Source of the DNA: Bacteroidales bacterium
Lineage (GTDB): Bacteria; Bacteroidota; Bacteroidia; Bacteroidales; P3
Direction of reading: 5' to 3'
Length of the DNA: 64,000 nucleotides
NCBI GenBank assembly: GCA_017550405.1
Contig: JAFZPH010000015.1
Location: 1 to 64,000 of the forward strand
In this document: in pieces, positions 1-64,000 of the stretch
Position numbering within the stretch: the stretch's first letter is position 1
Layout of the letters: each line of letters opens with the position of its first letter
Program-made: the position numbers and the translations under genes
The notes under the pieces: generated by a model
The model's database searches: none
What the model was told of the DNA's origin: nothing
The model's input: the letters and a program-made list of their open reading frames with translations, nothing else

Positions 1-2
1 AA

Positions 3-77
3 CTCGAACAGGCGAAAGAACCGAAAAGTGTAAACCGATACCGTGATGGTGTAAGCCGGATTAGGGATATGGCCTAA
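3..77 (+). CDS. Possible 3' end of a gene entering from the left edge
   Basis: A frame open from the window edge for 24 codons ends at TAA (75-77) with the tail ...RYRDGVSRIRDMA. A second frame is also open from the edge for 14 codons. Nothing is recognisable; this is only a candidate tail of a gene lying mostly outside the window. Confidence 0.2.
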   Translation, partial: LEQAKEPKSVNRYRDGVSRIRDMA

Positions 78-168
78 ATATTGTAAACCAATTCAGTTTA
101 ACCGTCCCAAATCTGTCAACCAATTCTAGGGAAAGTCAATGCTAAATCCTTGCTTATCATATAGTAGT

Positions 169-217
169 AATATTTTATGCAATTTTGCAATCTGATTGCA
201 AAATTGCATAAAATATT
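169..217. repeat. 49-bp perfect palindrome
   Basis: Positions 169-192 and 194-217 are exact inverted copies (24-bp arms) around a single T at 193. The arms contain TGCAATTTTGCAAT and its complement. It is AT-rich, has no T-run of a standard terminator beyond the arms, and lies just downstream (on the minus strand) of a T9SS sorting-domain remnant. It could end transcription of the lost gene, bind a dimeric protein, or be a recombination site; the sequence alone does not decide. Confidence 0.85.
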
Positions 218-245
218 TGAATGGGAGAAATATTCTTCGATAGTT

Positions 246-431
246 TTATCTCTTTACCACTATCCGACGGGCAGGAGCGTCACCAATCTTCACGAGATAG
301 GCACCCGAGGCGGGTATGTCAAGCAGCACCTCCTGTGCCGTCTCGCGTCTGGTGGCCAGCAACCGCCCCACCACGTCGTAGAGACAGACAGTGTAGCCCT
401 CAGCCCCCTCCACCACTATCTGCCCTAAACA
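246..431 (-). pseudogene. T9SS type A sorting-domain remnant
   Basis: Read on the minus strand, this 61-codon open stretch encodes a classic C-terminal T9SS sorting domain: the GYTVCLYDVVGRLL beta-strand segment followed by SGAYLVKIG and a basic end (ARRIVVKR, stop). An in-frame TAA at 432-434 and AT-rich DNA beyond it remove the rest of the protein. No start codon or cargo domain is left. It is GC-rich, like the host core genes, while everything to its right up to about 4.8 kb is AT-rich, so it probably marks the old chromosome side of an insertion or deletion boundary. Confidence 0.7.
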
Positions 432-434
432 TTA

Positions 435-678
435 GCGGTAGAAATGTGGTCGCGTATATTCTATATGAAGATTAAAATGGATGAAACATAAACGTGTGTA
501 ACTTTTGAAAACAAGAATAATGTACTCGTTTTATACGGATAGTATTGCTTTCATGATAGTCCTTCATGTGGCATACTAATGGGGTCCAAACATTGCATAA
601 TCATTTAATAATCGCTAAATTTGGAGTCCTTAATAATTTTTATATCATAGAGATTCCCTTATTGTCAAATATTTTGAG
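435..678. other. AT-rich gap before the caspase gene
   Basis: No coding frame, RNA gene or repeat was recognised here. The base composition changes abruptly from the GC-rich sorting-domain remnant to strongly AT-rich DNA at about position 435. Confidence 0.6.
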
Positions 679-686
679 TATCTTTG
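679..686 (+). promoter_or_regulatory. Bacteroidetes -7 box (TATCTTTG) for the caspase gene
   Basis: TATCTTTG matches the TAnnTTTG -7 element, with a TTG at 662-664 as a possible -33 element. It would leave a leader of about 100 nt before the ATG at 794, which is longer than for most genes in this window. Confidence 0.6.
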
Positions 687-793
687 CATCCTAATCAATT
701 TGGTTTATAATTGAAATATTGATTTGGGAAGAGCCCAGACAGGAATGATGATGACACAATAAGGAAACAATATAACAACATAAATTAAAAGAT

Positions 794-2362
794 ATGCATG
801 AACAACTTGAGAAGGTGTATTATAGAGGAAAGGCATTAGTGGTTGGTAACGACCATTACGACCAAGTAAAACCTGATTTAGACAATGCTGTTAATGATGC
901 AAAAAGCATTTATGATGCATTTAGAGAGTTGGGTTTCATGATGATGCCAGAAGCATGCGATATAGATACGGATAGATTCGATGAACTTTTTGAAGATTTC
1001 AAGTCTGATCTTGGACGCTATGAAGTAGGCGTATTATACTTCTCTGGACATGGCTTAGAAATTGATGGTAAAAATTATCTAATCATGAGCAATACCCCGA
1101 TAGGAGATTTGGCGAAAACTACAATGCGATATTCTGTTGATTTGCAAGCTTGTATAAAAGAGTTGCATGAGACTAAATGCAAAATGATAATTGTAATCAT
1201 TGATGCATGCAGGAATAATCCTTTGGAAGGAAAAGGAAGGGGATGGGGTTCTGTTAATTTAGCACCACTTTTTGCACCTAAAGGTACATTAATAGCATAT
1301 TCCACTTCTCCTGGTGAAAAAGCAGATGATTTTGGAATAGACGGTCACAGTGTATACACGGGTGCTTTACTAAAGCACCTAAAAGAAGAAGGTCTAGAGA
1401 TTGAAACTTTCTTCAAAAAAGTACGCTCTACCGTAGATGCAATGACTGGCGGCAAGAAAACAAGTTGGGAACATACTTCGCTAATTGGTTCCTTCTCTTT
1501 TAATAGTGGGAAAATGGTACATGTTGATGATGTCGGCTATGATAGCGTGGTGTTGAGAGATGCACAATATACCATGTCAGATGAATTTATAGCACCCATC
1601 ATCAAAAAATTAATATCATACAACTGGTACGAACAGAATGAGGGTGTTGAATTATTCAAAAGTATTATACCCAGTAAGTTGGATAAGAATCAACTATTTA
1701 TTATAGGAAGAAATATGCTGCAAGCAGCAGTAGGTGGCTCGAATGGTGCCAAAAATGTCATTTCAGATTGCCATCTGCTAGAGAAATATAGTATTGGAGG
1801 CGAAAATCACCTTCTGAATGGAATTCTATTTGAAATTTATTTTAATAAAGATGGGCGATTCCGCTATAAGAACTTTAAGAGTACTTTTCTCAATGTACTC
1901 ATAATGCATACGAATATTGAATCATTGAAAAGTTCATTTGCTTTCATACATGAATTGTTACAAGGTTTTTCACCATTCCTTATTTTTATTCCAAGCCCAG
2001 AACCGACAACTGTTACTATAAATGTGAAATTGGCCAAGGAAATGGTGAATTCAATTTGGACAGGCCAGAAGGAAATGGCAGTAGTAAAGAGCATATCATT
2101 TGAAGGATATGACCTATTAGCAGCAGACGAAGAAAGTAATGTATTCCCATTTGCAAAGGAACAAATTATTAATCAAGAAGAATTAAAAAGCATGTTGTGT
2201 GATTGTTATGGAATCCCATCCACTTATCTGAATTTAATATATAATGAGGAACCCGTAGAAAAGGTTATGTGGCTTGACCAAAAAATTAAACGTAATTATA
2301 GAAACGGTACAGAAGTTGCTAACAATAACAGAATCTGTTCAGAGGGTGCTGTGGCAGAGTAA
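794..2362 (+). CDS. Caspase-like (peptidase C14) protein with unknown C-terminal domain
   Basis: Predicted cytosolic cysteine protease of the caspase/metacaspase clan (522 aa). The p20-like fold is clear at residues 12-240: KALVVGNDHY opens the first strand, catalytic His86 lies in YFSGHG, and catalytic Cys139 lies in IIDACRNNP. The motifs IAYSTSPGEKADD and WEHTSLIGSF match the substrate-pocket and closing strands of bacterial C14 proteins. Residues 250-522 form a second region not recognised here; in related bacterial proteins such tails are often partner-binding or effector-associated domains. There is no signal peptide. The gene is much AT-richer than the core genes and sits beside toxin-antitoxin loci, which suggests acquisition and a possible role in abortive defence. 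That role is inference; proteolytic activity is supported by the intact His/Cys dyad. Confidence 0.85.
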   Translation: MHEQLEKVYYRGKALVVGNDHYDQVKPDLDNAVNDAKSIYDAFRELGFMMMPEACDIDTDRFDELFEDFKSDLGRYEVGVLYFSGHGLEIDGKNYLIMSNTPIGDLAKTTMRYSVDLQACIKELHETKCKMIIVIIDACRNNPLEGKGRGWGSVNLAPLFAPKGTLIAYSTSPGEKADDFGIDGHSVYTGALLKHLKEEGLEIETFFKKVRSTVDAMTGGKKTSWEHTSLIGSFSFNSGKMVHVDDVGYDSVVLRDAQYTMSDEFIAPIIKKLISYNWYEQNEGVELFKSIIPSKLDKNQLFIIGRNMLQAAVGGSNGAKNVISDCHLLEKYSIGGENHLLNGILFEIYFNKDGRFRYKNFKSTFLNVLIMHTNIESLKSSFAFIHELLQGFSPFLIFIPSPEPTTVTINVKLAKEMVNSIWTGQKEMAVVKSISFEGYDLLAADEESNVFPFAKEQIINQEELKSMLCDCYGIPSTYLNLIYNEEPVEKVMWLDQKIKRNYRNGTEVANNNRICSEGAVAE

Positions 2363-2473
2363 TCGTAAGCGAAAACACTTAATGTATTTGCCATAATATA
2401 GATGGCGAGAATTATTGCTCTATGTTTCATATAAACAGGCATTCAATAATTCATTTTTTCTGATTCTTATTAG

Positions 2474-2589
2474 TTGTAGTGGCTCTGGACTGCCTGCTTG
2501 ATTAATAAGGTGCGAATAATTTACGCCCGTGGCGTGAACTTCCCGCAACCCTGTTCTCATCAAGCATGGAATTGTCCAGATTCCTACAA
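2474..2589. repeat. Imperfect nested inverted repeat (possible structured RNA or element remnant)
   Basis: The left arm (2474-2506) and right arm (2557-2589) are imperfect inverted copies sharing TTGTAG, TCTGGAC and TGCTTGAT blocks in the same order. A smaller hairpin, ACGCC/GGCGT, lies between them. The whole 116-bp unit fills the non-coding gap after the caspase gene (2363-2670). No coding frame was found in it. Confidence 0.55.
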
Positions 2590-2670
2590 CGAGAAGATGG
2601 GCGGTTAGCTCATAATATTTTATTGTATTATTGACTACATTGAAGTTGATTTTGTGGGTTATACTGAATA

Positions 2671-2824
2671 TTATATTCTACTTCTATCGACAAACTCGGC
2701 AGGGGTCATCAATAGTATTTCCCCTCTTTCGTGCATGACAAAAAAATTTCTTTGCATCTGTAAAAAATGGCTCTCTTTTACAGATGAAGTCAATAACAAC
2801 ATTTGTGTCAAGAAACACCTTCAT
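2671..2824 (-). pseudogene. Broken PIN-domain toxin
   Basis: The ATG (2822-2824) overlaps the stop of the upstream antitoxin-like gene in an ATGA arrangement, typical of translational coupling. The first residues, MKVFLDTNVVIDFI, are the first strand and first acidic residue of PIN ribonucleases. A run of seven T (minus strand, 2740-2746) shifts the frame, giving a stop at 2684-2686 after 46 residues. Removing one T restores a PIN-like continuation (MHERGEILLMTPAEFV) that still stops at 2671-2673, well short of the usual 130-140 residues and without the later acidic residues. The toxin is therefore inactive in this genome, barring a sequencing error in the run. Confidence 0.7.
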
Positions 2825-3102
2825 TTGGCCCGTTCCTCCCACATTAAGTCAAGTTCTTTGTCGATGTCGAACCCCTCAGGAACAGGACCAAGTACCATGG
2901 AAAGAAGGCTCTCCGATGGTACAAAGCCGTCGTCGAAGTGTGGGAATACCAACTCTTTCTCGGATTTTGCTGTCAGCTGTTCATCGGTGTTCTCAACAAG
3001 TTTATCGGCAAGCCATTGACGGTCGCTGGCAGATAGTGACAATCCTTGAATGTAGTTCCAAAGATTGTTCATTGCCGGATTGCTATACGTTGCAGTACTC
3101 AT
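2821..3102 (-). CDS. Antitoxin-like protein of a PIN-type toxin-antitoxin pair
   Basis: A 93-residue acidic protein beginning MSTATYSNPAMNNLW and ending DKELDLMWEERAK. It is probably the antitoxin for the PIN toxin that starts inside its stop codon. No standard DNA-binding fold was recognised; the N-terminal part (LSASDRQWLADKLVE) resembles small Bacteroidetes antitoxins found before PIN genes. The start at 3102 is chosen because GGAG lies 8 nt upstream; an ATG two codons earlier (3108) is also possible. A TATCTTTG box at 3125-3132 gives a very short leader. The gene looks intact although its toxin is broken. Confidence 0.6.
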   Translation of the reverse strand: MSTATYSNPAMNNLWNYIQGLSLSASDRQWLADKLVENTDEQLTAKSEKELVFPHFDDGFVPSESLLSMVLGPVPEGFDIDKELDLMWEERAK

Positions 3103-3112
3103 TTTCATGTCT

Positions 3113-3180
3113 CCTTTCAGTTTGCAAAGATACACTTTTTTCCCGACATAACAAGAAAAAGAAATCCCTGTCAGCCCGAA
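3113..3180 (-). promoter_or_regulatory. Shared promoter cassette, copy 1
   Basis: First of three nearly identical stretches (3113-3180, 3913-3975, 4661-4727), each directly upstream of a toxin-antitoxin operon. On the minus strand it carries a TTCTTTTTCTTGTTATGTCGG block followed by the -7 box TATCTTTG (3125-3132). Identity extends beyond the promoter elements, so it looks duplicated rather than merely similar. Confidence 0.7.
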
Positions 3181-3245
3181 GGCGGTAGGGTAGGATGGTA
3201 CTATTACAAGTTATGCTAATACATGGGAGATGACACCGTGAAAGA

Positions 3246-3617
3246 TTATAATAGCTCTGATGCCATTTTGTCAACAACTGTCTTTACAAAGGGGATGTCT
3301 TCCTTTACGGTCAGCAAAACCACTTCGGCATCAACTTCAAAATAATGGTGTGCTATCTTGTCACGCATACGCATGATGCCACCCCATTGAATCTGATTAT
3401 ATTTTGGCAATAATTCGCCATTGGACACCTTGTCAAGGTTTTTTACCGCCTCGCCAAGGGCAATCAAGTTCATGCACACAGCATCAAGAAGTATCATCCC
3501 GTTGGGTGAGGATAAAAAGTCGTTAACGTCAGTTACATTCTTTGCCCTTTCGAGAATGGTACTTAAAAGGCTCTGTATTTGATGAAGACTACTTGCAACC
3601 AAGTCCTTATTGTACAT
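3246..3617 (-). CDS. HEPN-domain ribonuclease toxin (HepT-like, DUF86)
   Basis: Toxin half of an MNT/HEPN pair (123 aa). It is all-helical, with the HEPN active-site motif RX4HXY at Arg85, His90 and Tyr92 (in MRDKIAHHYF), which forms an RNase site in dimers. In characterised pairs the partner MNT protein AMPylates the motif tyrosine and silences the toxin; Tyr92 is present here. The start ATG lies inside the end of the MNT gene (11-nt overlap), indicating coupled translation. All motif residues are intact, so the toxin is probably active. Confidence 0.85.
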   Translation of the reverse strand: MYNKDLVASSLHQIQSLLSTILERAKNVTDVNDFLSSPNGMILLDAVCMNLIALGEAVKNLDKVSNGELLPKYNQIQWGGIMRMRDKIAHHYFEVDAEVVLLTVKEDIPFVKTVVDKMASELL

Positions 3618-3903
3618 ATAGCCCCTCCTTTCTTATTTGGGCAAGGAGAGCAGGATTCATATTTTCACGTATCCTCACAGCATCGACAGGACATTTTAAT
3701 AGCTCTTCAAGCTCACATTGCAGCCTGTCGAGAGTAAGCAACGAAAGGGCACGCCCCTCATAGCATACATCTACATCACTACCCTCGGTCTGTTCCCCTC
3801 TTGCTACAGATCCAAACACACCCAAACGTGTAATGCCATATTGGTCTTTTGCGTAAGGCAAGAAACCGTTCAGTAGTGTTATTATGTCCTGTGTGCTTAG
3901 CAT
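3607..3903 (-). CDS. MNT-domain nucleotidyltransferase antitoxin (MntA-like)
   Basis: Small minimal nucleotidyltransferase (98 aa), antitoxin partner of the HEPN protein it overlaps. The GSX10DXD signature is complete: Gly31-Ser32 and Asp43/Asp45 (GSVARGEQ...SDVDV). Related proteins transfer AMP to the HEPN tyrosine. The ATG at 3903 is chosen because translation upstream of it would run through the promoter cassette at 3913-3975. A -7 box at 3925-3932 leaves a leader of about 15 nt. Confidence 0.85.
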   Translation of the reverse strand: MLSTQDIITLLNGFLPYAKDQYGITRLGVFGSVARGEQTEGSDVDVCYEGRALSLLTLDRLQCELEELLKCPVDAVRIRENMNPALLAQIRKEGLYVQ

Positions 3904-3912
3904 AATTATTCG

Positions 3913-3975
3913 CTCTTTCAGTTTGCAAAGATACACATTTTTCCCGACATAACAAGAAAAAGAAATCCCTACCAG
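3913..3975 (-). promoter_or_regulatory. Shared promoter cassette, copy 2
   Basis: Second copy of the cassette, driving the first MNT/HEPN pair. It differs from copy 1 by only a few bases through the TTTCAGTTTGCAAAGATACA block and the AAGAAAAAGAAATCCC block (plus-strand reading). The -7 box is at 3925-3932. Confidence 0.7.
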
Positions 3976-4035
3976 CATAAGCCAGCAGGAAATGGGGGTG
4001 AAGAAATGAGCGGTCAGCTCAAATTCTTATGTCAT

Positions 4036-4377
4036 TTATTCATTTATGTATGAAAGTAATTGTTCTTTTAAAGGCTCTAAATCATCAGTCAAAGTCTGCC
4101 ATAATACAGAGGGGACGATGTCGGAATAGCCATGTACCAAAATATTCCGCATGTTGATGATGACTTTCCATGGTGTCGCAGGGTGGCTGTCACGGAATTC
4201 ATTGGTGAGTTGATATGCGGCCTCTCCAACTATTTCCAAGTTTTTCACTACTGCAAAATAGGTCTTCTTGTCGACCAAAAAGGTATCGTAGTCATATCCT
4301 TTGGTAAACGCAAGAGCATAATCGATAGCCTCGACCATATTGCCAAGCAGATCCTTATCGCGACGTGGGTCTCTCAT
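4036..4377 (-). CDS. HEPN-domain ribonuclease toxin, second pair
   Basis: 113-residue HEPN protein with the RX4HXY motif at Arg77, His82 and Tyr84 (MRNILVHGY). It is only distantly similar to the HEPN protein at 3246-3617, so this is an independent pair and not a tandem duplicate. Its start overlaps the preceding MNT gene by 23 nt. Expected to be an RNase toxin held in check by that MNT protein. Confidence 0.85.
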   Translation of the reverse strand: MRDPRRDKDLLGNMVEAIDYALAFTKGYDYDTFLVDKKTYFAVVKNLEIVGEAAYQLTNEFRDSHPATPWKVIINMRNILVHGYSDIVPSVLWQTLTDDLEPLKEQLLSYINE

Positions 4378-4651
4378 AGATTAATATTTTGTCGCGGTCG
4401 GCTGTGGCGGCGGCATAGGGCTTTAGTGCCCCTTCCTGCACAAGGTCCACTTCGCGGCCAAGCAGTTCTTTGAGGTCGGTATAGATAGCGGCATACTTGA
4501 ACAGGCCTACATTAGGGTCGAAAGCCACAAGAATATCGATGTCACTATCCTCGCGTTGCTCGCCTCGGGCGTATGAGCCAAACAGCCACGCCCGCTGAAC
4601 CGGCTGCGTGGCAAAGTAAGCACATAACTGTTTGACCAATTGACTGTCCAT
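4355..4651 (-). CDS. MNT-domain nucleotidyltransferase antitoxin, second pair
   Basis: 98-residue minimal nucleotidyltransferase with an intact GSX10DXD signature: Gly25-Ser26 and Asp37/Asp39 (GSYARGEQ...SDIDI). It precedes and overlaps its HEPN partner. The start at 4651 follows a GGAATAG stretch and the -7 box of cassette copy 3; a longer frame upstream would translate through the cassette and is rejected. Confidence 0.85.
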   Translation of the reverse strand: MDSQLVKQLCAYFATQPVQRAWLFGSYARGEQREDSDIDILVAFDPNVGLFKYAAIYTDLKELLGREVDLVQEGALKPYAAATADRDKILIYERPTSR

Positions 4652-4660
4652 AGTTCTATT

Positions 4661-4727
4661 CCTTTCAAAATGCAAAAATACTACTTTTTTCCGACATAAC
4701 AAGAAAAAGAAATCCCCGCCAGCCCGA
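4661..4727 (-). promoter_or_regulatory. Shared promoter cassette, copy 3
   Basis: Third and most diverged copy, upstream of the second MNT/HEPN pair. The -7 box is TATTTTTG (4673-4680) instead of TATCTTTG, but the CCGACATAACAAGAAAAAGA block and the following AATCCCC...CAGCCCGA stretch match copy 1. Confidence 0.7.
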
Positions 4728-4803
4728 GGGCAACAGGGATTCACTGTTGGGTTGAGGATACGTTTGTGCCGTTGGGGCACTTCTGTATCGACACGCGGCG
4801 TGT

Positions 4804-5364
4804 CTACTTCAGGTTGTCGATGGCTTCGCGGGTCCAGTTCTGGAAGAATTCCATCACTTTTTTGAAGTTGTAGCTCTTCTCCTCTTCGAGATAGGAGCTG
4901 TTTTGGATGTGCATGACGCGGCCCTCGTTGTCGAGGATGACCAGGACGGGGAAGCCGAAGCGGGCGGGGTTGCCCAGGCGTTTCATGGCCTCTTCGTTCT
5001 TGTTCTCCTTGGAATAGTTGACGTGGATGTAGACGAAGTGCTTCTCAATCAAATCGGCAATCTCTTTATTGTCGGTGATGAAATTGGCTAAGCGCAGGCA
5101 CCAGGGGCACCAGTTGCCGCCCACCTGGCAGATGACAAGTCGGCCGCTCTCGCGGGCTTGGTCAAGGGCGCGGTCGATCTGTTCCATGGCGTCGATGTTC
5201 TCGTCGTAGAGCTTCACCTTTTCGCCGTCGGGGGTGACGTCTTTCTTGGATACCTCCTTTTTCTGGATTTTTTTGGCGTCCTTTTTGAGGTTGACGGTCT
5301 TCGACTGTCCCCACATGGGGAGGGCCAGACACATGACCATTGCTGCAATTAGAATCTTCTTCAT
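4804..5364 (-). CDS. Periplasmic thioredoxin-like protein
   Basis: Secreted thiol-disulfide protein (186 aa). A signal peptide (residues 1-20, ending MWGQ) is followed by a very lysine-rich stretch (22-50) and a thioredoxin fold with the redox pair Cys86/Cys89 in NWCPWC. The cis-proline strand is probably FGFPVLVILD. Such proteins reduce or shuffle disulfides in the periplasm. The gene follows the transporter (5396-6604) by about 30 nt on the same strand and may be co-transcribed with it; no functional link to the carbamoyl-phosphate genes is evident. Confidence 0.8.
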   Translation of the reverse strand: MKKILIAAMVMCLALPMWGQSKTVNLKKDAKKIQKKEVSKKDVTPDGEKVKLYDENIDAMEQIDRALDQARESGRLVICQVGGNWCPWCLRLANFITDNKEIADLIEKHFVYIHVNYSKENKNEEAMKRLGNPARFGFPVLVILDNEGRVMHIQNSSYLEEEKSYNFKKVMEFFQNWTREAIDNLK

Positions 5365-5395
5365 TTGTATTGTTTTTTGGTGTTTAATGATATTG

Positions 5396-6604
5396 TCAGA
5401 TAGCCATCAACACGAGCAGTTGAGCCGTGAAGATACGCAGGAACATGGTGAGGGGGTAGACGGTGGCATAGCCGGTGTTGGGCAGTTTGCACCCCTCGGG
5501 GGCTACGTTGTTGGCGAAAGCCAGCGTGGGCGGGTCGGTGTGCGAGCCGCCGATGAAGCCCATAAGGGTGTAGTAGTTGAGGTGCAGCACCAGCCGACCG
5601 AAAAGGGTGACGAGGATGGGGGGCACCATGGTGATGATGACGCCGTAGACCACCCACATGTAGTGCGTCTGCACGGTGGCCACGAAAGCCTGTCCGGCAC
5701 CAAGACCCACGCCTGCCAGGAAGAGGGCAATGCCCACTTCGCGCAGCATGTGGACGCCCTGACCGTCGGTGAACTCTGTGCCATACCAGCCTTTCTTCAC
5801 GCCGAGCCATCCGGCAATGAGGGCCACTACCAACGGGCCGCCTGCCAAGCCCAGCTTGACGGGGGCTTTCATGCCTACGGGGATGGGGATGGAGCCGAGC
5901 ACGATGCCCAGCGCGATGATGATGAAGATGGGGATGAGCAGGATGCCGCCTTTCTTGGAAGTCTGATTGGTCGGATTTGTCTGATTAGTCTGACTGGTCT
6001 GACCCTCTTCGGTGGGCTCTTTCTTGAGGTCGATGCGGCAGAACCAGCGCAGCAGCAGGCAGGAGACAATCATGCCCACCACGGCCAGCGGATAGGCTAC
6101 GGCATAGCCGGCGGCCAGCCGCTCGGATGCTCCTTCGATGCCGAGGTCGCCCACGGCCTGTTGCGCGGCCGAGAGACCCGGGGTGTTGGTGATGGCACCG
6201 GTGTATACACCGGCCATGTCCGTCAGCTCCTGGTTGGCCATCTTGGCGATAATCACCGTGATGCCCACGCCCAAAGCCACGTTCACCAATGCCATGATGT
6301 TCATGGCCAGACCGCCCTTCTTGAACGAGCGGAAGAATCCCGGTCCCACCTGCAGACCCACGGCGGTGACGAAGAGGATAAGGCCGAATTCCTTGATGAT
6401 GTGTAGCATGTCGTGGTTGCATGCCACACCGAGTGCGCTCAGGCCAATGCCGACGAAGAGCACCCAGGTGATGCCCAGGGTGATGCCCTTTATCTTGATT
6501 TTGCCCAACAACAGCCCTAAGAAAATAGAGATGGCAAGCATCAGGACAGTCGTGCCGACTGTTGAGAATTGAAAATTGAGAATTGAAAATTGATAATTAT
6601 CCAT
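5396..6604 (-). CDS. AspT/YidE-type membrane transporter lacking RCK domains
   Basis: Inner-membrane protein (402 aa) built of two homologous halves, each with about five membrane segments (residues 15-190 and 225-402). The TGAITNTPGL and GGSHTDPPTL segments are the paired motifs of the aspartate:alanine exchanger family. Family members usually carry two TrkA-C (RCK) domains between the halves and are about 550 aa long. Here they are replaced by a 20-residue Gln/Thr/Asn-rich linker (QTSQTNQTNPTNQTS) coded by 9-bp repeats (5962-6006). The N-terminal residues MDNYQFSILNFQFS are also coded by an intergenic repeat (6563-6600), so the true start could be slightly downstream. It may exchange amino acids such as citrulline and ornithine with the neighbouring catabolic enzymes; the substrate is inference. 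Confidence 0.75.
   Translation of the reverse strand: MDNYQFSILNFQFSTVGTTVLMLAISIFLGLLLGKIKIKGITLGITWVLFVGIGLSALGVACNHDMLHIIKEFGLILFVTAVGLQVGPGFFRSFKKGGLAMNIMALVNVALGVGITVIIAKMANQELTDMAGVYTGAITNTPGLSAAQQAVGDLGIEGASERLAAGYAVAYPLAVVGMIVSCLLLRWFCRIDLKKEPTEEGQTSQTNQTNPTNQTSKKGGILLIPIFIIIALGIVLGSIPIPVGMKAPVKLGLAGGPLVVALIAGWLGVKKGWYGTEFTDGQGVHMLREVGIALFLAGVGLGAGQAFVATVQTHYMWVVYGVIITMVPPILVTLFGRLVLHLNYYTLMGFIGGSHTDPPTLAFANNVAPEGCKLPNTGYATVYPLTMFLRIFTAQLLVLMAI
5962..6006. repeat. Five 9-bp repeats inside the transporter gene
   Basis: Units TCTGATTGG, TCGGATTTG, TCTGATTAG, TCTGACTGG and TCTGACCCT lie head to tail. The 9-bp period keeps the reading frame. The same TCTGAnTnn family fills the gap at 8511-8564. 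Confidence 0.8.
6563..6600. repeat. AATTGA-type repeat at the transporter start
   Basis: Alternating GAGAATT/GAAAATT heptamers. They run into the first codons of the transporter and the last codons of the four-helix-bundle gene. Confidence 0.75.
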
Positions 6605-6968
6605 CTTGACGATTGTTCTTTTTAGTTTTTGTAGTTTTTATTATACTGGTCAATATTGCTATTAATTCATTAACATCGGTATTCAATGATTCATACATCT
6701 TGTTCCCGATAATGTCTGAGCGTTTCAGGACTTCAAGCCAAAATTGCGTCTCATCAGCTTCCTTCAAAGCAATAGTCAGTTTGGAAATAAAGTCTGCAGA
6801 ACTTTGGGCATTATGGCTTTCCCGAACATTTGCGCCGATGCTTGTCCCACTACGGATAATCTGCTTACTGATGATGTATTCATGGCATTCATCCTGTAGG
6901 TGTCGGCCCAAACGCACAATCCTGACAGCAAAGTCGAGGCTTTTTGTATGAATTACATTGTTTTCCAT
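6597..6968 (-). CDS. Four-helix bundle protein (23S rRNA IVS/Avd-like family)
   Basis: 123-residue all-helical protein with the family core: SLDFAVRIVRLGRHL, then IRSGTSIGANVRES, then a long C-terminal helix. Members occur in 23S rRNA intervening sequences, beside diversity-generating retroelements (Avd), and as dispersed single genes whose role is unknown. No reverse transcriptase or rRNA lies nearby. The start at 6968 (MENNV) avoids a repeat-encoded extension (NSQFSI). The gene splits an operon of catabolic genes, overlaps the transporter start by 8 nt, and has AATTGA-type repeats on both sides, as if it had been inserted. Confidence 0.8.
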   Translation of the reverse strand: MENNVIHTKSLDFAVRIVRLGRHLQDECHEYIISKQIIRSGTSIGANVRESHNAQSSADFISKLTIALKEADETQFWLEVLKRSDIIGNKMYESLNTDVNELIAILTSIIKTTKTKKNNRQDG

Positions 6969-6977
6969 ACAACGATA

Positions 6978-7054
6978 TTGAATTATAATTGAAAATTGAG
7001 AATTTAGCTTTGTGCAGGCCAAATTCTCAATTTTCAATTCTCAATTTTCAATTC
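6978..7054. repeat. Inverted AATTGA-type repeats upstream of the four-helix gene
   Basis: AATTGAAAATTGAGAATTT on one side faces AAATTCTCAATTTTCAATT on the other around a short spacer. This makes a long hairpin between the four-helix gene and ornithine carbamoyltransferase. Confidence 0.75.
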
Positions 7055-7055
7055 A

Positions 7056-8057
7056 TCAGTCGCCCAGGGTGGCAACCATGACGGCCTTGATGGTGTGCAT
7101 GCGGTTCTCAGCCTCGTCGAAGACGATGCTGTTCTCGCTCTCGAAGACCTCCTCGGTCACCTCGATGCCGTCCAGGCCGAACTGCTCGTTGACGTCGCGT
7201 CCCACCTGGGTCTCCAGGTTGTGGTAAGCGGGCAGGCAGTGCATGAATTTGCACTTGGGGTTACCGGTGTTCTTCATCATCTGAGCATTCACCTGGTAAG
7301 GCATCAGCAGGTCGATGCGCTCTTTCCACACCTCGGCGGGTTCGCCCATGGAGACCCACACGTCGGTATAGATAAAGTCGCAACCCTTCACGCCGGCCAC
7401 GGGGTCGTCGGTGACGGTCACCTTGGCACCGGTCTCTTTGGCAATCTCCTGGCATTTCTCAATCAGCCAAGCTTCGGGTTGCAGAGCCTTGGGGGCGATG
7501 ATGCGGGTGTCCATACCCATCTTGGCACCACCGACCATGAGGCTGTTACCCATGTTGAAGCGGGAGTCGCCAACATAGGCAAAGGTCACCTGGTCGAGGG
7601 GTTTGCCGGCATGCTCCTGCATGGTGAGGAAGTCGGCGAGAATCTGGGTGGGGTGGCTCTCGTTGGTGAGGCCGTTCCACACGGGTACGCCAGCGTATTT
7701 GGCCAGCTCCTCAACAGTCTCCTGCTTGAAGCCACGGTACTCGATGCCGTCGAACATGCGACCCAGCACGCGGGCGGTGTCGGCCATGCTCTCTTTCACG
7801 CCGATCTGGCTGCCGGTGGGGCCCAGATAGGTGACGTGTGCACCCTGGTCTTTTGCACCAACCTCGAAGGCGCAGCGTGTGCGGGTGGAGGTCTTCTCGA
7901 AAATCAGGGCGATGTTCTTACCCTTCAGGGTGGGTTGCTCGGTGCCGGTATACTTGGCGCGTTTCAGGTCGCGAGCCAGGTCGAGCAGATAGTTGAGTTC
8001 CTTGGGGCTGAAGTCTAAAATCTTCAGAAAATTGCGGTTTCTTAAATTGTAAGCCAT
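7056..8057 (-). CDS. arcB: Ornithine carbamoyltransferase, probably catabolic
   Basis: Interconverts carbamoyl phosphate plus ornithine and citrulline plus phosphate in the cytosol. The carbamoyl-phosphate site STRTR is at residues 57-61, with HPTQ in the middle domain and the ornithine-side motif HCLP near residue 275. Its 333-aa length matches catabolic ArcB. Many Bacteroidetes make arginine with a separate N-succinylornithine transcarbamylase, so a canonical enzyme beside carbamate kinase favours citrulline breakdown yielding ATP. Co-oriented with the kinase 500 bp upstream. No arginine deiminase gene is in the window. The enzyme call is firm; the direction of flux is inference. Confidence 0.9.
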
Positions 8058-8077
8058 GTTATTGTTGTTTTAAATAA

Positions 8078-8497
8078 TTAATTGTTTTCTTCTTCAAATA
8101 TTTGAGTGTCTTTGTTCTTTCTATAGTAGAGTAAATACACCAGCCATGCGATTGCACAGACAGCCAAGCAACCGATGCCGAGAATCATCATCTTATCGCC
8201 GCCGGACCATTTCATAATGACAAACAGCAGACCTATCAGGGCAGCTGCCAGCGAGTATCCAGTGAGTGTCATCGCAAACTTCCAGATGGGTGCTCCAATG
8301 CGATGGGTGCCGGGGAACATCTGTCCCAGAAAGAAAGCCACGATGGCCAGTGTGCCGAAACCTACCGTGAGCAGGGCATCGTTGTAATGCACTCCTGCCA
8401 GCTTCAGTACCAAAGCCACCAGCAGCAGTGCACCGCCCATGATGGCCACCTTCAGCATGAAAGGCCTGAACTTTGGTGAGTCTGTGATTTGGTTCAT
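8078..8497 (-). CDS. Small four-helix membrane protein
   Basis: 139 aa with about four hydrophobic segments (roughly residues 16-34, 42-59, 73-92, 104-123) and a charged tail ending FEEENN. The family is not recognised. It lies 20 nt upstream of ornithine carbamoyltransferase and downstream of carbamate kinase, so it probably belongs to the same transcript. A transport or scaffold role there is possible but unsupported. Confidence 0.65.
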   Translation of the reverse strand: MNQITDSPKFRPFMLKVAIMGGALLLVALVLKLAGVHYNDALLTVGFGTLAIVAFFLGQMFPGTHRIGAPIWKFAMTLTGYSLAAALIGLLFVIMKWSGGDKMMILGIGCLAVCAIAWLVYLLYYRKNKDTQIFEEENN

Positions 8498-8510
8498 GAT
8501 TATGCTATAT

Positions 8511-8564
8511 TCTGAGTAATCTGAATAATCTGAGTATTCTGAGTAATCGGATTATTCTGAATGA
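8511..8564. repeat. Six 9-bp repeats TCTGAnTnn
   Basis: Units TCTGAGTAA, TCTGAATAA, TCTGAGTAT, TCTGAGTAA, TCGGATTAT and TCTGAATGA fill the gap between carbamate kinase and the small membrane protein. This is the same family as in the transporter linker. Confidence 0.8.
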
Positions 8565-8574
8565 TTTGAGACTA

Positions 8575-9510
8575 TCACTGTACTATTCTTGTGCCGCAGT
8601 TGGGGTTGTCCAGCTGGCCGGCCTCGGTGATGATGCACTCCTTGCCGCCATTCTCGACGAACATGATGGCGGCACGAATCTTCGGGGCCATGCTGCCCTC
8701 GGCAAAGTGACCCTCCTCGAGCAGTTTCTTGGCCTCGGCCACGGTGATGGTGTCGAGGGCCTGCTCATTCTCCTTGCGGAAGTTGATGTACACCTTGGGC
8801 ACATCGGTGAGGATATAGAACTCGTCGGCACCGATCTGCACGGCGCACAGCGCGCTGGCCAGGTCTTTGTCGATAACGGCTTCGATGCCGCGCACATAGT
8901 CGCTCTCCTCCACCACGGGGATGCCGCCGCCGCCCACGGTCACCACGATGTGTCCGGCACGGGCCAGTTTCTGCACAATCTTGATGTTGTTGATGCGGGT
9001 GGGCTTGGGCGAAGCCACCACCTTGCGCCAGCCGCGACCCTTGGGGTCTTCCTTATACACGGCGCCGGTGGTCTTGGCCAGCTCCTCGGCCTGCTCCTTG
9101 GTGTAGTAGGGCCCCACGGGTTTGGTGGGGTTCTGGAACATGGGGTCGAACTTGTTCACGGCCACCTGGGTTACCAGCGTCACCACGTCGCGCTGGATGT
9201 CGTGGCGGGCCATCACATTGCGCAGACCCATCTCGATGAGGTAGGCGATGGAGCCCTGGGTCTCAGCCACGCAAAAATCCATCGGCATGGCCTCGATACC
9301 GGCGCGCTTGCCCTCCTCGTGCTGCAGCATCACATTGCCCACCTGGGGACCGTTGCCGTGCCCGATGACGATGTTATAGTTGCGCTTCAGCAGATTGTAC
9401 AGCGACTCGCAAGTCTGTTCCACATTCTCTATTTGTTCTTGATAAGTGCCCTTTTGGCCGCTACGCAACAGCGCATTGCCGCCAAAAGCCACCACTGCCA
9501 ATTTTCTCAT
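8575..9510 (-). CDS. arcC: Carbamate kinase
   Basis: Converts carbamoyl phosphate and ADP to ATP, CO2 and ammonia, the energy-yielding step of citrulline breakdown. The 311-aa length is usual for the family. Visible motifs are AFGGNAL at the N-terminus, IGHGNGPQVGN (phosphate-binding loop), the ETQG segment near residue 90, a VVTVGGGGIPV strand near residue 215, and DKDLASALCA. First gene of the minus-strand group, with its own -7 box at 9573-9580. Together with ornithine carbamoyltransferase it forms a carbamoyl-phosphate energy module. Confidence 0.95.
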   Translation of the reverse strand: MRKLAVVAFGGNALLRSGQKGTYQEQIENVEQTCESLYNLLKRNYNIVIGHGNGPQVGNVMLQHEEGKRAGIEAMPMDFCVAETQGSIAYLIEMGLRNVMARHDIQRDVVTLVTQVAVNKFDPMFQNPTKPVGPYYTKEQAEELAKTTGAVYKEDPKGRGWRKVVASPKPTRINNIKIVQKLARAGHIVVTVGGGGIPVVEESDYVRGIEAVIDKDLASALCAVQIGADEFYILTDVPKVYINFRKENEQALDTITVAEAKKLLEEGHFAEGSMAPKIRAAIMFVENGGKECIITEAGQLDNPNCGTRIVQ

Positions 9511-9572
9511 ATCTATATATAATATTAATCTATAATTAGTTATAAACCTTAAACAACAAGTGTTTGAGACTG

Positions 9573-9580
9573 CAAAGTTA
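9573..9580 (-). promoter_or_regulatory. -7 box (TAACTTTG) for carbamate kinase
   Basis: The minus strand reads TAACTTTG about 60 nt upstream of the arcC ATG. It probably drives the whole carbamoyl-phosphate group. Confidence 0.6.
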
Positions 9581-9998
9581 CACTATTTTTTCAAATTACA
9601 AACAACTCAGCAATAAATAAATGCACTTCTTTAGCTGGAAGAAACGTTTTCGGTAAGCCGAATGCCGACGAACTTGTCGGTAAGGCGACTCAAGAAGGTG
9701 TTCGCCTCGACGAAACAAACAGTTCTTCTTGCCCCTCTGGCAGCGGCTGTTTCCTTGGCCGTGAAGTCCTCCTTTTTTTACTATTACTTTAGTTTTTATT
9801 TACCTATTATAATGACGAATCAAAATAGATGTAGTGCGAAAGGGAAAATGGGTTGCAGGGTACCGGTGTAAAGCAATCCATTTCTGTTGAAAAAAGAAAA
9901 AAAATCCTCTTCTGTCACTTTTCGTATGGAAAATGGCTCTAATGGGGCAAATTGATTGTTTATTTGTATTGGAAAAGTATTCGTATAAAAAAAAAGTG
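9581..9998. other. Divergent intergenic region without a clear gene
   Basis: A minus-strand frame open for about 46 codons (about 9638-9775, ending LTENVSSS) is GC-richer than its surroundings but has no start codon or recognisable fold. It may be a decayed gene fragment. No RNA gene was recognised. Confidence 0.5.
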
Positions 9999-10006
9999 TA
10001 TTTTTG
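9999..10006 (+). promoter_or_regulatory. -7 box (TATTTTTG) for the giant T9SS protein
   Basis: TATTTTTG lies 21 nt before the ATG at 10028, giving a leader of roughly 15 nt that includes AATTGAAAATTGAAT. Confidence 0.65.
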
Positions 10007-10027
10007 CAAATTGAAAATTGAATAGAT

Positions 10028-13000
10028 ATGTTGAAAAGAATGTTATCAGTACTGGCACTTAGCTTGCTGCTGGGTGCCGAGATGCAGGCTCAAAAGATTG
10101 TCGACACGTGGGGATTTACCACAGGTGTCGACACCTCATTGTGGATGGACATCACCGGGATGGACTCTACCCTCATCGACGGCCACAACACGACGACGGG
10201 GATGTCGAATGTGTGCAACATCGGGTTCCCCTTTACGTTGGGGGCTACTACCCACACACAGTTCTCGACCAACACCAACGGCACCGTCAGGCTTGGTTCG
10301 GGCATTGCGTCTCCCAGCTCTTACAACCAACCATTGGGGTCGAACATTTCCAACGGCCCCAAGATTGAGCCTTTCGGACGGCGCGGTCGTTACGACGACA
10401 GCTGTTATACCCGCATGGCGTTGCTGGGCGACAGCGGCAGCCGGGTGTTGGTGGTGGAGGCAAGGGTGAAGGAGTACTCCAGCAACCTCTATCCTGGGTA
10501 TTACAGTTACCAGGTGCAACTGTTTGAGACGGGCGGCCTGCGTATTGTATATGGCGATAGCGACAGCACGGGTTATGACGGCACATCGCAAAACGGCGTG
10601 TCGGCAACGCGGGGCAATACTGTTGACAAAGATGTCGTGTTCATTGATTTTGCTACCCACACAGTGTCGCGCTTAGATGTGGCCTGTACGCTGACCAATG
10701 CCGTGGCATCGTGGCCTGAAAGGGGACGCTGGTATATGCTTGCGCCCGACAGCGCCGCATGTCCCTACCCGCCGAGTGTTACTTCCAACAATCAAGACCC
10801 TACGGGCATCTGGTTGCAAAACAGCTACGGAGGACTGGCCGACCTGCGGGTGATGATACCGTCGGCAGGCATCGACACCATCTGGCCGATGGCGGATAGC
10901 TATTTCTTTCTTGGTGGAGGCTTCGACCCCACCACCACCTATTATGGCACTGTGCAAAGCGTATGCGACAGCGGCCGTACCAGCTACCGCACACGCCAGT
11001 TTCAGTTCACCACAGGCTGCGGTCCTGTGATACGCCTGCCGTGGAGCGAAGACTTCGGGACCTCGACCACCACCGCGTGCTGGGATGTGTCGCAGTATAC
11101 CTCTACCAATAAGAAATGGAGACGTGTGGGTAGTGCCATGAGAGGTGGTGCGGCATCATCGACGGAAAACCCCTTCAACGAACACATGGTGTCTCCAGTG
11201 TTTCTCTTGCCCGATTCGGACGGCATCTTCCTCTCTTGGGACTATAAGTCGGAGGAGTTTGTGGGAGCCCCACATGTGGAGGTGCGCCTTGCGCCTTGTG
11301 CCGCCGACGGCACGATAAGCAGCGGGGTGTGGACGACATTGCTAACGCTCGACGACTACGTGGCAAACTATACCCAACAGCATGTTTCTCTCGACCCTTG
11401 GCGTGGAGAGTATGTGAAAGTGGACTTTGCCCTCACTGGGATATGGGGCAAATATGCTTGGGTGGACAATGTGATGCTCCGTCTGCAACAAAGTCCTATT
11501 GCCGAACTGCAAGCACCCACCATTGCCCAGGTGGGCGACAGCGTGAACTATGTTGCCACCATGTCCGAGGGTGTGGATAGCGGAGTGGTGTATTCTTGGC
11601 ATTCTACCCTGCTGAACCAGACTTCGACGGCTGTAGGCGGCTGGTCAGTGGTGTATACGGAGACGGGGATTGACACAATCACCTTGGTGATAACCAATGT
11701 ATACGGGGCTGACACAGTCACCGCCGTGGTGTATGTGGTGGACTGCAACCCCGTCACCGCGCTGCCCTGGGAGGACGGCTTTGCACACACGGACGACTGT
11801 TGGGTGACAAGCGGATGGCAGAAGGAGACGACTTATGCCTTCCACGACGAGGAAAATGCGTACCGCCAGTTTCAAAACGTGATGTATGCATCTACCACGG
11901 GTGCCTACATGCTGTCGCAACCCATCAGCCTTCCCGCCACGGGGATGCACAATATGAAGCTGTGGGTGGAATGTGCCTCGCCTTTGACCGTGCGACTCAG
12001 CCCTACAGCTGACACCGCCATTGCCTCGTTCACCGACACATTGTTCACCGACTTACATTCACGCAACCAATCCGAACTATGGTGGCAGGTGGCCGACCTT
12101 GAGCCTTATGCCGGTCAGACAGTGAGAATAGGCCTGTTCAAAGAGGCCGGACTGCAGGCGTTCGTAAACAGGGTGAAGATAGACTATGATACCCTGCCGG
12201 TGCTGTGGCAGGTGGTGGTGCCATCATTAGGCAGTACCGACTCGACGATAGTGTGCAGCGCAGCGCTACGGCGTGGCTCCACTGACAGCCTGACTGTCAC
12301 ATGGCATTCTACCCTCTTGGACAGCACTTGGGTTGTGAATGGGGATTATTCCATCGGCATCCATTACCCCTTCGGAGGTATGGATACGGTGACCGTGGTG
12401 GCTGCCAACGCATACGGGGCAGACACGGTGACGAAAACGGTGAGGGTTAGCGACTGCAACCCTGCCACTTCCTTGCCCTGGATGGAGGACTTCAGCGACG
12501 GAGCGTTATGCTGGTACACGCCACAGGGCAGCAATTGGGCCACAACCACATGGTCGGGCAACCGATACTTGTACCTCAATGTACTAAATGACACATTGAG
12601 CAACTGGATTTTCTCAAAAGAGATAGTCCTACCAGCGGACACAAACTTGCTGCCACACCTGTTTTGGAGACCCTCCTGGCTTCTCACCTTGGACATTGGC
12701 GTGTATGACCACCTACGGTACAGCGTGATGATAACCACCGACAGCGACTACACCGACACGACGAATTACACCGTTCTTTATACCGACAACTTGAGGCGTT
12801 CCCGGTTCGGCTTCGACGACCTTCTCAGCGCCAGCCTGGCCGTCTATGCCGGACAGCATATCCACATAGCCTTCCGCAGCTATCCCCACCACTTGATACG
12901 CACCGTGAGTGTGCATGACCAATATATCAATATCGACGATGTGCTTATCCGCACCACCGAGGTGCCTGTCCTTTCGGTGACAGCCGACGCCAACAGGTAC

Positions 13001-16000
13001 TATTACGGCGACACCGCCACCTTTACTGCCACCCTTATCGAGGGCAATAGGGCAGGGATTTCTTATACCTGGCACTCAACGCTGCTCGACAGCACACTGA
13101 CCACCACTACGGGAAGCCTTCGTCTCACCTATGGCTTGCTGGACGGCAGCGATACCGTCAGCGTGGTTGTCACCAATGCGTACGGCAGCGATACGGCACG
13201 GGTTGTGGTACGCTCGCAAATGATTACCACTCCGTCCATAACAGGATTTACAGCAGAGGGCAAAGTGTTTAGGCAGGGACTTGACAAGGCCGAGGTGGGC
13301 GACACGGTTGACTATCTGATTACTCGCAACAACTGCATAGCTACAGGAGTGGCCTACAGCCTGCACTCTACTTTGTTGGACACCTCCGTCACGGTGAGCG
13401 CCGCGGCAGAAACCGTCCGCATTCCGTTGGTATATACCATTGAAGGTGTAGACACCCTGACGGCCACCATCGCCAACATCTTCGACACCTCCACCTCTTC
13501 GACTCCTTTGCGATTGATGGTGAGCAACTGCCCAGGTGTCAGCGTGCCTTTCTTTGAAGATTTTGAAGGCATAGGTGTGGAAGACGACCAGATACCCTGT
13601 TGGCCCGGATGGTGGAGACTGTGTAACCTTAGCGACACAAATCATGCAGCCCATCCGGGCGGGACAGCAAGTTTGCACCCGTTGCTTATCTCGCCTCTCA
13701 TCACCCTACCGACTGACACCCTCGGATTGCAGCTCTCGTGGTATAGCCACCCCGCCAATTACTCTTCTACAAGTTTACCTGTCAAGGTATTGATATCACC
13801 CACTGGTGGGAAATACTTTGATGACTTTACAGACACACTGTTTGTGGGGAATGTACCAAATGACGACTACCACGCTGTGCTGCTCGATGATTATCTGGGT
13901 GAGCAGATACGCTTCGCTTTCAATTATAATTGGGGCTACGAATTTTCTATAGACAACATCCGTGTGGACTACGACCGCTCAGCCCCTCAGCTGGGTATTG
14001 ACATGCCGGATACCGTCTACACATACGACAGCCTATCGGTCGTTGCCACGCTTGCCGCAGGGTCGCCACAAGGCTTTGCCTATAGCTTGCACTCCTCTAT
14101 TGGAACCGTTATTGGGACAGGCGACAGTGTGACACTCTTCTATACTAACGTTGGTACCGATACCCTCATCGTTGTCGCCACCAACGATTACGGTTCCGAC
14201 ACTGCTTTGCTGACGGTGGAGGTGCGCAATCACCCCCTTCCGCAGGCGGCTATCAGTGGTCCCGGATTGGTGGAAACAGGCGACACGCTGACGTTGACAG
14301 CCCTTCTTAACAACTGCTCGCAGTATGGGCTGGGCGTAAGTTGGCATTCGTCGCTGACGGGCAATAGCGCGTTCGGCTATCTCTTCCAACAAGTATATAG
14401 CACTGGCGGCATCGACACTGTCACCCTGACGGTGAGCAACCACTTCGGTGCCGATACCGCTATATGGGTGATTAGGGTGCTCGACTGCAGCGGGATAGCA
14501 TTGCCCTATCACGAAGACTTTGAAGAGGTGACTGCCGTGTCGTCATCGACTGTTGGCTATCTGCCTGGTTGTTGGAGCTACAACTGGAATGGCAGCAATG
14601 CAGCCTACGCCCCGCATGTGATTACCACTGGTGGCTACCAATTCCTGAGCGGTATTCCCAACAATGCCCTCCTGCTCCTTGCCGGCAGTGCTACAGGCCA
14701 TGGAAGCCTAGCCGAAGTGGTGTTGCCGCGGTTTGCAGACAGTCTGCAGCACCTCTCTATTGCCTTTGACTATTGGAGCGAGTCGTCCGGCACACTGACA
14801 GTAGGGTATCTGTACGATAACTTGTTCCATGCCGTTGCCACTATCCCCAACCATGGGGGCAATTACCTGCGCGACACCGTCAATTTCGCCTCAGCCTTCA
14901 GCCCCGATGGTCGTATTGCTCTGCACTGGAGCCATGCCACTTCGTATTGGGGTGTGGCGATAGACAATGTGGATGTGTTTTCCGACAACACCATCTATAT
15001 CAATCAACCCGACAGCCTGACGGTCGACAGCATCGATGTCGTCTCTGCACGGGTGTCGTGGGGTGCTGTGACGGGTGCCACTGCCTACCACGTTGTGATG
15101 GACAGTGTGGTGGACACGGTGGTTGGCAGTCGCTCATTCGGCCTCACAGGGCTGGCACCGCATACTACATACACTGTGGGCGTGGCGGCAGTTGTAGGAA
15201 CTGACACCGGTCGCTATGCCACGACCACCTTCACCACCCTCTGTGGTATACGGTTGCCATACTACAACGACTTCAGCCAAGGCAACAATTCCATCGACTG
15301 TTGGACCAATTACCGTACTTCGTCTGAAATCTATCAGCAGCAACTCTCCATCGCTATCGATGTCTATTCGGAATGCCAGATGGCAACACCTGTTATTCAG
15401 GCTCCCGGCAACAGTCTGTTCGTCACTTTTCAGTTGAAGAGGAGAACCTCTTCGCGCGAAGTGAGCCTCATCGTGGGTGCCATGACCGACCCGACGGATG
15501 CCAGTACATTTATTCCTATCGATACCTTTGCAGTGGGCAGTTCATGGACTGAGTGCCAATTCAACACACGCGGTCTTGGTACCACCCCGCTTGCCATTGC
15601 CTTCCGCCCCTACAACTCGTATAATGAACTCCTGATTGACGACCTCCTTATCGAGTCGCCCACTCCATGCGCCAGACTCTTCTCGGTCGAGGCAACGGTG
15701 CTCAGCGCCACTTCGGCAGAGCTCAGCTGGGAGTATGACATCGAGAGCGATTTGCCTATCACAGGGGCTTTAATTACCCTCTACGATCTCACCTCAGGCG
15801 ACACGACCTTGTTCATAGCTCACGGTACTGACACCACGCTGAATGGTCTGCCATTGCTGCATACCTTCAGAGCCGATATCAGCACCCTGTGCGACAGCGC
15901 CACATCCGAAGCGCTCAGTGTCAGCTTCACCCCCCATCCGATGGCATGTGTAGAGTTGCAGGGAGATGATGTCTATGTAACTTCCCAACCCGTACAGAAC

Positions 16001-17719
16001 TCCAACAACTATGGTTATAGCCAGATGCTCTACCCTGCCGACCTCACCGCTTCGGTCGACACGCTCTATGGCATCGCTTTCCTCCGCAGATACTATTACA
16101 CCAACACCGGCGATTCACCCCGCCTCATAGATGTCTATATCGGACAAACGACAACCGACACGCTCACCGCTCCCATCAGTGCCAGCAGCCTCACGTTGGC
16201 AGTGCAGAATTATCCGTTGCAGACCAGCGGTCAGGGTTGGATGATGATACCTTTTTCCACACCTGTGCCGCTCGACGGTGTAAGCAATCTTATTGTCACT
16301 ATCGATGACAATACTGGAGGCGTGGGTTCCATCCCCATAAGTTACGGTGCGCACCACTCCGATGTTGGCAGCATCATCTACTACAACGGATGGCCAGCCG
16401 TCAACGTCGACCCTTATACATTGGGTTTCGTCGTGTCGAGCAGCAGCAACATTCCCGACATACAGCTGCTTGGCCACTGTGTTACCGACCGCTGTTTGCC
16501 ACCTGTCGTCAGCGTGGAGCCCGATACCAACAGCCTCACTGTCGCTTGGACACAACGCGGCAGCGAGAGCCTGTGGCGCGTGGAATACCGCGAGGAGCGC
16601 GACAGCACTTGGATAATGGTGGACAGTGTTGCCAACACTACGTACACCATCATGGGTCTCAATGCCAGCACACGCTATCAGGTACGTGTCGGCTCGGTGT
16701 GCAGCGACACCCATATCATATACAGCGATGTGGTGACAACGGCCACCCTCTGCGGGACTATCGACACCGTGTGGCATCAAGTCTCCGTGACTACAAACCC
16801 CGACGGCACTGCCGCGACATACGGTAGTGGTCGCTACGCCCATGGCGACACTGTGGAGATTGGATTCCATCTGCCTGATACTGCCACCGAGGGCGGGTCC
16901 TGGCAGTTCATTGGTTGGGACGACAACAATTCGACCGACAATCCTCGTATGGTTGTTGTCGTCTCCGACACCCTCTTCACAGCCCTGTTCCAGTGGGTGG
17001 CTGACCCCCCTACATATCGTCTCACTCTCGTCGTGAACGACACCACAATGGGCAGCGTCGGTGGCGATGGAACCTATCTTGACGGAACCCTGGTCACCAT
17101 CGCCGCCATACCCAACGAGGGCTACCATTTCGTCCAGTGGAGCGACAGCGTGACCGATGCTGCCCGCACAATTGTCCTTCACAACGACATCAGCCTCACC
17201 GCCTTCTTTGCGCCTGACACCGTGTGGCATCAAGTCTCCGTGACCACAAACCCCGACGGCACTGCCGCGACATACGGTAGTGGTCGCTACGCCCATGGCG
17301 ACATAGTGGAGATTGGATTCCATCAGCCCGATACTGCGACCGAGGGCGGCTACTGGCAGTTCATCGGTTGGGACGACACCAATTCGACCGACAATCCTCG
17401 TATGGTTGTTGTCGTCTCCGACACCCTCTTCACAGCCCTGTTCCAATGGGTGGCCGACAGCGTAGGGATAGTTGATGTGGAAGGACTCACGAGGTGGGTG
17501 AGCGTCTATCCCAATCCCGCCTCCCACACTGTCATCATTCGTAGCGAAAGAGATTGCACCGTAGCCTTCCTATCGGCTGATGGTCGGGAGGTGATGCGCA
17601 TGGCGTGCCACGCTGGCGACAACCCTGTCGACATCCAACACTTTGCCCAAGGAGTCTATTTCCTCCGCGTAATCGACCTCCACCAGCCTCCCATCAAGCT
17701 CATCGTGACGAGGGAGTAA
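10028..17719 (+). CDS. Giant T9SS-secreted modular adhesin-like protein
   Basis: 2,563-residue surface or secreted protein. A signal peptide (1-22, ending EMQAQ) is followed by an N-terminal beta domain. Then come about six modules that each open with a Cys-containing LPW/LPY-x-x-DF segment (for example DCNPVTALPWEDGF, DCSGIALPYHEDF), typical of cleaved-adhesin/MAM-like jelly-roll domains. These alternate with PKD/Ig-like domains carrying a repeated WHSTLLD-type strand. Two fibronectin type III-like domains follow (near residues 1665-1740 and 2160-2240). Three InlB-type repeats come next, the first and third nearly identical. The last 75 residues are a T9SS type A sorting domain (VSVYPNPASHTVII ... 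GVYFLRVI). Probably exported and attached to the cell surface or released; binding target unknown. It has its own promoter and stands alone. Confidence 0.9.
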   Translation: MLKRMLSVLALSLLLGAEMQAQKIVDTWGFTTGVDTSLWMDITGMDSTLIDGHNTTTGMSNVCNIGFPFTLGATTHTQFSTNTNGTVRLGSGIASPSSYNQPLGSNISNGPKIEPFGRRGRYDDSCYTRMALLGDSGSRVLVVEARVKEYSSNLYPGYYSYQVQLFETGGLRIVYGDSDSTGYDGTSQNGVSATRGNTVDKDVVFIDFATHTVSRLDVACTLTNAVASWPERGRWYMLAPDSAACPYPPSVTSNNQDPTGIWLQNSYGGLADLRVMIPSAGIDTIWPMADSYFFLGGGFDPTTTYYGTVQSVCDSGRTSYRTRQFQFTTGCGPVIRLPWSEDFGTSTTTACWDVSQYTSTNKKWRRVGSAMRGGAASSTENPFNEHMVSPVFLLPDSDGIFLSWDYKSEEFVGAPHVEVRLAPCAADGTISSGVWTTLLTLDDYVANYTQQHVSLDPWRGEYVKVDFALTGIWGKYAWVDNVMLRLQQSPIAELQAPTIAQVGDSVNYVATMSEGVDSGVVYSWHSTLLNQTSTAVGGWSVVYTETGIDTITLVITNVYGADTVTAVVYVVDCNPVTALPWEDGFAHTDDCWVTSGWQKETTYAFHDEENAYRQFQNVMYASTTGAYMLSQPISLPATGMHNMKLWVECASPLTVRLSPTADTAIASFTDTLFTDLHSRNQSELWWQVADLEPYAGQTVRIGLFKEAGLQAFVNRVKIDYDTLPVLWQVVVPSLGSTDSTIVCSAALRRGSTDSLTVTWHSTLLDSTWVVNGDYSIGIHYPFGGMDTVTVVAANAYGADTVTKTVRVSDCNPATSLPWMEDFSDGALCWYTPQGSNWATTTWSGNRYLYLNVLNDTLSNWIFSKEIVLPADTNLLPHLFWRPSWLLTLDIGVYDHLRYSVMITTDSDYTDTTNYTVLYTDNLRRSRFGFDDLLSASLAVYAGQHIHIAFRSYPHHLIRTVSVHDQYINIDDVLIRTTEVPVLSVTADANRYYYGDTATFTATLIEGNRAGISYTWHSTLLDSTLTTTTGSLRLTYGLLDGSDTVSVVVTNAYGSDTARVVVRSQMITTPSITGFTAEGKVFRQGLDKAEVGDTVDYLITRNNCIATGVAYSLHSTLLDTSVTVSAAAETVRIPLVYTIEGVDTLTATIANIFDTSTSSTPLRLMVSNCPGVSVPFFEDFEGIGVEDDQIPCWPGWWRLCNLSDTNHAAHPGGTASLHPLLISPLITLPTDTLGLQLSWYSHPANYSSTSLPVKVLISPTGGKYFDDFTDTLFVGNVPNDDYHAVLLDDYLGEQIRFAFNYNWGYEFSIDNIRVDYDRSAPQLGIDMPDTVYTYDSLSVVATLAAGSPQGFAYSLHSSIGTVIGTGDSVTLFYTNVGTDTLIVVATNDYGSDTALLTVEVRNHPLPQAAISGPGLVETGDTLTLTALLNNCSQYGLGVSWHSSLTGNSAFGYLFQQVYSTGGIDTVTLTVSNHFGADTAIWVIRVLDCSGIALPYHEDFEEVTAVSSSTVGYLPGCWSYNWNGSNAAYAPHVITTGGYQFLSGIPNNALLLLAGSATGHGSLAEVVLPRFADSLQHLSIAFDYWSESSGTLTVGYLYDNLFHAVATIPNHGGNYLRDTVNFASAFSPDGRIALHWSHATSYWGVAIDNVDVFSDNTIYINQPDSLTVDSIDVVSARVSWGAVTGATAYHVVMDSVVDTVVGSRSFGLTGLAPHTTYTVGVAAVVGTDTGRYATTTFTTLCGIRLPYYNDFSQGNNSIDCWTNYRTSSEIYQQQLSIAIDVYSECQMATPVIQAPGNSLFVTFQLKRRTSSREVSLIVGAMTDPTDASTFIPIDTFAVGSSWTECQFNTRGLGTTPLAIAFRPYNSYNELLIDDLLIESPTPCARLFSVEATVLSATSAELSWEYDIESDLPITGALITLYDLTSGDTTLFIAHGTDTTLNGLPLLHTFRADISTLCDSATSEALSVSFTPHPMACVELQGDDVYVTSQPVQNSNNYGYSQMLYPADLTASVDTLYGIAFLRRYYYTNTGDSPRLIDVYIGQTTTDTLTAPISASSLTLAVQNYPLQTSGQGWMMIPFSTPVPLDGVSNLIVTIDDNTGGVGSIPISYGAHHSDVGSIIYYNGWPAVNVDPYTLGFVVSSSSNIPDIQLLGHCVTDRCLPPVVSVEPDTNSLTVAWTQRGSESLWRVEYREERDSTWIMVDSVANTTYTIMGLNASTRYQVRVGSVCSDTHIIYSDVVTTATLCGTIDTVWHQVSVTTNPDGTAATYGSGRYAHGDTVEIGFHLPDTATEGGSWQFIGWDDNNSTDNPRMVVVVSDTLFTALFQWVADPPTYRLTLVVNDTTMGSVGGDGTYLDGTLVTIAAIPNEGYHFVQWSDSVTDAARTIVLHNDISLTAFFAPDTVWHQVSVTTNPDGTAATYGSGRYAHGDIVEIGFHQPDTATEGGYWQFIGWDDTNSTDNPRMVVVVSDTLFTALFQWVADSVGIVDVEGLTRWVSVYPNPASHTVIIRSERDCTVAFLSADGREVMRMACHAGDNPVDIQHFAQGVYFLRVIDLHQPPIKLIVTRE
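16763..17005 (+). repeat. 243-bp direct repeat, copy 1
   Basis: Nearly identical at DNA level to 17216-17458. It encodes an 81-residue InlB-type repeat (VWHQVSVTTNPDGTAATYGS...). The few differences include LPDT/QPDT and GSW/GYW. Confidence 0.9.
17216..17458 (+). repeat. 243-bp direct repeat, copy 2
   Basis: Second copy, exactly 453 bp downstream of copy 1 and in the same frame, separated by a diverged repeat of the same fold. Near-identity at synonymous sites points to recent duplication or gene conversion. Confidence 0.9.
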
Positions 17720-17737
17720 GGTTTTCTGAATTCGTTA

Positions 17738-17783
17738 ATGAGTGAATGTATTAATTAGTTAATTGATTAACACATTCACTCAT
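17738..17783. terminator. Convergent-gene hairpin
   Basis: ATGAGTGAATGTATTAAT (17738-17755) pairs with 17766-17783 with a single mismatch around a 10-nt loop. It lies between two convergent genes and could stop transcription from both sides. There is no T-run, so terminator function is inferred from position. Related TTAACACATTCACGCA repeats continue to 17840. Confidence 0.45.
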
Positions 17784-17844
17784 TGATATTAACGCATTAA
17801 CACATTCACGCATTAACACATTCTCACGTTCCCACATTAAAAAG

Positions 17845-19089
17845 CTATGCTCCTGCCGTGACGGTCACCATGTCGATGAGGGTGGATTGGGCGAGGGAGA
17901 GGAGCTGGGCGGGGGTGACAGTGGCGAGGGTCTCCATAAGGTTGGTGGATAGGCGCTCGTCGACATCGGTGACGACCATCTGGCGGTAGCGTTCGGAGAT
18001 TTCGAAGGTGCCGTCGATGCTGCGGATAAAGTCGCCCATCATAAAGTTGCGCACGCGTTCGAGTTCGGCATCGGAGACGGGCTCCTGCCGCAGGCGTTCA
18101 ATCTCGAGGTTTATCTCGTTGACGGCGTCGTGTGTGGCTTGGGCGGCAACATCGGCGGTGATGAAGAGGATGATGCTGTCGCGGAATATCTGTGTCTGGC
18201 TGTAGATGCCGTAGGTGTAGCCTTTGTCTTCGCGCAGGTTGCTCATGAGGCGTGAGCCGAAATAGCCGCCGAGTACGGTGTTGAGCACCATGAAGCGGGA
18301 GTAGTCCATGCTGTGCCATGGGAAGGGGAGGAGGCGTCCGATGCGGATGGTGGACTGTACGGCATCGGGCAGTGGGGCGTGAGCAGGAGGGACAAGGGGC
18401 TGGGGACTGACCGGCAGGGCGATACGCATAGGGGCAGGAGCGTCGGCTTGAGGGGCAAGATATTGGTCGGCAAGCTGGAGCAGCTCGTCGTCAATCGGGC
18501 CGCTGAGGACGAGGTGGGCGTGAGCCAGGGAATAGTGGCGGTGGATGAAGTCCTGCACATGGGCGAGGGTGAGATGCTGCATGTCGTCGGGTCGGGCATA
18601 GGTGCCCAGCGGGTGGTCGGGACCATACAGGAGTTGGTAGTGGAGGTTGCGGGCCAGATAGTTGGTCTTTTGGAAGTTGGTCTTGAGCTGGGTGGTGCGA
18701 CGGCTGATATAGGCCTCGAACAGGTTGGGGGTGACGACAGGCGACTGGAACATTTCGGCAACGAGGGGGAGGAGTTGTCCGGCAAAGCGTCGGAGGAGGT
18801 AGAAAGAGATGTTGCCGGAACAGACGTCGGACATGCGTTCGACAACAATGCCGTGGAAGTCGAGGAACTGGGCCATCTGGTCGGCGGTACGCTGTGCGGT
18901 GGCTTCGCCGAAGAGCTGGCTGGCGGCATGGGCCTGGCTTTTGTGGCTCTGATAGGCACTGCCGGCCTCAAGTGTGATGTCGAGCTTGATGAGTCCGATG
19001 GAGTTGTTGCAGAAAGTATAGAGGGTGTTGCCGTTGGGTAGTGTGTGACGGCCAGGCAGGAGGGGTTCGAGAGACGGGGGCTTAAGCAT
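17845..19089 (-). CDS. M16 peptidase-like protein lacking the zinc motif
   Basis: 414 aa with the two-domain M16 layout: N-terminal NGNTLYTF ... AGSAYQSHKSQAHAASQLFGEAT, and C-terminal LNTVLGGYFGSRLMSNLREDKGYTYGIYS, the family's R/Y substrate motif. The zinc-binding HXXEH expected in the first domain is absent; the matching segment has AHAASQL. It is therefore probably the non-catalytic subunit of a heterodimer, or a scaffold. No signal peptide is seen. It lies 45 nt downstream of the TonB-dependent receptor on the same strand. A partner with an intact HXXEH is not in the window. Confidence 0.85.
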   Translation of the reverse strand: MLKPPSLEPLLPGRHTLPNGNTLYTFCNNSIGLIKLDITLEAGSAYQSHKSQAHAASQLFGEATAQRTADQMAQFLDFHGIVVERMSDVCSGNISFYLLRRFAGQLLPLVAEMFQSPVVTPNLFEAYISRRTTQLKTNFQKTNYLARNLHYQLLYGPDHPLGTYARPDDMQHLTLAHVQDFIHRHYSLAHAHLVLSGPIDDELLQLADQYLAPQADAPAPMRIALPVSPQPLVPPAHAPLPDAVQSTIRIGRLLPFPWHSMDYSRFMVLNTVLGGYFGSRLMSNLREDKGYTYGIYSQTQIFRDSIILFITADVAAQATHDAVNEINLEIERLRQEPVSDAELERVRNFMMGDFIRSIDGTFEISERYRQMVVTDVDERLSTNLMETLATVTPAQLLSLAQSTLIDMVTVTAGA

Positions 19090-19134
19090 TGAATGATGGA
19101 TTAAGGATGGTGAACTTGATGGGTGGGGTGGACT

Positions 19135-21591
19135 TTAGAAGGTGGCACTCAGTTTGATGTTGAATTGGCGAGAGGTGAGGTAGTTGGGGACGGCCCAGTA
19201 GTAGTTGGTGTAGTCGGCCACCCAGATGAAGGAGACGACGTTGTGGTAGTCGAAGAGGTTAAATACCTCGACGGTGACGGAGATGTCGTCGAACAGCTGA
19301 CCGATGCGCGAGCGTCGGATGCGGTCGAAACGTGTAAGCTGGATAGTGTTGCCCCAGTCGGCACGGAAGTAGGGCGGGATATAGCGTTCGATGGAGCGGT
19401 CGGTCTGGTTGGGGTAGGTGGTCGGAGTGCGGGTGCCGTAGATAAAGCTGAGGCTCATGCGCCACCAGGGGAGCGAGGGCAGGTAGTCCTGAACGAATAT
19501 CTTGAAGCTGAAGCGTTGGTCGGTGGGACGGTTGAGCCAGCCGAGATTGTCGTTAAGCAGGTCTTCCTGAGTCTTCATGACCGAGACGGAGGCCCATGAC
19601 TCCAACCCTGGGACGAAGTCGCCGTTAATTCGGAGCGAGGCCCCTGTGGCGTAGCCTACCGCAGGCTCGGAGGGGTTGTATCGGATGCGGAGGTTGTCGA
19701 TGGTGTAAGGGATGAGGTGGGTGATGTATTTGTAGTAGAAGTCAGCAGTAAGGCGGAAAGGCATGCCCCAAAGGCGGAGGTTCCAATCGATAGAAGCGGA
19801 GGCGAGATAGGAACGCTGGGCGGGGACGCCGGTGCATAGCGAGCCGTCGGGGTTGCGCAGTTCGCGGTAGAGTGTAGGCTGCTGGTAGATGCCTGCAACG
19901 AGACGGTAGAGGAGGTCGGGACCGGAATGGGGTTTGAAACTGGCCGAGAGGCGAGGGGAGAGAAGGGATTGGCTGTTAAGCACTGCGGAGTCGGAGCGGG
20001 TGTTGTAGTATTGTCCGCGGAGACCGGCGGTGATGCGGAAGAGGTTGTCGTGACGTGTGAAGAGGTTGATGTCGCGCTGCACATAGGCGATACCGCGTAG
20101 TGTCTGCACCCGGTTGGCAGCGTTGCAGTAGAGCTGCAGGAGGGGATTGAAGACGGCGGTGTCGTCAAGGCCGGGAGTGTGGTGGTCGGTGGGGTAGGCG
20201 TAGTCGGCGCTGTCCACCCACTTCCATTCGCGAAGTCGTCCGGAGGTGCGCTCCAGTTGTGCCTGAAGGCCGAAATTCCATGAGCCGAGAAGCGCGTAGC
20301 GGACCATCTTGAGCTGGGAGGAGAAAATGGTCATGTCCTGACGGTTGCGTGCATGCTCGAGGAATGTGCCGACGCCCTGGTCGAACTGGTTGGTGTCGGC
20401 GGCGTTTTCGCCCACACCGATGGCATAGAGCCAGTATTGGCTTTGAATATCGTAGTTCTCCTGCTCGCGGTTGGAGAGGGCTGAGTTAATCCATTGTATC
20501 TGGAGGTCGTCGTTGGGGTGGTAGTTGAGGGTGAAGGCTCCGAGAAGCGTGCGGTAGCGGTCGTCCTCGAGGCCGTCGAAATAGACGTTGAGCTTGAGCG
20601 ACTGGTTGAAGGTGCCGAAGGTGGTGGTGCGGGTGTAGGGGACAAGTCCATAGATGTTGTTGGTCCATACGGAGAGAAGGCTGAGGTCGAGGCTGTCGTT
20701 TACGCGGTAGCGCAGGATGGCCTGAAGGTCGGTGTAGGCGGTGGAATAGTTGCCCTCGGTGTCCATGCTTTTGAAGAGGTAGCGGTTGCTGTGGTGGCGG
20801 AAACCGACGGCGTATGAAAACCGGTTGCCTATGGTACCCTGTGCCGAGGCAGAGCCTCCGAGGAGCGAGAGCGAGACGCGACGGATGGGCTCGGTGGGAC
20901 GGCTGTAGATAATGTCGAGAACAGAGGACATACGGTCGCCGTAGGTGGCGTCGAAGCCGCCAGGGGAGAAGGTGATATGGTCGACGAGGTCGGGATTGAT
21001 GATACTGAGACCCTCCTGTTGGCCGCTGCGGACCAGCTGCGGACGGTAGATCTCTACACCGTCGATATAGACCAAGTTCTCGTCGAAGGAGCCTCCACGC
21101 ACGGAGTATTGCGACGAAAGCTCGTTGTTGGAGTTGACGTCGGGAAGGGTTTTGATGATGGATTCGACACTCTGACTCGGGCCAACGTTGTTTTCGATGC
21201 GTTTGATGTTGATTTGGGTAAACGCGCTGGAGCGGATGCGGTCGTCGCTGACGGTGACGGCATCGAGCTGTTTGGCGGCAGGACGGAGGTTGATGTCGAG
21301 CTGGATGGTTTCCCCCGCGGCGATGAGGATGCGGCGTTCCTGAGTTTCAAACCCTGTGCAGGAGAACCGGACGGTTACGGAGTCGGTCTGGTTGATGGAG
21401 AGCGTGTAGCGGCCGCGGTTGTCGGTAGTGGTGCCGTAGGGTGTGGCCACACTGACGACACCGATGGAGGCGTAGGGGACGGGTTCGCCGTCGGTGGAGA
21501 CTACGCGCCCCTGCAGGTTCCCCTGTGCCTGCAAGGAGGTGAAAAAGCATGGCAATAAGGCCAGTAGAGTTATGAATAGTATCTTGTTCAT
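19135..21591 (-). CDS. TonB-dependent outer-membrane receptor
   Basis: 818-residue outer-membrane importer or signalling receptor. A signal peptide (1-23, ending SLQAQ) is followed by a carboxypeptidase-regulatory-like beta-sandwich (GNLQGRVVSTDGEPVPYASI). The plug domain contains SIIKTLPDVNS, YSVRGGSFDENLVYIDGVEIY and GGFDATYGDR. A 22-strand-type barrel follows, ending in LSATF with a terminal Phe. No SusD partner follows, so it is not a standard polysaccharide-utilisation pair. It is followed by the M16-like gene. The substrate cannot be read from the sequence. Confidence 0.9.
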   Translation of the reverse strand: MNKILFITLLALLPCFFTSLQAQGNLQGRVVSTDGEPVPYASIGVVSVATPYGTTTDNRGRYTLSINQTDSVTVRFSCTGFETQERRILIAAGETIQLDINLRPAAKQLDAVTVSDDRIRSSAFTQINIKRIENNVGPSQSVESIIKTLPDVNSNNELSSQYSVRGGSFDENLVYIDGVEIYRPQLVRSGQQEGLSIINPDLVDHITFSPGGFDATYGDRMSSVLDIIYSRPTEPIRRVSLSLLGGSASAQGTIGNRFSYAVGFRHHSNRYLFKSMDTEGNYSTAYTDLQAILRYRVNDSLDLSLLSVWTNNIYGLVPYTRTTTFGTFNQSLKLNVYFDGLEDDRYRTLLGAFTLNYHPNDDLQIQWINSALSNREQENYDIQSQYWLYAIGVGENAADTNQFDQGVGTFLEHARNRQDMTIFSSQLKMVRYALLGSWNFGLQAQLERTSGRLREWKWVDSADYAYPTDHHTPGLDDTAVFNPLLQLYCNAANRVQTLRGIAYVQRDINLFTRHDNLFRITAGLRGQYYNTRSDSAVLNSQSLLSPRLSASFKPHSGPDLLYRLVAGIYQQPTLYRELRNPDGSLCTGVPAQRSYLASASIDWNLRLWGMPFRLTADFYYKYITHLIPYTIDNLRIRYNPSEPAVGYATGASLRINGDFVPGLESWASVSVMKTQEDLLNDNLGWLNRPTDQRFSFKIFVQDYLPSLPWWRMSLSFIYGTRTPTTYPNQTDRSIERYIPPYFRADWGNTIQLTRFDRIRRSRIGQLFDDISVTVEVFNLFDYHNVVSFIWVADYTNYYWAVPNYLTSRQFNIKLSATF

Positions 21592-21633
21592 TAAAAAAAA
21601 CGTTTGATAAACGAAGTATTTGAAAAAAAATTG

Positions 21634-21641
21634 TATTTTTG
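21634..21641 (+). promoter_or_regulatory. -7 box (TATTTTTG) for the YwqK-type gene
   Basis: The box lies 79 nt before the ATG at 21720, in the 130-bp gap shared with the divergent TonB-dependent receptor. Confidence 0.55.
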
Positions 21642-21719
21642 CAAATTATTTTGGAGGAATAACTCCGCAATATAATTATTGATTACAAGCCCTGAACTGG
21701 GCATAAATTTTTGAAGAAG

Positions 21720-22760
21720 ATGAAATGTAAGGTATTATTATTGGTGCTGTTGTTGGCGGGCATGGCCTGTCAGGCACAGAATCAGATTGACAAACAGGGA
21801 CGCCGTCAAGGCCATTGGCTGAAGACCGACAATCAGGGTGCCAAGGTGTATGAAGGCACTTTTGTGGACGGGTTGGAGACGGGTACTTTCACCTATTTCT
21901 ACCCCGACGGGAAGGTGCGCATACGCAACGAGTACTCGGTGCCGGGAAAGATATGCCAGCACACCGTTTACGATGCTGAAGGCAATATGCTGGCCAAGGG
22001 TACCTTCAACCAGAAGAACCGCGATGGCTTGTGGCAGTTCTTCTCGAAGAATGGGAAACTGCTGAAGATAACCAATTACAAGATGGGCGTCCGCCACGGC
22101 GAGCAGGTGCTGTTCAATTCGGACGGTGACACCATAGAAGTGAGCAACTGGAACGACAATCACCGTCATGGCCGCTGGTGGAAACGCATCGGCACGAAGG
22201 GCTATATCACGGCAACCTATGTGCATGGCGGCATCGAGGGGAAGTTGGTGGAGTATGACGACAACGGAAAACTGGTGCGCGAAGGCCATTATGAGAATGG
22301 CGACCGCCAGGGCGCTTTCCGCTATTATGAGGATGGTCAGAAAGTGATAGAAGAGACCTGGAGCAAGGGTGTGCTGCGCGATAAGCTGGTACGCCTGAAA
22401 GTGCCGGAGGAGATGTTCGTCTCGGTCAACGACATCAATTTTATGGTTCCGCAGGGAAAGAACAAGACCATTGTCTATCTGCCTGACGGCACCAAGCTGC
22501 TTGATGAGGAAGAGCCGGAACGCTTGTATGCCCATGTGGGCGACGGACGCTTCACCCTCGCCAACAAGGAGGCTCGTATCATGGTGGCCACAGAGCTTAT
22601 TGTCGGCACCACGCGCGACAGCGAGGGTAGGGAAATCCTAAGCCTCGACCCCATGCCCGATTTCGTGATTTATCCCGATGAAGACTGCGTAAAGATGTTG
22701 AAGAGTCTGCAGATGCAGAAAGAGACAATCGACGCAGGCGGACAATTCGATTTTGATTAA
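21720..22760 (+). CDS. Secreted YwqK/MORN-repeat protein
   Basis: 346 aa. A signal peptide (ending ACQAQ) is followed by seven or so MORN-like repeats of about 22 residues (GTFVDGLETGTFTYFYPDGKV, GHYENGDRQGAFRYYEDGQKV and others) up to residue about 220. A C-terminal domain (225-346) has no recognised fold. Database labels of 'YwqK family antitoxin' come from a distant relative; a secreted protein like this is unlikely to be an antitoxin. The start is set at ATG 21720; a TTG three codons upstream is the alternative. It has its own promoter and is followed by a hairpin. Confidence 0.75.
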   Translation: MKCKVLLLVLLLAGMACQAQNQIDKQGRRQGHWLKTDNQGAKVYEGTFVDGLETGTFTYFYPDGKVRIRNEYSVPGKICQHTVYDAEGNMLAKGTFNQKNRDGLWQFFSKNGKLLKITNYKMGVRHGEQVLFNSDGDTIEVSNWNDNHRHGRWWKRIGTKGYITATYVHGGIEGKLVEYDDNGKLVREGHYENGDRQGAFRYYEDGQKVIEETWSKGVLRDKLVRLKVPEEMFVSVNDINFMVPQGKNKTIVYLPDGTKLLDEEEPERLYAHVGDGRFTLANKEARIMVATELIVGTTRDSEGREILSLDPMPDFVIYPDEDCVKMLKSLQMQKETIDAGGQFDFD

Positions 22761-22766
22761 CAAAAA

Positions 22767-22795
22767 GAAGGGGACACCAATCGGTGCCCCCTTTC
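22767..22795 (+). terminator. Stem-loop after the YwqK-type gene
   Basis: GAAGGGG...CACC pairs with GGTG...CCCCTTTC around an AATC loop, with one internal mismatch. It starts 7 nt after the stop codon. Confidence 0.6.
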
Positions 22796-22962
22796 CCATT
22801 AAACACTATTACAAAATCCTATTTAGGTAAAACAAAAAAACCTAAGCATTTGATTGATGGCTCTATGAAGTGCTTTTTCTCTTTCAAATGCGTTTGCAAA
22901 ATTACTAATAATTATTGATTTGGCAAATGTTCTGATTGCTTTTTAAATCTTTTTAACCATAT

Positions 22963-24270
22963 ATGGATGTAGCTACCCACACCTTGGGATGTAAGTTAAA
23001 CTTTGCTGAAACCAGTCATTTGCAACGCAAGTTTTCGGATGCCGGGTTTAACATTGTGTCGTATAAAGAGAAGGCGGATTTGTACATCATAAATACCTGT
23101 ACAGTGACCGCTGTAGCAGAAAAAAAGTGCAGGAATGCCATCCGTCAGGCACGTTCGCAAAACCCTTCGGCAGTGATAGCCGTGATAGGCTGTTTCGCCC
23201 AGAACGGGGAAGAGCAGGTGGCAGCGATACCAGGAGTGGACATCATAGTTGGAAACGACAGGAAGATGCTTTTGCCCGAACTTGTTCAGGACTATTTGAA
23301 GGAGCGTGCGCAGAACGGAACAAGCAGTCAGCAATGCATTATCAATCCGCAACCCCGCAGTTTTGTTCCTTGCTATTCAGGGGGCGACCGCACCCGTACC
23401 TTTTTCAAGATTCAAGATGGTTGCGACTACTTCTGCACCTATTGTGCCATTCCGATGGCGCGGGGCAGGAGCCGTTCGGCTACTATTGCCGAGACGGTGG
23501 CAGTAGCACACCGTATTGCCGCCGAGGGGGCTCGGGAGGTTGTATTGACAGGTGTAAACACGGGCACATTCGGTCAGGCACACGGCGAGAAGTTTATTGA
23601 CCTGCTGCGCGAACTGGACAAGATTGAGGGAATAGTGCGTTACCGTATCTCGAGCATCGAGCCCAATCTTATCTCTGAGGAGATTGTCGACTTCGTTGCT
23701 GCGTCGCGTGCATTCCTGCCCCATTTCCATATCCCCTTGCAGTCGGGGTCGGACAAGGTGCTGAGGATGATGCACCGACATTATGACACGGCTCTCTATG
23801 CCAACCGTGTGCAGTATATCAAGCAGGCGATGCCCCATGCCTGTATTGCCGCCGACGTCATTGCCGGCTTCAATGGCGAGGATGAACGGGAGTTCGAGAT
23901 TGCGAAGCAGTTTATATCCTCTTTGCCCATCTCTTATCTGCATGTATTCCCCTACTCCGACCGTCCCAACACAGCAGCTTTGAAGATGGGGGAGAAGGTG
24001 CCGGTTTCAGTCCGAAAGGCTCGCGGTGCCGAGTTGCACATACTCTCCGAGACAATGCGTCATGCCTTTGTCGAGAGCCAGATGGACACAGAGCACACAG
24101 TGCTCTGGGAGCATACCCGTCACCTGCTCGACGGCAAGCCTGTAATGCAGGGCTGGACAGAAAATTACATCCGACTACAACGTCCTTACGATGAAGCTTA
24201 TATTGGACAAGTCACCCCGTTCAAAGTTTCCCATTCAACAGTTGTTGAAAACTTCGTTTGTGAAGATTGA
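22963..24270 (+). CDS. mtaB: tRNA t6A37 methylthiotransferase MtaB
   Basis: Radical-SAM enzyme adding a methylthio group to N6-threonylcarbamoyladenosine at tRNA position 37. 435 aa with the three-part layout. The N-terminal domain has cluster cysteines in HTLGCKLNFAET, INTCTVT and VIGCFAQ. The radical-SAM core has CX3CX2C in DGCDYFCTYCAIPMARG. A C-terminal TRAM-like domain ends the protein (about 375-435). GCKLNFAE and the TYCAIP context favour MtaB over MiaB. It stands alone on the plus strand between a terminator-like hairpin and the promoter of the next operon. Confidence 0.9.
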   Translation: MDVATHTLGCKLNFAETSHLQRKFSDAGFNIVSYKEKADLYIINTCTVTAVAEKKCRNAIRQARSQNPSAVIAVIGCFAQNGEEQVAAIPGVDIIVGNDRKMLLPELVQDYLKERAQNGTSSQQCIINPQPRSFVPCYSGGDRTRTFFKIQDGCDYFCTYCAIPMARGRSRSATIAETVAVAHRIAAEGAREVVLTGVNTGTFGQAHGEKFIDLLRELDKIEGIVRYRISSIEPNLISEEIVDFVAASRAFLPHFHIPLQSGSDKVLRMMHRHYDTALYANRVQYIKQAMPHACIAADVIAGFNGEDEREFEIAKQFISSLPISYLHVFPYSDRPNTAALKMGEKVPVSVRKARGAELHILSETMRHAFVESQMDTEHTVLWEHTRHLLDGKPVMQGWTENYIRLQRPYDEAYIGQVTPFKVSHSTVVENFVCED

Positions 24271-24280
24271 AAAAAAAGTG

Positions 24281-24288
24281 TATTTTTG
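24281..24288 (+). promoter_or_regulatory. -7 box (TATTTTTG) of the PurF-like operon
   Basis: The box lies 106 nt before the ATG at 24395, giving an AT-rich leader of about 100 nt with no recognised riboswitch. Confidence 0.55.
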
Positions 24289-24394
24289 CTCCTTTATTCG
24301 AAACACGAAAAAATGAAATAAAACATTGTAATCCTTGTAATTATCAATTCAATCATATATTATTATTAGTCATTTTTTACATTCTTAGTCCATC

Positions 24395-25801
24395 ATGAGC
24401 GGTCTTTTTGGAGTTATCAGCAACAAGCCTTGTGCTACAGATCTTTTCTATGGCACCGATTACCATTCGCATCTCGGCACCCGTCGTGCCGGCCTCAGCA
24501 CCATCGACAACGGTGTGATGCACCTCAACATCCACAACATCGAGAACACCCAGTTCAAAAGCAAGTTCTCGCCCGACATCCACGAGATGAAGGGTGACAA
24601 AGGCATTGGAGTTATCAGCGATACGGACGCCCAGCCCATTGTGTGCAATTCGCATCTGGGTCGTTTCGCTGTATGCACCGTGTCGCGTATCAATAATATC
24701 CCCGAGCTGGAGCAGTTATGCCTGTCAAAGAACCAGCAGTTCACCGAGCTCAGTATGGGCAAGACCAACCCTACCGAGTTGGTGGCTCTTCTGGTGACAC
24801 AGGGCAAGACCTTTGCCGATGGTATCAATAATGTATACAGCAGGGTGCGTGGCAGTGTCTCTTTCCTGATTCTCACCAGCGACGGCATCATTGCAGCCCG
24901 CGACCGCTATGGGCGCACTCCCCTTGTGGTCGGGCGTCGCGACGGCGACTATGCCGTGGCTTCCGAAACCAGCAGCTATGTGAACCTTGGATACCAGACC
25001 GAGTATTTCGTGAAACCCGGCGAGGCGGTGATGGTCACCCACGAGGGTGTCAAGCAGCTGATTGCCCCTAGCGACAAAATGCAGATATGCTCGTTCCTTT
25101 GGATATACTATGGTTTCCCCGCTGTGGAATACGAAGACATCAATGCCGAAGAGGTGCGTTTCCGTCTGGGTCAAGAGATGGGTCTTCACGACGATGTGCA
25201 GGCCGACTACGTATCCGGCATCCCCGACTCCGGTGTGGGCATGGCGCTCGGCTATGCTGCCGGAAAGGGCATCCCTTACAAACGCGGCATCCTTAAATAC
25301 ACCCCCACGTGGTCTCGCAGTTTCATGCCCATCAACCAAGAGTCTCGCAGCCTTGTGGCAAAGATGAAACTCATCCCTTCTCACAAAGTGCTTGAAGGCA
25401 AGGATGTGGTCTTCTGCGACGACAGCATCGTGCGCGGCACCCAGCTCAAAGACCAGGTGCGTATGCTCTACGCCAATGGTGTAAAGCGCATCCACGTCCG
25501 CATCAGCTGTCCTCCGCTGCTCTATGGTTGCAACTATCTCAACTTCTCGACCTCCAAAACCGACAACGAACTCATCACGCGCCGTGTCATCGCCGAACTT
25601 GAAGGAGGAGAAGTGCGCAATATCGAAGCCTATCGCGACGAGAGTTCCAAGCAGTACGCCAATCTGGTGGAGACTATCCGCAAAACCGTCGGAGTCGACA
25701 CGCTCAAATTCAACAGCCTCGACACCGTATGCAAAGCCATCGGCCTCCCCAAATGCACTCTCTGCACCCATTGCTTCGACGGCAGCTCCTTCGGTGAATA
25801 A
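24395..25801 (+). CDS. PurF-like amidophosphoribosyltransferase paralogue with a lost glutaminase site
   Basis: 468 aa, aligned throughout with amidophosphoribosyltransferase (first step of purine synthesis). The phosphoribosyltransferase half is intact: the PRPP loop VVFCDDSIVRGTQ is at 338-350, and SGIPDSGVGMALGYA is at 274-288. The N-terminal glutaminase half starts MSGLFGV where PurF has MCG, so the Cys nucleophile is Ser2. The usual NG pair near residue 85 reads CNSHLGRF. It ends in a PKCTLCTHCFDGS cysteine cluster. It may use free ammonia or another amine, or be regulatory. Similar Ser-starting paralogues are known from other Bacteroidetes beside a normal PurF. First gene of a three-gene operon. 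Confidence 0.85.
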   Translation: MSGLFGVISNKPCATDLFYGTDYHSHLGTRRAGLSTIDNGVMHLNIHNIENTQFKSKFSPDIHEMKGDKGIGVISDTDAQPIVCNSHLGRFAVCTVSRINNIPELEQLCLSKNQQFTELSMGKTNPTELVALLVTQGKTFADGINNVYSRVRGSVSFLILTSDGIIAARDRYGRTPLVVGRRDGDYAVASETSSYVNLGYQTEYFVKPGEAVMVTHEGVKQLIAPSDKMQICSFLWIYYGFPAVEYEDINAEEVRFRLGQEMGLHDDVQADYVSGIPDSGVGMALGYAAGKGIPYKRGILKYTPTWSRSFMPINQESRSLVAKMKLIPSHKVLEGKDVVFCDDSIVRGTQLKDQVRMLYANGVKRIHVRISCPPLLYGCNYLNFSTSKTDNELITRRVIAELEGGEVRNIEAYRDESSKQYANLVETIRKTVGVDTLKFNSLDTVCKAIGLPKCTLCTHCFDGSSFGE

Positions 25802-25831
25802 TAAAACTCTGAATCCAATCAACCCCGTTGA

Positions 25832-27595
25832 ATGAAAAAACTTCTTGTCATCACTGCTATCCTCTGCTTGTCATCCGGACTGAAAGCCCAGGACACCGTC
25901 TTCCTCTCCGTTAAAGACCTTGCCCCTTCGTTTGGCATCCAGGCCCGTTTCCTCGACGACACCCTGTCCGTGGCCCATTACCTCGACAGCCTTCAGGCCG
26001 AAAGTCATCAACTCACCGACTCATGCGTGTCGCTCAATGCACGCGTGCTCGCTTTCCAGAATGTCCTTTTGCACGACTACCGCCACTCCGGCGGCTATGT
26101 GTGGATGGACAACAACACCTGCATCAACGACTACGAAGTCTATCGCCATCGGCTCAACGACCTCTCGGCCTATGTGCTCCGAAGGGCGCATGCCTTTATC
26201 GAACAGGACCATTTGCGCCGTGGTACTGTCCAGCAAGAAGCTTTCAACCTCCGCAAAGACACCATCAACCGCCTCCATCGCACCATCGTCAGTGCTTGCG
26301 AGGGCTTCGGAATCAACGATGCCGACCGCAAGAAGGAACTCCGCGACATCTACTATGCCTATCTCTCTGTCTACAATCGCTACGACCTCTCCAAGCCCGC
26401 CTCCAGCGAGAGCTACACGGCCGAGCTCAACCGTTTCATCCAGTTCCAAAACCACCTTATCGACAATCTTCTTGGCTCAGGCAACTACCGTAGCCGCATC
26501 AAAAACTTCTACAACACCCTGAAGATACGCTGCGGACATGCTCACGTCGATGTGCTTCGCTCCTACCAGCGTTCCAACACTCTGCAGCCCTCCTCGGTCA
26601 AATTCTCCACTATCGATGGCTACTATAGATATGTCGACAGCCTCTCCAACGTGCTGCATGTGCAGGACTGCTACCTCTCCGTAGTCGACCTCCGCGAGAA
26701 GATAGCCGCCAACTCCGACCGTATTACACGCCTCTACGGCTCCCGCTTCCGGCAGGTGGTCAAGACCTATCAGGAGGTCGCCGCAAGCGTCAATACAGTC
26801 CCCTCTTTTACCACCGTACCCAACGCCAACTCTTTCATCGATAACATGCAGGAATTCATCAAGGTGCAGGACAGCTACATCAACGACTACAACCGCCTCT
26901 CCCTCATCAAGGAACACGGCGATTCCATCGCCACCCGCTGTGCCATTCGCTATTCCGATGTCTCCAAGGCCTATGCCAAGATGGTCGACGAGCTCTACCC
27001 CAAGTCCGAAACCCCCAAGCCGGCCTACCGTTCACTCGACGATGCCCTGCGTTTCGGCTCCGAACTCGACAATTTCGAGCGCCTCCAGCGTCAGTACGAC
27101 ACCATCATCGAATACCGGAAACTCATCGACCGCAACAAGGACACTATCAGCAAGGGATGGATGACACACATCTTGGTTTACAACGGATTCCAGACCATCC
27201 ACAAACAGATGGTCCTCACCCCCTCGTTTATCAGCACCACCGACGGGAGCCGCTTCATCTCCGAGCTGAAAGACTTTGCCGAGACCGAGGATAAATGCAT
27301 CCAGGCCATCCGGCTCTTCGACGAATACCGCCGTCTGGACAACCAAATCATCCCCCTCATCCAGCCCTATCGCAACATCCGCAAAGCCTACTCGCGTCTC
27401 GAGAAAGGCTACATCACCGTCAAGGCGATCAACCACACCTCTGAAGTCTACCTCTATTGCCGACAGCTCGAGTCCTTCATCTCCCTCCAGCACGAACTCA
27501 TGCAGAAAGCCAACGGCAACGATGTGCAGGACATCAACACCCGCCTCTATAATATCACCGACTTGGATAAAATCGAAAACATTATTGGAATATGA
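25832..27595 (+). CDS. Secreted helical repeat protein of unknown function
   Basis: 587 aa; signal peptide 1-20 (LSSGLKAQ). The rest is helical, made of about five degenerate units of roughly 90 residues. Each contains an F(I/Q)xxQ(D/N)xxI helix (RFIQFQNHLIDN, YVDSLSNVLHVQDCYLS, EFIKVQDSYINDYN, LDNFERLQRQYDTIIEY, DFAETEDKCIQAI, LESFISLQHELM). No known family was recognised. It starts 30 nt after the PurF-like gene and its stop overlaps the start of elbB (ATGA), so the three are co-transcribed. It probably acts in the periplasm or at the outer membrane; no enzymatic motif is visible. Confidence 0.7.
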   Translation: MKKLLVITAILCLSSGLKAQDTVFLSVKDLAPSFGIQARFLDDTLSVAHYLDSLQAESHQLTDSCVSLNARVLAFQNVLLHDYRHSGGYVWMDNNTCINDYEVYRHRLNDLSAYVLRRAHAFIEQDHLRRGTVQQEAFNLRKDTINRLHRTIVSACEGFGINDADRKKELRDIYYAYLSVYNRYDLSKPASSESYTAELNRFIQFQNHLIDNLLGSGNYRSRIKNFYNTLKIRCGHAHVDVLRSYQRSNTLQPSSVKFSTIDGYYRYVDSLSNVLHVQDCYLSVVDLREKIAANSDRITRLYGSRFRQVVKTYQEVAASVNTVPSFTTVPNANSFIDNMQEFIKVQDSYINDYNRLSLIKEHGDSIATRCAIRYSDVSKAYAKMVDELYPKSETPKPAYRSLDDALRFGSELDNFERLQRQYDTIIEYRKLIDRNKDTISKGWMTHILVYNGFQTIHKQMVLTPSFISTTDGSRFISELKDFAETEDKCIQAIRLFDEYRRLDNQIIPLIQPYRNIRKAYSRLEKGYITVKAINHTSEVYLYCRQLESFISLQHELMQKANGNDVQDINTRLYNITDLDKIENIIGI

Positions 27596-28242
27596 ACATT
27601 GCAATCATCCTTTCAGGCTGTGGCAACCGCGACGGCAGCGAGTTGCAGGAAACCCTTTCCCTCTTTCTGGCCATCGACCGTCGTGGCTGGCACTATCAGT
27701 GCTTCGCTCCCGAAGGCCAGTACAGCGTGGTGAGCCATCTCGACGGCAGCGAGTCCGACGGCCAGCGCGACCTCCTCACCGAGTCCGCCCGCATCGCCCG
27801 CGGCGACATCAAACCCCTCTCGCAGTTCCGTCCCGGCGATTTCGACGCCCTGGCGCTCCCCGGTGGCATGGGCGCTGCTCGCAACCTCTCCACCTTTGCC
27901 TTCGACGGCCCCGCCATGACCGTCCGTCCCGACGTCGAGAAAGCCATACTCGACATGTACCGTCTCCACAAACCTATCCTCGCCATGTGCATCGCCCCCA
28001 TGGTGCTGGCCAAGGTATTGGGCAAGGAGGGGGTCTCCCTCACCCTCGGCTTGGAAAACTCAGCCTCGAAAGTGGCTGCCCAGCTGGGAGCCGACGTCCA
28101 GCATCGGGATGTCACCGAAGTATGTGTGGACACCCGTCACCGCGTCTACACCACCCCCGCCTACATGGTCGGTACCCGCATCAGCGAAATCTTCGCCGGT
28201 GCCGAAAACATGATAGCTGCTCTCGAACAGGACTGCCGCTAA
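27592..28242 (+). CDS. elbB: ElbB, DJ-1/PfpI-family glyoxalase-like protein
   Basis: 216-residue cytosolic protein of the DJ-1/PfpI superfamily. LSGCGNRDGSELQE at the N-terminus is the ElbB signature, ALPGGMGAARNLS is the oxyanion region, and the nucleophile-elbow Cys lies in AMCIAPMV. E. coli ElbB has been reported to act as a glyoxalase. Its start overlaps the preceding gene by 4 nt and a strong terminator follows, marking the operon end. Confidence 0.9.
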   Translation: MNIAIILSGCGNRDGSELQETLSLFLAIDRRGWHYQCFAPEGQYSVVSHLDGSESDGQRDLLTESARIARGDIKPLSQFRPGDFDALALPGGMGAARNLSTFAFDGPAMTVRPDVEKAILDMYRLHKPILAMCIAPMVLAKVLGKEGVSLTLGLENSASKVAAQLGADVQHRDVTEVCVDTRHRVYTTPAYMVGTRISEIFAGAENMIAALEQDCR

Positions 28243-28257
28243 CCACCTGTCAATAAT

Positions 28258-28296
28258 AAAAGAGCCGCACATCCTCGTATGCGGCTCTTTTTTTGT
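28258..28296 (+). terminator. Rho-independent terminator after elbB
   Basis: AGAGCCGCA (28261-28269) pairs with TGCGGCTCT (28280-28288), followed by a run of T. The A-run on the left makes it suitable for the convergent DUF805 gene as well. Confidence 0.9.
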
Positions 28297-28307
28297 ATTG
28301 TCGCGAA

Positions 28308-28829
28308 TTATTGTTCTGTGGTGGTCACCTCGTTCTGGTTGCCTTCGCCCTTGGGATTGGGCCCCCACTTGTTCTCGCCATACTGCGAGTCGGTGAACAT
28401 CCATACCAGGAAGATGATGCAGATGGCCAGACTGGCACAATAGAAGAGGATGGTCAGCCCCGTGTTCGTCTCCTGGAACATGTTGCCTATCGAACCCAAT
28501 AGCGAGCCGCCAAGAAACAGGAAATACCAGAACCCCGACCTGCCGATGTCGTGCAAGCGACGCACCGTGACGGCGATGCTGGGGATAAGCACCGCAAGAT
28601 AGTACAGCAGGTAGAGATACAGAAACGGACTGCCCAGCGTGGCGCGTACCAACTCCATGTCGTCAACTTCCCCGGGGTCGATACCCATCTTCACAATAGG
28701 TGCAATCCAACAGCCCATCAGGACCATCGCGATGATAAAGTTGATGAGCGAGAACCACCAGAACTCACTCCTCCGGGCACGGCTATTGAAATCCGCGTAC
28801 TGCTTAAAACACTTAATAAACCACTTCAT
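28308..28829 (-). CDS. DUF805 membrane protein
   Basis: 173 aa with the DUF805 pattern: an N-terminal FNSRARRSEFWWFSLIN segment, four membrane helices, and the conserved VRRLHDIGRSGFWYFL loop before the third helix. An inner-membrane protein of unknown function. Single gene between elbB (convergent) and a repeat-filled gap upstream. Confidence 0.85.
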   Translation of the reverse strand: MKWFIKCFKQYADFNSRARRSEFWWFSLINFIIAMVLMGCWIAPIVKMGIDPGEVDDMELVRATLGSPFLYLYLLYYLAVLIPSIAVTVRRLHDIGRSGFWYFLFLGGSLLGSIGNMFQETNTGLTILFYCASLAICIIFLVWMFTDSQYGENKWGPNPKGEGNQNEVTTTEQ

Positions 28830-28835
28830 ACTAAT

Positions 28836-28957
28836 TCGTAAATTCGTTAATGTGTTAATTCGTTAATACTGTTGATAAGTTTATACGTTGATAAGTTTAT
28901 ATGGTTCGCAACGTATCAACATATCAACATCCAACATATCAACACATTCACACATTC
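28836..28957. repeat. Mixed TTAATGTG and TTATCAAC-type repeats
   Basis: ATTCGTTAATGTGTTAATTCGTTAA gives way to GTTGATAAGTTTATACGTTGATAAG, which faces the inverted ATCAACATATCAACATCCAAC around a GGTTCGCAACG centre. No gene is present. Confidence 0.65.
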
Positions 28958-28959
28958 AA

Positions 28960-29709
28960 TCAGGCCTTCAGCAGGAAGTTCAGTTTATCCTCGAGGGCAT
29001 ACTCCTTGGTGTTCTCCATCTTGGTCTTGAACACCTTCATCTTGTTAGGCTTGCCAATCAGCTTCAGGTCGCCGTTCTCAAGCAGCAGGGCGGTAGCCTC
29101 GCGGATGGCGGCAACGGTAGCCTTCGGGTTCACCATGATGTACTCCTTCAGACGGTCGTCGCGGGTCTCGCCGCCGTGCTTCGGGTCGAAGAAGTCCGTA
29201 TAGTGCGGGTTGATCTGGAACGGCACCAAGCCCATGCAGTCGAACGAGTCCGGCATCACGATGGGCATGTCGTTCGTGGTGCACAGCGTCGGACCGGCCA
29301 CATTGCTGCCTGCACTCCAGCCCATATAAGGCATGCCGTCGAAAGCACGCTGGCGGATAGCTTGCATCAAGCCGGTGCGCTGCAGTTGGCGCACCAGGTG
29401 GAACGTGTTGCCACCGCCCACGGCCACGCAGTCGGTGTCGTACACAGCGTTGATGGGCAACGCCTTGTGGTGAACGCTCGTCAGCTTCACGCCAAACTCG
29501 GCATACACCTTGGCCACCTTCGCCTCGTAAGCGTCGTAGCTCTTTGTCAGACCGCCCTCGGCCAGGCTCACGCCGGCATACGGCACAAAGAGCACCTTTT
29601 TCACATTGTGCCGACGGCAGAAGTCGGCAATCATGTCCTTGCACCATCCCAGATAAGCCTCGCCCCGCATGGTGCTGTTGCTAATAAGTAAGAGATTTCT
29701 TTTATCCAT
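28960..29709 (-). CDS. pepE: Dipeptidase E (peptidase S51)
   Basis: Cytosolic serine peptidase that removes N-terminal aspartate from dipeptides. 249 aa, close to the family size. The nucleophile Ser lies in GWSAGSN, VAVGGGNTFHLV precedes it, and NPHYTDF provides the conserved His region. It starts MDKRNLLLISNST, characteristic of the family. Transcribed alone, with octamer repeats directly upstream. Confidence 0.9.
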   Translation of the reverse strand: MDKRNLLLISNSTMRGEAYLGWCKDMIADFCRRHNVKKVLFVPYAGVSLAEGGLTKSYDAYEAKVAKVYAEFGVKLTSVHHKALPINAVYDTDCVAVGGGNTFHLVRQLQRTGLMQAIRQRAFDGMPYMGWSAGSNVAGPTLCTTNDMPIVMPDSFDCMGLVPFQINPHYTDFFDPKHGGETRDDRLKEYIMVNPKATVAAIREATALLLENGDLKLIGKPNKMKVFKTKMENTKEYALEDKLNFLLKA

Positions 29710-29718
29710 AGTGCTTAA

Positions 29719-30060
29719 TTGTTTATATGTTTATATGTTTATATGTTTATCCGTTTATATGTTTATATGTTTATATGTTTATATGTTTATCCGTTTATCT
29801 GTTTATCTGTTTATCTGTTTATCTGTTTATCTGTTTATCCGTTTATCTGTTTATCTGTTTATCTGTTGGATGTTGATATGTTTATATGTTTATCCGTTGA
29901 TACGTTGCGAGTCGTATAAACTTATCAACTTATCAACAATTATCTGTTTATCTGTTGGATGTTTATATGTTTATCCGTTAACCTGTTTATCCGTTGATAC
30001 GTTGCGAGTCGTATAAACTTATCAACAATAAATTCCAACATATCAACAAAAATTTCAACC
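29719..30060. repeat. Octamer tandem repeats TTTATnYG and TTATCAAC blocks
   Basis: From 29719 to about 29870 the sequence is almost pure TTTATATG, TTTATCCG and TTTATCTG octamers, about 18 in a row. They are followed by two GTTGATACGTTGCGAGTCGTATAAAC copies (about 29899 and 29993) and inverted TTATCAAC units. No gene is present in this 350-bp gap; an apparent plus-strand frame of MFICLYVY repeats is produced by the octamer itself. Confidence 0.9.
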
Positions 30061-30062
30061 TG

Positions 30063-30410
30063 TCAACGTGTTTTAATGTAGGCAATAAGCCTGTTTAGGT
30101 ACGAACTAATCTTTCGTGTCAGCCCGATGAGTTGGGTCTGTTGCTCGGTTGAACAATAACCCAAATCGGTGCAAAGATACAACATGCTTCGTGTTTCTGC
30201 ACAACTGCCTCTTGCAATATGTAGAAATCTGATGTTTGTTGCATCTGAGCCAGACTCACTCCCTTCCGCGATATTATTCATTATCGAAACTGCAGCTCTC
30301 TGTATTTGGTCACGAAAACCATAGTCGTTGTTATTTTTCATCATCTGATATATTGAGAGCGTCAATGTCTTGGCATCTTGCCATACTTCTAAATCCTCAA
30401 AGAATGCCAT
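30063..30410 (-). CDS. Four-helix bundle protein (23S rRNA IVS/Avd-like family), second copy
   Basis: 115 aa with the family pattern: LEVWQDAKTLTLSIYQMM, then GFRDQIQRAAVSIMNNIAEGSE, then FLHIARGSCAETRSMLYL. It belongs to a different subgroup from the copy at 6597-6968. It lies between dipeptidase E and gyrB, enclosed on both sides by TTATCAACATATCAACA-type repeats. No retroelement or rRNA is nearby; function unknown. Confidence 0.85.
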   Translation of the reverse strand: MAFFEDLEVWQDAKTLTLSIYQMMKNNNDYGFRDQIQRAAVSIMNNIAEGSESGSDATNIRFLHIARGSCAETRSMLYLCTDLGYCSTEQQTQLIGLTRKISSYLNRLIAYIKTR

Positions 30411-30452
30411 ATCGTATAAACATATTAACTTATCAACATATCAACAAATTTT

Positions 30453-32408
<1,956 letters not shown>

Positions 32409-32449
32409 TTATCTGTTGATATGTTTTGATATTAGTCGGTAAGAAATTG

Positions 32450-32457
32450 CAAAGATA
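32450..32457 (-). promoter_or_regulatory. -7 box (TATCTTTG) for gyrB
   Basis: TATCTTTG on the minus strand, about 57 nt before the ATG. The adjoining TTTTTTCCGACATA stretch resembles the toxin-antitoxin promoter cassettes at 3113-4727. Confidence 0.6.
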
Positions 32458-32677
32458 CGAATTTTTTCCGACATATCGGCCACTTTTCTGTCAAAAAACA
32501 GCCCTTTTTTCCACCCCCGTTGTTAGTAACCTCCCCTCACGCCGCAAACAGGTTAGCGACAAGGGTCTAAGTTCGTTCAATCCAGCATCGTTATCCGTTC
32601 GATACAGCATCGTTGCCCTACATCATAACGGAAAACGACACTGTAAAAACCCCGCAGCGATCCAGGATTGAAGGGCG

Positions 32678-35600
32678 TCACAAGGTAATTGACGTTTCCG
32701 TCGTGGCAGCCCGGAGCAGCGGATTGCCGAGGTTGGCTGGCGACACGGCCAGGCATTGCACCGTGGCGGCGGGCAGGTGGAAACGCCCTTGGCGGTCGGT
32801 TACTACGGTGTACATCAGCGTGTGGGTGCCGGCGGGAAGTTCTTTGATGTATATGTCGAGGCAGTTGACAGGTTCGGAGGGCGAGGCGGCAACAGACCCA
32901 AGGTTGGCGTCGAGGCTCTTGACTTCTATCCAGTTTCTGTTTTCAGCCGTAGTGGCGACTACACTGACTTGGCTGTGCGAGGCGAAGCAGGCGGCCATGG
33001 GGGCACGCAGATAGAGGCGGTCCATGGGGCGGCTGAGGGTGAGGGTCAGCTTAATGGTGAGTTCGCCGATGGTCGAGGTGGTGTCGGCTTTGTCCGACGT
33101 GTTGATTATCTCGCGGTTGAGGGTGATGAGGGGCTCTGCATTCTGCAGCGGTGTTTGGTCAGGGTTCCCAAGAGACGAGAGGGCGGGTTGTTCGGTTGGG
33201 AGCAGATGGCGGGCCACAAGGCGGGCGCGGTGCATGTCGTCCCAATGGGTGGTGGGGGCTATGTAGCGAATGCGCTGCCGCACTTGGTCGGCCAGGGCGG
33301 TGTCGTGCAGCACCTCTTCGAATATGTCGATGTAGAGGTTTATCAGCAGCGAGTTGTGGTCGAAGTATTTCCAGCGGCGGCCTTGTTCGGGATGGGCGGT
33401 GTCGTAGACGGATGACTGGACGATGTTCTTGGCCATTTGCCGTGCCAATGCCGTGTCGCCGCTGCGGTAAAGGTAGGGGATGACCCATTGGTCGGGCTTG
33501 TTCTTCAGAATGTTGGCATGTAGGCTGTCGCGCATGGCGTAGTAGGCGGTGTCGAGAGGATATTGGGCAAAGTGGCGGCGAAGGGTTATCCATTGGGCGG
33601 CGTTGTTGGTTGTTTTGGGGAAGTGTTTCCAGTATTGGAACATCAGACTGTCGGTGGTCTCTACCGCCCGCTTGATGTTGAAGGCGGCGGGGATGGTGAA
33701 GTGGGGACAGTGTTGTTGCAGTTGCATGATGATGTTGAGGTTATGGATGGCGGAGCTTTCGTTGAAGAGGGACTTCTGACCCCGGATGCAGGGCCAGCCG
33801 CCGGAGGGCAGTTGGGCGTCGGTGAGCACCTGTACCAGCGAGTCGGCGTTGGGGCGGTTGAAGACGACGGCATAATATAGTGAGTCGAAGAGATTGTCGA
33901 TGTCGTCGGGCTTGGCGCGGTCGTAGGGGTAAAACATGCCGCGGTAACGGCTGGAGAGGGTGGGGTAGTCCTTGGCGACGGAGGGGTAGGCGTTGACAAG
34001 CAGGCGGGGGTGGCGCAACAGGGGTAGGGTGGAGGTCTGGGCATCGAGGACTATGCTGTTGTGCAGCGGGTCGCCGATGGCGAAGGTGAAGGTGCGGGAT
34101 TTCGGCACCAGCGGGAGGAGAGTGCGAGGTGCCTGGATGGGGAATTGCACCGTGGTGGCTCCGGCAAGCAGGGTTTTGGTTTCTGGTTTCCCTTTTAGTT
34201 TGGCACCGTTGTACATACGGACGGCAAGGCCGTTGGTGGTGGTGCCGTCCATGCGGTCGACGCGGAGGGCTATTGCGGTGCTGTCGCCTGCATAGAGGAA
34301 CGGCGGCACGTTGGGCATGAGCATGATGTCGCGGTAAGTATCGAAGAGGTTGGCGCGTTTGACGAAGGTGCCGTCACCCGACATGGCTATGAGGCTGAGC
34401 CACCAGCGGGCGAGCCTTTGGGGAGCGTTGAAACGGATGTCGACAATGCCGTTGCGGTCGCTGTGCAGGCGGCCAAACCAGGGACCGTAGGGCGAGAGGT
34501 TGTTTCGGATGGTGCCTTGGGGTTGCGAGAGGTTGTTCACTTTGCCCCAAGATATGTCGGGAATGATTGACGCTGACGCACAATAAAGAACATCGTAGCC
34601 GTGTGTGCCTACCGAGAGAAGCGCCATGACCCGACGCTGGTCGAGGTAACTAACGTTCTGCATACGTTGACGGTAGTTGTTTGACAGACTCAAGCGGTAG
34701 AAAGGTTTCTGCTTCTCTTTAGTCTGATTGCCAATTGTAAGTCTACTGCGATTGTCTCTGTACTCACTGCCGATAAACTCGTATCGGGGAGAATAGTGAT
34801 AGCGATATGCCTGTTGGGGGTAAAAACAATGTTGGCCAACATGTTCGAGATGGTTGATGGCTTCGTCGAAGGCGGTGAGAGCCATGATGGACTGCACGGG
34901 GTTGCCGAGGCTGTCGGTGACACGCAGCCGCCAGTGGACGGGGGCACCGGCAAAGAGCTTGTGAAGGCGGAAGCCGGAGTCGGCCGGGGTAAGGTTGAGG
35001 GCTTCGGGTTCGAGCCATTGCAACTTCAATTGGGGTACAGGTTGCAGTATGTCTACACCGGTCGAGCCGGAAAAGCGTTGCCCTTGGTGGTAGGCAAGGA
35101 TGGAGATGCATATTCTGTCCGACCATTGTTTCTGGATGGGGAGGGCGATATGGGTGAAGCCACAGTCGAGGCGCAGGTGGCTGAGCATGACGATGTTTTC
35201 ACCGCAGCTGATGAGCAACATGGCCGAAATCTTCCCTGCTGAGCCCACACGCAGGCGCAGGGTGTCGCCCGGGTGGTATTGTTTTTTCTCGGTCGAGGCA
35301 AAGAGTGTCAGGCTGTCGAGCGGCATGGGGGCGTTGAAACCGAGGTGCGACACTTGCAGGGTGTCGGGGTGCAGGTGAGGATTGGCTGAGGAGAGGATGA
35401 GACGCAGGTGCCCGTCGGGCAGCTGGATGGGCGGAAGGAGGCTGGAGAGCGGCACGAAACTGGATGTGGCGGGGATGGATATTTCGCCCTGCCACACGCG
35501 GGAGGGGTTTGAGGGTATGGGCGTTTCTGATGCTGTGACGGTCTCGATGGTGAGGAGTGCGGTGGCGGACAATGGACTGTTGTCGAGGTTTTTGCAGCTG

Positions 35601-38032
35601 ACATAGATGTCATTGAGGTTGTCGATATAACGTGAGTAATAGTCGCCTGTAATATTGTTGGTTGAAGAACTGTATTGGTTGATTGAGAAAGAACCAGTAT
35701 AGTCGCCCACGGCTATGGAGATGCTTTCTTTGACCGTTTCACCCGTTGGGTCGGTTGCGGTTACGGTGAAGAGGTATTCTGTATATTCGCCGTCGAGATA
35801 GGGGAGGAAGTCGTATTTGACGGGGGTGAATTGGAAAGTGAAGTCGCCTGCCTGTGCACCGTGGTTGTCCGGCTGGGTTGACAGTTCGCCGGAGCTGACG
35901 ACGAACGAGCCCCCGTTGTGTTCGGAGCCGACATTTTTCATCCAAGGGGCGAAACCGAAAGATTGGGTCAGGGTATATGTGACCGAAGAGGAAGCCACCG
36001 CAGAGCCGTTGCGGGAGGTGAGCCTGCCTTGTATGGTGACGGGTTGGCCGTAGAGGTGAGTGTCGGCGGTGGTGTTGAGCGATAGCGAGAGGGTGGGGAG
36101 GGTGTAGTTGTCGACCGAGAAAGAGGCGGTTCCCATATTGTTGCCATCGCGGTCGTAGGCTATAAGGTACAGATGGTTGTCGTAGTTTTTGTTGGCATTG
36201 AGCACTTGCGGCAGGATGAAGCTGCCTTCTGCCCAGCCCATGTTGTTGGTGGTGAGTTGCAGGGAGGTGATGCTATCGGAGTAGTAGTCTGTCGACAAGG
36301 TGATTCTGACGCGGTGGTTGGGAACCGGCTGGTTGGTTTTGGGGGTGCTGCGTTGCACCATGGCGGTGAATCGGACGGTGTCGGAGAAGCGGTAGACATG
36401 GGCATTGAGGAAGAAGGAAACCAGCTTGTCGGAGTCATCGTCTTCCCCGTCAGGGTCAATCTGCCCGCGACTGACAATGTTATATGTCTGGGCACCGAGT
36501 TTGACGGAGATGGGGTGGCCTTGATGGGTGATGCTGTAGACGGGGTAGGTGTACTCCCCAATGGGCATGAGGGGGCTGAAATTGAAGCGGCCGAGGGTGT
36601 CGGTGAGTGTGGTGAGGGTAAGGCTGTCGGAGTCGGGATTTTTAGTGTAATAGTATTTCCCCTTCATCGTGACAGGGATGTCGGGGATGGGCTGACCTGT
36701 TTCAATATTCATCACAAGACCTTGGCCGTGGGACTGGAAGATGGGTACGATGGTAGTCGTTTGGCAGGAGAATGTGTAGTGGTAGACTTCTGGCAGGCAG
36801 CTGTCGGGGATGTCGAGAGTGGTAGGAAAGGGCATTTCGGAGACAATCATGGAGTAGTCGCCCACGGTGAGTGAGGGGAAATGGTAGCGTTGTTTGTGTT
36901 GGCTGCCGGCCGTGGGTTTGTGCACATGCACGGTGAGGCTGTGCAAGGCGGGTTGCGAGAGGGCATAGCGAAGTTTTTTGTTGTAGGGCAAGGTGTCGAA
37001 AGCTTTGCTGATGGAGGGCAGTATGCGGAGATAGAGGGTGGTGTCGGTGTCGCCGGTGTAGGTGAAGAAACACCCGCTGCCCGGGGCCACAATGGGGCCG
37101 ACATCCAGTCTGGCCGAGGGCTGGGCGCGAAATATGATGTGGTTGTTTTTGATGTAGGCGTTGGCGTAGTGGTCGATGAATGTGCTAAGTTCGCGGCAGA
37201 GGGTGTGCCATTGTGTGGAGTTGGTGTCGGTGCCGTTATGGATAAGGTATGTCGCCACCTCTTGCAGTATGGCGAGTTTGGTCAGGGTGGCATTGCCTTG
37301 GGGCTTGGGCATGGAGACCAGGATGAAGGGGTTGCAAAGGGCGTAGTAGAGGCTGTCGCTGTAGACAAGCGTGGAGCCGTTGAAAAGGAGGTCGGAGCCT
37401 ACGATGTTGTGGATGGCGTCGTAGGAGGCTGCTTCGTAGAGCGTGAGGGCTGAGTAGTCGTTCAGGGTGTCGTGGGTGGCGAGGAAGTCGTAGTCTTTCA
37501 TCTTTATGCTTTGCAGCAGTGTGGCGGAAGTGGAAAGAGCGGCTTGGCTATGGAACAGGATGCAGGTGGACAGTTTCTCGTTGCACCATTGGCTGTAAAC
37601 GGTGTCGTCGGGGTTGTTGGGACACGGGAGGTCTTGATTGTCAAATCTATTTTGGTTGCGGTTGCGCAGGACTTGGGCATACGTGCCTGCCAGCAGGCTG
37701 TGGCAAAGCGCCTTTTCGGGAGGGGCGAGGTGTGGGAGGGTGTGACGGAGGAGGGCTTCGGCATTGGTGTTCACGGGCAGTTGCTTGCCCACAGTGGCCA
37801 TGCCGCAGGCTGCACGCAGAAGGTCGTAGGACCGCCCTTCGGCTTTGGCGCAGGTGTATTCCTGTTGCAGGAGTGCATAGGCATCGGCGTAGGCTTTTGC
37901 TTTGACGAGGGAGTCGATGACGGAAGCCGTCGGAGCCTGTGATGGGGTGCCGTCAGCGGTCGTGTCGTACGGGGTCTGCGCAACCAGGGTCTGTGTGCAG
38001 AGGAGGATAAGGAGGAGGATGTTTCGTTTCAT
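32678..38032 (-). CDS. Alpha-2-macroglobulin-family large secreted protein
   Basis: 1,784 aa. Signal peptide 1-19 (LCTQTLVAQ), a helical N-terminal region (about 30-150), a string of MG-type beta-sandwich domains, and a carboxypeptidase-like beta domain (GLVMNIETGQPIPDIPVTMKG). The A2M core follows (FNAPQRLARWWLSLIAMSGDG and MPNVPPFLYAGDSTAIALRV), then a helical toroid (TDAQLPSGGWPCIRGQ). The thioester CxEQ motif of trapping macroglobulins was not found, so covalent trapping is unlikely. No PBP1C gene is adjacent, unlike in many bacteria. The start at 38032 is chosen for its signal peptide; a longer frame upstream would run antisense through the next gene. Confidence 0.85.
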   Translation of the reverse strand: MKRNILLLILLCTQTLVAQTPYDTTADGTPSQAPTASVIDSLVKAKAYADAYALLQQEYTCAKAEGRSYDLLRAACGMATVGKQLPVNTNAEALLRHTLPHLAPPEKALCHSLLAGTYAQVLRNRNQNRFDNQDLPCPNNPDDTVYSQWCNEKLSTCILFHSQAALSTSATLLQSIKMKDYDFLATHDTLNDYSALTLYEAASYDAIHNIVGSDLLFNGSTLVYSDSLYYALCNPFILVSMPKPQGNATLTKLAILQEVATYLIHNGTDTNSTQWHTLCRELSTFIDHYANAYIKNNHIIFRAQPSARLDVGPIVAPGSGCFFTYTGDTDTTLYLRILPSISKAFDTLPYNKKLRYALSQPALHSLTVHVHKPTAGSQHKQRYHFPSLTVGDYSMIVSEMPFPTTLDIPDSCLPEVYHYTFSCQTTTIVPIFQSHGQGLVMNIETGQPIPDIPVTMKGKYYYTKNPDSDSLTLTTLTDTLGRFNFSPLMPIGEYTYPVYSITHQGHPISVKLGAQTYNIVSRGQIDPDGEDDDSDKLVSFFLNAHVYRFSDTVRFTAMVQRSTPKTNQPVPNHRVRITLSTDYYSDSITSLQLTTNNMGWAEGSFILPQVLNANKNYDNHLYLIAYDRDGNNMGTASFSVDNYTLPTLSLSLNTTADTHLYGQPVTIQGRLTSRNGSAVASSSVTYTLTQSFGFAPWMKNVGSEHNGGSFVVSSGELSTQPDNHGAQAGDFTFQFTPVKYDFLPYLDGEYTEYLFTVTATDPTGETVKESISIAVGDYTGSFSINQYSSSTNNITGDYYSRYIDNLNDIYVSCKNLDNSPLSATALLTIETVTASETPIPSNPSRVWQGEISIPATSSFVPLSSLLPPIQLPDGHLRLILSSANPHLHPDTLQVSHLGFNAPMPLDSLTLFASTEKKQYHPGDTLRLRVGSAGKISAMLLISCGENIVMLSHLRLDCGFTHIALPIQKQWSDRICISILAYHQGQRFSGSTGVDILQPVPQLKLQWLEPEALNLTPADSGFRLHKLFAGAPVHWRLRVTDSLGNPVQSIMALTAFDEAINHLEHVGQHCFYPQQAYRYHYSPRYEFIGSEYRDNRSRLTIGNQTKEKQKPFYRLSLSNNYRQRMQNVSYLDQRRVMALLSVGTHGYDVLYCASASIIPDISWGKVNNLSQPQGTIRNNLSPYGPWFGRLHSDRNGIVDIRFNAPQRLARWWLSLIAMSGDGTFVKRANLFDTYRDIMLMPNVPPFLYAGDSTAIALRVDRMDGTTTNGLAVRMYNGAKLKGKPETKTLLAGATTVQFPIQAPRTLLPLVPKSRTFTFAIGDPLHNSIVLDAQTSTLPLLRHPRLLVNAYPSVAKDYPTLSSRYRGMFYPYDRAKPDDIDNLFDSLYYAVVFNRPNADSLVQVLTDAQLPSGGWPCIRGQKSLFNESSAIHNLNIIMQLQQHCPHFTIPAAFNIKRAVETTDSLMFQYWKHFPKTTNNAAQWITLRRHFAQYPLDTAYYAMRDSLHANILKNKPDQWVIPYLYRSGDTALARQMAKNIVQSSVYDTAHPEQGRRWKYFDHNSLLINLYIDIFEEVLHDTALADQVRQRIRYIAPTTHWDDMHRARLVARHLLPTEQPALSSLGNPDQTPLQNAEPLITLNREIINTSDKADTTSTIGELTIKLTLTLSRPMDRLYLRAPMAACFASHSQVSVVATTAENRNWIEVKSLDANLGSVAASPSEPVNCLDIYIKELPAGTHTLMYTVVTDRQGRFHLPAATVQCLAVSPANLGNPLLRAATTETSITL

Positions 38033-38112
38033 TTGCCGAGGGTGTTTTTGTTTACTGCAATTAGAGCCACTTTTGTGCCGAAAAGTGACATGGGGTGTTT
38101 CGTTTCGGGGTG

Positions 38113-38120
38113 CAAAGATA
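38113..38120 (-). promoter_or_regulatory. -7 box (TATCTTTG) for the macroglobulin gene
   Basis: TATCTTTG lies 81 nt before the ATG at 38032, and shares the short divergent gap with the DUF4835 promoter. Confidence 0.6.
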
Positions 38121-38183
38121 GGTTTTTTTTGCGTTTTTGTGGGTTTTGAGCGGGCTTTTAACTTTTGTTCCGAAAAAAAAGCG

Positions 38184-38191
38184 TATATTTG
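38184..38191 (+). promoter_or_regulatory. -7 box (TATATTTG) for the DUF4835 gene
   Basis: It ends 9 nt before the ATG at 38201, so the leader would be only a few bases. This supports the ATG at 38201 over the longer frame from 38165. Confidence 0.65.
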
Positions 38192-38200
38192 CAGGGTGTT

Positions 38201-39127
38201 ATGATAAGAAGAGTTGCGCTTATAGTGCTGTTTGTGTTGAGCTTGGGTGCCGTGTGCGCTCAGGAGTTCCGTTGCGCTGTGTCGGTGAACCACCAGAAAT
38301 TGATGTCGACGACGCAGCAGTTTGAGTCGACGGACAAGCGCGTTTTTGAGAGTATGAAGCAGGCGTTGGAGGATTTTGTGAATTCGCGCAAGTGGACGAC
38401 GCTGGAGCTGCAGCAGCACGAGAAGATCGACTGCTCGATGAGCTTGATTTTGAACGAGCGGTCGAGCCTGACGGATTTCAAGGGGCAGCTGTCGGTGCAG
38501 ATGCGCAGGCCGGTGTACAATTCGGGCTACACGACGGGTCTGTTCAATTATATCGAGTCGGCGGACTTCATGTTTTCGTATAACGAGAGCCAGCCGCTTG
38601 ATTTCGACCCGAACACGTTCTACGGCAACCTGTCGTCGGCGGTGGCGTACTACCTGTATGTGATGCTGGGCATTTATTTCGACAGTTTCGGCCCCAACGG
38701 GGGCGAGCAGTTCTATGAGGTGGCGCGGACGATCTGCCAGACGGCGGACGCGCAGCAGCAGTATAAGGGCTGGAGCGGCCGCGAGAGCCAGAAGGCCCGC
38801 TACTGGTTTATGGAGAACCACACGAACGGCGCCTACGCGGCGTTGCACGATGTGTATTACAAGTATCACCGACTGGGGCTGGACATGATGACGAAAGACC
38901 AGACGCAAGCGCGCAACAATATCGTCGAGGCGCTGGAACAGCTGCAGCAGGTGCATAGGACCCGCTCCGGTCTGCTGTCGGTGCAGCAGTTTGTGGATGT
39001 GAAGATTTCGGAGCTGGTGAGCATTTTCTCCCCCGCTCCGGCCGACGAGCAGCAGCGGGTGTATGACTTGGTGAAGGAAATCAGTCCCATCAACGCCGCC
39101 AAGCTGCAGAAAAAGGAGAGTAGGTGA
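38201..39127 (+). CDS. DUF4835 (PorD-like) secreted protein
   Basis: 308 aa; signal peptide 1-20 (ending GAVCAQ). The family features are visible: FRCAVSVNHQKL, a long beta/helix region, and SAVAYYLYVMLGIYFDSFGPNGGEQFY, then RYWFMENH. Restricted to Bacteroidetes and in some annotations called PorD because of its association with T9SS organisms; its biochemical role is not established. The presence of several T9SS substrates in this window fits that association. Divergent from the macroglobulin gene. Confidence 0.8.
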   Translation: MIRRVALIVLFVLSLGAVCAQEFRCAVSVNHQKLMSTTQQFESTDKRVFESMKQALEDFVNSRKWTTLELQQHEKIDCSMSLILNERSSLTDFKGQLSVQMRRPVYNSGYTTGLFNYIESADFMFSYNESQPLDFDPNTFYGNLSSAVAYYLYVMLGIYFDSFGPNGGEQFYEVARTICQTADAQQQYKGWSGRESQKARYWFMENHTNGAYAALHDVYYKYHRLGLDMMTKDQTQARNNIVEALEQLQQVHRTRSGLLSVQQFVDVKISELVSIFSPAPADEQQRVYDLVKEISPINAAKLQKKESR

Positions 39128-39215
39128 ATGTGGGAACGTGTGAATGTGTGAATGTGTTAATGTGTTAGTCGATTAACGAAATAACGAATTCAATAATAAC
39201 ATAAACATTAATATT

Positions 39216-40532
39216 ATGACTCAGATACCTATACAGAAAGAGACAATCGACAGGATTGCCCAGCAGAACAAGATTGCCAACCCGGGCAAGGCTTCCATCC
39301 GCGAGATGCGCAAGATGATTCAGGATGTGGAGAATGAGACGGGTGTCCGCTATGTGAAGATGGAGATGGGCATCCCCGGCCTGCCTGCCCCACAGGTGGG
39401 TGTGGAGGCCCAGATCGAGGCTCTGCGCAGCGGCGTGGCCTCTATCTATCCCGAGATTTACGGCACGGCGGACTTTAAGAAGGAGGCTGCCCGCTTTGTG
39501 AAGAATTTCCTCGACATCGATGTGACGCCGGAGTGCTGCGTGCCTACGGTGGGCTCGATGCAGGCGGGGTTCGCCAGCTTCCTGACACTGACGCGCTACG
39601 ACGCCCGCAAGACGAAGGTGCTGTTTATCGACCCCGGTTTCCCGGTGCAGAAGCAGCAGTGCCGCGTGCTGGGTATCCCGATGAAGGCTTTCGACGTGTA
39701 TGAGTACCGCGGCGACAAGCTGCGCGAGAAACTGGAGGAGGAGCTGAAGGACGGCGATGTGGCCTGCCTGATCTACAGCAGCCCCAACAATCCTGCCTGG
39801 TTCTGCTTCACCGAGCACGAGCTGCAGATTATCGGCGAGATGGCCAATAAGTACGGTGTGGTGGTGATGGAGGATTCCGCTTACTTCCTGATGGACTTCC
39901 GCAAGGATTACAGCGTGCCCGGCCAGCCGCCGTTCCAGCCTACAGTGGCCAAATACACCGACCGCTATGTGATTATGATTTCGGGCTCGAAGAGTTTCTC
40001 GTATGCCGGCGAGCGTATCGCCATGATGGTGTGCAGCCCGAAGCTGTTCAATATGGAGTGCCCCGACTTGGCACGTTTCTACAGCCAGACCCAGCTGGGC
40101 CGCGCCCTGATTTTCGGCACGCTCTACTGCCTGAGCTCCGGCACCGCCCATTCGGTGCAGTATGCCATGGCCGCGATGCTGAAGGGCGCCAACGACGGCA
40201 CGTTCAACTTTGTGAAGGACATCAAGGAGTATGGTGAGAAGGCCAAAATCATGAAGAAGATGTTTACCGACAACGGTTTCTTCATTGTCTACGACAAGGA
40301 TATGGGCGAGGACATCGGCGACGGTTTCTATTTCACTTTCTGCTATCCCGGCTACGAGGGAGTCGACCTCCTCAACGAGCTTATCCGTTACGGCATCAGT
40401 GCCATCGCCCTCGACATCACGGGCAGCCATAAGCAGGGCATCCGTGCCTGCGTGGCGTTGGTACTGCGCGACCAGTTCCCCGACCTGAAGGAGCGGCTGG
40501 AGAAGTTCCACGCCGACCACCCGGTGAAGTGA
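39216..40532 (+). CDS. PLP-dependent class I/II aminotransferase
   Basis: 438 aa, fold type I aminotransferase. The Schiff-base lysine is in ISGSKSFSYAGERIAMM, SSPNNPAWFC is the substrate/PLP loop, and MEDSAYFLMD holds the conserved Asp. The C-terminal Arg probably lies in KQGIRACVAL. Substrate cannot be fixed from the sequence. Single gene with repeats on both sides. Confidence 0.85.
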   Translation: MTQIPIQKETIDRIAQQNKIANPGKASIREMRKMIQDVENETGVRYVKMEMGIPGLPAPQVGVEAQIEALRSGVASIYPEIYGTADFKKEAARFVKNFLDIDVTPECCVPTVGSMQAGFASFLTLTRYDARKTKVLFIDPGFPVQKQQCRVLGIPMKAFDVYEYRGDKLREKLEEELKDGDVACLIYSSPNNPAWFCFTEHELQIIGEMANKYGVVVMEDSAYFLMDFRKDYSVPGQPPFQPTVAKYTDRYVIMISGSKSFSYAGERIAMMVCSPKLFNMECPDLARFYSQTQLGRALIFGTLYCLSSGTAHSVQYAMAAMLKGANDGTFNFVKDIKEYGEKAKIMKKMFTDNGFFIVYDKDMGEDIGDGFYFTFCYPGYEGVDLLNELIRYGISAIALDITGSHKQGIRACVALVLRDQFPDLKERLEKFHADHPVK

Positions 40533-40542
40533 GAACCCTTTT

Positions 40543-40740
40543 GAATTGAGAATTGAAAATTGAGAATTGAGAATTGAGACCTGTCGGGTCTTATTTCTCA
40601 ATTCTCATTTTTTTCTCCACGTATCTCGCGTATCACAAGTATTTGTAATACTAGTGATACGCGGATTTCTCAATTCTCAATTCTCAATTTGTAATACGGG
40701 TGATACGTGGAGCCGCGTTTCACTTTTCAATTTTCACTTT
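40543..40740. repeat. Composite palindromic repeat region
   Basis: AATTGAGAATTGAAAATTG heptamer repeats enclose a hairpin of GAATTGAGA(CCTGTCGGGTCTTAT)TTCTCAATTC type (40571-40604). Next comes a long imperfect palindrome: CGCGTATCACAAGTATT faces AATACTAGTGATACGCG, inside outer arms TCCACGTATC and GATACGTGGA. Two genes converge on it. The first hairpin has a relative at 61891-61930. Confidence 0.75.
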
Positions 40741-41196
40741 TCAATTCACAATAGCCTCTACGCTGCGGTAGCTTTTCTGGATTTCGAGGTAGTCTTCGGT
40801 GTTCTTGTTCCAGTCGGTGAAATAGCCGATGTGGCTGCGAATGGTGACGGTGTAGCGGTGCCCGTCGTGCTCGGAGACGATGTCGAAGATGGGCGCGACG
40901 AGGATGTCGCCTTCATGTTTCTGGAGGCTTTTGTTGGTGGCGGCCACTTTGAGACGGTGGGTGAGGGTCTCGATGTTGATGCCGGGGGTGGCAATGGTTT
41001 TGAGGTCGCGGCCTTCGAAGACCCATGTGTCGACGAACCCTTCGGGGTTGACGTTGACTCTCACTGTCGGGGGGATGACGAATACGTCAGTGTTGGCCTC
41101 GGCTATGCGGGTCTCGGAATAATGGTACTTCAGGGTGGAGCATGAACTGAGCAGGGCGGTTGCCACTGCGGCAAGGATGACAAGTCTTGTTTTCAT
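40741..41196 (-). CDS. Small lipoprotein, unknown
   Basis: 151 aa; lipobox LLSSC gives acylated Cys19. The mature part has alternating beta-strand pattern (FVIPPTVRVNVNPEGFVDTWVFEG ... GHRYTVTIRSHIGYFTDW) and no recognised family. Probably anchored to the outer or inner membrane. It lies downstream of the aminotransferase in convergent orientation and 28 nt from the end of the C10 protease gene upstream, so it may be read from the same transcript. Confidence 0.7.
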   Translation of the reverse strand: MKTRLVILAAVATALLSSCSTLKYHYSETRIAEANTDVFVIPPTVRVNVNPEGFVDTWVFEGRDLKTIATPGINIETLTHRLKVAATNKSLQKHEGDILVAPIFDIVSEHDGHRYTVTIRSHIGYFTDWNKNTEDYLEIQKSYRSVEAIVN

Positions 41197-41224
41197 TGTG
41201 GTAGTTTTTATTGATTGTTTTGTG

Positions 41225-43621
41225 TTATTTCTTGATTAGCTTCGAGGTGTGGCCGCCGGCCTTGATGAAGTAGAAGCCGGAGGGGAGGCCGTCGAGGCTG
41301 ATGGAGGGAGCCGACGGGGAGACCTGACAGCGGAGCAGCAGGCGGCCGGTCATGTCGATGATGTCGACCTGTGTGGATGCGGTGCCTTCGAGGCCGTGGA
41401 GGCTGACGGAGGTCGTGGCGGGGTTGGGATGGATGGTAAAGCGGGGATTGTCGACATCGCTGATGGATACGGGGTAGTTGGTCTCATAGCAGCCCAGGTC
41501 TATCTTGCCTTGGCGGCAGCGGATGTGCTGCTCCATGTCGCCGTCGCGGATGCTCTCCTGTATGCGCTCACCGGCATTGATGCAGATGGAGCCTTTGTCC
41601 AAGTGCCAGTCGGCAGCGGTGCAGTCGGCAGGTCCGCGTGTGACGACGGGATTGATGAAGGCGGGGCCGTCGGGGGTGTTGCCGGTGTTCAGCAGCAGGC
41701 AGGTGCTGTCGACAAGTGCGGAGTCGCAGTCGAAGGCGCAGTAGCGGACGGAGGTGTCGCGGAGTTCGCTGACGATACGCAGGCATGTGTCGTTGTTCCA
41801 GACGATGTTGTTGACGAGGCTGCACTGTTTGTTGGCAAGCCGCAGAGCGAGGCCGCGGTTGGAGACGATGGTGCTGTTGACGATGCGGCTGTTGTCGAGG
41901 CTCAGGGCGATGCCTTCGTTGTTGTTGACGATGCTCTGGCGCATGATGGCATAGTTCATGGCGCAGACCACGGGCGCGGTGCAGTTCTCGATGGTGATGC
42001 TGCGGGCGAGGCCGTCGGCAAGATAGACTGCGCGGCCGCTGTCGCTGCTGCAGTTGCGTATTTTGATGTGCCGCAGGGAGAATTCCTTGGTGAATTCGAC
42101 GGCATTGCCTTCGGGGCTGTAGCCGTTCTGCAGGACGATGCCGTTGAGGGTGATGGAATTGGAGCTGAGGTTACCGCCCGTCACTTTGAGGGCGCCACGG
42201 CGGTTCATGCCGTCGATGACGGTGGGGCGCAGGATGAAGTCGCGCTGGTTGAGGTCGGTCTCGTTGCCAGCAAAGCCTCCGTAGATGTTGCAGCTGTTTT
42301 TGAGGGTGTAGGCGAAGTCGGCGGTGGTGTCGCCGTAGTAGATGCCTTCTTTCATCCAGATGTTGCGGTCGACGAGTTTGGAGAGTTTTGTGGCTGCAAT
42401 GATGTTGCTGCGGGCCTGCTGCCACGAGGTGCCGTCGCCGTTGCCGTCGGGCGAGACATGGAAGGTCTCCAGGTGCCCGTCCCATCCCGAGGGGATGATG
42501 TTGATAACCATGTCGTGGCTGGAGGTGAAGCCCTGCATAGTGTTGAGGCTGTAGAACCCGTCGGCGTAGCCTCCCCATCCCCAGTTGAAATGGTATTGGT
42601 TGCTGTTGTTGTAGCCGTCGAGAACGAAGGCGTGACCACCTTCGGGGCCGGAACCTGCATACTCGATGGGCCGTCTGTTGTCAATCTCGTTGATAATCAT
42701 CTGTCGCCATTTTACATCGTCGTTCACGTCGGAGCGCGAGTAGTATTCGGCATCGGTGTAGCCGAAGTGCATGAGTCCTTCGGGGACGAGATAGTTGTGC
42801 GAGCCGCTCCCTGTGGTATGTCCGGCGTGCTGGTATTCCATCTTCACAACCACCCCGCAGTAATAGCAGAGTCGGGAGACCATGTCGATTTGGGCAGCGC
42901 TGGAACTGCGGCGTATGCGGTTGGGCATGAGGGTGTAGTCGAAGTCGGTGGTGTCGAAGTCGACGCTCAGTATTCCGTATGCCGTATGGAGGTAGCTCTT
43001 CTTCCCGAATCCGCGTGAGGGATAGCCGTAGTATCTGATTATTTGTGCCATGGCTGTGGCCACGCAGCCCACCACGACATGCGAGCCGTTCATGACGGGA
43101 CAGTATTGGTTGTAGCCGGAGCCTTGCTCCCAAGTCGATTCAATCAGGTAGCTGTCGGCTTTGGGCTGAGGGATGTCCTCTCGGCTGGACAGCAGGCTTT
43201 TCCATTCTTCCAGGCGTTCGGGATTGTCGGGGGCGTTGGCTTCGATGCCGGCACTGATTTCGGTCGCGTACCCATCGAGCCATGCCTTCATGTTGTCGGG
43301 ACAACGGTTGTCGTCGAAGCTTCCGTTCATTGAATAGCCCAGGATGGGGACGCTGCGGTTGTCGGCACTTACGATGACGAACCCCTGCTGGTGCAGGTTG
43401 AAGATGTAGAAGCAGGGTGTGGCTGCCGACCCGTATCGGTAGGTGGTATAAAGTGTGAGGGTGTCGCTGTTTTTCATCAGTCCTTTCTGCTGCAGGAAAT
43501 GTGTGCCAGCGGTCTTGGCGGTGCCGCTGTCGACAGGTCCTGCATTGAGGATGTGGATGGAAAACAAGAAGATGACCAGGAGTGTGAGGCTCCTTTTAAG
43601 GTAATGCATGATAGCGTTCAT
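41225..43621 (-). CDS. C10 cysteine protease (streptopain-like) with beta-helix and T9SS tail
   Basis: 798 aa secreted zymogen. Signal peptide (about 1-27), a propeptide-like domain (AGTHFLQQKG ... GFVIVSADNRSVPILGYS), then the peptidase with nucleophile Cys186 in VVGCVATAMAQI and His330 in EGGHAFVLDGY, plus FNWGWGGYADGFY. Residues about 375-700 form a right-handed beta-helix with N-S-T/N-R repeats (NSTIVSNRG, NNIVWNN). The last 75 residues are a T9SS type A sorting domain (FTIHPNPATTSVSL ... GFYFIKAGG). Close in plan to interpain or periodontain-type proteases. The start at 43621 is chosen for the signal peptide; 43609 is possible. Confidence 0.9.
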   Translation of the reverse strand: MNAIMHYLKRSLTLLVIFLFSIHILNAGPVDSGTAKTAGTHFLQQKGLMKNSDTLTLYTTYRYGSAATPCFYIFNLHQQGFVIVSADNRSVPILGYSMNGSFDDNRCPDNMKAWLDGYATEISAGIEANAPDNPERLEEWKSLLSSREDIPQPKADSYLIESTWEQGSGYNQYCPVMNGSHVVVGCVATAMAQIIRYYGYPSRGFGKKSYLHTAYGILSVDFDTTDFDYTLMPNRIRRSSSAAQIDMVSRLCYYCGVVVKMEYQHAGHTTGSGSHNYLVPEGLMHFGYTDAEYYSRSDVNDDVKWRQMIINEIDNRRPIEYAGSGPEGGHAFVLDGYNNSNQYHFNWGWGGYADGFYSLNTMQGFTSSHDMVINIIPSGWDGHLETFHVSPDGNGDGTSWQQARSNIIAATKLSKLVDRNIWMKEGIYYGDTTADFAYTLKNSCNIYGGFAGNETDLNQRDFILRPTVIDGMNRRGALKVTGGNLSSNSITLNGIVLQNGYSPEGNAVEFTKEFSLRHIKIRNCSSDSGRAVYLADGLARSITIENCTAPVVCAMNYAIMRQSIVNNNEGIALSLDNSRIVNSTIVSNRGLALRLANKQCSLVNNIVWNNDTCLRIVSELRDTSVRYCAFDCDSALVDSTCLLLNTGNTPDGPAFINPVVTRGPADCTAADWHLDKGSICINAGERIQESIRDGDMEQHIRCRQGKIDLGCYETNYPVSISDVDNPRFTIHPNPATTSVSLHGLEGTASTQVDIIDMTGRLLLRCQVSPSAPSISLDGLPSGFYFIKAGGHTSKLIKK

Positions 43622-43660
43622 AATGCTTGATATCTGTATTAAATTTTTAAGTTCAAACTG

Positions 43661-43668
43661 CAAAATTA
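43661..43668 (-). promoter_or_regulatory. -7 box (TAATTTTG) for the C10 protease
   Basis: TAATTTTG on the minus strand, about 40 nt before the chosen ATG. Confidence 0.6.
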
Positions 43669-43816
43669 CGATTTTTTTCGCGATTATTGAAAAAATAATT
43701 TCCCGCCGTGCTCTTTGTGGTTATTGTGTTCGTGTTTTATCACTTATGCTGATGCCGTGGCGATTGCCGTGCGGCTTGCTGCATGCTGTTTTTTCTGCCA
43801 TGTCGTAAATTTGTAG

Positions 43817-43824
43817 TATCTTTG
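43817..43824 (+). promoter_or_regulatory. -7 box (TATCTTTG) for the YbaK-type gene
   Basis: TATCTTTG lies 93 nt before the ATG at 43917. Transcription from it would include an upstream in-frame TTG (43839), which is not favoured as the start. Confidence 0.55.
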
Positions 43825-43916
43825 CAACGTGGTTTCACTTGGTGGCAGTTTCCATCGGTGTTCCCACGCTTATTGTACGGTTCCCAAACATTTTTTCACC
43901 ATTGAATAATCCTATT

Positions 43917-44396
43917 ATGGCAGAGTTTAAGACGAATGTAATGCGGATTCTCGACAAAGAGAAGATTGATTATAAGGCTTTTGAATACCCTCATGGCAAG
44001 GAGGCTGTGGACGGCTTGACGGTTGCCAGGCTGTTGGACGAAGACCCTAAATGTGTTTTCAAGACCCTCGTGACGCAGGGTGCAAGCGGAGGCTATTTCG
44101 TGTTTGTTGTCCCTGTGGAGTGCGAGCTGGACTTGAAGAAATGCGCCAAAAGCGTGGGTGAGAAGTCGGTGGAGATGATTCATGTGAAGGATATCACCAA
44201 GGTGACAGGCTATGTGAGGGGTGGCTGCTCGCCGTTGGGGATGAAGAAACAGTATGTCACCACGTTCCACCAGACGGCCCGCGACATCGGGACCATCATG
44301 GTAAGTGCCGGCAGGATAGGCTATCAGATTGCTCTGGCTCCTTCGGATTTGGTCGCGCTTTCGGGCGGGCAGTATGCCGACATCGTCAGAGAATAG
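43917..44396 (+). CDS. ybaK: YbaK/EbsC-type Cys-tRNA(Pro) deacylase
   Basis: Trans-editing protein that hydrolyses mischarged Cys-tRNA(Pro); 159 aa. Visible family elements are KCVFKTLVTQG with the catalytic Lys, VVPVECELDLKKCAK, GYVRGGCSPLGMKK, and the C-terminal SAGRIGYQIALAPSDLV. The start at 43917 (MAEFKTN) fits the family N-terminus. A hairpin follows. Confidence 0.9.
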   Translation: MAEFKTNVMRILDKEKIDYKAFEYPHGKEAVDGLTVARLLDEDPKCVFKTLVTQGASGGYFVFVVPVECELDLKKCAKSVGEKSVEMIHVKDITKVTGYVRGGCSPLGMKKQYVTTFHQTARDIGTIMVSAGRIGYQIALAPSDLVALSGGQYADIVRE

Positions 44397-44423
44397 TCTC
44401 GGACGGTATGAATAGTAAAGAAA

Positions 44424-44466
44424 AGCGTGAAGAATCGCGTCGCGGTTGGCCTTGGTTCTTCACGCT
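44424..44466. terminator. Convergent terminator hairpin
   Basis: AGCGTGAAGAA (44424-44434) pairs with TTCTTCACGCT (44456-44466), followed by CTTTA on the right and AAAG on the left. It lies between the convergent YbaK and anti-sigma-like genes. Confidence 0.75.
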
Positions 44467-44511
44467 CTTTATGTGGGTCTCTTACGTGTTGTCCGAATCG
44501 GGTGGATGGGG

Positions 44512-45387
44512 TTACCGTATGAGGGTGACGGTGCCTTTCAGCTGGTGCTTGATCTGCTCCGAGTCGGTGTACTGAATCATGTAGACGTATGTGGACTGTG
44601 GGAGACGCCGTCCTTGATAGGTGCCGTCCCAAGACTGATTGATATCATAGGAGCGGTAGACCATGTGTCCCTGGCGGTTGAAGATGAGGATGCGGTAATC
44701 GCTGATGGCTGTGTGCGGTTGGGTCAGACCCACTTTGAAGGTACTGATTGCGGGGTCGTCGGAGCCAGGGGCAAAGGCATTGGGTATCCACAGGATGGTG
44801 TCCTGGAGCGGATTGCCGGAAGAGCTTTTCGCTGCGGGCGATGTCGGTTCGGCAGCAGGTGCTTTGGTGTCGGACTCGATGTCGGCCAACTGCGCGGGTT
44901 CCTCGGTTTGTGGCACGGGGTTGATATCCTTCCCGATGGTTGCAGCCGGGGTGGGAGCGGCCACCGGTGCTGCAGCTATGGGTTCGGCGACGGCCTGTGT
45001 GCGCTGGATTTTAGGCATGGCGGCTGGCTGAGCGGCAGGAACAGTGACGGCAGCGGCTGTGGCTTTTGACGGAGCGGGCTCGCTAACGGCTGCAGGACGC
45101 GTGGCAGCGGGTTCGGACGTGATGGTGGGCTGCACCTCGTCGGGTGAGGTCACTGCTGCGGGCTGGTTTTGTGCAACAATGGGCAGTGGGTCAGCCTGCA
45201 GGGGAGCGGCCTCCTGTCGGGGGATAAGATACAAAGCTGCGGCTACGATAACGGCCACAAGTGCAAATGCTCCGGCAGCCCCTTTGGCGAGGCGGCGGCG
45301 TATGGCACGATGGCGCATTGTTTCCTGTATTTTCTCCCATACCTCGGGGTCGGGTTGGGACGTGTAGTTCTTCAGATTTGTTTTCAT
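44512..45387 (-). CDS. Anti-sigma-like transmembrane protein with T9SS type B (CHU_C) domain
   Basis: 291 aa in three parts. Residues 1-36 are a short charged N-terminus (PDPEVWEKIQETMRHRAIRRR) like the cytoplasmic head of small transmembrane anti-sigma factors. Residues 37-55 form one membrane helix. Residues 57-195 are an Ala/Pro-rich, probably extended, linker. Residues 197-291 are a complete gliding-motility C-terminal (CHU_C, T9SS type B) domain: WIPNAFAPGSDD, YRILIFNRQGHMVY, SWDGTYQGRRLPQSTYVYMIQYT, KGTVTLIR. Its start overlaps the sigma-factor stop by 4 nt. It could hold the sigma factor and sense T9SS activity or the cell envelope. No zinc-type anti-sigma motif is present, so that role is inferred from operon position and topology. 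Confidence 0.75.
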   Translation of the reverse strand: MKTNLKNYTSQPDPEVWEKIQETMRHRAIRRRLAKGAAGAFALVAVIVAAALYLIPRQEAAPLQADPLPIVAQNQPAAVTSPDEVQPTITSEPAATRPAAVSEPAPSKATAAAVTVPAAQPAAMPKIQRTQAVAEPIAAAPVAAPTPAATIGKDINPVPQTEEPAQLADIESDTKAPAAEPTSPAAKSSSGNPLQDTILWIPNAFAPGSDDPAISTFKVGLTQPHTAISDYRILIFNRQGHMVYRSYDINQSWDGTYQGRRLPQSTYVYMIQYTDSEQIKHQLKGTVTLIR

Positions 45388-45935
45388 ACCGTTGGGATTC
45401 TATTTTTAAGTTTCTTTTTCAATATATTACGGGCTCTTGTCAGCGAGCTGCGAACCGTCGATTCGTTCTGCTTCAGCTCCTTGGCAATGGCCTTGATGTC
45501 CATCTCATCCACTTCGAACATGTTGAATACTAGTCTGTAGTAGGGCGGAAGGCTTTGGATGGCGTTGATGATTTGCTCCATCGAATAGGGAGTGTCGTCT
45601 TCGCGGTCGTCCGGTTCTTCCTCCGGCAGGTATTCGTCCATGGCATTGAGGTCGTAGTATTGTAGTTGTTTGCGGCGTTTAAGGTAGTTGATGCAGAGCC
45701 GTGTCATTATTTGACCCATCCATGATTCGAGGGCTAAGGGGTTGGTCAGTTTTTCGATGTTTTCAAAGACCTTGATGATACCGTCGTGGAGCAGGTCCTG
45801 TGCCTCGTCGCGCGAGTGGGTGTAGCGCATACACAATCCGAGCATCTTTGGCGCGTAAAGCTCATAAAGTTTCTTCTGAGCTAAGGGGTTTTTGCGCTTA
45901 CATCCTTCTACAAGTTGTTCCAATTCGGTTGTCAT
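45384..45935 (-). CDS. ECF-type RNA polymerase sigma factor
   Basis: 183 aa. Region 2 is at residues 20-90 (AQKKLYELYAPKMLGLCMRYTHSRDEAQDLLHDGIIKVFENI, DLLHD core) and region 4 at 118-175 (INAIQSLPPYYRLVFNMFEVDEMDIKAIAKELKQNESTVRSSLTRARNILKKKL, helix-turn-helix). An acidic linker (EEEPDDREDDTP) joins them. It recruits RNA polymerase to its own promoter set, probably controlled by the overlapping membrane protein downstream. The target promoters are unknown. ECF factors linked to T9SS control (SigP with PorX/PorY) are described in Porphyromonas; whether this is the counterpart is not shown. Confidence 0.9.
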   Translation of the reverse strand: MTTELEQLVEGCKRKNPLAQKKLYELYAPKMLGLCMRYTHSRDEAQDLLHDGIIKVFENIEKLTNPLALESWMGQIMTRLCINYLKRRKQLQYYDLNAMDEYLPEEEPDDREDDTPYSMEQIINAIQSLPPYYRLVFNMFEVDEMDIKAIAKELKQNESTVRSSLTRARNILKKKLKNRIPTV

Positions 45936-46069
45936 ACGCCCTTATGACACACAGCGTCCATTTTGCTGCAATTTTTTAACTCTTTTTATGATTTTTTTTT
46001 GTTTCGACCTTGCTGCGATGAGTGAGTGGGGTAGGAAAATAGCGTCATAGTGTTATCGTATATGTCGGA

Positions 46070-47863
46070 TTATCCGTTAATTAATTCATCAAGTTCCAGC
46101 CAGCGGAGCTCTTTCTCGTCCAATAGGGAGATAATGGTGCCGACGCGCTGTGAAGCTTCGGTTAGTCGGGTTACGTCGGTCTCGGAGCCGCTGCTCAATA
46201 TGGATTCGAGTTCGGAACGTTCGCGGTTGAGGGAGTCAATCTCGGCGGTCAGGGTCTCGTATTCTTTCTGTTGTTTGTAGGTGGCGCGGGGTTTGTTGCT
46301 GCGATTGCGTTCGTATTTCGGTTTTTCGTCGCGTTTCTGGAGGGTCTCTGTACGTCGTTGGGCGTTGCGTGTGGCGCGGTATTCGGTGTAGTTGCTGTGG
46401 TAGTCGTGGATGTGGCCGTTGCCCTCGAACACCAGCAGGTGGTCCACAATGTGGTCCATGAAGCTTCGGTCGTGGCTGACGATGATTAGGCATCCGCGGT
46501 AGTCGCGCAGGAACTGTTCGAGTATCTCGAGCGTGTAGATGTCGAGGTCGTTGGTGGGCTCGTCCAGTATCAGGAAGTTGGGGTTGGCCATCAGCACCTT
46601 CAGCAGGTATAGTCTGCGTCGTTCGCCACCGCTCAGATTGCCGAAATAGTTGTATTGCGTCATGTCGTCGAAGCCGAAATAGCTGAGGAACTGGTGGGCG
46701 GACATCTCCTTGCCGTTGTCCAGCTCGATGCGTTCGGCCACGTCTTTCACTATCTCTATCACCCTGCGGTCGGCGGGAGCGGTCATTCCTCCCTGCGTGT
46801 AGAAACCGAAACGGATGGTTTGCCCCACGATGATGCGACCGCTATCCGGCCTCAGTTGTTCGGTGATGAGGTTGAGGAAAGTGGACTTGCCGATGCCGTT
46901 GGGTCCCACGATGCCTATCTTCTCGCCCTTTTTGAAAGTGTAGCTGTAGTCGTCCACCAGCTTCACCCCATCGTAGCTCTTGCACACGTTGTACATCTCC
47001 AGAATCTTCCCGCCTATGCGCTCGGTCTTCACCGTCAGCTGCGGACGGCTCTCGTCGAAGCGGGTGTGGGCTTTCTCTTCCAGTTCGTAGAAGGCGTCAA
47101 TGCGTGCCTGGGCTTTTGTCCCTCGCGCCTGCGGCATGCGGCGCATCCAGTCCAGCTCGGTACGGTACAGGCTCTTGGCCTTTTCCACCTCGACACGCTC
47201 GTTGTGCTGGCGTTCGGCCTTCTTCTGCAGATAATAGTCGTATGTGCCGCGGTAGTGATACAGGCGGCTGTTGTCGATTTCCAGTATGTCCTGACACACG
47301 TGGTCGAGGAAATACCTGTCGTGGGTCACCATGAGGATGGCCAGCCGTTGCCGCGACAGGAAATCCTCCAGCCATTCTATCATCTCAATGTCCAGATGGT
47401 TGGTGGGCTCGTCCAGCAACAGCAGGTTTGTGTGGTCTATCAGTATCCGGCTCAACGCCGCTTTCTTCTGCTCGCCGCCGCTCAGGGTATCCATGGATTG
47501 GTCCAGTTTCCCGTCAAGACACAGACGGCTCAGTATCTCCTCTATCCGCTGTTCGAAAGTCCACTCGTCCTCATGTTCGGGCCGTTCCACCGAGTAGACG
47601 AAGCTGCGGAGGGTCTGGTGGGGTGCCATCTCGGGTTGTTGGGGCAGATAGGCCATCTTCACCTCGCCGCTGAACGTCACCTTGCCCTCGTCCTGAAGGG
47701 TCTTGCCTGTCAGTATGTTCAGCAGGGTTGACTTCCCGTAGCCGTTGCGGGCGATAAGGGCAGTCTTCTGTCCGGCATTGATGCCGAAGGAGATATTGTC
47801 GAACAGCAGTTTGTCGCCATACGACTTGGTCAGGTTCTCGACAGTAAGCAGTGCATCGGCCAT
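46070..47863 (-). CDS. ABC-F family ATPase (Uup-like)
   Basis: 597 aa, soluble, two ATPase cassettes and no membrane segments. Walker A ARNGYGKST and GPNGIGKST, signatures LSGGEQKKA and LSGGERRRL, Walker B LLLLDEPTNHLD and FLILDEPTNDLD. The inter-domain P-site linker is at about 220-300. A basic C-terminal coiled-coil tail (about 515-597) resembles Uup. ABC-F proteins act on the ribosome to resolve stalled translation. Downstream of the acetyltransferase and rarA on the same strand. Confidence 0.92.
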   Translation of the reverse strand: MADALLTVENLTKSYGDKLLFDNISFGINAGQKTALIARNGYGKSTLLNILTGKTLQDEGKVTFSGEVKMAYLPQQPEMAPHQTLRSFVYSVERPEHEDEWTFEQRIEEILSRLCLDGKLDQSMDTLSGGEQKKAALSRILIDHTNLLLLDEPTNHLDIEMIEWLEDFLSRQRLAILMVTHDRYFLDHVCQDILEIDNSRLYHYRGTYDYYLQKKAERQHNERVEVEKAKSLYRTELDWMRRMPQARGTKAQARIDAFYELEEKAHTRFDESRPQLTVKTERIGGKILEMYNVCKSYDGVKLVDDYSYTFKKGEKIGIVGPNGIGKSTFLNLITEQLRPDSGRIIVGQTIRFGFYTQGGMTAPADRRVIEIVKDVAERIELDNGKEMSAHQFLSYFGFDDMTQYNYFGNLSGGERRRLYLLKVLMANPNFLILDEPTNDLDIYTLEILEQFLRDYRGCLIIVSHDRSFMDHIVDHLLVFEGNGHIHDYHSNYTEYRATRNAQRRTETLQKRDEKPKYERNRSNKPRATYKQQKEYETLTAEIDSLNRERSELESILSSGSETDVTRLTEASQRVGTIISLLDEKELRWLELDELING

Positions 47864-47899
47864 GGGATGAATAGATGATTGAGAATTGAAGATGGTTGT

Positions 47900-48499
47900 T
47901 TATTGGGTCGGCAAATCCTTGTTTGTTACATTTAATAGGTTGTCACCGAAGACGCCTTGTTCCACAGCCCCCTTTTCGGCCACAATGCGGGCAGGCACTC
48001 CGCCAATCGTCACATTGCTTCCGAACGACTTGTTCACCACGGCGTTGGCCCCAACGGCCACGTTGTCGCCCAAAGTCACGGGGCCGTAGATTTTTGCCCC
48101 GGGACCTATATATACATTGTCGCCCAGGCGGGGTACCCCGTTGTAATCGCCTATACTGGTGGAGGGGTGCAGACGGCAGTTCCTGCCCACACGTGCATCG
48201 GGGTGTACCACGATGGTGCCGTAATGCACGATGTGCAGTCCCGGCCCGAAGACATTCTTAGGTATGGTGAATCCCAGCCGGGTGGCCAGCCGGTGGTTCA
48301 CTACCTCCAGTACGAAGCGCCACAGCTGTTTAAGCGGGTTGTGGCCTGCGGTGTTGTGCAGGTATTCTATTCTTCGCAGTCTCAGCTGAAACCGCAGGCA
48401 GTCCATCCACCAGTAGTTGTAAAAGCCCACGCGCGTCAAGCTGTAGGCCTTCAAATCCTCCTTCACATATTCGCGGTATGTCTGTCTGTCCGTTATCAT
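47900..48499 (-). CDS. Hexapeptide-repeat acetyltransferase (serine acetyltransferase-like)
   Basis: 199 aa. A helical N-terminus (MITDRQTYREYVKEDL) is followed by a left-handed beta-helix of hexapeptide repeats (GTIVVHPDARVGRNCRLHPSTSIG ... VYIGPGAKIYGPVTLGDNVAVGANAVV). It lacks some cysteine-synthesis CysE features and resembles the serine-acetyltransferase-like enzymes of polysaccharide clusters, but no such cluster is here. Starts 13 nt after the end of rarA, probably in one transcript. Acceptor unknown. Confidence 0.8.
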   Translation of the reverse strand: MITDRQTYREYVKEDLKAYSLTRVGFYNYWWMDCLRFQLRLRRIEYLHNTAGHNPLKQLWRFVLEVVNHRLATRLGFTIPKNVFGPGLHIVHYGTIVVHPDARVGRNCRLHPSTSIGDYNGVPRLGDNVYIGPGAKIYGPVTLGDNVAVGANAVVNKSFGSNVTIGGVPARIVAEKGAVEQGVFGDNLLNVTNKDLPTQ

Positions 48500-48511
48500 G
48501 GGTGATGGGAA

Positions 48512-49765
48512 TCAGTAGTTGTACTTCTCCTTCCAGCGTGCGCGCAGCAGGCGGCGGGTCTCCTCCTCGCGCGGGTTCTGGCCTGGTTCATAGAACTTGG
48601 TGCCGCGCAGGGCGTCGGGCAGGAACTCCTGCTCCACAAAGTTGCCCGCGTAGTCATGTGCATACTTGTAGCCTTCGTGGTAGCCCAGCTGTTTCATCAG
48701 TTTGGTGGGGGCGTTGCGTATATGCAGCGGCACTGGCAGGTCGCCCGTCTGGCGTACTGCCTGCTGTGCGTTGCCCAGTGCCACGTAGGTGCTGTTGCTC
48801 TTTACCGACGATGCAAGATATACCGCACATTGCGACAGTGTGATGCGGCATTCCGGGTAGCCGATTTTCGTCACCGCCTCAAAGCAGGCATTGGCCAGCA
48901 GCAGTGCGTTGGGATTGCTGTTGCCGATGTCTTCTGAAGCAAATATGAGCATCCTGCGGGCGATAAACACAGGGTCTTCGCCGCCCTCTATCATGCGTGC
49001 CAGCCAGTAGACAGTGGCGTTGGGGTCGCTCCCGCGCATCGATTTGATAAAGGCGCTGATGATGTCGTAGTGCATCTCGCCCTGTTTGTCGTAAAAGGCC
49101 AGATTCTGCTGTACCACGTTGGTGGCTCGCTCGTTGTCAATCACCACGGGCCCCTCGGGACTGTTGTTCACCACCAGCTCGATGGCGTTGAGCAGCTTGC
49201 GGGCGTCGCCTCCCGATATGCGTAACAGGGCTTCGTCCTCCTTTACCTCCACCGTGCGGCCCTGCGAGGCATAGTATCGCACCGCGCTGTCAATAAGCTG
49301 GTGCATCTCCTCTTTGCCGAACTCTTTCAACACATACACCTGGCAGCGCGACAGCAATGCCGAGATGACCTCGAACGAGGGATTCTCGGTCGTGGCGCCA
49401 ATCAGGGTGACGATACCTTTCTCCACAGCGCCGAGCAGCGAGTCCTGCTGGCTCTTCGAAAAGCGGTGTATCTCGTCGATAAACAGGATGGCGTTCTCCT
49501 CCTCCTTGGCCTTGTCTATCACCTCGCGCACCTCCTTCACCCCACTGCTGATGGCGCTCAGCGTGTAGAAAGGGCGGTGCAGCATGTTGCTTATCACCAT
49601 GGCCAGGGTGGTCTTGCCGATGCCCGGAGGCCCCCAGAAAATCATCGACGGGATGCGGCCGCTCTCCACCAGGGTTCGCAGCACAGCCCCCGGCCCCACA
49701 AGGTGCTGTTGCCCGATGTAGCTGTCGAGGTCGGTGGGCCTCAGTATTTCGGCTAAGGGTTTCAC
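48512..49765 (-). CDS. rarA: Replication-associated recombination protein A
   Basis: AAA+ ATPase acting at stalled replication forks; 417 aa. Walker [10 protein letters not shown] (about 45-53), Walker [11 protein letters not shown], sensor [11 protein letters not shown], and C-terminal tetramerisation helices with [26 protein letters not shown]. Repeats fill the gap upstream. Confidence 0.95.
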
Positions 49766-49774
49766 TTGTCAGTT

Positions 49775-49870
49775 GATATGTTTATCTGTTGATTGTTTGA
49801 TTGTCTGATTGCATGATTGTTTGAGTATTTTTTACTCAAGCATTAACACAATCAGGCATTCAAGCAATAA
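49775..49870. repeat. TTGATTGT/CAATCA-type inverted repeats
   Basis: GTTGATTGTTTGATTGTCTG and ATGATTGTTTGAGTA face ACTCAAGCATTAACACAATC around a T6 run. The hairpin lies between rarA and the end of queA. Confidence 0.65.
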
Positions 49871-49888
49871 TTCACTCACTCACACAGG

Positions 49889-50944
49889 CTATAGGATGAC
49901 CATGGCGTCGCCGTAGGTCGAGAATTTATACTTCTCACGAATGGCCAGCTCATAGGCTTGGTGGACAAAGTCCGGGCCGCCGAAAGTGCTTGCCATGATG
50001 AATTGCGACGACTTGGGATGGTGGAAATTCGTCACCATCATGTCGGCGATGGTGAAGGTGTAGGGCGGGAAGATGAACTTGTTTGTCCAGCCGTCGTAGG
50101 CGCTCACCTTGCCGGCGATGGTCACGGCGCTCTCAATGGCGCGCATGGTGGTGGTGCCCACCACACATATCTTGTTGCCGTTGTTCTTTGCTTCCATGAT
50201 TACGTCGCATGTCTCCTGCGACAGGTGCATCTCCTCGGCGTCCATGCGGTGTTTCGACAGGTCTTCCACCTCGATGTCCTTAAAGTTACCGATACCGCAG
50301 TGCAGGGTCAGCTCGGTCCATTTGATGTCGTTGATTTCGAACCGCTTCAGCATCTCGCGGCTGAAATGCAGGCCTGCGATGGGGGCGGCCACGGCGCCTT
50401 CCTCCTTGGCGTAGATGGTCTGGTAGCGTTCGGCGTCGTAGTTCTCGATATTGCGCAACTGCTGCAGCTCGTCGGGCAGCGGTGTGTGGCCCAGACTGCG
50501 GATGTGCTTGTTAAACTCCTCGTCCGTGCCGTCGAAGAGGAAACGCACCGTGCGGCCGCGCGACGTGGTGTTGTCAATCACCTCCGCCACCAGCGATTCG
50601 TTGGGGCCGAAATAGAGCTTGTTCCCTATTCTGATTTTGCGGGCAGGGTCTACTATCACATCCCACAGGCGCATCTCCTTGTTCAGCTCGCGCTGCAGAA
50701 ACACCGTAATCTTGGCACCGGTCTTCTCCTTTTCACCATACAGCAGGGCAGGGAAAACCTTGGTGTTGTTCGCCACCACCACATCGCCCTCGTGCAGATA
50801 ATCCAGCAAATCCTTGAACAGGCGGTGCTCAATCTGCTGCGTGTCTTTGTGAAGCACCATCAGTCGTGCTTCGTCGCGTTGTTTCGAGGGTTTCTCGGCA
50901 ATCAGTTCCTTCGGAAGGACAAAATTGAAATAAGAAAGTTTCAT
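49889..50944 (-). CDS. queA: S-adenosylmethionine:tRNA ribosyltransferase-isomerase (queuosine synthesis)
   Basis: 351 aa enzyme forming epoxyqueuosine in tRNA. Visible motifs are [82 protein letters not shown] and TNLFI-type [18 protein letters not shown] at the C-terminus. The start at 50944 is chosen over 50998 because the -7 box lies between them. In many Bacteroidetes queA follows truB directly; here a plus-strand pair lies between. Confidence 0.93.
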
Positions 50945-50967
50945 ACTAATATCACATAAAAAACGTG

Positions 50968-50975
50968 CAAAGATA
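50968..50975 (-). promoter_or_regulatory. -7 box (TATCTTTG) for queA
   Basis: TATCTTTG on the minus strand, about 24 nt before the ATG at 50944. It gives queA its own promoter after separation from the truB transcript. Confidence 0.65.
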
Positions 50976-51302
50976 CGAAATTTTGCGACCGTTGTCAAGT
51001 TTTTTAACTTTTTTAACGCACGGCGATGACGTAATCTGTTGCCCTATATTAAGATATAAGGTGTGTCTATTTTAACAAAAACGCCTCTTCCCAGACCTTT
51101 TCCGACAGCCCGTTTTTCACTTTTGCCTTGCCCTGACTTCGTTCAATCTTGCATCCGTCTCCCCTCGTTTCTCCATCGTTTCAGGATAAGGTGATGGATA
51201 AGGATGCAGGAACAATCCTGTAGCGATACAATATTGAACGACCCAACCCCTAATCCTGAATGGAATAAAACGTAATTTTTTAATTGCTCAACCGGGCAAT
51301 AA
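50976..51302. other. Gap with a structured segment
   Basis: No gene was recognised. Between 51132 and 51242, CGTTCAAT and TGCATCC face GGATGCA and ATTGAACG, with a smaller CATC/GATG pair inside. The segment could fold as a long imperfect stem. A similar TTCGTTCAATCCAGCATCG string occurs at about 32572. Confidence 0.45.
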
Positions 51303-51551
51303 ATGCAGGCGATTGGCGTTTTTTTGAATGATATGGAAGGAATGAGATGGAAGAAAACGGGTGGCAGCAGAAATCTGAAGTATTTGGAGCAGGAGTTCAT
51401 CACCAAAGGAGGGATTAAGGAGCGGATGCACGCTGCCCGCACGGGCTACAGGGAGGAGCAGGACCGCCGCCTGCGCGAGCTGGAGGAAGAGAACAGAAGG
51501 TTGAAAGCCGAGAACGAAGAACTGAGAAAAAAATTAGAAAGACTAGTTTAA
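51303..51551 (+). CDS. Small coiled-coil protein
   Basis: 82 aa. The N-terminal half (MRWKKTGGSRNLKYLEQEFITKGG) is basic; the C-terminal half is a leucine-zipper-like coiled coil (LRELEEENRRLKAENEELRK). No family is known to me. It could be a small DNA- or protein-binding dimer. Starts at 51333 or 51342 are also possible. It lies 48 nt upstream of the porin-like gene on the same strand, so the two may be co-transcribed. Its stop codon lies within a 9-bp repeat series. Confidence 0.6.
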   Translation: MQAIGVFLNDMEGMRWKKTGGSRNLKYLEQEFITKGGIKERMHAARTGYREEQDRRLRELEEENRRLKAENEELRKKLERLV

Positions 51552-51586
51552 CTAGAAAAACTAGTAATACTAGTAAAACTAGTAAA
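51542..51586. repeat. Five 9-bp repeats ACTAGnnnn
   Basis: Units ACTAGTTTA, ACTAGAAAA, ACTAGTAAT, ACTAGTAAA and ACTAGTAAA lie head to tail. The first contains the stop codon of the coiled-coil gene. Confidence 0.85.
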
Positions 51587-51598
51587 ATATAGAACAAG

Positions 51599-52990
51599 AT
51601 GAAAAGAATACTACTATCTATTGTTTGCCTGGCAGCGGCCTTGGGGGCTGCTGCACAGGGAGAACCCTCGAAGGAGGGAACTGTGAACACCGAGAAACCC
51701 AAGAAGGTGAAAGTTACGCCTTACGGCTTTGTGAGAAACTATCTGCTGTTCGACTCGCGGAAGACCTATACCGTGGTGGGCGACGAGTACAACATGATTC
51801 CCTACGACGAGAAATGGAACGGCACACCTGCCGAATGCCAGGCGCTGGGCGTGGAGCGTGTGGATATGAACGCGGTGCCGCAGACGAGTTTCCAGGCGTT
51901 GACCACACGTTTCGGCTTGAACCTTGAAGGTCCCGATGTGCTTGGTGCTGCCACCAGCGGAAAGGTGGAGGGCGATTTCGGCGGCTTCGGCACAACAAAC
52001 ACGGTGCTTCGCCTGCGTCTGGCGTTTGTTAAGCTGACGTGGAGCAACGACCAAGGGCTGCGTCAGGAGTTGCTGGCGGGTCAGTATTGGCATCCGCTGA
52101 GCGGCGACATCATGCCCGAAGTGCTCGGTATGGCAGCTGGAGCTCCTTTCCGCGCCCATAGCCGCACGCCGCAGCTGACCTACACCTTCACACATGGCGG
52201 CTGGGGATTCACCGCCTCGGCGCTCTATCAGTTGCAGTATATGTACAACGGCCCGTCGTATTCGAACGGGGTATGGAGCAGTGTGGCCAGTTTGGACTAT
52301 GCCAAGCAGGGACTGATACCCGAAGTGTTCTTGGGAGTGCAGTATAGCGGCGAGCATGTCTACACCCAGTTGGGAAGCACCTGCCAGACCCTGAAGCCCC
52401 GCACGATAGGGTACAAGACCGTGGACGTGGACGGTGTGCCGACCGCCATCGCCACACCGGTGAAGGAGCGGCTGACCTCGTTCACCCCGACATTCTATTT
52501 CCAGTATACCGACGGCCCGCTTGCCGTCAAGTTCCGTTCGTTGCTGGCACAGAACACTAGCCATGTGAACCAGTTGAACGGCTACGGTGTGACCAATGTG
52601 CTGCCCGACGGCAGTTGGGAGTATGCACCGCTGCGGGCAGCTATCGGATACCTGAATGTCGCCTTGGGGAAGACCTACCGCGGCAATCTCTTCCTGGGAT
52701 ATATGAAGAACCTGGGAGCAGGAAAAAACCTCTATGATTTCGGCACCGAGCAGGCCGTGCGTCACCTTATCTTCATGAAGGCCGGTGAGAGTTTCACCCA
52801 CCTGAACAGCGTATGGCGTGTGGCTCCGTCGGTGAGCTACAACCTGAAACATTTCAACATCGGTCTGGAATACGAGTGGACTGTCTGCACCTACGGCGAC
52901 CAAGCCGCCAACGGCAGCATCGTGTTGAACGACAATCTGCACATGGTGGACAACCACCGTGTGTGTGCTTTGATTAAGTATAACTTTTAG
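51599..52990 (+). CDS. Outer-membrane beta-barrel (porin-like) protein
   Basis: 463 aa; signal peptide 1-19 (ALGAAAQ). The mature protein is rich in alternating amphipathic strands (GFVRNYLLFDSRKTYTV, TRFGLNLEGPDV, LRLRLAFVKLTW, PSVSYNLKHFNIGLEYEW) and ends CALIKYNF, a terminal Phe typical of barrels. It resembles DcaP/porin-like proteins of Bacteroidetes; the exact family is uncertain. It ends 4 nt inside the convergent truB stop. With the coiled-coil gene it separates truB from queA. Confidence 0.75.
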   Translation: MKRILLSIVCLAAALGAAAQGEPSKEGTVNTEKPKKVKVTPYGFVRNYLLFDSRKTYTVVGDEYNMIPYDEKWNGTPAECQALGVERVDMNAVPQTSFQALTTRFGLNLEGPDVLGAATSGKVEGDFGGFGTTNTVLRLRLAFVKLTWSNDQGLRQELLAGQYWHPLSGDIMPEVLGMAAGAPFRAHSRTPQLTYTFTHGGWGFTASALYQLQYMYNGPSYSNGVWSSVASLDYAKQGLIPEVFLGVQYSGEHVYTQLGSTCQTLKPRTIGYKTVDVDGVPTAIATPVKERLTSFTPTFYFQYTDGPLAVKFRSLLAQNTSHVNQLNGYGVTNVLPDGSWEYAPLRAAIGYLNVALGKTYRGNLFLGYMKNLGAGKNLYDFGTEQAVRHLIFMKAGESFTHLNSVWRVAPSVSYNLKHFNIGLEYEWTVCTYGDQAANGSIVLNDNLHMVDNHRVCALIKYNF

Positions 52991-53787
52991 GAGTTGAGGA
53001 ATTCCTCCACCTTGTCGAGCGCGATGGCGTCGGCAAGGGAGTAGGTGCCTATCTGTTCGCGTCGAAGCGCGGAAAGATAGGCACCGCTGTCGAGGGCCAG
53101 TCCGAAGTCGCGGGCGATGGAGCGGATGTAGGTGCCTTTGCCGCAGCGGATGCGGAAATCGAGTTGCGGCAAGTGGGCGGGGACTGTGCCCATAGGATGG
53201 TCGTAGAGATGGAGCGCATCGCTCTGGGTGGGTTGAGCCAAAGGCTCGGGGACGGCATCGGGGTCTCCCGGACGGAAAGCGGTGATGTCGAACTCGTAAA
53301 TCTGTACCGGCTTGGGGGTGGGAGAGGGGGTCTCTTCGTCGGCAGCCGTTTGGCGGGCATATTGGTAGGCTCGCTGCCCGTTGATCTTCACAGCGCTGAA
53401 GATGGGCGGCACCTGCTGGACGGTGCCGAGGAACTGCGGCAGCACGGACTGCAACAAATCGGGAGTGATGTGGGCAAAGGGATAGTAGTTGTCGACGGCG
53501 CGCTCCAGGTCGTAGCAGGGGGTGGTGGCACCGAGAACCATGGTGCCAGTGTAGACTTTGGTGCCTGCCTGCAGCTCGTCGATGCGTTTAGTGGCTTTGC
53601 CGATGCATACAAGCAGCAGCCCAGAGGCAAGGGGGTCGAGGGTACCGGCGTGGCCGATTTTGAATTTCTTCAATCCATAGACGTGGCGAATGGCCGCCTT
53701 GATTTTGTTGACGGCCTGGAAGGAGGTCCACTGACGGGGTTTGTCGACGGGGAGGACAATGCCCTCGAGCAAGGCTTCCTGAGTCAT
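52987..53787 (-). CDS. truB: tRNA pseudouridine-55 synthase
   Basis: 266 aa. Catalytic Asp in GHAGTLDPLASGLLLV, KPRQWTSFQAVNKIK at the N-terminus, and VRCGKGTYIRS-like RIRCGKGTYIRSIARD. It isomerises U55 in the T-loop of tRNAs. A stretch of about 25 residues (DPDAVPEPLAQPTQSDALH) is inserted before the last domain. Its start overlaps the uppP stop by 1 nt. Confidence 0.95.
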   Translation of the reverse strand: MTQEALLEGIVLPVDKPRQWTSFQAVNKIKAAIRHVYGLKKFKIGHAGTLDPLASGLLLVCIGKATKRIDELQAGTKVYTGTMVLGATTPCYDLERAVDNYYPFAHITPDLLQSVLPQFLGTVQQVPPIFSAVKINGQRAYQYARQTAADEETPSPTPKPVQIYEFDITAFRPGDPDAVPEPLAQPTQSDALHLYDHPMGTVPAHLPQLDFRIRCGKGTYIRSIARDFGLALDSGAYLSALRREQIGTYSLADAIALDKVEEFLNS

Positions 53788-54590
53788 CAGAAGATGGGAA
53801 GGAAGATGGCCAGGATGCCGACGATGGCGCAGTAGAGGGCGAACCAGATAAGCTTGCCTTTCTTGACGATATTAATCATCCATTTGCAGGCAAGGCATCC
53901 GCTGATGAAGGCGGCAAGGAATCCGACCACAAGGGAGAGGGTGGGGAGGCCTGCCATGGCGTTGCTGACACCTACCTCGGCCATGTCTTTGGCATCGAGC
54001 AGGGCTTCGCCCAAAATGGGAGGGATGACCATGAGGAATGAGAACTGAGCCAGTTTCTCCTTCTTGTTACCCAACAGGAGACCGGTGGCGATGGTGCTGC
54101 CCGAACGGGAGAGACCCGGCAGGACGGCGACGGCCTGGGCGATACCGATAACGAAGGCGTGCCAGGGAGAGATGTTCTCACGCTGACGGGGTTTGGCCCA
54201 ATAGGAGAAGGCCAGCAGCGAGGCGGTGACGAGGAGGCAGATGCCCACAACGAGCAGTCCGCTGCCGAAGATGGCCTCGACCTTGTCCTTGAAGAAGAAG
54301 CCCACAATGGCCACAGGAATCATGGAGATGAGGATGTTGACCACATATTTGGTGCCCTCGTTCCATTTCCACTTAAAGAGGTCTTGGAAGAGCCATACGA
54401 TTTCGCGCCAGAGGATAACGCATGTGCTGAGAACTGTTGCCACGTGCACGGCGACGGTGAACGCGAGGTTCTCCTCGCCGTTAAGGCCAAAAAGATGGGC
54501 TCCGATAGCAAGATGGCCGCTACTGCTGACGGGCAAATATTCGGTAAGACCCTGTACAAGGCCTAACACTAAGGCTTCGAACCATTCCAT
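53787..54590 (-). CDS. uppP: Undecaprenyl-diphosphatase
   Basis: Integral membrane phosphatase recycling the lipid carrier of cell-wall synthesis; 267 aa with about eight helices. Active-site motifs [14 protein letters not shown] and [17 protein letters not shown] are intact. Translationally coupled with truB downstream; DUF3098 and ftsX lie upstream. Confidence 0.95.
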
Positions 54591-54638
54591 AGTTGTAGAT
54601 TATGAATTTTGTAAGGTGATTATTGTTTGCGGTGGGGA

Positions 54639-54905
54639 TTATTCACGGTCTTTGCCTCGGTACATGATGGCCACTATCTCGGTGATGAGACCGAGGATGA
54701 TGAGGATGGGGGCCAGGTAGAGGCGACGGCCATTGAACATTTCGGGATTGAAGACATTGGGGTCGTCGCTGCCGCCACCGGCAAGGAAGATGTAGCCTAG
54801 CGCCAGGAGCACTACGCCCGCAATCATGATGATATAGTTGACCTTGTTGAAGACGAAAGTGAATTCGCGTTTGGTGTCTTCGGAGTTTTTGATTTCTTTT
54901 GCCAT
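54639..54905 (-). CDS. DUF3098 membrane protein
   Basis: 88 aa, two membrane helices (about 24-42 and 64-82) joined by a glycine- and aspartate-rich loop (AGGGSDDPNVFNPEMF). Function unknown; the family regularly lies between ftsX and uppP in Bacteroidetes, as here. Confidence 0.85.
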   Translation of the reverse strand: MAKEIKNSEDTKREFTFVFNKVNYIIMIAGVVLLALGYIFLAGGGSDDPNVFNPEMFNGRRLYLAPILIILGLITEIVAIMYRGKDRE

Positions 54906-54944
54906 ATTGATTGATAAGGTGTTATTGGATGAATAAAAGGATAA

Positions 54945-55820
54945 TCAGCGATTGTTGTGAAGATAACGCATCACGGCGGAGAGTGTCGAGAAATAGGAGA
55001 GCACAATGCCGAGGATGATGATAATGCCGGCGATGCCCGCATACCATAGCATGTGGGTGGGAGCCAGAAGGTCGAGACCGCCGAGCGACTGGTTGAAGAT
55101 GCCCGTGGCAATGGCGAGGACGAGGATGGCGATGAGCGCCCCCAGGAGTCCGTACCAGATGCTGCGCGTGAGGAAGGGGTGGGCGATGAAACCGCTCTTG
55201 GCGCCGACCAGCTGCATGGTGCGGATGGTTTCGCGCTGGGCATAGAGGGCGATGCTGATGGTGCTGCGAATCATCAGGATGCTGATGAGCACAAGGAGCG
55301 CCATGAAGACGATGAGAAACCAGGTGGCTTTATAAAACACATCGTTCAGCTCGTTGACGATATTCTCCTGGTAGGCGACCCCGATGACATTCTCGAGGCT
55401 GCTGACATCGTCGGAGAAGCGGGCGATGCTTTCGGCACGGGCTTCGGCACGGGCTTCGGGCATGTAGTCGGCACGGAGGTTCACCATCATCGAGGGGTAG
55501 AGGGGATTGTAGCCGATGAAGCCTACAAAGTCGTCGTCGAGGTCTTCGGAGAAGATTTCGGCTGCCTGTTGACGCGAGATGTAGTCGACATGCTTGACGT
55601 ATGGTATGGCTTCGATGGTTTGTTTCAACTGTGCAGCATCCTCGTCGGTGATGTCGGCGGTGAGGTCTACCTTGAAGGTGATGCGCTCCTGCATGTCGTG
55701 GGTGGCGCGGTAGATGTGGTATTCCACCATCAGACACAGTCCCAGAAGGAACATCACCAAGGTGATGCTAAGGACGGTGGAGGTGTGTGTTTCCCACAGA
55801 TTGACCTTGCTTTTGCTCAT
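54945..55820 (-). CDS. ftsX: Cell-division protein FtsX
   Basis: 291 aa ABC-permease-like protein that with FtsE controls peptidoglycan hydrolases. One N-terminal helix (15-33), an extracellular domain with the sequence YVKHVDYISRQQAAEIF, and three C-terminal helices around RETIRTMQLVGAKSGFI. A small duplication, EARAEARAE, lies in the extracellular domain. ftsE is not adjacent in the window. Confidence 0.92.
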   Translation of the reverse strand: MSKSKVNLWETHTSTVLSITLVMFLLGLCLMVEYHIYRATHDMQERITFKVDLTADITDEDAAQLKQTIEAIPYVKHVDYISRQQAAEIFSEDLDDDFVGFIGYNPLYPSMMVNLRADYMPEARAEARAESIARFSDDVSSLENVIGVAYQENIVNELNDVFYKATWFLIVFMALLVLISILMIRSTISIALYAQRETIRTMQLVGAKSGFIAHPFLTRSIWYGLLGALIAILVLAIATGIFNQSLGGLDLLAPTHMLWYAGIAGIIIILGIVLSYFSTLSAVMRYLHNNR

Positions 55821-55850
55821 ACCTGTATCGGTTGGATTGTTAGTATTAAA

Positions 55851-56018
55851 CTATAAATTGGAAAGACCTTGCTGTGTAAAGTGATACGCTTGAATCTGCA
55901 GATGTAAAAGCAATGCCTGTCGTATAAAGAAGATAAGTAATAAAAGTAGAATTAGTGCAAACGATGCACGAATCATCCATATTATATACTTATCATCAAT
56001 TATGTCTTTTAGTTTCAT
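55851..56018 (-). CDS. Possible small single-pass membrane protein upstream of ftsX
   Basis: An open frame of 55 codons, MKLKDIIDDKYIIWMIRASF, then ALILLLLLIFFIR and a polar tail ending GLSNL. It predicts one membrane helix with a short acidic and basic N-terminus. It lies 30 nt upstream of ftsX on the same strand. The region is AT-richer than its neighbours and no homologue is known to me, so it may be a chance frame. Confidence 0.4.
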   Translation of the reverse strand: MKLKDIIDDKYIIWMIRASFALILLLLLIFFIRQALLLHLQIQAYHFTQQGLSNL

Positions 56019-56117
56019 ATGCTTACATGAGATTGGAGTTTCTTTAGAAGTGTAGTACCATGTTAATCATAGGGACGTAAGGAGTAAGTAATTGCCAAGG
56101 TGCGGTAAGCGGCGGAC

Positions 56118-57257
56118 TTAGTTGGCCAGCATGACGGGCATGACCAGCATCAGGATGTCTTCGGGCGAATCTTTGCCTTCGAGCACGGGGAAGATGATGC
56201 CGGCGCGGCTGGGGTGCGACATCTCGATAAGGATTTGCTCGCTGTCGATGTTGGAGACCATCTCGGTGAGGAACTTGGCGTTGAAGCCAATCTCCATGGG
56301 GTCGCCCTCGTACTGGCAAGGCAGTTTCTCGTTTGCATCGTTGGAGAACTCCAAGTCCTCGGCACTGACAACAAGCTCATGCTCCTGGATGGAGAGACGC
56401 ACTTGGTGCGAAGCCTGGTTGGCGAAGAGGCCGACGCGGCGGAGTGTGTTGAGGAACGAATTGCGGTCGACCGTGAGGCGGTTGGGGTTGTCCTTGGGAA
56501 TGGCGGCGTCGTAGTTGGGGTAGCGGCCTTCGACAAGACGGCAGATGATGTAGAAATTCTCGAATGTGAAGAAGGCATTTGTGTTGTTGTATTCCACGCT
56601 TACCTCCAGTTCCTCTTTGTGGGAGGCGATGATGTTCTTCATCATCATGACGGGTTTGCGGGGCAGGATGAAAGAGACGGGGTTGTCGCTCTTGATATCG
56701 TTGCGGCGATAGCGAACCAGCTTATGGGCGTCGGTGGCCACAAAAGTGATGTTCTCGGTATTGATTTCGCACAGGATTCCGCTCATCTGTTGGCGCATCT
56801 CGTCGTTGGAGGCGGCGAAGGCGGTTTTGCCGATGGCGTTGGCCAGCAGGCTGCCGGGCAGGGTGATGCTGGAGGTGTCGTGCGACTCGGGCATGGCGGG
56901 GAAGGTGTCGGGGTTTTTACCTGCCAAACGGTAGCGTCCTTCGCCGGAGGTGATGCTGATATTATAGTTGGTGTCGTCAACACTGAAGGTCAGCGGCACG
57001 TCGTCGAGGCTTTTCAGGATATCGATCAGCAGTTTGGAGGGGACTGCGATGTCGGTCAGGCCATCGATGGTACCGGTTTCCACCTCCACTTTCGAGACCA
57101 GGGTGGTCTCCAGGTCGGTGGCACGGATGGTGAGAAGACCTTCGTCGAGGTGAAAGTGGAAGCAATTGATGATGGGTACGGTGTTATTATTGGTCAGCAC
57201 ACCGCTAAGCGACTGAATCTGCTTGGAGAAGAGCAGGCTGTTGATGATGAATTTCAT
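56118..57257 (-). CDS. dnaN: DNA polymerase III sliding clamp (beta subunit)
   Basis: 379 aa clamp with three similar domains. It starts MKFIINSLLFSKQIQSLSGVL, has LAGKNPDTFPAMPE between domains 1 and 2, and ends LMLVMPVMLAN, close to the canonical C-terminal pocket strand. Its own -7 box lies at 57308-57315. It is not next to dnaA here. Confidence 0.95.
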   Translation of the reverse strand: MKFIINSLLFSKQIQSLSGVLTNNNTVPIINCFHFHLDEGLLTIRATDLETTLVSKVEVETGTIDGLTDIAVPSKLLIDILKSLDDVPLTFSVDDTNYNISITSGEGRYRLAGKNPDTFPAMPESHDTSSITLPGSLLANAIGKTAFAASNDEMRQQMSGILCEINTENITFVATDAHKLVRYRRNDIKSDNPVSFILPRKPVMMMKNIIASHKEELEVSVEYNNTNAFFTFENFYIICRLVEGRYPNYDAAIPKDNPNRLTVDRNSFLNTLRRVGLFANQASHQVRLSIQEHELVVSAEDLEFSNDANEKLPCQYEGDPMEIGFNAKFLTEMVSNIDSEQILIEMSHPSRAGIIFPVLEGKDSPEDILMLVMPVMLAN

Positions 57258-57307
57258 AACTTTACACTAATTATATACTTTCTATGGCCTTTGGCCGAAT
57301 CAATTTG

Positions 57308-57315
57308 CAAAGATA
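57308..57315 (-). promoter_or_regulatory. -7 box (TATCTTTG) for dnaN
   Basis: TATCTTTG on the minus strand, 50 nt before the dnaN ATG. Confidence 0.6.
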
Positions 57316-57414
57316 ATACATATTTTCCACATAATGGAAAAAACGCAGCAATTTTTTTTCAACAACCCATGATGGCAGGAGTGTGCAGGTTGTTGAGGGG
57401 TGCAGGGCGGCAGG

Positions 57415-57783
57415 TCAGTCGAGCGAGTAGCACACCCCCTCGGGGAGGCCGGTGTCGTGGTGGAAGTTGCAGTAGGCTGCCGAGTACTTGTTGTCGATGT
57501 ACATCTGTCCGCTAATCGCGTCGCCGTTATAGAACCTTGAGCGTGTATGGTAAATGATGACGCAGTTGTGGTAGGTGGTGTTGTTGATGGTGAAGTCGGC
57601 ACCAACGGAGTCGGGGGTCTGGAGGCTGGTGATGTAACCAATGTCATATTCCGAGATATGGGATACCATGCCTGTGCATTCCACGAAATATACCACTGTG
57701 CCTTTGAATTCAAAGATATCGGCTTTCTTCTTGCAGGAGCAGAAGATGAACGGGATAAGGAGGAGAAGGAGGTATTTCTTCAT
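57415..57783 (-). CDS. Small lipoprotein, unknown
   Basis: 122 aa. The N-terminus MKKYLLLLLIPFIFCSC followed by KKK is a lipoprotein signal with Cys15 or Cys17 as acyl site. The mature part has beta-strand pattern with several Cys and Tyr (VVYFVECTGM, CVIIYHTRSRFYNGD) and ends GVCYSLD. No family recognised. It lies 20 nt downstream of dapD on the same strand. Confidence 0.7.
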   Translation of the reverse strand: MKKYLLLLLIPFIFCSCKKKADIFEFKGTVVYFVECTGMVSHISEYDIGYITSLQTPDSVGADFTINNTTYHNCVIIYHTRSRFYNGDAISGQMYIDNKYSAAYCNFHHDTGLPEGVCYSLD

Positions 57784-57802
57784 GATGGATGGATATTGGT
57801 GA

Positions 57803-58621
57803 TTAAACGCTTACCCCAAAGTCGCGCAGGGCGTTGTTGAGGGATGTCTTTTTGTCGGTTGACTGAGTGCGGCGGCCGATGATGAGGGCGCAGTTCACCT
57901 GGTAGTCGCCTGCCGGGAAATGGCGGGTGTAGCTGCCGGGAATGACAATGCTACGGGCGGGAACGCGTCCCTTCATGGTGACGGGTTCAGGGCCTGTGAC
58001 GTCGATGATGTGAGTGCTGGCAGTGATGACAGTGTTGGCTCCCAGCACCGATTCCTCCTCCACAATCACGCCCTCCACCACGATGCAACGGCTGCCGATG
58101 AAGCAGTGGTCCTCGATGATGACGGGAGCAGCCTGCACGGGTTCCAGCACGCCGCCTATGCCTACGCCGCCGCTCAGGTGTACATGCTTGCCTATCTGGG
58201 CGCAACTGCCCACGGTGGCCCAGGTGTCCACCATCGTGCCGCTGTCCACGTATGCACCGATATTGACGTACGAAGGCATCAGCACCACACCGGGAGCCAG
58301 AAAGGCTCCGTGACGGGCTACGGCATGAGGCACCACACGCACCTGGGAAGTGGCATAATCGTGTTTCAAGGGCACCTTGTCGTGGTATTCGAAGGGGCTG
58401 CACTCAATGGTCTCCATCTGGTTGATGGGGAAATAAAGAATCACGGCTTTCTTGAGCCATTCGTTCACATGCCAGCCGTCGGGGCCTTTTTCGGCTATGC
58501 GAAGTCGACCGCAGTCCAATTCGTCCACCACATCCCTGATGGCTTTCTGCACGGCATTGTCTTTGAGCAGTTCGCGGTTGTTCCACGCCTGCTCGATAAG
58601 GTCTTGAAGAGCATTGTTCAT
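57803..58621 (-). CDS. dapD: Tetrahydrodipicolinate N-succinyltransferase
   Basis: Lysine/diaminopimelate pathway enzyme, 272 aa. A helical N-terminal domain (MNNALQDLIEQAWNNRELL) is followed by a left-handed beta-helix (MPSYVNIGAYVDSGTMVDTWATVGSCAQIGKHVHLSGGVGIGGVLEP) with the catalytic Asp/Glu region. The start at 58621 is chosen because the -7 box at 58627-58634 lies within the longer frame. Confidence 0.95.
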   Translation of the reverse strand: MNNALQDLIEQAWNNRELLKDNAVQKAIRDVVDELDCGRLRIAEKGPDGWHVNEWLKKAVILYFPINQMETIECSPFEYHDKVPLKHDYATSQVRVVPHAVARHGAFLAPGVVLMPSYVNIGAYVDSGTMVDTWATVGSCAQIGKHVHLSGGVGIGGVLEPVQAAPVIIEDHCFIGSRCIVVEGVIVEEESVLGANTVITASTHIIDVTGPEPVTMKGRVPARSIVIPGSYTRHFPAGDYQVNCALIIGRRTQSTDKKTSLNNALRDFGVSV

Positions 58622-58626
58622 GACTG

Positions 58627-58634
58627 CAAAATTA
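58627..58634 (-). promoter_or_regulatory. -7 box (TAATTTTG) for dapD
   Basis: TAATTTTG ends only 5 nt before the ATG at 58621, implying a nearly leaderless message. Confidence 0.55.
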
Positions 58635-58709
58635 CAAAAAATAATTGAATCATCACCTTTTTTTTTACCTGACAAAATAAAAGCTCCAAAATTGCGTTAA
58701 AAAGAATCG

Positions 58710-59828
58710 ATGAAAAATATGAATAAATTCATACTCTTCTGCATGGCACTGCTCGTGCTGCTGCCTGTCGCACAGGGGCAGAACAAGGAGCTGATGACCC
58801 GTTTCCAGTCGGAGCTCAACCAGCTCTACCGGCAAGTGTTCACGGCGCCTACCGACAATGAACGCTACCACGCCAACGAGTCGGCCCTGCAGCTGCTCTC
58901 CGAAGCCCTCGCCGAGGAGAACTCCTTCAAATGGCAGTGGGACTTCGGCAACCAGGTGTCGGTCCTTACCGCTTCCGACAACAAGTTCCGTATCTTCACA
59001 TGGCCTGTCGTCAACGATGCCGGTGAATACGAGTGCTTCGGGTTCGTCCAGGCTTTGAACGAGAAGACCAAGGAGTATGACGTTTCGCAGCTCAACGACC
59101 GTTCCGACGACATCGTCAACCGTCAGGAAGAAACCCTCGGCCCCGACCGCTGGCTGGGGGCAGTATACCAGGAACTCATTGTCACCACATACGAAGGCCG
59201 CACCTTCTACACCCTTCTTGGATGGAACGGTGTCGACAACCTCACCCAGCGCAGAGTCATCGAGCCCGTCTGCTTCAAGTCGGGTGGCAGCACCCCCCAG
59301 TTCGGGCAGAATATCTTCCGCCGCGAGTCGAACCTGCGCCGTGTGGTGCTTGAATACCGACACGACGCCATGGTCTCCCTCCGCTACGAGGAGCAATACC
59401 TCCATCTCACCGAGCGTGTCCAGTCCCGCCGTTCAGGCCGCTCCCTGTCGTCGTTCTTCTCGTCGCTTTTCTCCAACCCCTCGCGCTCGCGCGGACGCAA
59501 GCGTGGGCGGAGAGGTCCCAGCCGTCCGGTATCCACGGCGGCACGCACTTCGTCCGCCGTGCAAAGAAGCGGCAACCGGGGTCCGACGTACAAAGTGACC
59601 GACAAGAAAGAGCGCATGATCATCTTCGACCAAGTGGCACCGCAAGTGCCGGGCATGGAAGGTCTGTACCAATACTATGTCCCCTCCGGGGTCGAGATGG
59701 CGTATGTCTTCACCGGCGGCAAATGGGAACTGTACGACACTGCCCAAGGCCGTGCCACAGACAAGAAACTGAACAAAGATTTCGACAAACCTATTGAGAA
59801 AGAAGCCCCTGCCTACCAGGTACAATAG
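58710..59828 (+). CDS. Secreted protein of unknown function with Arg-rich linker
   Basis: 372 aa; signal peptide 1-24 (LLPVAQGQ). A globular beta-rich domain (about 25-235, with VSVLTASDNKFRIFTWPVVND and FYTLLGWNGVDNLTQRRVIEP) is followed by a strongly basic low-complexity linker (about 240-290, SRSRGRKRGRRGPSRP) and a short C-terminal domain. Not recognised. It starts 38 nt upstream of dxs and may share its transcript. A second ATG at 58719 is possible. Confidence 0.7.
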   Translation: MKNMNKFILFCMALLVLLPVAQGQNKELMTRFQSELNQLYRQVFTAPTDNERYHANESALQLLSEALAEENSFKWQWDFGNQVSVLTASDNKFRIFTWPVVNDAGEYECFGFVQALNEKTKEYDVSQLNDRSDDIVNRQEETLGPDRWLGAVYQELIVTTYEGRTFYTLLGWNGVDNLTQRRVIEPVCFKSGGSTPQFGQNIFRRESNLRRVVLEYRHDAMVSLRYEEQYLHLTERVQSRRSGRSLSSFFSSLFSNPSRSRGRKRGRRGPSRPVSTAARTSSAVQRSGNRGPTYKVTDKKERMIIFDQVAPQVPGMEGLYQYYVPSGVEMAYVFTGGKWELYDTAQGRATDKKLNKDFDKPIEKEAPAYQVQ

Positions 59829-59866
59829 CCTGGCCACCCCAACCTATACTACAAAACACACCATCT

Positions 59867-61819
59867 ATGCACAACACCCAAGGCAACAGCACCCCGCTCT
59901 ACCCCTCGACAGGAGTGATACTTGACAGCATCAACTCCATCGACGACCTTCGGCGCCTACCCGTCGACGACCTTGCCCAGTTGAGCGTCGAGCTGCGCCA
60001 CTACATCATACATACCCTCGCCAGCCATCCCGGCCACCTCGCCTCCAGTCTCGGCACAGTCGAGCTCACCCTCGCACTGCACTACGTCTTCAACACTCCC
60101 GACGACAAACTCATCTGGGACGTCGGTCACCAGGCCTACGCCCACAAAATCATCACCGGACGTCGCGACCTCTTTCCGACCATCCGCACCTATGGTGGTC
60201 TCAGCGGTTTCCCCCGCATGGACGAGTCGCCTTTCGATGCCTTCGGCACCGGCCACAGTTCCACCTCCATCAGTGCGGCCCTCGGTATGGCCACAGCCTC
60301 CACCCTCCAGGGCAAGACCCATCGCCAGCACATCGCCGTCATCGGCGACGGCTCCATGACCGGCGGACAAGCCTTCGAAGCCCTCAACAACGCGGGTGTC
60401 TCCAAAGCCAACATCCTTGTGGTGCTCAACGACAACGGCATCAGCATCGACAAAGCCGTGGGTGGTCTCAGCCGCTACCTCACCCACATCACCGCCTCGC
60501 CCCAGTACAACAAGCTGAAAGAAAAACTGTGGAAACGCCTTGGCGGCGACAGCATCGAGCGCGACCCACGCAAAATAAAATCCCTCAACTTCTTCCAGCG
60601 GGCCACCTCCATGGCCAAGACCGCTGCCCTCGGCGCCCCCAACCTGTTCGAGTCGCTGGGATTCCGCTACTTCGGTCCCATCGACGGACACAATGTCGCC
60701 GAACTTGTAGAGGTGCTCGCACAGCTTAAAAACATCCGCGGTCCCAAGCTGCTTCATGTCATTACCAAGAAAGGCAAGGGGCTCCGCTCCGCCGAGCGGC
60801 ATCCTGTCACCTATCATGCTCCCGGACGCTTCAATGCCGAAACCGGTATGCAGATAAAGAGCAGTTCGGAAGGCAAACCTCTCAAATACCAGGATGTCTT
60901 CGGTCACACCATCGTCGAGCTGGCCAAGCGCAACCCCAACATTGTAGGCATCACGCCCGCCATGCCCACAGGATGCTCCCTCAACATCATGATGGAGCAG
61001 ATGCCCTCCCGGGCATTCGATGTCGGCATTGCCGAACAGCACGCCGTCACTTTTGCCGCAGGGCTTGCCGTCCAGGGCATGCAGCCCTTCTGCAACATCT
61101 ACTCATCCTTCATGCAGCGCGCCTACGACCAGATTATCCACGACGTAGCCCTGCAACGCCTGCCTGTCATCCTCTGTCTCGACCGTGCCGGACTGGTAGG
61201 TGACGACGGCCCCACGCACCACGGTGCATTCGACCTCGCCTGCCTGAGGCCCATCCCCAACCTCACCATTTGTGCCCCCATGGACGAACATGAACTGCGC
61301 AACATGATGTACACCGCACAGCTCCCCGGCCAGGGAGCCGTGGTCATCCGATACCCCCGTGGACTCAGTGTCCATCCCGACTGGCGCAACACGTTCGAGG
61401 CCATCCCCGTGGGCCGTGGACGCTGCCTGCATCAAGGCACCGACATTGCCATCCTCTCTATTGGGCATATTGGCAACACAGCCCTCGAGGCCGCCGTCAA
61501 GCTTGCCGACGAAGGCATCTCCGCCGCCATGTACGACATGCGGTACCTCAAGCCCCTCGACACCACACTCCTCGACAGCATCCTCGCGCAACACTTCCGT
61601 CGCGTCATAACCGTGGAGGACGGAGTGAAGAAGGGTGGACTGGGCAGTGCTGTGATGGAACATTTTGCTGCAGTCAAATCTGCCGACCCCCGCATCGAAA
61701 TCCCGCCAGTCACCATACTTGGCCTCCCCGACCTGTTCGTCACTCACGGTCCTGTTCCCCAGCTTCACAAAGACTGTGGCATCGACCTCGACAGCATCCT
61801 CGCCGCCGCCCGCACCTAG
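59867..61819 (+). CDS. dxs: 1-deoxy-D-xylulose-5-phosphate synthase
   Basis: First enzyme of the MEP isoprenoid pathway, 650 aa, thiamine-diphosphate dependent. GTGHSSTSISAALGMA, the TPP motif GDGSMTGGQAFEALNNAG, and the second-domain DRAGLVGDDGPTHHGAFD are all present. The C-terminal transketolase-type domain (SIGHIGNTALEAAVKL ... VEDGVKKGGLGSAV) is complete. No neighbouring isoprenoid genes. Confidence 0.95.
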   Translation: MHNTQGNSTPLYPSTGVILDSINSIDDLRRLPVDDLAQLSVELRHYIIHTLASHPGHLASSLGTVELTLALHYVFNTPDDKLIWDVGHQAYAHKIITGRRDLFPTIRTYGGLSGFPRMDESPFDAFGTGHSSTSISAALGMATASTLQGKTHRQHIAVIGDGSMTGGQAFEALNNAGVSKANILVVLNDNGISIDKAVGGLSRYLTHITASPQYNKLKEKLWKRLGGDSIERDPRKIKSLNFFQRATSMAKTAALGAPNLFESLGFRYFGPIDGHNVAELVEVLAQLKNIRGPKLLHVITKKGKGLRSAERHPVTYHAPGRFNAETGMQIKSSSEGKPLKYQDVFGHTIVELAKRNPNIVGITPAMPTGCSLNIMMEQMPSRAFDVGIAEQHAVTFAAGLAVQGMQPFCNIYSSFMQRAYDQIIHDVALQRLPVILCLDRAGLVGDDGPTHHGAFDLACLRPIPNLTICAPMDEHELRNMMYTAQLPGQGAVVIRYPRGLSVHPDWRNTFEAIPVGRGRCLHQGTDIAILSIGHIGNTALEAAVKLADEGISAAMYDMRYLKPLDTTLLDSILAQHFRRVITVEDGVKKGGLGSAVMEHFAAVKSADPRIEIPPVTILGLPDLFVTHGPVPQLHKDCGIDLDSILAAART

Positions 61820-61890
61820 TCGGGCATTCATGTTAACTACACTACTTTCCCGAGTTCCCTTGAGGAACCTTTGAATAGAGAACCTCACGG

Positions 61891-61950
61891 AATTGAGATT
61901 TTAGACCTGTACGGTGCTATTTCTCAATTCTCAACTCTCAATTCTCAATT
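61891..61950. repeat. AATTGAGA hairpin and AATTCTCA repeats
   Basis: AATTGAGATTTTAGACCTGT...TATTTCTCAATT forms a hairpin with the same pattern as at 40571-40604, including the inner ACCTGTnnGGT segment. AATTCTCAACTCTCAATTCTC follows. Convergent genes flank it. Confidence 0.7.
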
Positions 61951-61953
61951 AAT

Positions 61954-62811
61954 TCAAGTGCTGCTGTTGGTGCGGAACTCCGTTGGGGAAAGACCTGTCT
62001 CGCGACGGAAATAGCGGCTGAAGGTGGCCTGCTCGTCGAAGCCTAGCATATCGGAGATGGCCTGCACCGTGAGGTCGTGTCGCATGTGGAGCAGCATCTT
62101 GGCTTCAACTATCACTTGTCGATGTATCCAGTAGGCGGCGGTGTGGCCGGTCTCCTGCTTGATGATGGTGCTGAAATGCTTGGTCGACAGGCAGGCCTGG
62201 GCAGCATAGTAGCCCACATCGCGATGTTCGCGGAAGTGTTGTGCAAGGCAAGTGTGAAACCGTGCGCTGACCTGTTTGTCGGTGTTGGTTTCGTTCAGTT
62301 TGCCCTCGCGGTAACGGCTTAGCAGCCGCAGGAAAAAATCCAGCAGTCGTGTCATCAGCATCCGCCTGTCGGGTAGTCCGAGTCGTTTGATTTCGCGCAT
62401 CCCCTCCACAACACTCGTTATCATCTTGTATTCATGTTTGTCGAGTTTCACATTGGGATGCGGTTCGAAGCGGTAGCGCATCTGGTTGATGATTTGCAGC
62501 ATGGGGTCGCCGAGCACCGAGGCGTCGACTATGATTAAGGTGGCCAGATAGTCGTCGGTCACACTTACCTTGCGCAGGCTGTGGTTGGGGAATATCACCC
62601 CCACGGTGTGTTGCTCCGAATAGTCGGAAATATTGTCGTACATCAGTTCGATGCGCCCACGGTGACCAATGCAGATGACATAATCGGACGAGACAAAAGG
62701 TTTGTCGCCTGTGGGCAATTCCCTCACGTTGTCGAAGACCACGATGCCTTCCTTCTTGATTTTCTGTGGGAATAGGTTCATCGGGTGGGTGTATGGATGT
62801 GCAGTTTTCAT
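61954..62811 (-). CDS. AraC-family transcriptional regulator
   Basis: 285 aa. An N-terminal cupin-like ligand domain (about 20-160) is followed by a C-terminal double helix-turn-helix (VGYYAAQACLSTKHFSTIIKQETG ... VQAISDMLGFDEQATFSRYFRRETGLSPTEFR). The start at 62811 is chosen because the -7 box lies just upstream. It is divergent from the carbohydrate-binding protein gene and may control it. Confidence 0.9.
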   Translation of the reverse strand: MKTAHPYTHPMNLFPQKIKKEGIVVFDNVRELPTGDKPFVSSDYVICIGHRGRIELMYDNISDYSEQHTVGVIFPNHSLRKVSVTDDYLATLIIVDASVLGDPMLQIINQMRYRFEPHPNVKLDKHEYKMITSVVEGMREIKRLGLPDRRMLMTRLLDFFLRLLSRYREGKLNETNTDKQVSARFHTCLAQHFREHRDVGYYAAQACLSTKHFSTIIKQETGHTAAYWIHRQVIVEAKMLLHMRHDLTVQAISDMLGFDEQATFSRYFRRETGLSPTEFRTNSST

Positions 62812-62815
62812 AGTG

Positions 62816-62823
62816 CAAAAATA
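62816..62823 (-). promoter_or_regulatory. -7 box (TATTTTTG) for the AraC regulator
   Basis: TATTTTTG ends 4 nt before the ATG, suggesting a leaderless message. Confidence 0.55.
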
Positions 62824-62911
62824 CGGATTATATTTGACACGAAGGACAAAAATCCGACTTTTTGCCAAATAATGCCGTCGATATGTTATTGTGCAGGTGA
62901 CGTTTTCGCCG

Positions 62912-62919
62912 TAATTTTG
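62912..62919 (+). promoter_or_regulatory. -7 box (TAATTTTG) for the carbohydrate-binding protein
   Basis: It lies 27 nt before the ATG at 62947. With the divergent box at 62816-62823 it leaves about 90 bp of shared regulatory DNA. Confidence 0.6.
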
Positions 62920-62946
62920 CAAAATGAAATTAAATACGCTTTTTTT

Positions 62947-64000
62947 ATGAAAAGGACATCCATCTTATTCATTCTGTTTGCTTTCGCATCATACAGTGTT
63001 GTGCTGGCACAGAACGACAACATCGTAGAAGTTGTTTATGACGGCACGACGGCAACGGTAAGCGTGGCCGACAATGTGTCGCAGTATTTGACCGTCACCC
63101 AGCAGGGGGCTCACGTATCTATCGCTCAGAGCGATTCCCTTGCCACCGAGATTACCTACAGGCTAAGCGGCACCACGACCGACGGCGAATTCTACATGTC
63201 GGGCTCCTACAAGGCTACCATTGAACTCAACGGCCTGACGCTGACCAATGCCACTCCGGTGTATAGCGGTGCAGCCTTGCACATCCAGAACGGCAAACGC
63301 ATCAATGTGAAGGTCGTCACAGGCACAACAAACACCTTGGCCGATGCTGCCACTGGCTCTCAGAAGGGCTGCCTGTACGTGAAGGGACACGCCGAGTTCA
63401 AACAACAAGGCACGCTCAACGTGGTGGGCAACGTAAAGCACGCCATCAAGGCGGGCGAGTACATCAGTCTGAAGAACGCCACACTCAACATCACTTCGGC
63501 GGTGGGAGACGGCATTTCGTGCAACCAGTATTTCCTCATGGAGAGCGGCACCATTAACATCAGCGGCACTGGCGACGACGGCATTCAGTGCGACCTGGAC
63601 GGCGACACTGCCACCGCTATCACCGAGGATCATGAGGATGAAGACAGCGGCAACATCTATATCAGCGGTGGCACCATCAGCATCAACTGCTCAGCCATTG
63701 CAGCCAAAGGCATTAAATGCGCAGGCGACATGTTCATTACCGACGACCCCGTCATCAGCGTCACCACCACAGGTAAAGGTGCTTGGGACGAGGACGACCT
63801 GGAGACCAAGGCGGCCTGCGGCCTGAGTGCCGACGGCGACATCAACATCAGCGGCGGCACCCTCACTCTCGTTGCCACTGGCTCGGGCGGCAAGGGCATG
63901 AAATGCGACAGCGTGCTTACCATCAGCGGCGGCGACATCACCGTCACCACCTCCGGCGGCCTATACTACAACAACGGCACCACTGAGAACACCAACTACA
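62947..64000 (+). CDS. Secreted carbohydrate-binding-domain protein (DUF4353-like), cut by the window end
   Basis: The frame is open from ATG 62947 to the window edge (351 codons). Signal peptide 1-21 (SYSVVLAQ). The mature part is a repeated beta-helix-like fold with GTINISG, GGTISI, GGTLTL, GDGISC and GIKCAGD turns, as in DUF4353 carbohydrate-binding proteins. An acidic stretch, TEDHEDEDSG, interrupts it. The C-terminus is not visible, so a T9SS sorting domain cannot be confirmed. Confidence 0.75.
   Translation, partial: MKRTSILFILFAFASYSVVLAQNDNIVEVVYDGTTATVSVADNVSQYLTVTQQGAHVSIAQSDSLATEITYRLSGTTTDGEFYMSGSYKATIELNGLTLTNATPVYSGAALHIQNGKRINVKVVTGTTNTLADAATGSQKGCLYVKGHAEFKQQGTLNVVGNVKHAIKAGEYISLKNATLNITSAVGDGISCNQYFLMESGTINISGTGDDGIQCDLDGDTATAITEDHEDEDSGNIYISGGTISINCSAIAAKGIKCAGDMFITDDPVISVTTTGKGAWDEDDLETKAACGLSADGDINISGGTLTLVATGSGGKGMKCDSVLTISGGDITVTTSGGLYYNNGTTENTNY

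Follow-up and report, generated by a model that had tools for sequence, protein, structure and literature searches.

In a 64,000-nucleotide stretch of the genome of a gut or rumen bacterium of the order Bacteroidales (assembly GCA_017550405.1, contig JAFZPH010000015.1, positions 1 to 64,000; hereafter, the window), the gene of an ECF sigma factor overlaps the gene of a single-pass membrane protein with a type B sorting domain of the T9SS at its C-terminus. In our opinion, these two proteins probably represent a sigma/anti-sigma pair built on the plan of the Dma family, in which the C-terminal beta-barrel has been replaced by a sorting domain engaging the T9SS in competition with its cargo, and in which the sigma factor drives cargo genes together with its own operon. 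A search of open-licence papers brought up no anti-sigma factor described as bearing a T9SS sorting domain, and to our knowledge little is known about the matching of T9SS cargo synthesis to export capacity in Bacteroidota outside the PorXY-SigP system of P. gingivalis. With a sorting domain placed on the anti-sigma factor and T9SS cargo as the predicted targets of the sigma factor, a direct link from export to transcription becomes testable.

Anatomy of the gene pair and of its sorting domain

Both genes lie on the minus strand. The sigma factor (183 aa, ORF at 45384-45935) matches the profiles Sigma70_r2 (3.6e-13), Sigma70_r4_2 (4.2e-13) and TIGR02937 (88.8 bits). By its context it is a candidate member of the ECF21/Das-like class: its gene lies upstream of the anti-sigma gene, and it falls into one tree with sigma factors preceding barrel-type anti-sigma factors. 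The anti-sigma-like protein (291 aa, ORF at 44512-45387), recognised by PF13585, TIGR04131 and the homology of its head, starts within the 4-nt ATGA overlap (45384-45387) that also holds the stop codon of the sigma gene. Translational coupling across this overlap is likely, and the distance between the sigma and anti-sigma genes has a median of -1 nt in 135 pairs. The original prediction had described two such overlapping frames and, in the second one, a charged head, a single helix, an Ala/Pro linker and a complete CHU_C domain; all of these were recovered, with the boundaries given below.

The cytoplasmic head (residues 1-36; 45280-45387, minus strand) carries the motif KNYxxQPDPxVWxxIxxTLxxR in an alignment of 11 sequences, where residues P12, D13, V16, W17, I20, R31 and R32 are invariant. 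In an AlphaFold2 model of the 291-aa protein, also built from 11 sequences, residues 14-36 of the head form a helix of moderate certainty (block pLDDT of about 49-67). A hydropathy peak marks the membrane helix at residues ~38-57 (45217-45276, minus strand), modelled as helical at 40-52. It is followed by a disordered, Ala/Pro-rich tether (residues 58-195; 44803-45216, minus strand) of 138 residues with 43% Ala+Pro, for which the model gives no structure and a pLDDT below 50 nearly throughout; the tethers of barrel-type proteins are longer (median 240). A cleavable Sec signal peptide was found to be absent by inspection, as a head of 36 residues precedes the helix and no conserved cleavage site follows it. 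No PorP/SprF gene adjoins the pair, and neither RNA families nor tRNAs were found in the 64-kb window.

The last part of the protein (residues 196-291; 44515-44802, minus strand) is the CHU_C, or T9SS type B, sorting domain. Its comparison with TIGR04131, on which the original prediction had been staked, gave a match of 47.8 bits (cut-off 35) that covers profile positions 3-85 of 85 within the last 91 residues and ends exactly on the last residue of the protein; PF13585 matches with 49.9 bits (cut-off 27). Among the 17 places of the genome recognised by TIGR04131, this is the second best. The domain is modelled as a confident Ig-like sandwich (block pLDDT 83-96) and retains the conserved blocks usual for type B CTDs. 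In published work, the secretion of proteins with such domains was shown to depend on five conserved motifs (PMC12618676).

The fold of this domain is common outside the T9SS, and in a Foldseek search with the AlphaFold2 model, generic PKD- and FNIII-like domains rank first, while chain D of 8gl8, the SprA-PorV-RemZ T9SS translocon, takes rank 14 (TM 0.56 by target length, E 5e-3). Such a ranking would also suit an ordinary Ig-like periplasmic domain that binds a ligand without any contact with the T9SS. We consider this explanation very improbable. The type B blocks and the exact C-terminal end have been kept, and the distribution of the domain among genomes speaks against it as well. SprA is present in 140 of the 148 genomes sampled in the order, and all eight genomes devoid of it contain neither a CHU_C domain nor GldM; a sigma partner could be classified in four of these eight, always as a barrel, a number too small for a stand-alone test. 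Conversely, GldM was found in each of the nine tested genomes that possess the pair, and the genome of the window itself encodes SprA, GldM and three PorP-family proteins. Moreover, the anti-sigma protein at locus L155 (G088) has in the corresponding position a tail similar to a type A CTD (24.3 bits; cut-off, 27), possibly a third kind of C-terminal module.

Relation to Dma anti-sigma factors and alternation with the beta-barrel

Proteins of the Dma family consist of an N-terminal anti-sigma domain, a membrane helix, a long disordered tether and a C-terminal beta-barrel, and their genes are adjacent to that of an ECF21 sigma factor (PMC13088901). This barrel-ended plan was genetically shown to belong to anti-sigma factors in Bacteroides and Phocaeicola (PMC13088901; PMC9308784): the loss of dma1 or dma2 acts via the cognate sigma factor (PMC13088901), and a related pair, M0N98_03761/03760, was studied in P. 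vulgatus (PMC9308784). In all these systems, as well as in EcfO/Reo, the sigma gene adjoins that of the anti-sigma factor, as it does in the window. Their common plan has a sigma-binding head in the cytoplasm, one helix in the inner membrane and, beyond the tether, a C-terminus directed to the outer membrane. The protein of the window shares with Dma the N-terminal sigma-binding domain (here by homology), the single helix and the long disordered tether, but carries a type B sorting domain of the T9SS at the end where Dma has an outer-membrane beta-barrel. Because the barrel is missing, the protein is not a member of the Dma family but a variant with its first three parts, and we describe it as a Dma-like anti-sigma factor in which a sorting domain stands in place of the barrel.

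The homology of the heads was established with a profile made solely from barrel-type proteins, with the membrane helix excluded. At E<1e-3, this profile picks up 58 of the 62 heads of the CHU_C type, compared with 1 of 1240 shuffled heads, and the motif P(P/D)xxVWxxIxxxL is common to the heads of both types. The anti-sigma role of the 291-aa protein is supported by this homology, and by homology with Dma its head would be expected to bind the sigma factor.

Relatives were searched with the sigma factor, and the gene behind each hit was then read. Within the genus, a protein with a membrane helix and a CHU_C domain follows the sigma gene at 27 of 27 loci examined, the fetched set of a search that covered ten further genus genomes as well. 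Among 109 loci selected in the same way from the rest of the order, the partner is of the CHU_C type in 25 and an outer-membrane beta-barrel in 73, the remaining 11, among them L155 with its type A-like tail, being short, cut or unclassified. The 25 CHU_C loci outside the genus span 20 families, including the window's own family by way of another genus. The original prediction had allowed that the pairing might be unique to this genome; it occurs at all the genus loci examined and in 19 families of the order beyond the window's own. In the rest of the class, the nearest sigma factors are usually accompanied by barrels or by short proteins that share this head, and in one case by a CHU_C partner. 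As the CHU_C profile was grown iteratively, a few members from outside the genus (e.g., L046 and L149) lie below the Pfam cut-off. Eleven named loci, mostly from rumen and gut Bacteroidales MAGs, were not counted as independent because they had been retrieved with the CHU_C protein itself.

It might be supposed that the protein is not an anti-sigma factor at all but a T9SS cargo with an odd signal anchor, lying by chance beside a sigma gene. Its sorting domain is indeed complete, and neighbouring bacterial genes frequently overlap. Nevertheless, the conservation of the pairing across 20 families, the conserved head of 36 residues ahead of the helix and the homology of this head to genetically established anti-sigma factors leave such a supposition hardly any credibility.

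In a tree of 129 sigma factors, the type of the partner is strongly clustered, with 6 changes by parsimony versus an average of 43 after shuffling; the deep branches of this tree are weak, and the well-supported ones force only one switch between barrel and CHU_C. The Dma architecture, described recently, is a modular one, ending in an outer-membrane barrel in some lineages and in a T9SS signal in others.

Promoter motif and predicted regulon

A pattern GCAACAAAA-N12/13-GTC(T/A)(A/T) was found upstream of the sigma gene in many members of the genus, and its version in the window is GCAGCAAAATGGACGCTGTGTGTCATA (45943-45969, minus strand). The first pattern used for searching, GCAACAAAA-N12/13-GTC, gave just two sites in the window's own genome, neither of them before a plausible target, and it was replaced because the promoter of the sigma gene itself reads GCAGC...GTCATA. 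The second pattern, GCAGCAAAA-N7-TGTGTGTCATA, was adjusted to match the sigma promoter together with the upstream regions of two CHU_C (type B) genes. Its exact match at 45943-45969, against 0.01 expected in the window, is predicted to be an ECF promoter recognised by the sigma factor itself.

With up to three mismatches allowed, this pattern occurs at seven sites in the genome and at six in that of the nearest relative, and the reversed pattern used as a control at none in either genome. The seven sites precede the sigma operon, five complete genes of T9SS cargo and one gene cut by a contig end; four of the sites are independent of the fitting. The complete targets are two proteins with type B domains, of 948 aa (47.8 bits) and 785 aa (35.8 bits), and three with type A domains, of 435 aa (27.5 bits), 800 aa (35.6 bits) and 1575 aa (30.1 bits), all of them above the cut-offs of TIGR04131 or TIGR04183. 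The truncated one resembles a family of ~930-980 aa whose members end in a type B domain in relatives. The sorting domain of the 948-aa protein is 40% identical to that of the anti-sigma-like protein. Domains of type B occupy 17 places in the genome and those of type A 106, about 123 in all. With ~2600 genes assumed, the finding of cargo in five of five cases corresponds to p of about 2e-7, with the reservation that two of these cases had contributed to the pattern. As the motif is common to the sigma factor's own promoter and to those of its targets, the sigma factor presumably reads these promoters. In six other genomes of the genus (G003, G006, G017, G020, G025 and G029), diverged versions of the motif again lie in front of cargo genes of type B or A, and of the sigma gene where it was sought there, with a minority of sites located before other genes or resembling chance matches.

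A motif of a related ECF type, GCAACYWTT-N14-GTCTTA, often precedes T9SS cargo even where the best-matching anti-sigma protein ends in a beta-barrel, which means that the link with cargo is independent of the sorting domain, being older or wider. In genomes of other families of the order (G069, G082, G096, G122 and G152; loci L283-L322), this motif is commoner than in the control. A contrast of the regulons in CHU_C-type and barrel-type genomes gave no separation, as cargo follows the related motif in both; the genomes compared hold several sigma paralogues, and no claim is based on this contrast.

Several details of the promoters may be added. Across much of the genus, the GTC box lies ~9-11 nt before the ATG of the sigma gene (45936-45969, minus strand, in the window; loci L018-L045), and from this spacing the sigma mRNA may be leaderless. 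For the cargo targets, the distance from the motif to the start is about 30-280 nt. In the nearest relative, one predicted type A target (L251; G026:C18:39600-48500) is split into two ORFs, perhaps because the gene is broken or was misassembled.

Possible coupling of cargo synthesis to secretion

According to the proposed mechanism, the tethered sorting domain would engage outer-membrane parts of the T9SS, either the SprA translocon or a shuttle of the PorP/SprF type, and would compete there with real cargo. The tether would relay the state of these parts to the head, and the head would hold or free the sigma factor, which, once freed, would transcribe a group of T9SS cargo genes along with its own operon. 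In this scheme, engagement may either free or hold the sigma factor. The cell may in this manner read export activity to set the amount of cargo. That the pair forms a secretion-coupled circuit, where a type B signal on a tether competes with cargo and cargo synthesis follows export capacity, is a tentative proposal to which we give a little less than an even chance.

The original prediction had interpreted the pair as a sensor of the secretion state. The part of it concerning the T9SS has been strengthened, because the motif stands before cargo genes and because the sampled genomes lacking SprA and GldM have no CHU_C domain. Its strict form, in which secretion itself is sensed, has been weakened, because the related motif precedes cargo even in genomes with a barrel as the best partner.

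A simpler arrangement should be weighed here, namely a static anchor in the outer membrane. Proteins with type B CTDs bind PorP/SprF-type barrels and stay anchored on the cell surface (PMC9143113), and the domain could merely dock the anti-sigma factor to one of the three PorP-like proteins of this genome, so that two pieces would rebuild what Dma does in one; the pair would then sense envelope distance, stress or vesiculation rather than T9SS traffic. The alternation of barrel and CHU_C on related sigma factors agrees with this arrangement, as does the control of vesiculation by Dma1 and Dma2 (PMC13088901). The predicted regulon, however, consists of T9SS cargo and not of envelope-stress genes, an indication that T9SS activity is relevant to the system, and we regard a static anchor as rather unlikely, though deserving of attention.

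The proposed secretion-coupled circuit can be compared with several known systems. FlgM is a soluble anti-sigma factor exported by a type III system. In FlgM/FliA, the anti-sigma factor bears an export signal of the very machine that the sigma factor supplies with cargo, and the window pair is proposed to work alike, but the proteins are non-homologous, and the window protein is T9SS-related and would remain tethered in the membrane instead of being exported. The targets differ from those of the Dma-type systems, which are vesiculation, PUL or O-antigen genes, whereas T9SS cargo is predicted here.

In the PorA-PorXY-SigP system of P. gingivalis, the T9SS-CTD protein PorA has its place upstream of SigP, an ECF sigma factor controlling T9SS genes (PMC7712824). 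A T9SS CTD protein is linked to an ECF sigma factor there, as in the window pair, but PorA is a surface protein acting via a two-component system, while in the window the CTD sits on the anti-sigma factor itself; in addition, SigP is directed to the T9SS machinery and the sigma factor of the window, by prediction, to cargo. In Flavobacterium psychrophilum, ECF-type promoters before T9SS genes and one sigma/anti-sigma pair were reported for SM6, whose targets are mainly T9SS components and for whose anti-sigma factor no sorting domain is described in the consulted parts of that paper (PMC9723704).

Among the other genes of the window, one near the pair (41225-43663, minus strand) encodes a T9SS cargo protein, namely a cysteine peptidase of the C10 family that bears a type A sorting domain and a propeptide of the I69 inhibitor type; this gene is not preceded by the promoter motif. 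A 2563-aa protein encoded at 10028-17719 (plus strand) combines a type A sorting domain with fn3, PKD and InlB-like repeats and is probably T9SS cargo as well. A caspase-domain protein (PF00656, 106 bits) is encoded at 794-2362 (plus strand), and an ORF of 2092 aa at 32678-38956 (minus strand) corresponds to a bacterial alpha-2-macroglobulin-like protein, the true start of which is probably further downstream.
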